From NCBI GenBank assembly GCA_947494565.1, contig CANLVG010000017.1, positions 1 to 36,212 on the forward strand: a DNA stretch of 36,212 nt, in the 5' to 3' direction. This document shows positions 1 to 36,212 of this stretch, in pieces (within the stretch, counting starts at the first letter, position 1; each line of letters begins with the position of its first letter). The DNA comes from an uncultured Flavobacteriaceae bacterium. GTDB lineage: Bacteria; Bacteroidota; Bacteroidia; Flavobacteriales; Flavobacteriaceae. Under the pieces are notes generated by a model. It ran no database searches, had not been told where the DNA came from, and worked only from the letters and a program-made list of their open reading frames with translations. The translations under genes were made by a program, and so were the position numbers.

Positions 1-595
1 TGATTTCTTTATTAACGATTGAAGTTTCTGTACTGGGCCCATTGAGACCTTTTACAATTTCTTAGGGATGAAAAATATTGTCCTGTTTTTGATTCTGTTG
101 CTGTTCTGTTGATTGATGCTTTCATAATTATAGATTTTATATTGTTGTTTTTTAATTGACTTACACTTACTAGACGATAGATTTTTAATTTTGTTACAGT
201 ACTATGTATAAAAAGGTACTATTTTATGGATTATTTAACATTTCAAAAAATCACTTTAAACAATGATGATATTTAAGATATTCATTATCAGATACTTAAA
301 TTAAAATTCTGATTTTGATGTTCTTGTAGTAAAGACTAAGGATTTTCTTAATCGTTACACTATTTTCTTTTTTTTCTTCTGAGAGCTCTTGTATTGTATG
401 TCGTTTTTTTGTGGTAAAAACTGGTTTACGGTCGTATGGGCATGTCGGTCTAAGGGTAGGGTAAAGTCGGGGATTTAATCTTTGACCGGGGGTAGTCCTA
501 AAAATAGGAAGTGTACAACTCGGTAAGAGTTAAAATAAAAAGAAGGAAGGTGTGGCTAATGAATAGGGGAGTAGTCAGCGGGTCACGACCTTTAA
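1..595. other. AT-rich intergenic region, no convincing gene
   Basis: I see no reading frame with family similarity here. A plus-strand frame is open from the left edge to a TAG at 63-65. Two bases later an ATG at 68 opens a 14-residue peptide (68-112) that looks like a bare lipoprotein signal (MKNIVLFLILLLFC) followed at once by a stop; it may be a relic or chance. From about 421 to 595 the plus strand is strongly purine/G-rich. A short 5-bp hairpin (TCCTA/TAGGA) lies near 498-511, downstream of the minus-strand operon end, but it has no T-run, so I do not call it a terminator. Confidence 0.5.
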
Positions 596-3001
596 TTACA
601 TATCGATGTCGAATACCAAGGTATCCAACTCGGTCGCGGTCCATGGGGTGATCTTACCTTGGGTTCTAAAGCGAACGCCCCCAACTGTTCTGCTAGTCAC
701 TTCAGTACCTGAATTGCCCCATGCGTTTCTGATATAGGTCGCAATTGCTGCAATATCTTCATTTTGAAGCGTGGAAAAGGAGGGCATTTCAGGCAGGATA
801 TCTGGAGAGTCGTACATTTTTCCATCGACTTCAATGGGGCCTTGCATCCCATGTAAAAGAAGCATCGCCAGTTTTTCATCATCTTTTGTTACCCATTCCG
901 ATTTGTTAAGAGGAGGCGCAAAGCGTCTCATGCCTTCACCGCTGGTGCCGTGGCAACTAGCGCAGAGGTTCAAGTACTTTTGGCGCCCTTTCGCGAACAC
1001 TTTGCTATCGATATTGGAAGGAATGCCGCTAACCATATCGGATTCAGATTCGGAACTCGTTGCAAGACCGCTCACAAGTGCATTTTTAATCCAGTGGGTT
1101 TCTTCATCCGCATAGGTAGCCGTGATTCGTCTGAGGCGATCAATGTCCGTTTCAGATTCGGAATTGACGATTGCGGTAGCTAAAAGTTCGAGCATGATCT
1201 CATTGGTTTGTCTATGCGGTACCTGCTCCTTTAATACTACTTTCAGCATATCCATTTCCCTGTTTTCCAAACTGCTCATGACTACATCCCTTGCCAGTGG
1301 CAACGGACCGTAGGTACTTAAAAATTTACGGGAGGTGGTCAAGGCCAAGGCCGAATTCAAATGATGACTTGACAAGACCATTTGCATCTTTAAAATGGGT
1401 GCCGCAGTATCATAACTATTTCGAACAAAGTCCTCTATTTCCAAAAGGATCTCGGGATTCTTTTCGGTATTTCGAATGGCAAGTCGTAAGGCTGCCTGTG
1501 CTACTTTGGGGTCCGAAGCGCTTAGGGCCGACAAATAGATATCCGCTTTATGATACCCTAAACCCTCCAGGGTCCAAAGGGCATGTAGCTGCCCTAGCGG
1601 AGTGCCCTTTTCAATCAATTCCCCCAAGAAAGGTGCTAGGCTTACGTCTCCCTGCTCCACCAATAGGCGTTGGGCCGTATCCCTAGTCCAACCATTCTTG
1701 CTGTCCAGTTGTTCGACCAGCTCCTGAGGATTCAATTTTGATAAATCAGGGGTTCCTATGGGTTCCTTATTTTTGGAGGTTATCCGCCAAATACGTCCCA
1801 TATGTATGGGTTGGTCAAGTCCACGCTTCAACGTTTCTTCCCTAAGATAATCGGTCATGTAGGGGGCGTGTTGAATAACGCCCTTGTACATGTCTACGAC
1901 ATAGAGCGCACCGTCCGGGCCGGAAGCCAAAGAAATCGGTCTAAAACGTTCGTCTGTCGAAGCCAAAAACTCTTTACCGTCGTAGGTGTTTTTCGCCTGT
2001 AGCATGAAACCTTCCTCCCATAGTTCATTTTGTTTGATGAGGTTGGCAGTTGGTTCGCAAACGAAAGCATCACCATAATAGTTTTTAGGTAGCGCATGTC
2101 CGCGATGGATCAATGGGCCACAGGCGGAGGCAAATTCAAGAATCCGTCCTTTTTCATCCAATGTTCCGGGAACATACCCTCTATTGATCGCGGTATTACT
2201 GCGAATGGGAAATACTCTTCTGTCTAGGGTTAGTCCGTGATCGATCCCGGTCGTGGCCGTATGATGTCGATTTGCACTCAAGGCATTAGGGGGTACCAGA
2301 TCGGCATGTAGCTGTGACCAATTGTAATTGTAGAATAAGCGCCCCGCATCATCGTGGCAAATACCCCATTGTCCGCGAAACTCGGTGGTATCCTTGACCC
2401 AACTAGTGTTGATTTTCTTATAGCGGAATTTCGATTTCGCGTTATAGAACCAATTGTCCAATCCTCTTAAAAGGCCATTAGCGGAATGTTCCGGCACACC
2501 CAGACCTCCATATAAGGAATCGATCAGTATTTTTTTGTCCGCCCTGAAATCCCCATCACTATCCGAAACAAACCATAACGGCATATTTTCCGCGACTAAA
2601 ATACCCCCTTTGACTAGGGCCAATGCCCGAGGTAGTATCAGGCTGTCTAAAAAAGTCTGCCGACGGTCCATTTGGCCATCCCCGTTGTCATCGAACAACA
2701 CGGAAATCCGTCCAATTTTATCCTCTTCGCCCGTCCCGTCAATGTCCTGCATGAAACCCAGCATTTCGGCTACCCAGAGTCGCCCTCCTGCGTCGAAGGT
2801 AATAGCCACTGGATCTTGTACCAGCGGTTCGGAGGCCACCAATTGAATCGTAAGGTTTGGATCGGCCAATTGAAAAGTTTTCAATGCCTCATCTGGTGAA
2901 AGGGCAGGCGAGATGGGCTTTTCACAAGCGTCACAAAAGAACAAGACCATTCCCCCTAAAAAAAAGCTGCGCGTTGTTTTTGTGAAACGGCTAAAATTCA
3001 T
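596..3001 (-). CDS. Lipoprotein dehydrogenase: beta-propeller, HEAT repeats and C-terminal cytochrome c
   Basis: The 801-residue protein starts with a basic stretch and hydrophobic segment, with Cys at 23 and 26 as possible lipidation sites; neither lipobox is canonical. Residues about 40-400 match the membrane-bound dehydrogenase domain common in Planctomycetota and Bacteroidota (a PQQ-glucose-dehydrogenase-like propeller, with repeats such as DGPDGALYVVDMYKG). Residues about 420-640 look like HEAT/armadillo-type helical repeats. A class I cytochrome c domain closes the protein, with the CASCH haem motif at 680-684 and a MPSF segment further on that could give the axial Met. It is probably periplasmic and passes electrons from an oxidised sugar or polyol to the respiratory chain; the substrate is unknown. 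It is the last gene of the operon, 3 bp after the permease gene. Confidence 0.85.
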   Translation of the reverse strand: MNFSRFTKTTRSFFLGGMVLFFCDACEKPISPALSPDEALKTFQLADPNLTIQLVASEPLVQDPVAITFDAGGRLWVAEMLGFMQDIDGTGEEDKIGRISVLFDDNGDGQMDRRQTFLDSLILPRALALVKGGILVAENMPLWFVSDSDGDFRADKKILIDSLYGGLGVPEHSANGLLRGLDNWFYNAKSKFRYKKINTSWVKDTTEFRGQWGICHDDAGRLFYNYNWSQLHADLVPPNALSANRHHTATTGIDHGLTLDRRVFPIRSNTAINRGYVPGTLDEKGRILEFASACGPLIHRGHALPKNYYGDAFVCEPTANLIKQNELWEEGFMLQAKNTYDGKEFLASTDERFRPISLASGPDGALYVVDMYKGVIQHAPYMTDYLREETLKRGLDQPIHMGRIWRITSKNKEPIGTPDLSKLNPQELVEQLDSKNGWTRDTAQRLLVEQGDVSLAPFLGELIEKGTPLGQLHALWTLEGLGYHKADIYLSALSASDPKVAQAALRLAIRNTEKNPEILLEIEDFVRNSYDTAAPILKMQMVLSSHHLNSALALTTSRKFLSTYGPLPLARDVVMSSLENREMDMLKVVLKEQVPHRQTNEIMLELLATAIVNSESETDIDRLRRITATYADEETHWIKNALVSGLATSSESESDMVSGIPSNIDSKVFAKGRQKYLNLCASCHGTSGEGMRRFAPPLNKSEWVTKDDEKLAMLLLHGMQGPIEVDGKMYDSPDILPEMPSFSTLQNEDIAAIATYIRNAWGNSGTEVTSRTVGGVRFRTQGKITPWTATELDTLVFDIDM

Positions 3002-3004
3002 CTT

Positions 3005-4342
3005 TTAGAAAATAAAACTTGCAATGTACACGCATAATGCGGCAAAAGTGCCGACCACAAGAGTACCTAAAGTATATACACGATATCCTGTCTTTACATC
3101 AATACCTGAAAATTGGGTCAAAATCCAGAAACCGCTGTCGTTCGCATGTGAGACCACCATCGCTCCGGCACCGATTGCCGCGACCACTAGAGCCTTATCA
3201 ATTTCCGTAGAGAAGCCCATAGTCAGTAACAGCGGAGCTACGATAGATGCGGTAGTAATCAAAGCCACCGTTGAGGAACCTTGTGCCGTTTTGATCGCAG
3301 CACAGAGTAAAAAAGGAAGCCATATCCCTAAATTCGCACCCGATAGGGCATCTGCCAATACATCTGCAATACCGCTATTTTGAAGGATGGTTCCGAAAAT
3401 TCCACCTGCACCCGTTATAAGGATGATGTTCGAGGCATCCGCCAAAGCCTTTCCGACCCAACCACTGGTGGCCAACATTTCATTATCCCATTTTTTAGGA
3501 AGTAAAAAGGCGAACAACATACCGATGATCAAGGCAATAATCGGAGAACCGATAAAGGAAATAAAAGCGATAAGTCCAGTGGTTTCTTGACCTTCAGGAA
3601 GGTTGAATTCCATGATGGACTTCCCAACAATCAGCAGGATAGGAATCAGAATGGGCAAGAAAGATTTAAAGGCGCTCGGGGCTTCTTTCATTTTCTCTTG
3701 AATGACTTCATCCGTAACTTCAGGGTTTGGGTCTATGAAGTGTTTAGATCCCATTTTTTTACAATAGAAGATAGCCAATATCAATGATAGGATACCGATG
3801 ACCAAACCGACCAACATCACCAATCCGACATCCGCTCCGATGATTCCGGCAGCGGCTATAGGTCCTGGAGTAGGTGGAACCAAAACATGGGTAATCATCA
3901 GACCCAGAATCAATGCCGTGGCCGTACCTACTATGGAAAGTCCGGCGCGCTTGGTCAAACTCTTGTTCAAGGGATTCAGGATAATGAAACCACTATCCGC
4001 AAAAACCGGAATGGAAACAATAAAACCTACGATACCCATCGCCTCATGCACTCTTTTTTTGCCGATAACCTTTAGCACGACTTCCGCTAATTTGTAGGCC
4101 CCTCCGGAATGTTCCAGAAATGCTCCGATAATTACTCCTAAGACGATGACGATTCCTATTTTACCAAGAGTTACCCCAAATCCATCGTTTACGAATTTTA
4201 CAATGTCGTCCAATGACATTCCTGAAAAAAGGGCAAAGAAAATCGCTGCGGCCAGGAGTGCTAAAAACGGATGCACTTTAAGCCGTACAGTGAGTAAAAT
4301 AATAAGGAGTACACTAAGAACTAATAGGAGTATTGCAATCAT
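3005..4342 (-). CDS. GntP-family gluconate/sugar-acid:H+ symporter
   Basis: At 445 residues it has the usual length of the GntP family. It is almost wholly hydrophobic, with about 12 membrane segments starting at residue 2. Family-like stretches include FLEHSGGAYKLAEV, IPVFADSGFIIL, a proline/glycine-rich HVLVPPTPGPIAAAGIIGAD, and the C-terminal SHANDSGFWILTQFSG. The family imports aldonic acids (gluconate, and other sugar acids in paralogues) across the inner membrane with protons. The gene lies 12 bp after the dehydratase gene and 3 bp before the cytochrome-c dehydrogenase gene, so the imported acid is probably the dehydratase substrate. Family assignment is secure; the exact acid is not. 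Confidence 0.93.
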   Translation of the reverse strand: MIAILLLVLSVLLIILLTVRLKVHPFLALLAAAIFFALFSGMSLDDIVKFVNDGFGVTLGKIGIVIVLGVIIGAFLEHSGGAYKLAEVVLKVIGKKRVHEAMGIVGFIVSIPVFADSGFIILNPLNKSLTKRAGLSIVGTATALILGLMITHVLVPPTPGPIAAAGIIGADVGLVMLVGLVIGILSLILAIFYCKKMGSKHFIDPNPEVTDEVIQEKMKEAPSAFKSFLPILIPILLIVGKSIMEFNLPEGQETTGLIAFISFIGSPIIALIIGMLFAFLLPKKWDNEMLATSGWVGKALADASNIILITGAGGIFGTILQNSGIADVLADALSGANLGIWLPFLLCAAIKTAQGSSTVALITTASIVAPLLLTMGFSTEIDKALVVAAIGAGAMVVSHANDSGFWILTQFSGIDVKTGYRVYTLGTLVVGTFAALCVYIASFIF

Positions 4343-4354
4343 AATAAGGTTGGT

Positions 4355-6085
4355 TTAATGTGCATCACGTGTCACTTTTGAACTGGATTTTCCCACCAGA
4401 AAATCAAGGTCGGCACCTAGGTGGGCTTGTTCAACAGTACTCGTATAAAGTTTGGTATAGCCTCTTTTCGCCTGAGGTTCTGGCGCTTTCCATACCGCTC
4501 TTCGCTTCTCAAGTTCGGCATCGGTTACTTCAAGATGTAATTTTCGATTCGGTACGTCCAGTACAATGTAATCACCACTTTCGACGAGACCAAGTACGCC
4601 TCCGACCGAAGACTCCGGTGATACATGTAGTACAACGGTTCCGAAAGCCGTACCGCTCATTCGGCCATCGGAAATACGGACCATATCCTTGATTCCTTTT
4701 TTCAGGAGTTTTTCCGGTATTTCCATGTTGCCTACCTCAGGCATTCCGGGGTACCCTACGGGCCCGACACCTTTGAGTACCATGACACTATTTTCGTCGA
4801 TATCCAGATCAGGGTCGTCGACGGTGGATAGAAATTCTTCTATAGTCTCGAATACCACAGCTTTTCCACGGTGTGACATTAGCTCAGGTGTTGCTGCGGA
4901 AGGCTTAATGACCGCACCGTTCTCGCATAAATTACCATATAGAACCGCAATTCCCGCTTCTTTGATAATGGGGGAGTCAATCGGTGATATAACCTCTTTA
5001 TTAAAGCACTCGGCATGCTGGTTGTTTTCTCCAATCGATTTACCATTGACCGTTATGGCATCGTTGTGTAAATGATCGGTCATTTCCTTGATGACAACGG
5101 GTAGCCCGCCAGCATCAAAAAAGTCTTCCATTAAAAAGGTGCCGGAAGGCATAAGGTTCACCAGTAGCGGGATTTTACTCCCCAAATCGTCAAAATCCTT
5201 TAGATCAAGTTGCACACCTATTCTCCGAGCTATCGCCGTTAGGTGAATGATGAAATTGGTGGAACCGCCTATTGCGGCATTTATTTTTATAGCATTTTCA
5301 AAAGCTTCCCGGGTCAATATTTTCGAGAGCTTCAAATCTTCTCTGACCATATCGACAATACGTCTTCCTGATAGTTGGGCCATCACTTTTTTACGTGAAT
5401 CCACAGCAGGAATGGCCGCGGCCCCAGGCAAGGTCAACCCAAGGGATTCGACCATGCATGCCATGGTCGATGCTGTACCCATGGTCATACAATGTCCGGA
5501 ACTTCGAGCGGAACATATTTCTGCTTCGATTTGATCTGCTTCGGTAAAACCTTCATTTTTGATTTTGTCTTTCAATTGCCATACAAAAGTTCCTGAGCCA
5601 ATACGCTCACCTTTATACTTGCCGTTCAACATGGGGCCTCCGGGAACCACAATGGTGGGTAAATCTACGCTACAGGCGCCCATTACAGTTGAAGGCGTGG
5701 TCTTATCGCAACCAGTAAGTAGCACTACGCCGTCGAGCGGATTGGCGCGAATGGTTTCCTCCGTATCCATGGCTGCCAGATTTCTAAAGAGCATGGCCGT
5801 CGGGCGCATTAAGATCTCTCCCAAGCTTGTCACCGGAAATTCGAACGGAACTCCTCCCGCTTCCAGAACACCGCGTTTGACGAATTCCGCAAACTCGCGA
5901 AGATGTCCGTTACAAGGTGTGAGATCGGACCAGGTATTACAAATACCAATGACCGGTCTGCTTCTAAAGTAATCATCAGGATACCCCTGGTTGCGCAACC
6001 AGGAACGATGGATAAAGGCAGATTTCGGATCTACGGGACTGAACCAATCCGAACTGCGTAATTTTTCCTTATTCTTTTTTTTCAT
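4355..6085 (-). CDS. IlvD/Edd-family sugar-acid dehydratase (L-arabinonate/pentonate dehydratase type)
   Basis: The 576-residue protein belongs to the Fe-S dehydratases that turn aldonic acids into 2-keto-3-deoxy acids. The Cys pattern fits the [2Fe-2S] ligands of the L-arabinonate dehydratase subgroup: C58 in CNTWSDLTPCNGH, C126 in TGCDKTTPS and C199 in SGHCMTMGTAST. The CNTWS-LTPC sequence and neighbours separate it from housekeeping dihydroxy-acid dehydratase. The C-terminal SDGRMSGTAFG carries the serine taken as catalytic base in the family. It heads a three-gene minus-strand operon with a sugar-acid permease and an envelope dehydrogenase. The substrate could be arabinonate, xylonate, fuconate or another aldonate; a fucosidase locus in the same window makes fuconate worth testing, but this is inference. 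Confidence 0.9.
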   Translation of the reverse strand: MKKKNKEKLRSSDWFSPVDPKSAFIHRSWLRNQGYPDDYFRSRPVIGICNTWSDLTPCNGHLREFAEFVKRGVLEAGGVPFEFPVTSLGEILMRPTAMLFRNLAAMDTEETIRANPLDGVVLLTGCDKTTPSTVMGACSVDLPTIVVPGGPMLNGKYKGERIGSGTFVWQLKDKIKNEGFTEADQIEAEICSARSSGHCMTMGTASTMACMVESLGLTLPGAAAIPAVDSRKKVMAQLSGRRIVDMVREDLKLSKILTREAFENAIKINAAIGGSTNFIIHLTAIARRIGVQLDLKDFDDLGSKIPLLVNLMPSGTFLMEDFFDAGGLPVVIKEMTDHLHNDAITVNGKSIGENNQHAECFNKEVISPIDSPIIKEAGIAVLYGNLCENGAVIKPSAATPELMSHRGKAVVFETIEEFLSTVDDPDLDIDENSVMVLKGVGPVGYPGMPEVGNMEIPEKLLKKGIKDMVRISDGRMSGTAFGTVVLHVSPESSVGGVLGLVESGDYIVLDVPNRKLHLEVTDAELEKRRAVWKAPEPQAKRGYTKLYTSTVEQAHLGADLDFLVGKSSSKVTRDAH

Positions 6086-6111
6086 TTAGTTATTGGGATG
6101 GTATGAGTGTA

Positions 6112-6142
6112 TTAAAGTAAACATCTTTGTGCTAGTTCGCAA
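6112..6142 (-). promoter_or_regulatory. Candidate Bacteroidota-type promoter for the dehydratase operon
   Basis: On the minus strand a TTTTG (TTG at 6142-6140) lies 20 bases before TACTTTAA (6119-6112). This resembles the Bacteroidota primary-sigma pattern TTTG-N17-23-TAnnTTTG with one or two mismatches in the -7 box. Transcription would start near 6105, about 20 bases before the ATG at 6085. Confidence 0.4.
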
Positions 6143-6304
6143 AATGGAACGACTTTAAATCGAACTTCCCATCTTTTTTGGTTGTAGTATTCAAAATGGG
6201 AAAGGAGCTTATGACGCATTACCCTGATTCTTTTTAAATAGGTCGCACGCCACAATAAAAATCCTTACTTTAGAATGGTGTTTTTGTGAAAGTGAACAAT
6301 ATAC

Positions 6305-7372
6305 ATGAGACGGAGAAGGTTTATCAAAAATTCTGCTAGCGGTGCCTTGGCAATGGGATTCCCCCTGATTTCTGCCTTGCCCGCTTCTTTGAAAGAAACT
6401 AGATTCGGGGCGGCAGAGGCGACCTTTATGATACGTAGGTATCGCAACTTGAAGAGTGCGAAATACCCGCAATACGATAACGCACTGCAAATGATCGAAC
6501 ATTTTAGTTCAATGGGTTTCAAAGGTGCCCAATTGACGATGTATGGGCTCGATTCCGCACTAGCCAAAAAAATTCTTCGACGTCGTGAAGAATTGAACTT
6601 CTTTATGGAAGGGCAAATCAAATTACCAAAAGACACCAATGATATTGACCGCTTTGAACAGCAGGTACGAGAGACCAAAGAAATGGACGTTGATATTATT
6701 CGAACGGTCTGTCTCTCGGGAAGGCGCTATGAGAACTTTGACACGAACGAAGCGTTTCAAGTATTCAGGAAAGCCTCGGAAACTTCCTTGCAACTGGCCG
6801 AACCGATTATGCGGAAGCACCGTATACGGCTAGCCGTTGAGAACCACAAAGATTGGCGTGCGACGGAGTTTCTTGAAATCTTAAAAGCCCTTGATAGTGA
6901 ATGGGTCGGGGTGACTCTTGACACGGGCAATAATATTTCGCTTCTGGAAGACCCCATGGAAGTCGTAAGAGCTCTAGCACCCTATGCCTTTACGGTACAT
7001 TTAAAAGATATGGCCGTCGAGACGTATGAAGACGGATTTTTACTGTCGGAAGTGAATTTGGGCGAGGGGTTTTTGGATATCGAGGGAATGATTTCCGAAA
7101 TCCGTACCCATAACCCTGATATCCGGTTTAATTTGGAGATGATTACTAGGGATCCACTTAAGGTTCCATGCTTGACGGAAGCTTATTGGGCCACATTTGG
7201 CGCTATTTCCGCTGCCGAACTTGCTACTTTTCTCGGAAAGGTCAGGAAGTATGAATCAAAATCGGCCCTGCCTCGAATTTCGAATAAATCCGCGGATGAA
7301 CAATTGGCTTTGGAAATCGAGAATAACAAAACTTCGGTACAGTTTGCCAAGAAAAATTATGGTTTTCGTTAA
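6305..7372 (+). CDS. Tat-exported sugar phosphate isomerase/epimerase-like TIM-barrel protein
   Basis: The 355-residue protein begins with a twin-arginine signal (RRRRFIKNSASGALAMGF) and a hydrophobic stretch ending about residue 27, so it should be folded in the cytoplasm and exported. The body is an AP-endonuclease-2/xylose-isomerase-like TIM barrel with typical metal and strand motifs: RLAVENHKDW, GVTLDTGNN, FTVHLKDM and FNLEMITRD. Such proteins isomerise, epimerise or act on keto-sugars, often with a bound divalent metal; the precise reaction cannot be read. It is the first gene of a plus-strand pair with an SDR, 19 bp apart, divergent from the sugar-acid operon, which suggests a shared pathway. 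No clear -7 box was found upstream. Confidence 0.85.
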   Translation: MRRRRFIKNSASGALAMGFPLISALPASLKETRFGAAEATFMIRRYRNLKSAKYPQYDNALQMIEHFSSMGFKGAQLTMYGLDSALAKKILRRREELNFFMEGQIKLPKDTNDIDRFEQQVRETKEMDVDIIRTVCLSGRRYENFDTNEAFQVFRKASETSLQLAEPIMRKHRIRLAVENHKDWRATEFLEILKALDSEWVGVTLDTGNNISLLEDPMEVVRALAPYAFTVHLKDMAVETYEDGFLLSEVNLGEGFLDIEGMISEIRTHNPDIRFNLEMITRDPLKVPCLTEAYWATFGAISAAELATFLGKVRKYESKSALPRISNKSADEQLALEIENNKTSVQFAKKNYGFR

Positions 7373-7391
7373 CTAATGACTCAAAAATAAG

Positions 7392-8177
7392 ATGATAGAT
7401 ACCACATTACCCGGAATAGCACTTTTTGATTTAAAAGGTAAAAATGCGATGATTACAGGAGGCTCCAAAGGATTAGGTCTTGCTATGGCCGCTGGCTTGG
7501 CCTCGGCCGGTGCCAATATCGCCCTGGTCAATAGAAAGCTTGACGAAGGGCAGGCCGCCGCCGAATCACTTTCAAAAACTTACGATATCGAGGCAAAGGC
7601 CTATGCCGCTGATGTCACTGAGGCTTCGCAGATCAATCAAGCCGTAGCTTTGGCCCAGAAGGATTTCGGCAGTGTTGATATCTTGATCAATAGTGCCGGC
7701 ATTAATATTCGAGGGGCGATCGATGAACTTTCGCATGATGAGTTTCACCAGGTGATGAAAGTCAATGTAGATGGTATCTGGTTGGCTTCCAAGGCCGTAG
7801 TGCCCCAAATGAAGGAAAACGGTTGGGGGCGCATCATTAATATGGCGAGTACACTTGGTTTGGTGGGGCTTGCCAATAGAACTCCCTATGCGACTAGTAA
7901 AGGTGCAGTGGTTCAAATGACGCGCGCCCTAGGTCTTGAATTGGCACCGTTCAACATAGCGGTCAATGCGATTTGTCCGGGACCTTTCTTGACGGAAATG
8001 AATATTCCCATAGCGGGTACGGAAGAGGCCAAGAAGTTTATTGTTGGGGCTACAGCCTTGGCGCGGTGGGGAGAACTCAAGGAAATTCAAGGTGCCGCTC
8101 TTCTTCTGGCCAGTGACGCAGGCAGTTATATGGTGGGCTCGATGCTGACCGTTGACGGAGGATGGACGGCTAAATAA
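7392..8177 (+). CDS. SDR-family oxidoreductase, gluconate 5-dehydrogenase-like
   Basis: This is a 261-residue classical short-chain dehydrogenase. The Rossmann motif TGGSKGLG is at 22-29, NSAG at 100-103, and the catalytic Ser153, Tyr166 and Lys170 (YATSK) are all present. ICPGPFLTEMN and the C-terminal SMLTVDGGW are also standard. The overall sequence resembles gluconate 5-dehydrogenase and 2-keto-3-deoxy sugar-acid dehydrogenases, which interconvert hydroxy and keto forms of sugar acids with NAD(P)H in the cytoplasm. Position next to the TIM-barrel gene and the divergent aldonate dehydratase/permease operon supports a sugar-acid substrate. The family is certain; the substrate is inferred. 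Confidence 0.92.
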   Translation: MIDTTLPGIALFDLKGKNAMITGGSKGLGLAMAAGLASAGANIALVNRKLDEGQAAAESLSKTYDIEAKAYAADVTEASQINQAVALAQKDFGSVDILINSAGINIRGAIDELSHDEFHQVMKVNVDGIWLASKAVVPQMKENGWGRIINMASTLGLVGLANRTPYATSKGAVVQMTRALGLELAPFNIAVNAICPGPFLTEMNIPIAGTEEAKKFIVGATALARWGELKEIQGAALLLASDAGSYMVGSMLTVDGGWTAK

Positions 8178-8270
8178 GGCCTCCTGTTTCTTAAGCTGCC
8201 CAATTGCCCGTGTAGTCCTTTTTCTGGACCCTACCTGTTTTTTCCGCTTTCATTTTATAATAAATAGCGC

Positions 8271-8278
8271 TATTTTTG
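8271..8278 (+). promoter_or_regulatory. Candidate -7 element for the ebo operon
   Basis: TATTTTTG matches the Bacteroidota -7 consensus TAnnTTTG exactly and sits about 75 bases before the eboA ATG at 8353. I see no good TTG -33 element at the usual spacing. The 175-bp gap before eboA, against gaps of 0-10 bp inside the cluster, fits an independent promoter. Confidence 0.4.
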
Positions 8279-8352
8279 GTTATTGTAGCACGACTATGAT
8301 ACCCCCCTGTTTATAACCATTAGGACGGTATCATTAAACCAAAAAGCATACA

Positions 8353-9201
8353 ATGCAAGTAGAGAATGTGGGCGAACAGCTATTGGAGATTCTCCAGAAA
8401 AATGTAGCTGTTGAATCGAACAAGTGGTTGATGGACAAAATCACTGGTATTTGTGCGGATAAATCAACGAAACAGCTCTACCTCACCTACAGTCTCATCG
8501 GATCTAAAATAGTTGCGAATCAGCGCATTGAAATACCTGGGGAATCGGCCTTAAATGAGTATCTATCAATGCAAGGGACTACCTGTACCCAAATAGCACG
8601 AATTTACCTGCTGATTCGTGTATTGAACTTCGATCACCAGTTTTTTTCACCCAAGGTGGCCAATATCATACAAGTAGCGGATACTGGGGAATTGGAGACT
8701 TTTCTAAAGTTTTTGATTCTGTTGCCACGTCCGGAAGACTACGTTGCCACAGCTGTAGACGCTTTACGGACGAACATCTCTACCGTGTTCAATGCGATTG
8801 CATATCACAATCCGTATCCAGCCCGTTTTTTTAACGAGCAACAGTGGAATCAAATGTATTTGAAAACAGCTTTTATGCAAGGTGACTTAAGTGCTTTGGC
8901 CCAAATCGATAAGCGGGCCAACGCCGAGTTAGCTCGAATAATTGCCGACTATGCGCATGAGCGATGGGCGGCCTCACGTGATATCGATCCCTATTTTTGG
9001 CGTCCGGTCAGCCGATTTTTAGATGAAGCTTTGCTAGAGGATATGAAGCGCTTGTTGTCCAGTGAAAACAGTAAGGAGAATGCTGCAGGGGCACTATGTT
9101 GTTTTTATTCCGGAAATCCATCGGCCAAGGCCCTATTGGATGATTACCAGGATCTAACTATTCAAATAGAAGAAAAAAAATTAAGTTGGAATACACTTTA
9201 A
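8353..9201 (+). CDS. eboA: EboA domain-containing protein
   Basis: The 282-residue soluble, mainly alpha-helical protein has no signal peptide or membrane segment. The segment HNPYPARFFNEQQWNQMYLKTAF near residues 155-178 is the hallmark stretch of the EboA family, and the order of the next five genes confirms it. The molecular function of EboA is unknown; in scytonemin-making cyanobacteria the ebo genes are needed to get the scytonemin monomer to the periplasm. It is the first gene of the cluster, followed after 10 bp by eboB. Helical-repeat character suggests a protein-binding role, but that is only an impression. Confidence 0.88.
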   Translation: MQVENVGEQLLEILQKNVAVESNKWLMDKITGICADKSTKQLYLTYSLIGSKIVANQRIEIPGESALNEYLSMQGTTCTQIARIYLLIRVLNFDHQFFSPKVANIIQVADTGELETFLKFLILLPRPEDYVATAVDALRTNISTVFNAIAYHNPYPARFFNEQQWNQMYLKTAFMQGDLSALAQIDKRANAELARIIADYAHERWAASRDIDPYFWRPVSRFLDEALLEDMKRLLSSENSKENAAGALCCFYSGNPSAKALLDDYQDLTIQIEEKKLSWNTL

Positions 9202-9211
9202 AGAAAGCGTT

Positions 9212-10120
9212 ATGGAAGAAAAAATGATGATCATCGACCCGCATGTGCATATGACATCCCGAACAACGGATGATTATGAAGCCATGGCAAAGGCCGGTGT
9301 GGTTGCCCTTATCGAACCTTCTTTTTGGTTGGGCCAACCTCGAACACAGGTGGGCTCTTTTCAAGATTACTACAGCAGTCTGGTCGGTTGGGAACCCTTT
9401 AGGGCCAGCCAATTCGGTATTCAGCATTATTGTACTATTGGTCTGAATTCGAAAGAGGCCAACAATGAGGCATTGGCCGAGCAGGTAATCGAATTATTAC
9501 CCCTCTATGTTCATAAGCAAAATGTGGTGGCTATCGGTGAAATAGGTTATGATGACCAAACCCCGGCGGAGGACAAGTATTTTAGAATCCAATTGGAGAT
9601 GGCCAAGGAGCTCGGTATGGTGGTACAAGTACATACGCCACATCGTGACAAAAAAGCCGGTACCATAAAAAGTATGGAAGTCTGTTTGGAACACGGTCTG
9701 GATCCATCAATGGTTGTAATCGACCATAATAATGAGGAAACGGTACAAGAGGTTTTAGATCGCGGCTTTATCGCCGCTTTTACCATTTACCCCAAAACAA
9801 AGATGGGCAATGAGCGAATGGTAGAGGTGGTCAGGAAATTCGGCAGTGATAATATCATCGTCGACAGTTCTGCAGATTGGGGTGTCAGTGATCCGTTGGC
9901 AGTTCCGAAAACGGCTTCCCTGATGCTTAAAAGAGGCATCGATCGCGCAGATGTGGTTAAAACCTGCTATAAAAATGCACTCGATATTTTCGGAAAAAAC
10001 GGAAAAATGAAGGAGTCGGACTGGTTGAACCCAAAGGGAATCAATCAGACACAGTTGTACAATGATAATAGTGTACTACGCGGACAAGAACCCAAGGTGG
10101 ATATTGATAAGATCGTTTAA
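9212..10120 (+). CDS. eboB: EboB, TatD-like metal-dependent hydrolase
   Basis: This 302-residue amidohydrolase-fold protein keeps the TatD metal ligands: HVH at 11-13 (DPHVHM), Glu110 in AIGEIGYDD, His141 and His144 in VHTPHRD, DH at 171-172, and a late Asp in DSSADWG. TatD relatives hydrolyse nucleic acids or small cyclic substrates; the Ebo version has an unknown substrate. No signal peptide, so cytoplasmic. Alternative starts exist at Met5 and Met6, just before the first metal motif. Its stop codon directly abuts the eboC start codon, pointing to translational coupling. Confidence 0.9.
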   Translation: MEEKMMIIDPHVHMTSRTTDDYEAMAKAGVVALIEPSFWLGQPRTQVGSFQDYYSSLVGWEPFRASQFGIQHYCTIGLNSKEANNEALAEQVIELLPLYVHKQNVVAIGEIGYDDQTPAEDKYFRIQLEMAKELGMVVQVHTPHRDKKAGTIKSMEVCLEHGLDPSMVVIDHNNEETVQEVLDRGFIAAFTIYPKTKMGNERMVEVVRKFGSDNIIVDSSADWGVSDPLAVPKTASLMLKRGIDRADVVKTCYKNALDIFGKNGKMKESDWLNPKGINQTQLYNDNSVLRGQEPKVDIDKIV

Positions 10121-11011
10121 ATGAACCCGATTCTTATAGGGTATTTGCGATTAATGCGCCCGGCCAATTTGCCTACGGCAGCGGCCGATATTTTGGCAGG
10201 GGTCGCCCTATCAAGCTGGTTCATCGGTGCCGGGGTGTCATCTACATCGCTTTTTCCCATTCTTTTTTTGGTGATTGCTTCTGTATTTCTATATGCTGGT
10301 GGTGTAGTGTTGAACGATGTATTCGATTTTGAAATCGATAAAGTAGAGCGACCGGAGCGAGCGCTTCCTAGTGGTTTGATCTCCGTAAGGTCCGCGGCTC
10401 TATTCGGGGCGGTTTTGCTGAGCATTGGAGTGGTTTTTGCCTTTTGGGTGACTTCCCTGAGTGGCCTAATTGCAATCGCCTTGGCTTTAGCTATATTGGC
10501 CTATGACGGTTTTTCAAAGAAATATGATTTTTTAGGTCCCTTGAATATGGGACTCTGTAGGGCATTGAACCTGTTGCTTGGTATTTCGATCGTTTCTCAA
10601 TTGCCGAATTGGGAGTATGCCTGTATTCCTTTGATTTATATTTTTGCGATAACATTGATCAGTAGGGGGGAAGTGCACGGTGATAACAAGAAACATTTGG
10701 TATGGGCGGGCTTCGTATACGCTTCGGTAATTTTTATCGTTGTGGTTATGGCCCTCTATAGAACCGATAGTGTTATGCAGACCATTCCCTTTCTGACGCT
10801 TTTCGCATTTTTGGTCTTTCGACCTCTGGTCAAGGCGTATCATGAGAATTCTCCAATGAATATCAAAAAGGCCGTTATCAGCGGAGTACTTTCAGTGGTG
10901 GTCTTGGATGCGGCAATTGCATCGGGTCACACCGTGTGGTGGTATGCTGTACTCATTCTTTTGTTGTTGCCATTATCCATACTTTTATCAAAACTATTTG
11001 CAGTTACTTAA
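10121..11011 (+). CDS. eboC: EboC, UbiA-family membrane prenyltransferase
   Basis: The 296-residue integral membrane protein has about eight or nine hydrophobic helices. The first Asp-rich motif of UbiA prenyltransferases, NDxxDxxxD, is exact at 65-73 (NDVFDFEID) and is followed by the usual KVERPERALPSG. The second motif region appears as LAYDGFSKKYDFLGPLNMGLCRALN. Family members transfer an isoprenoid chain from a diphosphate donor to an acceptor in the inner membrane. Neither donor nor acceptor is known for EboC; a product of EboD is a reasonable candidate acceptor. The ATG starts immediately after the eboB stop. Confidence 0.92.
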   Translation: MNPILIGYLRLMRPANLPTAAADILAGVALSSWFIGAGVSSTSLFPILFLVIASVFLYAGGVVLNDVFDFEIDKVERPERALPSGLISVRSAALFGAVLLSIGVVFAFWVTSLSGLIAIALALAILAYDGFSKKYDFLGPLNMGLCRALNLLLGISIVSQLPNWEYACIPLIYIFAITLISRGEVHGDNKKHLVWAGFVYASVIFIVVVMALYRTDSVMQTIPFLTLFAFLVFRPLVKAYHENSPMNIKKAVISGVLSVVVLDAAIASGHTVWWYAVLILLLLPLSILLSKLFAVT

Positions 11012-11020
11012 ATTCAGTTG

Positions 11021-12178
11021 ATGTCTCAGACACCTATAAAACAAGACTTTTCCGTTACTTTTACGTATCAACTCTACTTTACGGAGCATCTTTTCAATAT
11101 TGAAAATCCACTCTTCAAAACGGTGGTGGAAGGGTACAAAACACATACCCGCCTAAAAGTACTTTTTGTCATTGACCATGGGGTGGAACGTGCACATCCT
11201 GAACTTCGGAATTCAATAGTGAACTACTGTAAGTCGCATTCGGAATGTTTGGAGTATACTGCAAGTTTGGTCATACCTGGGGGTGAAGTATGTAAAAATG
11301 ACCCAGAAGCCGTGCAAACCGTACTCAGGGCTATCAATGAAGAACATATTGATCGGCATTCCTTTGTTGTTGCCATTGGAGGTGGTGCTATCATTGATAT
11401 GGCTGGTTATGCCGCGGCAATAGCACACAGAGGCGTGAAGCTGATTCGAATACCGACCACCGTACTCTCACAGAATGACTCGGCCGTAGGGGTGAAAAAC
11501 AGTGTCAATAGTTTCGAAAAGAAGAATTTCCTGGGCACCTTCGCACCCCCTTATGCCATTATAAATGACACGGTTTTTTTACACACCTTGGAGCAGCGAG
11601 ATTGGATTGCCGGTATTGCAGAGGCCATCAAGGTAGCCTTGATCAAGGACCGTGCTTTTTTCGAGTATCTTGAAGGGAATGCAGAGGGGCTCAAGAATCG
11701 CGAGATGATTCCAATTGAATATGTCATTTATAAATGTGCTGAAATGCATATGCACCATATCGCCCAAGGGGGTGACCCTTTTGAAAATGGATCGTCGCGA
11801 CCTTTGGATTTTGGGCATTGGGCAGCACACAAGATGGAACAAATGTCCAACTATGAGTTGCGACATGGCGAGGCTGTGGCCAAAGGTATTGCTTTGGATA
11901 TGGTCTATGCCCATTTAACGGGATTGGTGTCAGAAACCGTTTTGAATCGTATTCTTAACGTGATGAAGGCCATCGGTTTCGATTTGCGGATACCGGTTTC
12001 TACGGATCAGGAGATGGACACTCTCTTATTGGGCATCCAAGAATTTCAAGAACATCTTGGAGGCGAGCTTTGTATTACCCTGATTTCTGAAATAGGAGTA
12101 AAGCGCGATGTCAACAGTATTTCTTACGATACGATGAAAAGAGCCATTACGGAATTGAATCATACCTATCTAAACTAA
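11021..12178 (+). CDS. eboD: EboD, sugar-phosphate cyclase of the 3-dehydroquinate synthase superfamily
   Basis: I start this 385-residue protein at the ATG at 11021 rather than the TTG just before it. It has the NAD-binding GGGAIIDMAGYAAA, then RIPTTVLSQNDSAVGVKNSVN, AEAIKVALIKD, DFGHWAAHKMEQ and RHGEAVAKGIALD, i.e. the cofactor and metal-ligand frame of sugar-phosphate cyclases. The VGVKN and DFGHWAAHK wording is closer to the C7-cyclitol synthases (2-epi-5-epi-valiolone synthase-like and EboD) than to housekeeping AroB. It likely cyclises a sugar phosphate such as sedoheptulose 7-phosphate, but substrate and product are not proven. It lies 9 bp after eboC and 6 bp before eboE. Confidence 0.9.
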   Translation: MSQTPIKQDFSVTFTYQLYFTEHLFNIENPLFKTVVEGYKTHTRLKVLFVIDHGVERAHPELRNSIVNYCKSHSECLEYTASLVIPGGEVCKNDPEAVQTVLRAINEEHIDRHSFVVAIGGGAIIDMAGYAAAIAHRGVKLIRIPTTVLSQNDSAVGVKNSVNSFEKKNFLGTFAPPYAIINDTVFLHTLEQRDWIAGIAEAIKVALIKDRAFFEYLEGNAEGLKNREMIPIEYVIYKCAEMHMHHIAQGGDPFENGSSRPLDFGHWAAHKMEQMSNYELRHGEAVAKGIALDMVYAHLTGLVSETVLNRILNVMKAIGFDLRIPVSTDQEMDTLLLGIQEFQEHLGGELCITLISEIGVKRDVNSISYDTMKRAITELNHTYLN

Positions 12179-12184
12179 TCTCAA

Positions 12185-13390
12185 ATGCGCATCAACGATA
12201 GTGCTCATCTGACCTATTGCACCAACATTCATCCCGGTTCAAATTGGGAACGCACGTTCAGCAGCTTGAAAGCTTATGTACCCTTGATCAAAAAGGAAGT
12301 GGCGAACGAGCAGGCTTTTGGTCTGGGGCTGCGCCTGTCTAACAAGGCCAGTGAAGAATTAGGCCTGGGCCCTCGGCTCAGTGAATTTAAAACCTGGCTG
12401 CAAGAAAATGATATATATGTGTTTACCATGAACGGTTTCCCCTATGGGAATTTTCATGATGAGCGCGTAAAGGATAATGTGCATGCGCCTGATTGGACAA
12501 CAAAGGAGCGCCTAACCTACACCAGACGTCTCTTTACCCAATTGGCGGAGCTACTTCCCGATGCTATGGACGGGGGGATTTCGACCTCTCCCATTTCGTA
12601 CAAACACTGGCATATATCGCAAGATGCAAAGCACCAAGCGTTTACAAAGGGAGCTGCGCATTTGTGCGAAGTGGTGCTACAACTACATGATATTGAACTG
12701 CGCACAGGAAAATACCTGCACCTTGACTTGGAACCGGAACCTGATGGACTCATTGAGAATTGTGACGAGTTCTTGTTCTTTTTCGATACCTATCTGCTTC
12801 CGATAGCGCAAGAGGCCTTGGTCAAAGAACTATCCATTTCAACGGAGGAGATTGTAGCTTTGGTGAAGCGCCATATTACCATGTGCTATGACATCTGCCA
12901 TTTTTCATTAGCCTATGAAGAACCAGAAAGCACATTTCAAAAGCTTTCGGAATGCGGAATCGGCATTGGAAAAATCCAGGTCAGCGCCGCATTGAAGATT
13001 CTATATGCCGAGGACGAAATGGAGGCCATTTGGGAATCACTGGCCCGCTTTGATGAACCGACCTATCTGCATCAAGTCACTGAAATGATCGACGGAAAAG
13101 TACATACCTACAATGATCTGCCTATTGTTTTAAAAGAGCGCAAGGTGTTTACCGAGCTGCGCGCGCACTTTCATGTACCCATTTTCTTGGAACAATTCGG
13201 CAAATTGTATTCTACCCAAGATCATATTCTAAAGGTGACCGAATATCTTAAAGGGAAGACCATATCGAATCATTTGGAAATAGAAACCTATACTTGGGAT
13301 GTGCTACCGAAAGAGTTGAAGAAAGACCTATCGGATTCCATTGTCCGAGAAATCGAATGGTTAAAGAAAATAGTGATGTTCAATGCGTAA
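12185..13390 (+). CDS. eboE: EboE, xylose-isomerase-like TIM-barrel protein
   Basis: The 401-residue soluble protein opens with LTYCTNIHPGSNWE, typical of EboE, and contains TIM-barrel strand/metal motifs such as YVFTMNGFPYG, HLDLEPEPDG, TMCYDICHFSLAYEEP and GKIQVSAALK. The His, Glu and Asp residues in these segments could bind a divalent metal. It resembles xylose isomerase-like proteins, so isomerisation or epimerisation of a sugar or cyclitol phosphate is plausible; no reaction has been established to my knowledge. It follows eboD after 6 bp and overlaps eboF by 8 bp (ATGCGTAA at 13383-13390), a sign of coupled translation. Confidence 0.9.
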   Translation: MRINDSAHLTYCTNIHPGSNWERTFSSLKAYVPLIKKEVANEQAFGLGLRLSNKASEELGLGPRLSEFKTWLQENDIYVFTMNGFPYGNFHDERVKDNVHAPDWTTKERLTYTRRLFTQLAELLPDAMDGGISTSPISYKHWHISQDAKHQAFTKGAAHLCEVVLQLHDIELRTGKYLHLDLEPEPDGLIENCDEFLFFFDTYLLPIAQEALVKELSISTEEIVALVKRHITMCYDICHFSLAYEEPESTFQKLSECGIGIGKIQVSAALKILYAEDEMEAIWESLARFDEPTYLHQVTEMIDGKVHTYNDLPIVLKERKVFTELRAHFHVPIFLEQFGKLYSTQDHILKVTEYLKGKTISNHLEIETYTWDVLPKELKKDLSDSIVREIEWLKKIVMFNA

Positions 13391-14753
13391 GACAGTCGTA
13401 ATCAATGTGGTCGGTCTGACCAAGCGCTTGATCGGGGAACACACTCCCCGTATCAAATCCTTTCTTGAAAAAGGAAAACAGGCGGTAATCCATCCGGTAT
13501 TACCGGCGGTCACCTGTGCCGCGCAATCTACTTATCTCACTGGAAAAAATCCTTCCGAACATGGTATTGTGGGTAATGGTTGGTACTTTAAGGACGAATG
13601 CGAGGTCAAGTTCTGGCGGCAGTCGAACAAGTTGGTGCAAGGTGAGAAATTATGGGACGTACTCAAAAGAGAAGACCCAAAGTTCACCTGTGCGAACATG
13701 TTTTGGTGGTATAATATGTATTCTACGGCGGACTACAGTGTCACACCCCGCCCAAACTATTTGGCCGATGGCAGAAAGATTCCCGATTGTTACTCCCACC
13801 CTGCGGAACTGCGAGATACCCTACAAGACCAACTGGGCACTTTTCCGTTATTCCATTTTTGGGGGCCTAAGACCACGATTAAGTCGAGCCAATGGATTGC
13901 AGATGCCACCATCAAAACAGATGAGTTGCATCATCCTACGTTGACCTTGGTATATCTGCCCCATCTCGATTATAATATACAGCGCTACGGACTTGACTTT
14001 AATGTCATTGGCAAAGATTTGGAAGAAATCGATGCGGTCGTAGGCCAACTCCTATCACACTATGAAAATCAGGATGCCCATATCGTCCTGCTTTCGGAAT
14101 ACGGTATTACGGATGTTGACCATCCGGTTCACCTCAATCGCGTGTTGCGAAAGGAAGGATATGTAAATATTCGTACAGAAAGAGGGCTTGAACTCTTGGA
14201 TGCAGGAGCCAGTCAGGCTTTTGCAGTAGCTGATCATCAAGTGGCACATATCTATTTAAATGACACTACATTGAAGGCGAAAGTCAAAAAATTGATTGAA
14301 GACTTGGATGGTGTCGAAAGGGTATTGTCAGACGAAGAAATTGCCAATGCAAATTTGGATCACCAACGCTGTGGTGACCTCGTGGTCATTGCCGATTCAC
14401 GCTCTTGGTTTACCTACTACTTTTGGTTGGATGATAAGAAAGCACCTGATTTCGCACGTATGGTGGATATTCATAAAAAGCCAGGGTATGATCCTGTCGA
14501 AATGTTGACCGACCCCAAAGACCCATTTGTGATGCCCAAGGTTATCGGAAAACTGATTCGCAAAAAATTAGGGTTTAGAACGGTGATGAACATCATTCCC
14601 TTAGATGCCAAATTGGTGAAGGGCTCGCATGGAAGAATTCCAGAGGATGAAGATGACTACCCCATTTTTATAACGAATGCGACAACAATGGAAATCGACC
14701 CGAAAATTGATTCGACAGCGGTTTTCGAGGTGTTAAAGGCTCATGTTACCTAA
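13383..14753 (+). CDS. eboF: EboF, alkaline phosphatase/nucleotide pyrophosphatase-superfamily protein
   Basis: This 456-residue protein has the type I phosphodiesterase/nucleotide pyrophosphatase fold: PAVTCAAQSTYLTG with a threonine in the nucleophile position, SEHGIVGNGWYF, LPHLDYNIQRYG, LLSEYGITDVDHPV and a late GSHGR. These supply the Asp/His ligands of a two-metal site. There is no signal peptide, so unlike many relatives it should act in the cytoplasm. It may remove or hydrolyse a phosphate or phosphodiester on the pathway intermediate. It closes the cluster; 32 bp further a gene on the other strand ends, and I see no strong terminator between them. Confidence 0.9.
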   Translation: MRKTVVINVVGLTKRLIGEHTPRIKSFLEKGKQAVIHPVLPAVTCAAQSTYLTGKNPSEHGIVGNGWYFKDECEVKFWRQSNKLVQGEKLWDVLKREDPKFTCANMFWWYNMYSTADYSVTPRPNYLADGRKIPDCYSHPAELRDTLQDQLGTFPLFHFWGPKTTIKSSQWIADATIKTDELHHPTLTLVYLPHLDYNIQRYGLDFNVIGKDLEEIDAVVGQLLSHYENQDAHIVLLSEYGITDVDHPVHLNRVLRKEGYVNIRTERGLELLDAGASQAFAVADHQVAHIYLNDTTLKAKVKKLIEDLDGVERVLSDEEIANANLDHQRCGDLVVIADSRSWFTYYFWLDDKKAPDFARMVDIHKKPGYDPVEMLTDPKDPFVMPKVIGKLIRKKLGFRTVMNIIPLDAKLVKGSHGRIPEDEDDYPIFITNATTMEIDPKIDSTAVFEVLKAHVT

Positions 14754-14785
14754 TCTTGCTTGTTCGGCCGATAGCGCTCGTTACA

Positions 14786-15073
14786 TTAAGCCCTAAGTGA
14801 AGAGAATTCACTTTTCAGTAGATTGAGTTTTAGCTGCAACTCATTTAGATGTTGAGCAGAGACCGATTCTTGGGATACTAAGCGGTTGGCCTGAAAAATA
14901 CCATAATTCAAAGAAATTGTGAATGCTCGGGTTTCTTCATACTTGTGACTTCTCAACTTTCCGGAATAATCCGCTTCAAAGGCCATTCTCAAATTATAGA
15001 ATTTTTGCACTAAGCTTGTCGTACGATCATTGATGTTTTTAGACTTTGAAGTTTGCTCTTTCGTGGTCATCAT
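14786..15073 (-). CDS. Hypothetical protein, about 95 residues, helical
   Basis: I do not recognise this protein. I start it at the tandem ATG at 15073 (MMTTKEQ); a longer frame reaches 15181 but its first 36 residues look like untranslated sequence. The protein is hydrophilic, with predicted helices rich in Leu, Glu, Gln and Lys (HLNELQLKLNLLKSEFSSL) and a Tyr/Phe-containing middle part. There is no signal peptide. It lies convergent to eboF and downstream of the OmpA gene on the same strand, 282 bp away, so probably has its own promoter. It could be a small regulatory or structural helical protein. The frame runs uninterrupted and ends cleanly, which is the main support. Confidence 0.5.
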   Translation of the reverse strand: MMTTKEQTSKSKNINDRTTSLVQKFYNLRMAFEADYSGKLRSHKYEETRAFTISLNYGIFQANRLVSQESVSAQHLNELQLKLNLLKSEFSSLRA

Positions 15074-15190
15074 AGGGTTTACGGAATTAAAAGTTTGGGT
15101 CGATATTTGAAAGTTATCATTCGAATACCTCTTCAAATACGCACTAATTATTTTTAGAGCCAACAATAATCGACAAAACACAATAATCTG

Positions 15191-15331
15191 ATGTTAAGAA
15201 GTTTAGATATGATCCTCGAAAAGAAATGGGTTGCTATCGGAAATTCGCTTTTTGGTTTGAGCGGTCTAAGCGCTATTCCGATGCGAACGGTTTTGAAAAA
15301 TGAGGAGCACCAAACGACCCCTCCTATCTAG
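15191..15331 (+). CDS. Possible 46-residue small protein
   Basis: An open frame from an ATG at 15191 to a TAG at 15329-15331 encodes MLRSLDMILEKKWVAIGNSL followed by a Gly/Leu-rich centre (GLSGLSAIP) and a polar tail. It occupies most of the gap between two minus-strand genes and has no family I know. A weak TATTTTTA (one mismatch to the -7 consensus) lies near 15149-15156. It may equally be chance in an intergenic region. Confidence 0.22.
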   Translation: MLRSLDMILEKKWVAIGNSLFGLSGLSAIPMRTVLKNEEHQTTPPI

Positions 15332-15355
15332 AATTTAGTGTCCCGCGAATTTGGG

Positions 15356-17284
15356 CTATTCGACCAAAATAAACTCGCTTCTTCTGTTCTTTCGGTGTTC
15401 TTTCTCCGTACATTTTATGGTGCCATCGCAACGGTTCGTTAGTTGCGATTCTCCCATTCCAACACTGGAAACCCGTGTAATGGAAATGTCTTTAGATAGC
15501 AGATAATTTAAGGTTTCCCGAGCCCTTTTTTGAGAAAGTACTTTGTTGTAAGCCCTATGTCCTCTACTATCGGTGTGTGAACGAATTTCAACTTTGGCCT
15601 TGGGATATGTATTGAGATACGCGATTATTTTTTCCAAGATCATTTTGGCATCATGACGCAAATAAGATGTATTGAAATCGAAATAAATGGGGTTCGTGCC
15701 TAGGTGTTTTGTCAAATCGGTGCCGATTGGGGTTCCATTGTCTTCCGGTACAAGGTGCAGTACGATATTGGAGAAATCCATTGTACCCATTGAAATTGTT
15801 CTCTTATCTGACGCATATCCATCTTTTGAAGCGACCAATACATAATCGGTTTCTTGGCACTCAGTAGTCAGGGCATATTCGCCGTTGGCATCGGAATGTG
15901 TTTCATCTCGGATACTGCCGTTTCCATCCAGTAAGGTGACCGTAGTATTTTGTATAAAGGCATCCGTTTCCTTGTCTTTGACAACTCCCGCTAGATGAAT
16001 AAAGCAGCGCGTATCCAAGGCTTTAAGCTCCGTAAGGGCATAAATGTCATCGCTTCCCATTCCGCCCGCTCGATTGGATGCAAAATACCCCTTCTTGGTA
16101 TTCGGATTGATAATGAAAGAGAAATCGTCGGCAACACTGTTCAGCGGCTCCCCCAAATTAACGATTCGGCTACTTTCTATAGTTTTCAAATCCACGGCAA
16201 ATATGTCAAGCCCTCCTAAACCCGGATGACCATCTGAAGCGAAATATAGAATGTCATCTTCAGTAACGTATGGGAAAGTTTCACGACCACCGGTATTGAT
16301 TTTTGCCCCAAGGTTTTTTGGTACGCCAAAACTCCCATCGGGATGGATATCCACCACGAAAATATCGGATTGCCCTTGTGTCCCTTCGATATCCGAAGTG
16401 AAGTAGAGCTTGTCTTCCGCTTTGTTCAATGCTGGATGGGCTACTGAATACCCTTCTTGATTAAAAGGAAGTTGCTGTATTCTTCTCCATTTTCCATCCT
16501 CGAACACGGCGCTGTAGAGCTTTAGTCTACTGATTCCTTTGGAGTCTCTTCCGAATGTTTTTCCCTTTTCCCTATTCCGCGTAAAGTACACGGTTTTACC
16601 ATCTTGTGTAAAAGCTGTTGATGACTCGTGTAGTCTCGTATTGAGCTTATCGGAAAAGCGCATGATCCTGCGAAAGCGGCCTTCCTCAGTACGCGTTGCC
16701 ATATATAGGTTCAAGAAGCGTTTTTTGTTCCAGTTGTGGGTACTATTATAGATAATCGAACTATCTCGCGCCGTGGAGAAAACAATACCATCTAGACGAA
16801 AGGAAGGGGCGAAATCCGATTCTATTGAGTTAATGGCGATATTTTCAATTTCGTAACTCCCCTGTTTTTCTTCAATACTCCTTTTGAAACCCTCGAAGGT
16901 CATCCCCATTTTTTCACCGTTGCGTTCGTATATTTTACGTAAAACGGCCGAGGATGCCTCATAGTTCTTTATAGACCCCAAGCTATTGGCGTAGCGGTAC
17001 ATATGTTCGGTACCTAGAGGTTCGGTATCGTTCTCCGAAACCAATCCATACCATTTTGCTGCTTCTGAATAGTTCGCGTTGAAATAGTTGGCGTCACCAA
17101 GATTGCGATAGATTTCCGGAGAAGTGGTTCCTTTCTTTACCAGATCCTCATAGTTTCGAATGGCTTTGATAAACTCATAATTTTCGAAACTCGTTTTAGC
17201 GCGGCGTTCTCTTCGATCTTGCCCTTGAACTGCAAAGACCAAGAATAGGGTTGCGAGAATTGGATATGTTCGTATGTTTCTCAT
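15356..17284 (-). CDS. OmpA-family outer membrane protein with TPR, PD40 propeller and CNA-like domain
   Basis: The 642-residue protein has a signal peptide (about 1-21, ending near AVQGQ). TPR-like helices follow (about 30-120: YEDLVKKG, YRNLGDANYF). WD40-like PD40 repeats occupy roughly 150-400 (YFTSDIEGTQGQSDIFVVD, YFASNRAGGMGSDDIYAL). A carboxypeptidase-regulatory-like domain covers about 415-500, and the OmpA peptidoglycan-binding domain is C-terminal (YFDFNTSYLRHDAK, IRSHTDSRGHRAYN, SQKRARETLNYL, VGMGESQ). In Flavobacteriia such proteins lie beside PorP/SprF genes and anchor type IX secretion-linked surface or gliding proteins to the cell wall. It is 10 bp downstream of the PorP/SprF gene, on the same strand. 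Confidence 0.93.
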   Translation of the reverse strand: MRNIRTYPILATLFLVFAVQGQDRRERRAKTSFENYEFIKAIRNYEDLVKKGTTSPEIYRNLGDANYFNANYSEAAKWYGLVSENDTEPLGTEHMYRYANSLGSIKNYEASSAVLRKIYERNGEKMGMTFEGFKRSIEEKQGSYEIENIAINSIESDFAPSFRLDGIVFSTARDSSIIYNSTHNWNKKRFLNLYMATRTEEGRFRRIMRFSDKLNTRLHESSTAFTQDGKTVYFTRNREKGKTFGRDSKGISRLKLYSAVFEDGKWRRIQQLPFNQEGYSVAHPALNKAEDKLYFTSDIEGTQGQSDIFVVDIHPDGSFGVPKNLGAKINTGGRETFPYVTEDDILYFASDGHPGLGGLDIFAVDLKTIESSRIVNLGEPLNSVADDFSFIINPNTKKGYFASNRAGGMGSDDIYALTELKALDTRCFIHLAGVVKDKETDAFIQNTTVTLLDGNGSIRDETHSDANGEYALTTECQETDYVLVASKDGYASDKRTISMGTMDFSNIVLHLVPEDNGTPIGTDLTKHLGTNPIYFDFNTSYLRHDAKMILEKIIAYLNTYPKAKVEIRSHTDSRGHRAYNKVLSQKRARETLNYLLSKDISITRVSSVGMGESQLTNRCDGTIKCTEKEHRKNRRSEFILVE

Positions 17285-17294
17285 GGGTTGTACT

Positions 17295-18233
17295 TTAAAA
17301 GAACCTTGGGGTCAATACGCCATTCTTACCGTCGAACAATTCAAAACGCAGGAATACTTCGAAAGTTCCGTCGCTGAACGCGGTATCTCCCAATTCGGTA
17401 ATTTCACGGTCGTAGGCCAACCCCAATAGCAACTGGTCGCTGATCTGAAAGCCTGCTAGGGCACTAAAGGCCGCTTCCCAACGATAGGCTGCCCCAAGAC
17501 TGAAGCTGTTATTGATCAATAGGTTGCCGGAAAGATCCATTTGCACAGGAGCGCCCTTCACCGCTCGAAAGAGTAGGGCCGGCTTGAACCTCAAGTTGTT
17601 GTTTATATCGAATACATAACCTAGAATGGTATACCAGTTGATACGTTCCCTGGCCAAATACGAAGTGGAATTCGCTGAACCATCAAAATGTTCGGTCTCC
17701 AAGAAATTGGGCACGGATAAGCCCGCATAAAAGCGATTGGTTCGGTAATAGATACCAGTTCCGAAATTTGGTGAGAAGTTGTTGTCGACGTTCGAAAAGC
17801 CATTGTTACGCTGTTCTTCCAGAAAACCAGAGAGTTTTGAAAAGTCTAAGTTGAGCAGATGGCCACCGGCCTTCAGACCAAAGGACAAGTGTCCTTCAAT
17901 GCCCATAGGCACTGTATACGAAAAGGCTAGATCGAAAGACGTTTCCTTAAGGGTACCATTGCCGATTTGGTCGTTCACGATTGACATACCCATCCCGACT
18001 CGTTTGCCCATAGGGGAATGTAAATTGAAGGTTTGGGTTTTTGGTGCTCCATCAAGACCGACCCATTGCGAACGGTGCAATGCTGCAATACTCAACACCC
18101 CTCTAGAACCTACGTAAGCAGGATTTATAGCGACCGTGTTGTACATATATTGGGTAAACTGCGCATCTTGCTGTGCTGCCATTTTGAATATGCCGGTGGT
18201 GGCTAGTATCCATATGATGAAGGACTTCCTCAT
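17295..18233 (-). CDS. PorP/SprF-family type IX secretion membrane protein
   Basis: This 312-residue protein has a signal peptide ending near AAQQDAQ (about residue 20) and then the family's typical start FTQYMYNTVAINPAYVGSRG, followed by LHRSQWVGLDGAPKTQTFNLHSP. The rest alternates short beta strands with aromatic-rich turns and ends LRFELFDGKNGV, as expected for an outer-membrane barrel. PorP/SprF proteins help deliver or hold specific type IX-secreted proteins at the surface. It forms a two-gene unit with the OmpA gene. The large adhesin gene that often precedes such pairs is missing; upstream is intergenic DNA with a candidate small RNA. Confidence 0.93.
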   Translation of the reverse strand: MRKSFIIWILATTGIFKMAAQQDAQFTQYMYNTVAINPAYVGSRGVLSIAALHRSQWVGLDGAPKTQTFNLHSPMGKRVGMGMSIVNDQIGNGTLKETSFDLAFSYTVPMGIEGHLSFGLKAGGHLLNLDFSKLSGFLEEQRNNGFSNVDNNFSPNFGTGIYYRTNRFYAGLSVPNFLETEHFDGSANSTSYLARERINWYTILGYVFDINNNLRFKPALLFRAVKGAPVQMDLSGNLLINNSFSLGAAYRWEAAFSALAGFQISDQLLLGLAYDREITELGDTAFSDGTFEVFLRFELFDGKNGVLTPRFF

Positions 18234-18550
18234 TTTTACTAATTTATAAGCTAGATTTCCGATAGGTTAGGAGTGAGCTTGGTGGAAAGACCCTTACGGA
18301 TTCTTACAAGGGTAACATAGGTCATCGAATACATAAGTTGTTTCATTTAAGAATAGCATTGAGAATTGTAATGGTACGGTGAAATGGACCTCTAGTCTCC
18401 CAATAGCAATGCAATAAAAAACTATTTAATAAGAATAGTACTACATTTGTTGTGTAAGTAGTCATTTTGGTTGTCAACTAAGATAGACCTGAGGTTTGCG
18501 ATTCGATATTGATTACCGCGTGGTGTAGATAGCTTTTGACTTCTATGCAC

Positions 18551-18576
18551 AAAAAAACCCCGCAATCTTGCGGGGT
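18551..18576 (-). terminator. Strong intrinsic terminator on the minus strand
   Basis: On the minus strand CCCCGCA (18575-18569), loop AGAT and TGCGGGG (18564-18558) form a perfect 7-bp GC-rich stem, with an extra A-T pair at its base, followed directly by seven T residues (18557-18551). There is no T-run on the plus strand, so it is directional. It stands more than 300 bp upstream of the PorP/SprF start and does not end any visible protein gene, so something noncoding is likely to be transcribed into it. Confidence 0.85.
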
Positions 18577-18700
18577 CCAAACATGCATCGCATGTTCAAC
18601 TAACCTAAAACATGCCCGTGCACGTCCCTTTACACGGACAATTTCTTTACGCTACATCTTGCCGTAAATCCGTAACTTTCAATATATCAGTGGGTTGCAT
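18551..18700 (-). ncRNA. Candidate small structured RNA ending in an intrinsic terminator
   Basis: Reading the minus strand towards the terminator, one finds TTTACG/CGTAAA (18668-18663 with 18651-18646), CCGTG/CACGG (18637-18633 with 18620-18616), and then GCATGTT (18615-18609), AACATGC (18596-18590) and GCATGTT (18586-18580). The AACATGC can pair perfectly with either GCATGTT copy, giving two exclusive 7-bp hairpins. No coding frame accounts for the terminator. The 5' end is uncertain and could lie nearer 18780. Not recognised as tmRNA, RNase P or SRP RNA from their usual conserved cores; 6S RNA or a Flavobacteria-specific RNA motif remain possible. Confidence 0.5.
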
Positions 18701-19186
18701 CTTAACACATGCTATTTTGAAATCGGGTAGAGGACTCCTTTTAGGCGGAGTGCACATAGCTATTTGTTGATTACTTATCATAGTGAGTAGGTGGTATTTT
18801 GTATTTTAGTATGATGTTCAAATCGTTGTAGCTCACCATAGTTTTATTTTTATCACGCAACTATAGCGATATGTTTACGAAGTGCAATTACCTATATATT
18901 TATAAGAAAATACTTACAAATGTTGAGAAGTGTTTGAGTTTTGTTGTGAAATGTGCGGATGATGTGGTTGACGTGACGAAAAATGGTGATTTTTTAGGTC
19001 TTCAGTAGTTGTAAAGTACTTTTTACATCTACTTTTTTATGATTAGTTTGGAAGGAGTGTCGATTCGTAAATGGGCTTTAAAAAGCTGAATCACGGATGG
19101 CTTGTTCGATTTTTGATGACACTCGCATAGATTATATTTTATTTGGAATACCGCGGTCCCTACAAACGATTTGGCACATATTGTCT

Positions 19187-19194
19187 TATTTTTG
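19187..19194 (+). promoter_or_regulatory. Candidate -7 element for the thioredoxin-fold lipoprotein gene
   Basis: TATTTTTG fits TAnnTTTG exactly and lies 19 bases before the ATG at 19214, giving a very short leader. A TTTGG upstream (19170-19174) is closer than usual for the -33 box. This supports starting the gene at 19214 rather than at 19097, because the longer start would lie upstream of the likely transcription start. Confidence 0.4.
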
Positions 19195-19213
19195 TGCTCT
19201 AATCCCATTACAT

Positions 19214-21319
19214 ATGCGATTCGTCCTCCGGTTTGGCTTTTTCTTCTTTCTTTACATTTTAATAATGATGTCCTACTCCTGCAAGGAATCTGCCGGTCAA
19301 AACGAAGAGCATGCCTTTACGAACGATTTGATACGGGAAACAAGTCCTTACCTGCTTCAACATGCACATAATCCGGTAAATTGGCAAGCCTGGAACGAAG
19401 ATGTTCTTGAAAGGGCAAAAGAAACGAATAAGCTTATTCTCATCAGTATCGGTTATTCTTCTTGCCATTGGTGTCATGTAATGGAAGAAGAAACTTTTGA
19501 GGACTTGGAAGTTTCAAAATTGATGAACGAGAACTTTATCAATATCAAGGTAGACCGAGAAGAACGACCTGATATCGATCAGGTTTACCAAACAGCGGCG
19601 CAGCTGCAGGGCCAAAATGGGGGATGGCCTTTGAACGCGATTACTTTGCCTAATGGCAAGCCGTTATACCTTGGTACCTATCACACCAAAGACCAATGGA
19701 TGCAGGTTTTGGCCAATGTCAATAAACAATTTACGGAAGACCCTCAAAAAGCGGCACAATATGCAGATAGGTTGGCTGCAGGAATCGAAGCGACCAATGT
19801 GTTCGAACCTTCTTCCGAGTTTGAAAAACTCACTAAGGAGGCGCTGCAATCGGCCACGGTTACATGGAAACAAAACTGGGATATAACCTTAGGTGGAGAT
19901 AAGGGGCAGCAGAAATTCCCGGTTCCCAATAGTCTTGACTTTCTTTTGGATTATGCCTTAGTCAACGAAGATCAAGCAACATTGGATCATGTTAAGAACA
20001 CCTTGGATCAAATGGCCAACGGGGGGATTTATGATCATTTAGGTGGTGGATTTTTTCGCTACAGTACAGACCCGAATTGGAAAGTACCGCATTTTGAGAA
20101 AATGCTTTACGACAATGCACAGCTGGTCGGCCTTTATGCTAAGGCGTATGCCGTTTTCAAGGAATCGAGGTACAAAGAGGTTGTTTTTGAAACCATCGAT
20201 TTCTTGAACCGGGAAATGAAGCATTCGGAAGGGGGCTATTATGCCGCGCTGGATGCCGATAGTGAAGGAGAGGAAGGCAAATTCTACATTTGGAGAGCAG
20301 AAGAGCTCAAAAATCTTTTAGGAGCGGAATTTACGTTGTTCAGCTCGTACTATGCCATTGAACAAGGAGAGGCTTGGGAGAATGACCATTATATACTTCA
20401 TAAAAAACGCTCAGATGCCGCCTTTTTACAAGAACACGAGATTGGAGCGGAAGAACTTCTACAATACAAAAACAAATGGTCTGCAGCATTGATGGAGGCC
20501 AGAAATGCCCGCGTTAGGCCGAATACCGACGACAAGGTATTGACCTCATGGAACGCGCTTTTAATTAGTGGCTTGATCGAAGCCCATAGGGCCTTTAATG
20601 AAGAACGTTTTCTGGAACAAGCCATAGCCACCTACGACTTCATCACTGAGAAGAGCTATTCCGACAGTCAATTGAGACATTCGTACAAAGCAGGTAGCAA
20701 ACGTTCCGAGGGATTTTTGGAAGACTATGCTTTTCTGACCCAAGCAGCGATCAAACTTTATAAGGTCAGCCTCGATAGCTCCTATCTCGATTTTGCTACT
20801 ATCATAACCAAAACTACCCAAGAAAAGTTCTTGGATTCCAATTCCGGATTGTTCCGATTCAACGATAATGAAGACCTGATTTCGAATATCGTCAAAACCC
20901 ATGATGGTGATATTCCTTCCCCGAATTCGGTCATCGCCAATAATTTGTTCCAGTTGGGGCATATCAATTACAACGTAGCCTATATGAAACAATCGAAAAC
21001 GATGTTGACCACACTGTTGCCCTACGTGACCGGATATAGTTCTAGTTATGCCAATTGGAGTCACCTGCTATTGAAGGTGGTACATCCTTTTTATGAAATT
21101 GCCGTGGTAGGGGAAAACGCGAAGTCGGACATAAACGATTTACAGACCCGATTTATTCCCAATACACTTATTGTTGGAAGTCTTAAGGAAAGTGAGTTGC
21201 CACTTTTTGAAGATCGGTTTGTAGACGGGGAGACCTATATATATGTATGCCAAGACCGTGTGTGCAAATTACCGGTGACCACTGTCTCCGCGGCATTGGA
21301 GCAACTGGAGAATTTTTAA
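19214..21319 (+). CDS. Thioredoxin-domain DUF255 / YyaL (SPATA20-like) lipoprotein
   Basis: I start at 19214, giving 701 residues, because this yields a clear lipoprotein signal (basic N-terminus, Phe/Leu-rich stretch, SYSC with Cys23). The earlier in-frame ATG at 19097 adds 39 residues of no signal character. The thioredoxin-like domain begins [19 protein letters not shown] and carries CHWC at 84-87 within [16 protein letters not shown], all hallmarks of the family. The large C-terminal part is an (alpha/alpha)6 glycosidase-like domain ([60 protein letters not shown]). Biochemical function is not established. Envelope location through a lipid anchor is the notable feature; many relatives lack a signal. 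Confidence 0.92.
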
Positions 21320-21327
21320 GCCCTATT

Positions 21328-22404
21328 TTACTTTAAATCTACGGCCAAGATATAGTCGTCAGCGGTCATAAAGAGCTTTTTTTCGTCCTTTCCAAAAGCA
21401 CAATTCGCCGTTTTTTGTCCAGTTCGAATGCGAGCTAGGACTTTCCCTTCTGGGTTGAAAACCCAAACACCGCCTGGTCCAGTGGCAAAAAGAATTCCAT
21501 CCTTATTGACCTTGAGTCCATCAGGAAGTCCGTCTTCATTTTCCTTACCCACCAAATGGGTCACGTCAAATAGTAATTCCTTTTTGTCAACGATACCTGG
21601 GGCTTTCAGATTGTATGTTTGCCAGACCGCACCTTCTGGATCCGATACGGCCACGTACAGCGTATTGTTGTCGGGGGAAAGTCCCACACCGTTGGGTCTG
21701 CTAAGTTTATCGACCAACACCAGTTCTCCTGAGGTCAATAGGCAGTATACGCCTTGAAATTCGAGCTCTTTTTCGGGATCTTCCATTTGCCCAGGTAAGC
21801 CATATGGGGGATCGGTAAAATAGAGGTTGCCCTCCGTATCATAGACGCCATCATTCGGACTATTGAATCGTTTTCCTTGATACCTATTTACTATAGTCGT
21901 ATAATCCACTTTCGGACTTGCGATAGGCGCATTCATCTTAGCGACCTGCCGGTTTCCGTGTTGCATTATTACGAGATCTCCTTGAGGGCTCAGTAGCAAA
22001 CCATTGGAACCCGGTTCGGCTCCAGTAAAATCTTCACCCGAAAACCCGGAAGGGTGCAGATACGTAATCGTATCGTTTTGCGCGTTTAATTTATAGACCT
22101 TGTTATTCGGAATATCCGAAAACAAGAGATAGTTGCCATCTTCAACATATAAAGGGCCTTCCGTCCACTCAAAACCGCTCGCCAAAACCTCGATTTTAGC
22201 ATCGCTATTTATGATTTCAATCGCGCGGTCATCGAAGATCTCGATCGCGAATTTGGAGGTTATATCCGATGGGGCCCTAGTTTCCGATGCTGTAATACCG
22301 GTAGCATCTTCAGGCGCTTTTTTTTGCTGCTTACATGCGAGGGCCAGCGTAAGTAGTAGCGCCATGCAGGTGACCTTAAACTGTATTATAGGGTTGTTTC
22401 TCAT
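21328..22404 (-). CDS. SMP-30/gluconolactonase-family lipoprotein
   Basis: The 358-residue protein has a lipoprotein signal ending in LALAC (Cys24). The six-bladed propeller shows the SMP-30/lactonase metal-site motifs: Glu82 in FEWTEGPLY, FNSPNDGVYD, YFTDPPYGLPG and LSRPNGVGLSPD with the expected Asn and Asp residues. Family members use a divalent metal to open sugar lactones to aldonic acids. The lipid anchor places it outside the cytoplasm, so lactone opening would occur before uptake. Its start overlaps the end of the FG-GAP gene by 4 bp (ATGA type), so the two are coupled. Substrate could be gluconolactone, fuconolactone or another; not readable from sequence. Confidence 0.9.
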   Translation of the reverse strand: MRNNPIIQFKVTCMALLLTLALACKQQKKAPEDATGITASETRAPSDITSKFAIEIFDDRAIEIINSDAKIEVLASGFEWTEGPLYVEDGNYLLFSDIPNNKVYKLNAQNDTITYLHPSGFSGEDFTGAEPGSNGLLLSPQGDLVIMQHGNRQVAKMNAPIASPKVDYTTIVNRYQGKRFNSPNDGVYDTEGNLYFTDPPYGLPGQMEDPEKELEFQGVYCLLTSGELVLVDKLSRPNGVGLSPDNNTLYVAVSDPEGAVWQTYNLKAPGIVDKKELLFDVTHLVGKENEDGLPDGLKVNKDGILFATGPGGVWVFNPEGKVLARIRTGQKTANCAFGKDEKKLFMTADDYILAVDLK

Positions 22405-25400
22405 TTTTGTTGTACGTCTTGTTTCTTAAAAGTAATTAATCTTAGGCTATCATTGTTTAACGCGAAGAGGAAAGCTTCGGTTTTACCCTCGCCCAATTCG
22501 ATTTTCGAAATTGCCTTTATCTCCCCTGGAACAATAAGTTCACTTGTTGAGGGGGAAACAACTTTGGGTTGCTGAGCATCACCTTGCACGATAAGGCCGA
22601 CACTAGCATCATTTCGTGGGGTCTCTACTTCTGATCCATAAAGGTTGCCCCCAATCAAGATATCAGGGTACCGATCGTCGTTGTAATGAAATACCTCCAT
22701 GGTGTTAATGGATGAAAACTGGACTTGACTCGGAAGAGGATTCAACTTGAACGAGCCATTTCCCGTATTCTCGATCCAATAATGCTGAAAGGTATCTGCC
22801 GTGTAATGCAATGACTCATCCAACATGCTTTTGCCGTAGATATCGTTTAGATCCGCATCTGCAAAAGATTCAAAGGTTTCAAAGCGCTGTTTGATGGCGG
22901 GCACTTGCTGAGAGGAGCATTCACGGCCCCGAAGCGGCAATTGAACTCCCTTTTTCTCATAACTCAAGACGATATCGAGCGTACCGTTTTCATCAAAATC
23001 ATTGGCGTATACCTGAAAGGGGGTTTCCGTGCTGGTTCGGTATTTGTAGTTCAGGCCCAGATTTCCTGCTATATAATCCATATCCCCATCACCATCGAAA
23101 TCTACTTTTTCAAGACCGTACCACCATCCTTTACTCTGATTGAATCCTAATTGTTCGGTAACATCCTCAAAACCTTCCCCCGTATTTTTGAAAAACCGTA
23201 GGGGCATCCATTCGCCAGCGATGATCAAGTCGATCATTCCGTCGTTGTTAAAATCATCCCACAGACTACTGGTCACAAGCCCGGGCTGAACAAGTTGCGG
23301 TGTCAATTGCTCTGTGACATCGGAGAATCGTGCGGCTTCATTGCGCCCTCCTTCGTTTCTTAGAATATAACTTCTAGCGGCTTCCGGGTATCGGCCTGGT
23401 ACTATTCTACCTCCAATAAAAAGGTCTAGATCCCCATCGGAGTCATAATCGGCTGCGGTCACGTTCAACCCACTAGCGGTAATATTCGGCAGTGCTTGAT
23501 CGCTCTTGATGAAACCTTGCTGCGTATTGATGTATAAGCGATCTTGGTAATAAGACGGCGCCTTCCTTCTATCATTTCCACCGTTTACTACATACAAATC
23601 CAGATCTTGATCACCATCAGCGTCAAAAAATAAGGCTCCCGTATCTTCGTATTGCATGTCTTGTTCCCAAGGGCCGGACATCGAATCAAAACTGCCATTT
23701 CGGTTCTGAATGAAAAGCTTGGCACTACTTCTGGCTGCATTGCCTATAAAGAAATCATCAAGGCCATCATTATTGACATCGCCTACGGCCAACGCCGGAC
23801 CCATAGCGGAGTTCTCATGGGGTAGTAGCGGTTCGAAAATGTAGTCGTCATAGTAGTCTTCGGTATGCTTGAAATCGAGATTCCATTTATCGGTAATATC
23901 CTCAAAAATAGCACTGTGCTGTTCCTTCTTAGATGTAGCATTGGCGATACTATCTTCATAGGTGATTACTTTTAAAATATCCACTTCAATACCACTCAAT
24001 AGTTGGATGTTCCCATTGGGCCAGATCACCTTTAATTCATCTATCCGATTGGCTTGGCCTAGACCAAAGTGTACAATAGGTTCCGTGCTTGATTGATACC
24101 CCCTGGTTAGGGTCAGTTCTTGAAACTGCTCTGTAGAATCGGTGCGAACGGAAACCTTGGCTCCTAAGCCGAACGGATTTTCCTTTGGCCCTTCCAATTT
24201 TACCTTTATAAAATGACTTCCTTTTGTTCCTTGGTTGCTATAAATCGAAGCAGGAGTATCAATGTTATTGATGACAAGGTCTAAATCTCCATCGTTATCT
24301 AGATCAGCAACGGCAAAACCATTGGAAAACCCTTTTTCATCAAAGCCCCAAGGTACTGTTGTATTGGTAAAGGAGTAGTCTCCATTGTTTTGAAACGCAT
24401 AATTGGCAATAGGTGTGCTAGGTAAGAGTCGAAAGTCTTTTTTTTTCGGTGCCCCAAAGGGACTTATCACATTATATTTTTCGTTCGTATCATTATGATT
24501 CACATCTCGCTTCACTCCGTTGGATATAAAAACATCCTTCAGGCCATCATTGTTGAAATCAGCGAAAATGGTTCCCCAACTCCAGTCGGTGGTTGCCATG
24601 CCGGCAAACCTCGAGATATCCGAAAAAGAAGGAGTTCCACCCTTATCGACCCCATTGTTCAATTGTAATGTATTCTGCATGTATTGATAATTAAATCCGA
24701 GTTCGACCCCTTCATAAAAGGTTTCGGGACTCATGCTCGCCATGTTGGTCTTCGATCTTTTATAGTCCTCAGCGGTCATGTCAACTTGAAGTAAATCTAT
24801 TTGTCCATCATTATTGAAATCCCCACCATCGATTCCCATACCGAACATTGCCGTATGTCGCATCGCCGATTTTGATATTTCGGTAAATGTACCGTCACCA
24901 TTATTTTGATAGAGATAATCGGGAACGTTAAAATCGTTGGAAAGATACAGGTCTTTATAGCCGTCATTATTGAAGTCATTGGCGATTAGCCCTAAGGTAA
25001 GGCCAAAATTTCGCACCCCCGCCTTATCGGTCATATCGGTAAAGGTCCCGTCACCGTTATTGTGGTACAAATGCCCTGAGTTTTCAAAGCTATTTAACCT
25101 CATTTTTTCATAGTAATAGGCATTGCCCATACTCACTTTTACAATAGGATAGTTTGCGACAAAAAGATCTAGTAGGCCATCATTGTCATAGTCAAAAAAA
25201 GTAGATTGAATCGAGGTGCTGCTATCGGCAATACCATATTCTTGGGCACTTTCCGTGAAGGTGTTGTCACCATTGTTGATGAACAATTGATTGATGCCCT
25301 CGGATGCATAGCGAGATACGCTTACATAAATATCCAAGTAACCATCGTTATTCACATCGGCCATCGTACTGCCCGTATACCAACGATTGTCACCGGCAAC

Positions 25401-25730
25401 CCCTGCCGTATCCGAGATGTCTTCGAATACGAGATTTCCTTTGTTGAGATAAAGTTTATTGGGCACCTTGTTCCCTGTAAAATAGATATCCGGTAGGCCG
25501 TCATTATTAATATCCCCAATGGATACCCCACCACCAAGATATAAATACGGGAAATTGAAATAATTCAATGTGTCATTTTCAATAATGGTATTGACAAAAT
25601 GCACATTTGATGACTCTGGTGCTACTTTGGTAAATCTGAACGTATTTGCCGATGCATCGGTATCGGTTTCAGTAGTACCACAAGAGAAAAGGAGTAGGGC
25701 AGTGGTGACTAAAAATATAGTTCTTATCAT
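22401..25730 (-). CDS. FG-GAP/VCBS repeat lipoprotein with ASPIC/UnbV domain (CRTAC1-like)
   Basis: The 1109-residue lipoprotein (LLFSC, Cys17) carries many FG-GAP repeats with the Ca-binding DxNxDGxxD pattern (DINNDGLPDIYF, DYDNDGLLDLFVA, DFNNDGYKDLYLS, DLDNDGDLDLVINN). An ASPIC/UnbV domain sits at about residues 510-590 (GYQSSTEPIVHFGLGQANRIDELKVIWPNG), and a second block of repeats follows. Such proteins form large beta-propellers and are common next to SusCD pairs in Bacteroidota; they probably bind glycan or protein at the surface, but the function is not established. It begins 12 bp after a hairpin downstream of SusD and ends overlapping the lactonase gene. Confidence 0.93.
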   Translation of the reverse strand: MIRTIFLVTTALLLFSCGTTETDTDASANTFRFTKVAPESSNVHFVNTIIENDTLNYFNFPYLYLGGGVSIGDINNDGLPDIYFTGNKVPNKLYLNKGNLVFEDISDTAGVAGDNRWYTGSTMADVNNDGYLDIYVSVSRYASEGINQLFINNGDNTFTESAQEYGIADSSTSIQSTFFDYDNDGLLDLFVANYPIVKVSMGNAYYYEKMRLNSFENSGHLYHNNGDGTFTDMTDKAGVRNFGLTLGLIANDFNNDGYKDLYLSNDFNVPDYLYQNNGDGTFTEISKSAMRHTAMFGMGIDGGDFNNDGQIDLLQVDMTAEDYKRSKTNMASMSPETFYEGVELGFNYQYMQNTLQLNNGVDKGGTPSFSDISRFAGMATTDWSWGTIFADFNNDGLKDVFISNGVKRDVNHNDTNEKYNVISPFGAPKKKDFRLLPSTPIANYAFQNNGDYSFTNTTVPWGFDEKGFSNGFAVADLDNDGDLDLVINNIDTPASIYSNQGTKGSHFIKVKLEGPKENPFGLGAKVSVRTDSTEQFQELTLTRGYQSSTEPIVHFGLGQANRIDELKVIWPNGNIQLLSGIEVDILKVITYEDSIANATSKKEQHSAIFEDITDKWNLDFKHTEDYYDDYIFEPLLPHENSAMGPALAVGDVNNDGLDDFFIGNAARSSAKLFIQNRNGSFDSMSGPWEQDMQYEDTGALFFDADGDQDLDLYVVNGGNDRRKAPSYYQDRLYINTQQGFIKSDQALPNITASGLNVTAADYDSDGDLDLFIGGRIVPGRYPEAARSYILRNEGGRNEAARFSDVTEQLTPQLVQPGLVTSSLWDDFNNDGMIDLIIAGEWMPLRFFKNTGEGFEDVTEQLGFNQSKGWWYGLEKVDFDGDGDMDYIAGNLGLNYKYRTSTETPFQVYANDFDENGTLDIVLSYEKKGVQLPLRGRECSSQQVPAIKQRFETFESFADADLNDIYGKSMLDESLHYTADTFQHYWIENTGNGSFKLNPLPSQVQFSSINTMEVFHYNDDRYPDILIGGNLYGSEVETPRNDASVGLIVQGDAQQPKVVSPSTSELIVPGEIKAISKIELGEGKTEAFLFALNNDSLRLITFKKQDVQQK

Positions 25731-25741
25731 ATACTAAAGAT

Positions 25742-25775
25742 AAAAGGAACCACTTAAACTAAGCGGTTCCTTTTT
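25742..25775. terminator. Hairpin between susD-like gene and downstream genes; terminator or attenuator
   Basis: AAAAGGAACC (25742-25751) pairs perfectly with GGTTCCTTTT (25765-25774), and an inner CTTA/TAAG (25753-25756 with 25760-25763) extends the stem across one A-C mismatch around a 3-nt loop. On the minus strand the stem ends in TTTT then ATC, a weak tail. It stands between the SusD stop and the next start on the same strand, so it likely ends part of the SusCD transcription while letting some through. Confidence 0.7.
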
Positions 25776-25795
25776 ATTAAACTAACTCAACAAAC

Positions 25796-27358
25796 TTAAT
25801 ATCCATCATTCTGAACTAGGTTGGGGTTTTGATCCAACTCGTTCTGTGGAATGGCCATATACTCTCTCCCGGGTTTATAAGCACTGGTTCCTGCACTTCT
25901 CGATTTAAGATCAGGATTGTTGACAATGACATCAACAACTTTATCCCAACGTAGTAGATCAAAATACCTCGTACGCTCGAAAGTCAATTCTTTGATTCGT
26001 TCATCTTCAATGTCCTTCATGGTCAACGAAGTGAAGGCCGGCATATCCGCCCGTGCCCGTACTTGATTAATGGCATCCAATGCCGCGGCAGAAGAACCAC
26101 TTAGCTCAAACTCTGCCTCAGCGAACATTAACAATACATCAGCATAGCGCATCATTCTTAAGTTATTGCCCGCACCATGCCAACCTTCTGCCAAAGATTG
26201 GGAAAGTCCGTTAAATTCCCAATCAAGCCATTTATTACCATAAATATCAGTAGCGGAAGCATCGTAAACGTCGGTGTAAGATTGATCGAGGTAGGTTTTA
26301 GATTCAAGAACTTCTCCCTCATAGGTTGTGGTCTCATTGGTATTCCAAAAGAAAGTGACGAACGTTCTCGGGTCAATTTCATCATTTATTGTCCTTTCGT
26401 CCAAAAACAGGTCGAGTGCCCATTGGTTTACAGTCATACCATCTTGGTTGGTGAAACCCGCAGGAGCAAAATCAGGTTGGTAACCCGACCCTTTTCCGCG
26501 ATTTGGTGCATCACCACCCCAAGCACCATTGCCATCGGCAATGAGTTGAATCTCGAATAAAGATTCAGCGTTATTTTCAAACTCCTCGGTAAAATTATGA
26601 GCGTAATTATCCATTAACTGGTAGTTGCCACTGCTTATTATTTTTTGAAATTCTGCCTTGGCTTCCGCAAACTTTTGCTGATACAAAAAGGCTTTACCTA
26701 AGTAAGCTATGGCGGCGCCAGAGGTCGCTCTTCCCGTTTGATCGGAAGGCCAAGATTCAGGCAATAAGGTTTGGGCGGCTTGTAAATCGGATTCTATGAG
26801 GGCCCATACCTCCGATGGATCCGCCTGCACTATTGCTTGTGGATCTTCTATTTCAGTAAAGGGTATAGTAATTAGGGGAATATTTCTCCAATTGTTCAAC
26901 AAATTGAAATAGTTAAAAGCCCTGATGAAGTGAGCCTCACCAAGAATGTTGTCTTTGGTCGTTTGATCCATTTCAATATCGGGTACCCTAAAAAGAACTT
27001 CGTTGGCTCTTGTAACACCTTGATACATGGCCTGCCAAACCCATTTTATGGGATTACCTGCAGGGTCTGTGTTGAAATAACTTGCCTGTGTTCTATCCGA
27101 TGTACCAAAACCATTGATGACATCATCACGATAGTCCGATAAGAAAACTTCAAATCTGGAATAGTACAGAATGTTGGTCAATGGACTATATGCGCCAATT
27201 ATTCCTTTTTCCGCATCTTCGGCGCTCTGCCAAAAAGATGAAGGGGTCAATGCATTGGGGTTGGGTTGGTCTAAAATGTCATCACTGCAGTTCACAGTGA
27301 ATGCAAAGACCGCAAGCAACGCCAAACTAATCTTAAGTTTATTCATTCTATTTTTCAT
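25796..27358 (-). CDS. SusD/RagB-family nutrient-binding outer membrane lipoprotein
   Basis: The 520-residue protein has a lipoprotein signal ending at VNC with the acidic +2 region SDD, which resembles the surface-export signal of Flavobacteriia. A start at Met5 is also possible. SusD-type features follow: LDQPNPNALTPSSFWQSAEDAE near the N-terminus, TPR-like helices (AIAYLGKAFLYQQKFAEAKAEF), and C-terminal MRYADVLLMFAEAEFE, INQVRARADMP, ELTFERTRYFDLLRWD and YMAIPQNELDQNPNL. SusD lids the SusC channel and binds the glycan. The gene is 17 bp downstream of SusC. The low-specificity sequence does not tell the glycan. Confidence 0.96.
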   Translation of the reverse strand: MKNRMNKLKISLALLAVFAFTVNCSDDILDQPNPNALTPSSFWQSAEDAEKGIIGAYSPLTNILYYSRFEVFLSDYRDDVINGFGTSDRTQASYFNTDPAGNPIKWVWQAMYQGVTRANEVLFRVPDIEMDQTTKDNILGEAHFIRAFNYFNLLNNWRNIPLITIPFTEIEDPQAIVQADPSEVWALIESDLQAAQTLLPESWPSDQTGRATSGAAIAYLGKAFLYQQKFAEAKAEFQKIISSGNYQLMDNYAHNFTEEFENNAESLFEIQLIADGNGAWGGDAPNRGKGSGYQPDFAPAGFTNQDGMTVNQWALDLFLDERTINDEIDPRTFVTFFWNTNETTTYEGEVLESKTYLDQSYTDVYDASATDIYGNKWLDWEFNGLSQSLAEGWHGAGNNLRMMRYADVLLMFAEAEFELSGSSAAALDAINQVRARADMPAFTSLTMKDIEDERIKELTFERTRYFDLLRWDKVVDVIVNNPDLKSRSAGTSAYKPGREYMAIPQNELDQNPNLVQNDGY

Positions 27359-27375
27359 TTTGCTATTTTTTTAAG

Positions 27376-30300
27376 TTAAAAGGAAATTTGTAAACCAGCC
27401 TGGAACGTTCTTGGTGTAGGAATAACACCTTCGTCCACTCCCAGGTTGAATTGTCTCTGATCTTCCCCACCTCTGGTATTTCTACCGATTTCAGGATAGT
27501 ATCCCGAGTAATCGGAAATGGTAAATAGATTAATTGCGGAAACGTATAATCTAAGTTTACTGAGTTTGATTTTATCTAAGATCGTGTCTGGAAGACTATA
27601 CCCTATCTGGGCATTTCGTAGTCTAAAGTAAGCACCACTCTCAAGATAGAAATCAGACATTCTTCTATTGAAACCGTTATCGGCCTGCGTATTTCTAGGT
27701 ATAGTAGTATTAGTGTTTGAAGGGGTCCATGCATTTAAGGCCTCCGCCAAGTAATTTCCATCCGTATCGAAGAAACCTCGATATCTATTACTGTTTAGGA
27801 GTGTATTTCCTGAAACGCCATTGAAGAACAAGTTCAGATCCCATTGCTTGTAGTTCGCCCCAAGGTTAATACCGTATTCAAAATTAGGGATGGCACTGCC
27901 CAGATAGGTTTGATCATCCACATCTATATCACCATCGCCATCCAAATCCCTAAATTTCAAATCCCCGGCCACAGGGGTCCCTGATGCATCATTGGCCGCA
28001 GCGGCCTCTGCATCGGTTTGATAGATTCCGTCGACAACGTAACCATAAAAGGAGCCGATGGGTTCTCCGATATCCGTTCGCTTGCTATTTAGACTGTTTG
28101 ATGTAAAGCTTCCCGTAATTATTGGCGTAGAACCCCCTAGACTTGTTACTTCATTATTCAAGGTAGAAAAGTTGAATGACGCATTAAAAGAAAAATCATC
28201 ACTTAATTGATCTCTGTAATTCGCCGAGAATTCGAACCCTTTGTTATCCACACTGGCGGTATTGAAAGGGACGTCATTATCAAAACCAGTGTAAATCGGT
28301 AGACGAATACCTACTAAGATATCCTCTGATTTTTTAATGAAATAATCCATTGATATATCAAGCTTATTGTTGAAGGCAGCAAAATCCAAACCGATATCGG
28401 TGGTCTTTGTGGTTTCCCAAAAGATGTTGGGATTGACCCCCTGCGTAATCGAGTAGCCCGTAACTCGACCTGGAGTGTCGCCTAAAACATACTCACTAAA
28501 TAGATTTAATTGCGGGTCAACGGCGTAGACCTCAACGTTGTTCGATCCGATTTCACCATAACTGGCTCGAAACTTCAAATTTGAAATTGCCGAGACATTC
28601 TCCATGAATTTTTCATTACTTATGTTCCAAGCAAAGGCCGCAGAAGGAAAGGTACCCCATCTCAAACCTTCAAGAAATAGTGAGGAGCCATCTCTACGTA
28701 TCGTAGCGGTCAACAGGTATCGGTCATCAAAAGAGTAATTGATTCTACCAAAATAGGATTGTATTGTCGAAGTATTATCGAAAGAGGGCGCATTGGAAAC
28801 TTCTTCAGCGGCCGAGGGAACGCGTATGTCATTGGAAGGAAATCTTCTCGCATCCGCACCAAGTCTTCTGGTGTTGTTCTCTTGTTGGGTAAAACCACCG
28901 ATCACATCTAAGCCATGTTTGCCAAAAGTCTTTTTGTAGTTCAGGGTATGTTCGATCAGCGTCGATAGAAAAGTATCGTTTCTTTCACTAATTTCAGCGA
29001 AATTACCCAAATTCCCATTGACGAAAACTGCGTCTTGAGGTCTAAATCTATAGTTGTTGTTCAGATTGAACTCCAATCCTAAATTCAATTTATACGTAAG
29101 ACTTTCGAAAAGGGTATAGGAGGCCGCCAAATTTCCCAAGACATTGCTGTTGGTTACGGTTCTGTCCTCTAAAGCGGCAACTCCTAACTCGTTAATAATA
29201 GTTCCCGGGCCGTAGAATGTTGCCAGGGCCGATCCTGGAGCTAAATCGGAAGAGTTCCAATTCCCATCACTATCTCTCAAACGAATGGTAGGGAGTAAAT
29301 TACGCTCTTTGTTAAAGTAGGGGTTAGGATTATTGACCGAACGGGTCAAACCAATAGTGTTTTCAAGTTTGAAATTACCCTTGGTGAACGAGCCATTGGC
29401 TCGTACCGTATATCGTTCAAAATCGTCATACTTGACCACACTTTCATTATCAAAATGACTTAGCGAAAGGCTAAAGAGGGTATTCTCGCCCCCACCTGCT
29501 AACCTAAGGTTCGTATTGGTAATCTGACCCGTTCGTAGTGATTCATCATAAAGATTACTGGTACGATTTGGGTTAAACTCCGTATCATTGGCGGGGGATC
29601 GGGGAGTGCCATCATTATCATCGGCTCTGTTTACAATATCGGCATATTGCCTTGCGTTGGCCCAGTCAATGGTATTGATGACCTCGTTAAAACCATAATT
29701 GGTATCTAAATCGATAGTCAACCTGCCTCGAGTACCTTTTTTGGTTGTGATGATGACCACCCCATTGGCGGCCCTAGAACCATAAATAGCGGTTGAAGAC
29801 GCATCTTTCAAAACAGAAATGGTATCGATGTCTTGAGGGTTGACAGAATTCATATTCCCTGTAATAACACCATCAATAACGAATAAAGGACCAGCTGCGG
29901 ACAAGGTTCCTGTACCTCTAATTGTAATGAGGGATGTAGCTCCGGCCGCTCCGCCTTGCGCTTGAATATTGACACCGGCCATTCTACCTTGGAGCGCCTG
30001 TGCAGGGTCGCTGTAGGTAAGATTTTCGATATCATCTCCTCCAACGGTACCTACCGCACCGGTCAAATCAGATTTCTTTTGAGAGCCATAGCCGATAACG
30101 ACAACCTCTTCAAGTTGACTCGCATCTTCTTCAAGTGATACATTGATAGCCGATCGTCCATTGACCGCTTCTTCAAGTGTAGTGAAACCGAGATAACTGA
30201 ATACCAAGGTGGCGTCGGATGAGGCATCTATGGTATAATTACCATCGAAATCCGACTGGGTTCCGTTTGTAGTTCCCTTTACCAAAACGTTAGCACCGGC

Positions 30301-30450
30301 CAGGGGCTGACCTGTGTCATCAGTAATCGTACCGCTAACGGTAGCATCTTGCGCATGACCTACGACGCAGACGGAAAACCATACAAACGCGCAGAGTAAC
30401 ATGCGAATCGAACATTTTTTTTGAGTTAATTCAAACATTTTCATAAACAT
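27376..30450 (-). CDS. SusC/RagA-family TonB-linked outer membrane transporter
   Basis: The 1024-residue transporter has a signal peptide (cleavage about Ala33, GHAQD). A carboxypeptidase-regulatory-like domain covers about 37-105 (VSGTITDDTGQPLAGANVLVKG), with the family's EEVVVIGYG TonB-box region next. The plug follows (DLTGAVGTV, GRMAGVNIQAQGG, ITIRGTGTL, VLKDASSTAIYGSRAANGVVIITTKKG), then a large 22-strand beta barrel ending in AGLQISF. It imports oligosaccharides captured with SusD, powered by TonB-ExbBD. The upstream 449 bp contains a decayed gene fragment and copies of a 12-mer repeat but no clear -7 box that I could fix. Confidence 0.96.
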   Translation of the reverse strand: MFMKMFELTQKKCSIRMLLCAFVWFSVCVVGHAQDATVSGTITDDTGQPLAGANVLVKGTTNGTQSDFDGNYTIDASSDATLVFSYLGFTTLEEAVNGRSAINVSLEEDASQLEEVVVIGYGSQKKSDLTGAVGTVGGDDIENLTYSDPAQALQGRMAGVNIQAQGGAAGATSLITIRGTGTLSAAGPLFVIDGVITGNMNSVNPQDIDTISVLKDASSTAIYGSRAANGVVIITTKKGTRGRLTIDLDTNYGFNEVINTIDWANARQYADIVNRADDNDGTPRSPANDTEFNPNRTSNLYDESLRTGQITNTNLRLAGGGENTLFSLSLSHFDNESVVKYDDFERYTVRANGSFTKGNFKLENTIGLTRSVNNPNPYFNKERNLLPTIRLRDSDGNWNSSDLAPGSALATFYGPGTIINELGVAALEDRTVTNSNVLGNLAASYTLFESLTYKLNLGLEFNLNNNYRFRPQDAVFVNGNLGNFAEISERNDTFLSTLIEHTLNYKKTFGKHGLDVIGGFTQQENNTRRLGADARRFPSNDIRVPSAAEEVSNAPSFDNTSTIQSYFGRINYSFDDRYLLTATIRRDGSSLFLEGLRWGTFPSAAFAWNISNEKFMENVSAISNLKFRASYGEIGSNNVEVYAVDPQLNLFSEYVLGDTPGRVTGYSITQGVNPNIFWETTKTTDIGLDFAAFNNKLDISMDYFIKKSEDILVGIRLPIYTGFDNDVPFNTASVDNKGFEFSANYRDQLSDDFSFNASFNFSTLNNEVTSLGGSTPIITGSFTSNSLNSKRTDIGEPIGSFYGYVVDGIYQTDAEAAAANDASGTPVAGDLKFRDLDGDGDIDVDDQTYLGSAIPNFEYGINLGANYKQWDLNLFFNGVSGNTLLNSNRYRGFFDTDGNYLAEALNAWTPSNTNTTIPRNTQADNGFNRRMSDFYLESGAYFRLRNAQIGYSLPDTILDKIKLSKLRLYVSAINLFTISDYSGYYPEIGRNTRGGEDQRQFNLGVDEGVIPTPRTFQAGLQISF

Positions 30451-30543
30451 TTAGTTCTTAAAAGGTTATTTAGATAGTTTTAATTGGGGATAAAATTACA
30501 TCCAACATAAACTACCTTACGTCACAAACATCTTGTATGAAAT

Positions 30544-30555
30544 AACAAATGGTTT
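30544..30555 (-). repeat. 12-base repeat AAACCATTTGTT, copy 1
   Basis: Reads AAACCATTTGTT on the minus strand, about 94 bases upstream of the SusC start. Exact copies occur at 30607-30618 and 32147-32158. It is partly palindromic (AA...AT...TT). Confidence 0.5.
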
Positions 30556-30574
30556 CCTTTGAAAAACATCCGCT

Positions 30575-30760
30575 CTATTTTTTTTCTAGGGCAATCAAGG
30601 CGTCCAAAACCATTTGTTCTATGAATTTGGACGAACTTCCAGCTGGTTCAAATGCGGTAATACTATTCTTGTAGACGCTTGAATCCTTTGGAAGAGTAGG
30701 TTCAAGTAAAATACCGTAGTTGCGATTTATGCTGAGTGATCTGTTTAAAACAATATGCGG
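30575..30760 (-). pseudogene. 5'-truncated gene fragment, 61 codons plus stop
   Basis: The minus strand has a frame open for 61 codons, ending in TAG at 30577-30575, with a coherent protein-like sequence (RNYGILLEPTLPKDSSVYK, then an ITAFEPAG segment, and the tail KFIEQMVLDALIALEKK). It has no usable start codon near its beginning: an in-frame stop lies immediately upstream at 30763-30761, with a further readable stretch VAFIG beyond it. It looks like the C-terminus of a once longer soluble protein whose front has been lost. I could not name the family. Composition is protein-like rather than intergenic. It could also be chance, since 60 open codons are not rare in AT-rich DNA. Confidence 0.4.
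30607..30618 (+). repeat. 12-base repeat AAACCATTTGTT, copy 2
   Basis: Exact copy on the plus strand, inside the minus-strand gene relic. It lies within a larger inverted repeat with 8-bp arms CGTCCAAA (30601-30608) and TTTGGACG (30626-30633). Confidence 0.5.
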
Positions 30761-30899
30761 CTATCCTATAAATGCAACCAAAATTTGTAGAACTACATAT
30801 CTGTTTTACAAATAAAGACATGTGTCACCCTTCAAACTTTTTGATTAGGTAATCTTTGTGTTACTGAATTTTTTATAGTGGACCATTTATTCATCTACC

Positions 30900-31170
30900 A
30901 TGTCAGTTTTATTTGTTCGTAGCCGTATCTCAGCTTGGTCTGGAACCAAGTTTTGTATCCCTTGCTTAGTTCTTTTCCCCACTTGGATTAGTGCACAATC
31001 AGTGGACTATGAAGCTACTTGGCCATCATTAAGACAGCATCAGACCCCAGAATGGTTTAAGGATGTCAAGTTTGGCATATCTAACTTGCGGTTATTGGGA
31101 AGGACTCTTCAACCGAAATACAAAAAAACACCAACGAGCATACCGGTCATTTTCAGAAATGAGAAAATAG
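30900..31170 (+). pseudogene. Glycosidase relic: GH29-like N-terminus joined out of frame to another glycosidase-like C-terminus
   Basis: An ATG at 30900 opens a frame with a signal-peptide-like segment (CLVLFPTWISAQS) and then YEATWPSLRQHQTPEWF followed by KDVKFGI, the start of a GH29 alpha-L-fucosidase; the intact GH29 in this window has NYKDPEWFNDQKFGIFIHWG at the same place. After FGI (about 31079) the frame loses sense and runs to 31196. In the +1 frame from 31087 one reads CGYWEGLFNRNTKKHQRAYR with a stop at 31168-31170, which resembles the C-terminal end of clan GH-A glycosidases. This is best explained by a large internal deletion with loss of frame. The second identification is weaker than the first. 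Confidence 0.7.
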
Positions 31171-31224
31171 GGGAGTACGCCTTTGTATTGAAATAGAACA
31201 AAAAAAGTAAAATACGTAACGATT

Positions 31225-32094
31225 ATGAGGAACTTAAAATATGTGATTCTTTTTGTAGCGATAGAATTTTTGATGACCCCTATCCTCAATGCCCAAGAAG
31301 CGGAATGGACCCCTTTGTTAGACGATGAGCTTTCAAGGTGGGATGTTTTCATTGGCGTTCCCCATCATACGGTCAAAGGTTTGGATGAGGCCCCTAAGGG
31401 AGACGGCATGGAAGGTACCCCGTTAGGTTTGAATAAAGACCCATTACAAGTGTTTTCGATGCATCAAGTGGATGGGGAAGAAGTTCTTCATGTAAGTGGT
31501 GAAATTTATGGCGGGCTAACCTCCAAGGAAATCTATGAAAACTACCACCTTAAGCTTGAGTTCAAATGGGGTGAAAAAAAGTGGGAGCCCAGATTGAATG
31601 ACAAGCGCGATAATGGTCTTTTATATCATTGCAATGGTGAACACGGCGCTTTTTGGAATGTTTGGATGGAGTCTCAAGAGTTTCAGATTCAAGAAGGGGA
31701 TATGGGTGATTACTTCGGCTTGGCCGGCGGTGTGAATACGATTCGAACCCGTATGAATGAAACAGGTTTTTATGAGTACGACCCATCAGGGAGTCCCACG
31801 CGACTGGGTATCGGCCTTGAAGGAAAGAATATGTATCGAGGTGTAAGGCGAGGTAATTCAGAAAGGCCTTATGGGCAGTGGAATACTTTAGAATTGGTCT
31901 GTTTCAATGGACAATCGTTTCACATTGTAAATGGTACGGTAGTGATGATCTTAGATAAAGCGGAGCGCCGCACCGAAGTGGGTTACGAAATCGTAACACG
32001 CGGAAAGATTCAACTGCAGTCCGAGGCCGCCGAGGCGTATTATCGAAATATTGAAATTCGAAAGATAACCGAGTTGCCAAAGTTCTTGAAATAG
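31225..32094 (+). CDS. Secreted DUF1080 (3-keto-disaccharide hydrolase-like) protein
   Basis: The 289-residue protein has a signal peptide (about 1-23, PILNAQEAEW). The rest is a concanavalin-like DUF1080 domain: WTPLLDDELSRWDVFIG, YENYHLKLEFKWGEKKW, DNGLLYHCNGEHG, NVWMESQEFQIQEGDMGDY, GQWNTLELVCFNG, VNGTVVMIL and a terminal KIQLQSEAAEAYYRNIEIRKI. The domain name comes from members that hydrolyse 3-keto-disaccharides; many family members bind or cleave other glycans, so activity is not certain. It lies between a glycosidase relic and the GH29 gene on the same strand, 166 bp before the latter, consistent with a role in glycan use in the periplasm. Confidence 0.9.
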   Translation: MRNLKYVILFVAIEFLMTPILNAQEAEWTPLLDDELSRWDVFIGVPHHTVKGLDEAPKGDGMEGTPLGLNKDPLQVFSMHQVDGEEVLHVSGEIYGGLTSKEIYENYHLKLEFKWGEKKWEPRLNDKRDNGLLYHCNGEHGAFWNVWMESQEFQIQEGDMGDYFGLAGGVNTIRTRMNETGFYEYDPSGSPTRLGIGLEGKNMYRGVRRGNSERPYGQWNTLELVCFNGQSFHIVNGTVVMILDKAERRTEVGYEIVTRGKIQLQSEAAEAYYRNIEIRKITELPKFLK

Positions 32095-32146
32095 GCAAGA
32101 GTTGCGTTATAATGGATAGCCATGAACAAATGATAATTGGGTCGAC

Positions 32147-32158
32147 AAACCATTTGTT
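32147..32158 (+). repeat. 12-base repeat AAACCATTTGTT, copy 3
   Basis: Exact plus-strand copy about 103 bases upstream of the GH29 start. The following 15 bases also resemble those after copy 2 (9 of 15 identical, both with TTTGG), so the similarity is longer than the 12-mer. Confidence 0.5.
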
Positions 32159-32260
32159 GTGTTATTTTGGTCAAAAAATAATAGGCGATGGAAAGAAAAT
32201 ACTGAATTTAGCTTTTGCTTTTTGTGGCGATATTGCTGCGTTAACCAACCTGATAAATAG

Positions 32261-33817
32261 ATGATTTTAATGAGAAGAGTTTCTACAATACTACTAGTTT
32301 CCATCCTCTTGTTTTCGTGTGGATCAAAAAAGGAAGATGCAAAAAAGGACATGGCATCCAAAATGGATTCTGTAGCACTTTTTGAACCTAATTGGGAGTC
32401 CATCAAAAAAAATTACAAAGATCCTGAATGGTTCAATGATCAAAAATTCGGAATATTCATTCACTGGGGGCCCTATTCCGTTCCTGCACACGGCTCCGAA
32501 TGGTATCCGCGTCGAATGTATATGGACAGTGCTACATTTACGGCCCAATTGAAACCTCAGCAAGATGGTCCGAATGAGACCTATCTCCATCACAAGAAAA
32601 CCTATGGCAATCTAAAGGATTTTGGATACAAAGACTTTATTCCGATGTTCAAAGCGGAAAAATTCGACCCAAAAGAATGGATTTCATTGTTTAAAAAAGC
32701 GGGCGCGAAATACGTGGTTCCAGTTGCCGATCATCATGACGGTTTTGCCATGTTCGCTTCAAAAGAAACCAAATGGAATGCGGCCAATATGGGACCTAAA
32801 CGTGATGTACTTGGTGAACTTTTCACTGAGGGCCGAAAACAAGGGCTTATTATGGGCGCCTCCTCACATTATGCGTTCAACTGGTCTTATTATAATAAAA
32901 AAGACCACTTCGATACCGTGGATCCCGAGTATGCCGATCTATATTCACCGAAGGGAAAAGATTTAAAGGAGCCCGTTTCGGAAGAGTTCAAAAAAATGTG
33001 GTGGGATCGCACCGTTGACCTGATAGACAATTACCAACCTGAAATATTGTGGTTCGATTTCTATTTGGACATACCCGATTATGAAGAGTACCGTCCTAAA
33101 TTGGCCGCGTATTACTACAATAAAGGTATTGAGTGGGGTAAAGAAGTGGTCATAAACGATAAGAACTTATTTCATGAAGCATTTCCGGAAGGTACTGTTA
33201 TCTATGACCTTGAACGCGGTAAGCTTCCAGGGATTCGAAAATTACCTTGGCAGACCGATACCTCTATTGGAAAAAATTCTTGGGGTTACGTGACGAACGA
33301 AGAAGCGAAAACTCCCAACTCACTTGTTGATGACCTTGTTGATATCGTATCGAAGAACGGTAACCTATTGCTTAATGTCGGACCAAGGGCAGATGGGACC
33401 ATACCTGAGGACCAGCAAGAAACCCTTTTAAAGATAGGCGACTGGCTGGCAACGAATGGGGAGGCCATCTATAATTCCGAATATTGGAAAACTTTTGGGG
33501 AAGGCCCAACGGAGGAAGAGGGTGGATATATGTCGGAGCACGCAAAGAAAAAAGATTTCACGGCGCAAGACATACGCTTTACCACTAACGGTAATAAGCT
33601 CTATGCAATTATGCTTGACTGGCCCAAAGATGCTAAGATAAATATCAAATCATTGGGCGCCACAAGTGAACATGCCAAAGATATCGATATCAAAAGCATA
33701 CGACTTTTGGGTAGCGATGCAAATCTTACTTTCGAAAGAACCGATGCTGCACTTGAAGTATCGGGTCTAGGGGCTAAAACAGGCAATTTTGCCCATGTTT
33801 TGGAAATAACGTTGTAA
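32261..33817 (+). CDS. GH29 alpha-L-fucosidase, lipoprotein
   Basis: The 518-residue enzyme (or 515 from the Met at 32270) begins with a lipoprotein signal, LLFSC at 17-20. GH29 motifs follow: DPEWFNDQKFGIFIHWGPYS (54-73), VVPVADHHDGFAMF (152-165) and the catalytic nucleophile Asp266 in EILWFDFYLD. A C-terminal beta-sandwich region follows from about 400. The acid/base cannot be fixed confidently by eye. It removes terminal alpha-L-fucose from glycans at the cell surface or in the periplasm. Its gene follows the DUF1080 gene and ends at a strong terminator facing the AraC-type regulator. This is the best clue that the locus handles a fucose-containing glycan. Confidence 0.95.
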   Translation: MILMRRVSTILLVSILLFSCGSKKEDAKKDMASKMDSVALFEPNWESIKKNYKDPEWFNDQKFGIFIHWGPYSVPAHGSEWYPRRMYMDSATFTAQLKPQQDGPNETYLHHKKTYGNLKDFGYKDFIPMFKAEKFDPKEWISLFKKAGAKYVVPVADHHDGFAMFASKETKWNAANMGPKRDVLGELFTEGRKQGLIMGASSHYAFNWSYYNKKDHFDTVDPEYADLYSPKGKDLKEPVSEEFKKMWWDRTVDLIDNYQPEILWFDFYLDIPDYEEYRPKLAAYYYNKGIEWGKEVVINDKNLFHEAFPEGTVIYDLERGKLPGIRKLPWQTDTSIGKNSWGYVTNEEAKTPNSLVDDLVDIVSKNGNLLLNVGPRADGTIPEDQQETLLKIGDWLATNGEAIYNSEYWKTFGEGPTEEEGGYMSEHAKKKDFTAQDIRFTTNGNKLYAIMLDWPKDAKINIKSLGATSEHAKDIDIKSIRLLGSDANLTFERTDAALEVSGLGAKTGNFAHVLEITL

Positions 33818-33845
33818 CATAAAAGTAGCAGCTCTTTGAATAACG

Positions 33846-33887
33846 AAAAGGCGCACTGGGGTTGAACTCAACTTTGGAGCGCCTTTT
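33846..33887. terminator. Bidirectional terminator between GH29 and AraC-type genes
   Basis: AAAAGGCGC (33846-33854) pairs perfectly with GCGCCTTTT (33879-33887), and an inner GTTG/CAAC stem around AACT sits in the loop. A-tract and T-tract on both ends suit termination in both directions between convergent genes, 29 bp after the GH29 stop and 5 bp from the regulator stop. Confidence 0.8.
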
Positions 33888-33891
33888 GATT

Positions 33892-34767
33892 TCAATTCGA
33901 TTGTCGCTTTTGATAGGCTAGGAATTCACTGGGAGACATTTGTTTGATGGCCCTGAATTGCCGATTGAAATTTGAAATCGTATGGAAACCCGATTCGTAG
34001 CAAATAGCTGAAATAGTGCTTTTGTTTTCAATCAACTGTTTACAGGCATATCCGATCCTAACCTCATTCAAGTATCTTGAAAAGGTCTTGCGATTGACTC
34101 TTTTAAAAAATCGACTGAAGGCCGAAGGGTTCATATTGGCTACCGCTGCGACATCGTCCAATGAGATAGGCTGGGCGAAATTTTCGAAGATGTATTCATA
34201 TGTTTTATCCAAGTTTTGATTTTGATTTTTTTTGAAGGAATGTACAAATCCCTCACTGGCCAACAATTCAAAAGTTTGATGTTGGGCCAATTGGTACAGC
34301 ACCTTTGTAAATTTCATGGTCCTTTTGAAACCGGCCTCCAATCGATTTATTTTCAAGATATCCCGAATCACTTTTTTGGGTAACGCAATGAATTTTATTC
34401 CATGTCTTGATTTCTGTAAGAGTTCCGCAATAGGTCGCATTTCGTCCGTTTCCAAAAAGCCATTCCCCAAAAACTCCCGATTAAAGTGAATCACGATATC
34501 CTCTGCGAGTAGATTACTATCTTTTTGAAAATAGACATCATCGTTGAGCCACATGTGCGGCAGGTTCTTTCCGATAAGTACCACATCACCCTCTTCGAAT
34601 TTTTTGATACTATCGCCAACAAAACGAGTGCCCGTACTTTTTAAGGAGAGTACCAGCTCTAATTCCGGATGATAGTGCCATACCTTGAGAAAATAAGGTT
34701 CGACATGGTGGGTTACCATGAACGAGCTATTTTCAGGTTTATCGCGATGTAATAGGTGTAATTTCAT
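33892..34767 (-). CDS. AraC-family transcriptional regulator with cupin-type sensor domain
   Basis: The 291-residue protein has an N-terminal cupin-like half (HHVEPYFLKVWHYHPELEL, FEEGDVVLIGKNLPHMW) that probably senses a sugar or sugar acid. The C-terminal third is a double helix-turn-helix AraC domain (SLDDVAAVANMNPSAFSRFF, EVRIGYACKQLIENKSTIS, ICYESGFHTISNFNRQFRAI, MSPSEFLAYQ). It lies convergent to GH29 and divergent from the zinc dehydrogenase/KDG kinase genes, 168 bp away, so it may control one or both sides. Proteins of this kind commonly activate neighbouring sugar-use genes. Target and ligand are inferred from position only. Confidence 0.94.
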   Translation of the reverse strand: MKLHLLHRDKPENSSFMVTHHVEPYFLKVWHYHPELELVLSLKSTGTRFVGDSIKKFEEGDVVLIGKNLPHMWLNDDVYFQKDSNLLAEDIVIHFNREFLGNGFLETDEMRPIAELLQKSRHGIKFIALPKKVIRDILKINRLEAGFKRTMKFTKVLYQLAQHQTFELLASEGFVHSFKKNQNQNLDKTYEYIFENFAQPISLDDVAAVANMNPSAFSRFFKRVNRKTFSRYLNEVRIGYACKQLIENKSTISAICYESGFHTISNFNRQFRAIKQMSPSEFLAYQKRQSN

Positions 34768-34895
34768 CTATTTGCCAAAGGTTGATGTGAAAATACCGCT
34801 ATTTTAAATGCAAAAAAAGCGAACCGAAGATGGTTTGGGCAAAAAAAGTACTAGAATTAGTGCGATTTGTGGTAGCCGGAAAGCGTTCCTTACTG

Positions 34896-34903
34896 TATTT
34901 TTG
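34896..34903 (+). promoter_or_regulatory. Candidate -7 element for the zinc dehydrogenase operon
   Basis: TATTTTTG fits TAnnTTTG exactly, 32 bases before the ATG at 34936. A TTTG at 34866-34869 lies 26 bases upstream, somewhat longer than usual for a -33 box. Two direct copies of GCAAAAAAAG (34810-34819 and 34839-34848) stand further upstream in the gap shared with the divergent AraC-type gene. Confidence 0.45.
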
Positions 34904-34935
34904 ATAGTACAATATTTTTTATTCCAAGCTCAATT

Positions 34936-35949
34936 ATGAAATACATTGTCTGTGAAAAACCGGGGGAGTTCCTTCTGAAGGAAAGAACAGCTCCGGTCAG
35001 AAAGAAAGGTGAGGCACTTCTAAAAGTGACCAAGGTAGGTATCTGCGGTACTGATTTGCATGCTTTTGCGGGCAACCAGGCCTTTTTTACCTATCCCAGA
35101 ATCTTGGGGCATGAATTGGCGACACGAATAGAAGAGATCGAAGACAATGCCTTGGGGTTGAAGGCCGGTGATAATGTAGTCGTTATGCCCTATCTCAACT
35201 GCGGCACTTGCGTCGCTTGTCGCAATGGAAAAACCAATTGCTGCACCAGTTTAGAGGTCTTGGGTATCCATACCGATGGGGGTATGCAGGAGTATATCAC
35301 GGTACCTATTTCCATATTGCTACCTGCGCAAAAATTGAACAATAATCAAATGGCCCTAGTTGAGCCGTTGGCTATTGGAGCACACGCGGTTAGACGCGCA
35401 AGGATAACGAAAGACGAAACCGTTGTAGTCGTTGGTTGCGGACCTATAGGTTTGGGTTTGATGAAGTTTGCGCAAATAGCGGGAGCCAAAGTCATCGCAG
35501 TGGATATGAATGAAGAGCGCCTTCAGTACGCGAAAAACGTCTTAGGTGTAGATGATACGGTTTTGGCAGGTGCCGATGCCGTGCAAGAGGTTGCTGATAA
35601 GACCGACGGTGATATGGCCGCAGTGGTTTTCGATGCAACAGGGCATAAGGGAGCCTTAGAGGCCGGCCCCGACTATATGTCCCATGGCGGACGCTATGTA
35701 TTGGTGGGCCTCTCAAAAGGGGAGCTGACCTTTACCCACCCGGCGATTCACGCCAAAGAAACCACTATATTATGCAGTAGAAATGCCGCTCTTGAAGATT
35801 TTGAATACGTGATATCCATATTGGAACAAGGAGGTTTCCCGGTAGATTCCTTCATCACGCATAATGTAGATTTTAGTGAGATGATTTCTAATTTTAATAG
35901 CTGGCTGGATCCTGCTACCGGGGTGATAAAGGCTACGGTTAATTTTTAA
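34936..35949 (+). CDS. Zinc-dependent medium-chain alcohol/polyol dehydrogenase
   Basis: The 337-residue MDR enzyme has catalytic zinc residues Cys37 (GICGTDLH), His59 and Glu60 (LGHE) and a structural zinc lobe with Cys89, Cys92, Cys95 and Cys103. The NAD-binding loop is VVVVGCGPIGLG. The sequence resembles L-threonine, sorbitol and sugar-acid (for example L-galactonate 5-) dehydrogenases. It should oxidise a secondary alcohol of a sugar, polyol or sugar acid in the cytoplasm. It lies 42 bp before a KDG-type kinase gene on the same strand, so the product probably enters the 2-keto-3-deoxy acid route. The precise substrate cannot be read. Confidence 0.92.
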   Translation: MKYIVCEKPGEFLLKERTAPVRKKGEALLKVTKVGICGTDLHAFAGNQAFFTYPRILGHELATRIEEIEDNALGLKAGDNVVVMPYLNCGTCVACRNGKTNCCTSLEVLGIHTDGGMQEYITVPISILLPAQKLNNNQMALVEPLAIGAHAVRRARITKDETVVVVGCGPIGLGLMKFAQIAGAKVIAVDMNEERLQYAKNVLGVDDTVLAGADAVQEVADKTDGDMAAVVFDATGHKGALEAGPDYMSHGGRYVLVGLSKGELTFTHPAIHAKETTILCSRNAALEDFEYVISILEQGGFPVDSFITHNVDFSEMISNFNSWLDPATGVIKATVNF

Positions 35950-35991
35950 TAAATCAAGCTTTATAAAGAATAAAACAACAAATAGTCAACC

Positions 35992-36212
35992 ATGAAAAAA
36001 GTAGTAACCTTCGGAGAGATCATGCTCCGTTTGTCCCCTCCGGGATTCCTGAGATTCTCCCAGGCGAGTTCGTTCGATGTGGTCTACGGCGGCGGGGAGT
36101 CCAATGTCGCGGTGTCCCTGGCCAACTATGGGGTACCGGTGGATTTCGTGACCCGTCTGCCCGATAACGATATCGGCGCATGTGCCCTGATGGAAATGCG
36201 CAAGCGCGGCGT
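35992..36212 (+). CDS. kdgK: PfkB-family sugar kinase, 2-keto-3-deoxygluconate kinase-like (partial, runs off the right edge)
   Basis: Only the first 73 or so residues are in the window: MKKVVTFGEIMLRLSPPG, then FDVVYGGGESNVAVSLANYG and VDFVTRLPDNDIG. The GGxxxNVA motif and the FGEIMLRLSPP opening are typical of PfkB kinases of the KDG kinase group, which phosphorylate 2-keto-3-deoxygluconate before aldol cleavage. The start at 35992 is clear. It shares the strand with the zinc dehydrogenase 42 bp upstream. Base composition is unusual: the coding part is clearly richer in G+C, especially at third positions, than neighbouring genes. Confidence 0.85.
   Translation, partial: MKKVVTFGEIMLRLSPPGFLRFSQASSFDVVYGGGESNVAVSLANYGVPVDFVTRLPDNDIGACALMEMRKRG

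Follow-up and report, generated by a model that had tools for sequence, protein, structure and literature searches.

The window, that is, the whole stretch of 36,212 nucleotides that was analysed, contains a standard ABCDEF-type ebo cluster, and genome comparison points to TMEM220 (PF15071), a small membrane protein with four hydrophobic segments, as an overlooked possible seventh ebo member. The cluster itself was already known; TMEM220 as a possible member comes from the comparison made here. The ebo gene set seems to make a lipid-like helper that moves small molecules across the inner membrane.

Organization of the ebo cluster

The complete eboABCDEF set was found between positions 8353 and 14753 (Table 1), as stated in the preliminary description, and the ORF coordinates bear out the spacing given there: the successive gaps are 10, 0, 6, and 6 bp, and the last pair, eboE and eboF, overlaps by 8 bp. 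The six ORFs are open from start to stop in the usual order on one strand (+), and the order, single strand, and tight packing are those of an ABCDEF-type ebo operon. An interruption of the genes, which had been named as a possible objection, was not seen in the window sequence. Of the earlier wording "intact functional unit", the first word stands for the six genes, whereas the functional unit is presumed, and the TMEM220 gene, next to ebo in many relatives, is on another contig. The called start of eboD is a TTG at 11018, and the in-frame ATG directly after it, at 11021, is the likely start.

Table 1. Positions of the ebo genes and flanking genes in the window
Feature	Position	Strand	Match or remark
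TIM barrel gene upstream of ebo	6305-7372		
SDR gene upstream of ebo	7392-8177		
eboA	8353..9201	+	EboA domain NF035938
eboB	9212..10120	+	PF01026, TatD-like metallo-hydrolase
eboC	10121..11011	+	NF035940, UbiA-type membrane prenyltransferase
eboD	11018..12178	+	NF004852, sugar phosphate cyclase distinct from AroB (from active-site residues)
eboE	12185..13390	+	NF035939, TIM-barrel protein of EboE family
eboF	13383..14753	+	PF01663, predicted alkaline-phosphatase-superfamily fold with altered presumed metal site
131-aa protein, not an ebo gene	14786..15181	-	Flanks relocated cluster; no Pfam match

The profile search of all six proteins that had been proposed placed EboA (NF035938, 149.9 bits; cut-off 50), EboC (NF035940, 377.7 bits; cut-off 250), and EboE (NF035939, 473.7 bits; cut-off 250) above Ebo-specific cut-offs, and the longer EboA subfamily model NF035937 scored 159.4, below its own cut-off of 320. 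EboD matched NF004852, a model named "3-dehydroquinate synthase" (551.2 bits; cut-off 333). The search did not yield an Ebo-specific model in Pfam or NCBIfam for EboB and EboF, which matched only PF01026 (68.1 bits; cut-off 27) and PF01663 (221.4 bits; cut-off 23), respectively; they were assigned to the Ebo subgroups of the TatD-like and type I phosphodiesterase families by 62-93% and 52-82% identity to relatives in cluster context.

For comparison, 121 stretches including the window were picked by EboE similarity among the matches listed (80 named, the best 80 of at least 585 confirmed), and near relatives therefore weigh heavily. Some stretches belong to the same genome (e.g. L046/L082, L051/L098), and four matched EboE (L066, L073, L077, and L120), yet the ORF caller yielded no EboE there. 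Each of the six Ebo families was present in 105 to 118 of these 121 listed stretches, and the family identities, their order, and their common strand go far beyond what chance would give.

The TIM barrel and SDR genes upstream were rejected as parts of ebo. An SDR gene directly before the cluster on the same strand occurred in only 2 of the 121 listed stretches including the window, and the SDR preceding ebo in the other, L050, was merely 32% identical to that of the window. A Pfam scan of window ORFs (batches of 8, 9, 6, and 1, drawn from 53 ORFs of at least 80 aa, many of them chance frames) turned up no scytonemin-type biosynthesis gene, in agreement with the preliminary description.

Conserved residues of the Ebo proteins

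Residues were counted in aligned rows of 80-125% of the window protein length, with identical rows counted once (98 EboA, 103 EboB, 102 EboC, 110 EboD, 113 EboE, and 111 EboF). EboA gave no Pfam match at E<=0.001. Its AlphaFold2 model comprises 18 helices (mean pLDDT 94.5) and by Foldseek gave weak HEAT/ARM-type matches (best E 0.08); EboA is thus predicted to be an all-helical soluble protein, alpha-solenoid-like, and is a probable scaffold. The closest solved relative of EboB by sequence was AF_1765 (3guw), and H11, H13, E110, H141, H172, and D222, which we take to be metal ligands, were present in 103/103 rows. The first Asp motif of EboC (N65-D66-xx-D69-xxx-D73) was retained in 102/102 rows. 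EboE gave neither a Pfam match nor a match in a PDB sequence search at E<=1, and each of E183, E185, D236, H239, H328, H330, E365, and E367 was present in 113/113 rows. The invariant residues of EboB, of the first EboC motif, and of EboE (102-113 rows) are presumed to be catalytic. EboE has been described as xylose-isomerase-like (PMC5133447).

The active-site residues of EboD set it apart from AroB. EboD has D264 and H244 in 110/110 rows, whereas AroB-type enzymes carry N and K there, presumably the active-site Asn and Lys of 3-dehydroquinate synthase (N268 and K250 in Aspergillus numbering); both are thus missing from EboD. The position of the AroB D-K-K motif, which we take to include K356 in the same numbering, reads F-(R/Q)-E across the EboD rows and F-Q-E in the window, compared with FDKKN in the genome's own AroB, which also retains LNYGHTLGH and IKNSVV. 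At the middle position, 79 of the 110 rows carry Arg, 30 carry Gln, and 1 carries Lys, so a basic residue is kept in most relatives and is absent from the window protein. ValA (4p53) ranked sixth to seventh among the matches listed for EboD. A redundant AroB was rejected on D264 and H244 together with the separate AroB encoded on contig C11 of the same genome; judged by its residues, EboD is not the housekeeping enzyme but another sugar phosphate cyclase.

The AlphaFold2 model of EboF (mean pLDDT 85.5) matched phosphonoacetate hydrolase 1ei6_A by Foldseek (E 4.3e-17, TM 0.62/0.69), and an alkaline-phosphatase-like fold is accordingly predicted. The two-metal site of type I phosphodiesterase/nucleotide pyrophosphatase is presumably D, T, D, H, D, H, H, and the corresponding residues of EboF are V10, T44, D196, Q200, E239, Y240, and H416 (H416 matched by motif), which is not the canonical set. 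V10, Q200, and Y240 were found in 111/111 rows and E239 in 110/111, the residues of 1ei6 at these positions being D, H, H, and D, respectively; four presumed metal-ligand positions are thus altered across the family. The rival view, in which EboF works as a phosphohydrolase through a non-canonical metal site, has a probability not far below even: T44 (the presumed nucleophile), D196, and H416 are kept and could allow the use of a single metal, and the invariant D284, H285, and H289 could serve as further ligands. It is opposed by the exchange of the presumed ligands D, H, D, and H for V, Q, E, and Y in 110-111 of the 111 rows. No mention of the altered site was found in the available part of PMC5133447.

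Linkage and co-occurrence of TMEM220 with ebo

A comparison of conserved neighbours, as the preliminary description had suggested, was performed on the 121 listed stretches, and in 47 of them TMEM220 lay close to ebo, at either end of the cluster. With certain genomes represented by more than one stretch, these 47 hold 46 distinct TMEM220 sequences. TMEM220 and ebo were on the same strand in 44 of the 47 and spaced by no more than 50 bp in 41 (small overlaps may stem from start codons called too early); in L075 the TMEM220 gene was situated before eboE. Among the neighbours of TMEM220 at 29 of the 30 loci examined, no other family was seen in more than four loci.

TMEM220 was present in 46/51 ebo-positive versus 23/248 ebo-negative genomes of the Flavobacteriaceae sample and in 24/31 versus 25/364 genomes of the phylum sample, the two samples overlapping, with 41 phylum-sample genomes from the window's family. 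Matches below the Pfam cut-off in G532 (family) and G098 (phylum) were excluded, and with them the tallies become 70 and 50. The difference held after collapsing to genera (40/44 versus 19/192) and in the phylum sample without the window's family (20/27 versus 24/327). At the family level, TMEM220 was present in 10 of the 12 families with ebo (p 2.5e-5, with kinship ignored and N = 52 assumed, the highest family code met rather than a known total). All co-occurrence p-values ignore phylogeny. In Bacteroidota, TMEM220 is thus consistently linked and co-occurring with ebo, with exceptions both ways: it was absent from 5/51 ebo-positive family genomes and from 7/50 named ebo-positive genomes (named among the best matches listed), and it was present without ebo in G001, G013, and the 23 family genomes. 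It is therefore neither universal nor dedicated to ebo. It does not accompany ebo in all phyla: it was not found in the two cyanobacterial genomes examined (L127 and L159, both MAGs).

The link could reflect shared ancestry and chance synteny with no functional tie, an explanation that we regard as somewhat improbable. TMEM220 lies between miaE and dnaX in genomes with no ebo there (L213, L214, L216, and L221-L224), it occurs in the ebo-less G001 and G013, the two cyanobacterial ebo genomes lack it, the statistics ignore kinship, and near relatives weigh heavily in the listed stretches. Chance synteny is opposed by small gaps at both cluster ends, by the 18 of 24 phylum-sample genomes in which TMEM220 and ebo co-occur unlinked, and by an association that holds at the genus level, without the window's family, and at the family level. 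It is also opposed by miaE, likewise a direct neighbour at the usual site, which showed no significant association (14/31 ebo-positive versus 113/364 ebo-negative genomes, p 0.11). As candidate partners, miaE and dnaX were rejected: they belong to one synteny block (21 and 24 of the 121 listed stretches, respectively), and the genome-wide association of miaE is not significant.

Genomic location of the cluster

The genome of the window, probably congeneric with a Maribacter MAG, carries TMEM220 between miaE and dnaX on another contig, away from ebo. The same site also houses ebo in many relatives, and the window copy differs from that of many Flavobacteriaceae in being placed elsewhere. Relatives of the 131-aa downstream protein adjoin ebo in L044, L046, and L050. 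The ebo tree rejected the housekeeping grouping (p-AU 6e-7), and a clade uniting the window with G009 and G005 was rejected by the housekeeping tree (p-AU 0.0017), the groups in both tests having been picked after a first tree. The trees suggest acquisition of the cluster by horizontal transfer. Rearrangement within the genome would instead be favoured by the partly common downstream flank of the window, L044, L046, and L050, and duplication with differential loss could produce the same trees; with both groupings rejected, albeit for groups chosen after a first tree, we consider it unlikely.

Proposed function

According to the reading that we favour, with a probability of about 0.45, EboD, EboB, and EboE would make a cyclitol-type head group that EboC prenylates, and EboA, EboF, and probably TMEM220 would aid a carrier or export device. 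EboD would form a cyclitol by ring closure of a sugar phosphate, likely sedoheptulose 7-phosphate, and EboE and EboB, with their conserved metal-type active-site residues, may isomerise or hydrolyse that cyclitol. EboC in the inner membrane would add a farnesyl-type chain to the cyclitol product or to an aromatic acceptor, EboA would act as a helical scaffold, and EboF would bind a ligand carrying a phosphate or a sugar and would not be a classical two-metal phosphodiesterase. The amphipathic product, or the assembled complex, would let a hydrophobic metabolite exit the cytoplasm, with TMEM220 as a putative partner in many Bacteroidota, encoded in trans in the window genome. The substrates, the order of steps, and the roles of EboA, EboF, and TMEM220 are what we infer.

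The export defect of Nostoc ebo mutants (PMC6282210) and the in vitro prenylation by EboC (PMC9235831) support this model, as do the protein families, the invariant presumed catalytic residues of EboB, EboC, and EboE, the solenoid-like model of EboA, the EboF fold with its altered metal site, and the linkage and co-occurrence of TMEM220 against the miaE control. It is opposed, in the available parts of the papers, by the absence of a reported product, substrate, or export phenotype for Bacteroidota ebo, by the result of Klicki et al. that no lipid-conjugated scytonemin monomer was found (PMC6282210), and by the in vitro EboC acceptor, which is aromatic and not a cyclitol (PMC9235831), as well as by EboC D188, close to the second UbiA motif, where the position is not conserved (102 rows), by the TMEM220 exceptions, and by the retained EboF residues T44, D196, and H416.

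Alternatively, ebo may be purely biosynthetic and make a secreted or cell-bound protective compound (an isoprenoid-cyclitol or a prenylated quinoline), for example a grazing deterrent, the Nostoc export defect being indirect. The enzyme set, as argued in PMC5133447, the prenylation of 8-hydroxyquinoline-2-carboxylic acid (8-HQA) by EboC (PMC9235831), and the "EDB" cluster of Pseudomonas fluorescens, in which a strain with a transposon inserted in its eboA, eboD, or eboE homologue could be eaten by C. elegans (an account given in PMC6282210), would all fit. One same intermediate, however, builds up in the cytoplasm of each Nostoc ebo mutant studied (PMC6282210). This pattern is more in keeping with translocation than with a sequential pathway, and we find the purely biosynthetic explanation doubtful.

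A further step from the favoured export model is speculative and in our estimate has the odds against it: TMEM220 would be the missing membrane partner of the Bacteroidota Ebo system, serving its product or cargo as an anchor or in a flippase-like manner, and EboF a metal-altered, ligand-binding member of its superfamily and not a phosphodiesterase. If true, it would tie the secretion-implicated human TMEM220 family to a bacterial small-molecule export system. The question of what ebo produces or transports has stood since 2016, and a candidate membrane partner, a revised view of EboF, and near relatives with ebo, without ebo, or with ebo elsewhere make it directly testable in common marine laboratory strains. 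The link may also offer a first functional handle on bacterial TMEM220, on which no paper title was found among the matches listed in the TMEM220 literature.

Comparison with known ebo systems

If the "not described" of the preliminary description is taken to cover ebo in Bacteroidota at large, it is wrong given the 2016 description and the 2022 EboC assay; for what the cluster makes or moves it agrees with the available parts of the ebo literature examined, which report neither a product nor a natural substrate nor an export phenotype for any Bacteroidota cluster. Bacteroidetes is the most represented phylum for ebo, with ABCDEF as the ancestral order (Yurchenko et al. 2016, PMC5133447), and the window cluster is like that operon in its six families, order, and strand and has the EboA, not the EboG, variant; TMEM220 has no occurrence in the main text of that paper. 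Window EboC is homologous to the UbiA-297 prenyltransferases of Maribacter sp. MS6 (probably of the window's genus), Zobellia uliginosa, and Algoriphagus machipongonensis, which, assayed alone, farnesylate 8-HQA in membrane fractions (PMC9235831).

Nostoc punctiforme ebo has gene families in common with the window cluster, and the scytonemin monomer stayed in the cytoplasm of mutants in the genes studied (Klicki et al. 2018, PMC6282210). Its eboD lies near but outside the cluster and was left out of that analysis, and the window, unlike Nostoc, has no scytonemin genes among the ORFs scanned. In the available parts of the ebo papers examined, metabolite movement to the periplasm requiring ebo is shown in Nostoc only (PMC6282210). 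The EDB cluster, like the window, holds the full ebo cluster, but it has additional genes and is from a different phylum (PMC6282210). The ebo-linked protein shares its Pfam family with human TMEM220, which is Golgi-located and affects glycoprotein secretion, the human role thus being in protein secretion (PMC6979480).

Identity of the ebo cluster

ORF calling in the window (the entire contig C17, 36,212 bases, of genome G000, an assembly of 5.39 Mb in 45 contigs and 99.99% complete) revealed six plus-strand ORFs, eboA to eboF, with successive spacings of 10, 0, 6, and 6 bp and a final 8-bp overlap. In the profile search, EboA (by its domain model), EboC, and EboE exceeded curated cut-offs and EboD was identified by NF004852, while EboB matched the TatD family and EboF the type I phosphodiesterase family. 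The six-gene cluster of the preliminary description was confirmed in order, spacing, and strand by these ORF calls and profile matches. Its claim that ebo is undescribed in Bacteroidota does not hold because published work, PMC5133447 on Bacteroidetes ebo and PMC9235831 on EboC assays, covers Bacteroidetes.

EboE matches were found in 11 of 14 genomes of the genus, 51 of 299 of the family, and 31 of 395 of the phylum, and the cluster is therefore patchy. In genome G192, the match (C1:3566071-3567236) was split in two pieces overlapping in different frames, possibly a broken copy or a sequencing error.

The sugar-acid type genes beside the cluster showed no conservation with ebo in the stretches compared. 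Relatives of the 131-aa protein flanking the relocated cluster adjoin ebo in three other stretches (L044, L046, and L050).

Features in the window and on contig C6 of the same genome
Feature	Coordinates	Strand	Remarks
Sugar-acid type genes	596-8177		DUF7133/cytochrome c, GntP permease, EDD/ILVD dehydratase, TIM barrel, SDR
eboA-eboF	8353-14753	+	Six ORFs
eboD	11018-12178	+	Start probably ATG at 11021
131-aa protein	14786-15181	-	No Pfam match
Short ORF	30900-31196		Marginal alpha-L-fucosidase match; possibly a gene remnant
Following ORF	32261-33817		Full-length alpha-L-fucosidase match
TMEM220 ORF	L192:10072-10428 (C6 76072-76428)		Intact; single match; between miaE and dnaX

Conserved residues of the Ebo proteins

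Residue counts refer to alignment rows that are nearly full-length. EboB retained each of its six presumed TatD-type ligands in 103/103 rows, and EboC its first Asp motif in 102/102 rows; the residue at EboC D188, near the second motif, varied among rows. The top-scoring model for EboD, NF004852, carries the name 3-dehydroquinate synthase (DHQS), which the active-site residues do not back. EboD residues D154, K160, K169, N170, E202, K205, R261, H267, H271, and H283 were invariant in 110/110 rows, D264 and H244 occupied the positions of the DHQS Asn and Lys in the same 110 rows, and F-(R/Q)-E stood at the position of the D-K-K motif. The window genome's AroB, encoded on contig C11, retained the DHQS residues. 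Among 16 solved cyclases, only 4p53 (ValA) and 5tpr aligned with the EboD profile from residue 14-15, a pattern that agrees with published work placing EboD close to the sedoheptulose 7-phosphate cyclases.

The AlphaFold2 model of EboF (pLDDT 85.5; residues 356-375 under 50) resembled phosphonoacetate hydrolase and NPP enzymes (Foldseek E 4e-17). The metal site was read from the ligand identities in NPP and PhnA; V10, Q200, E239, and Y240 occupied four presumed ligand positions in 110-111 of 111 rows, and H416 was assigned by motif alone. EboA gave a confident all-helical model with weak HEAT/ARM matches only in Foldseek, which is compatible with the TPR-like scaffold idea of PMC6282210.

TMEM220 as a likely partner of ebo

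The neighbourhood sample comprised the window and 120 stretches, 40 from other genomes and 80 from named ones (the best 80 of at least 585 confirmed), and the ORFs were clustered. EboE was recovered in 117/121 stretches. Besides the six ebo families, one family was prominent, its members being roughly 120 aa long and present in 47/121 stretches; all five of these proteins scanned matched PF15071 (TMEM220) over the cut-off. The gene lay on the same strand directly downstream of eboF in 27 of the 47 stretches and directly upstream of eboA in 15. In the remaining five, it preceded eboE in a rearranged cluster (L075), lay about 3 kb downstream (L045), or adjoined ebo on the opposite strand or stood further off (L106, L150, and L153). 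The distance to the nearest ebo gene was at most 50 bp in 41/47 and the strand was shared in 44/47. In an alignment of 46 distinct ebo neighbours and the window genome's own protein, which has four hydrophobic peaks, F16, N25, D26, D28, W32, E89, R92, E93, and G96 were invariant (47/47 rows). In Arenibacter stretches, a gene encoding about 1,120 aa was seen between eboA and eboB (L088) or directly before eboB (L089, L091, and L092).

Among the 299 family genomes, TMEM220 was found in 46/51 with EboE versus 23/248 without (Fisher 5e-31, phylogeny ignored), and after collapsing to genera in 40/44 versus 19/192. The phylum sample of 395 genomes gave 24/31 versus 25/364 (Fisher 6e-19, phylogeny ignored), and 20/27 versus 24/327 with the window's family removed. 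The pairs were linked in 40/46 cases in the family sample and unlinked in 18/24 in the phylum sample. MiaE, encoded next to ebo where Flavobacteriaceae usually carry the cluster, served as a control and gave 14/31 versus 113/364 in the phylum sample (p 0.11). Of 50 named ebo-bearing genomes checked among the 80, 43 had TMEM220; the seven without a match included both cyanobacterial ones (MAGs). Against the link, 23 family genomes have TMEM220 without ebo, 5/51 have ebo without TMEM220, and G001 and G013, both 99% complete, keep TMEM220 without an EboE match. TMEM220 is likely an ebo partner in many Bacteroidota, as judged from sequence comparison.

Position and probable transfer of the cluster

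Many relatives carry ebo between miaE and TMEM220, the place that is empty of ebo in the window genome, where the two ORFs lie 51 bp apart on C6. The order miaE-TMEM220-dnaX without ebo was also found in L210 (G009), L211 (G005), L217 (G474), and L218 (G660), whose genomes have ebo elsewhere; in L213 (G001) and L214 (G013), whose genomes gave no EboE match; and in L216 and L221-L224, from sampled TMEM220-bearing genomes without an EboE match. Alternatively to relocation, the order miaE-TMEM220-dnaX may be the older one, with ebo inserted into it in some lineages.

In the concatenated Ebo protein tree, the window, G004, G009, G005, L083, and L084 formed one group (98% SH-aLRT), and none of their clusters lies at the miaE-dnaX site within the extent of their stretches. 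G004 belongs to the window's genus, and its concatenated ebo row is identical to that of L082. The clusters of G474 and G660 formed a separate pair apart from the window group; therefore, the position of ebo changed more than once. A housekeeping tree (dnaX, ppk, miaE, and pdxH), which includes the window, G009, G005, G474, and G660 and leaves out G004, L083, and L084, split the Ebo group, placing the window with G013 and G009 with G001. The housekeeping genes rejected the window, G009, and G005 constrained together (p-AU 0.0017), and the Ebo proteins rejected the seven genomes of the housekeeping grouping constrained together (p-AU 6e-7), both values being optimistic because the groups were picked after a first tree. 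Duplication with loss could also give such discordant trees and is possible; horizontal transfer of ebo appears the likeliest reading of the sequence data.

Comparison with known ebo systems

In the favoured mechanism, export would be supported by a prenylated carrier, cyclitol or aromatic in type, that is synthesised at the membrane, and TMEM220 would be a likely partner of the Ebo system in many Bacteroidota. No publication pairing TMEM220 with Ebo terms was found among the matches listed in the literature searches; the partner role and the altered metal site of EboF are sequence-based predictions that did not turn up in the literature covered.

PMC5133447 named ebo, with Bacteroidetes the most represented phylum and ABCDEF the ancestral order in it, and proposed an isoprenoid-cyclitol as product; PMC6092422 reported ebo in an algal endosymbiont, together with gene transfer with algal plastids. 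In Nostoc, the scytonemin monomer stays in the cytoplasm after deletion of any ebo gene studied, a set that leaves out eboD (PMC6282210), and the EboC proteins of Maribacter, Zobellia, and Algoriphagus were assayed and farnesylate 8-HQA (PMC9235831). The window cluster is of this known kind, and its genus is by inference the one, Maribacter, in which one Ebo enzyme has been assayed.
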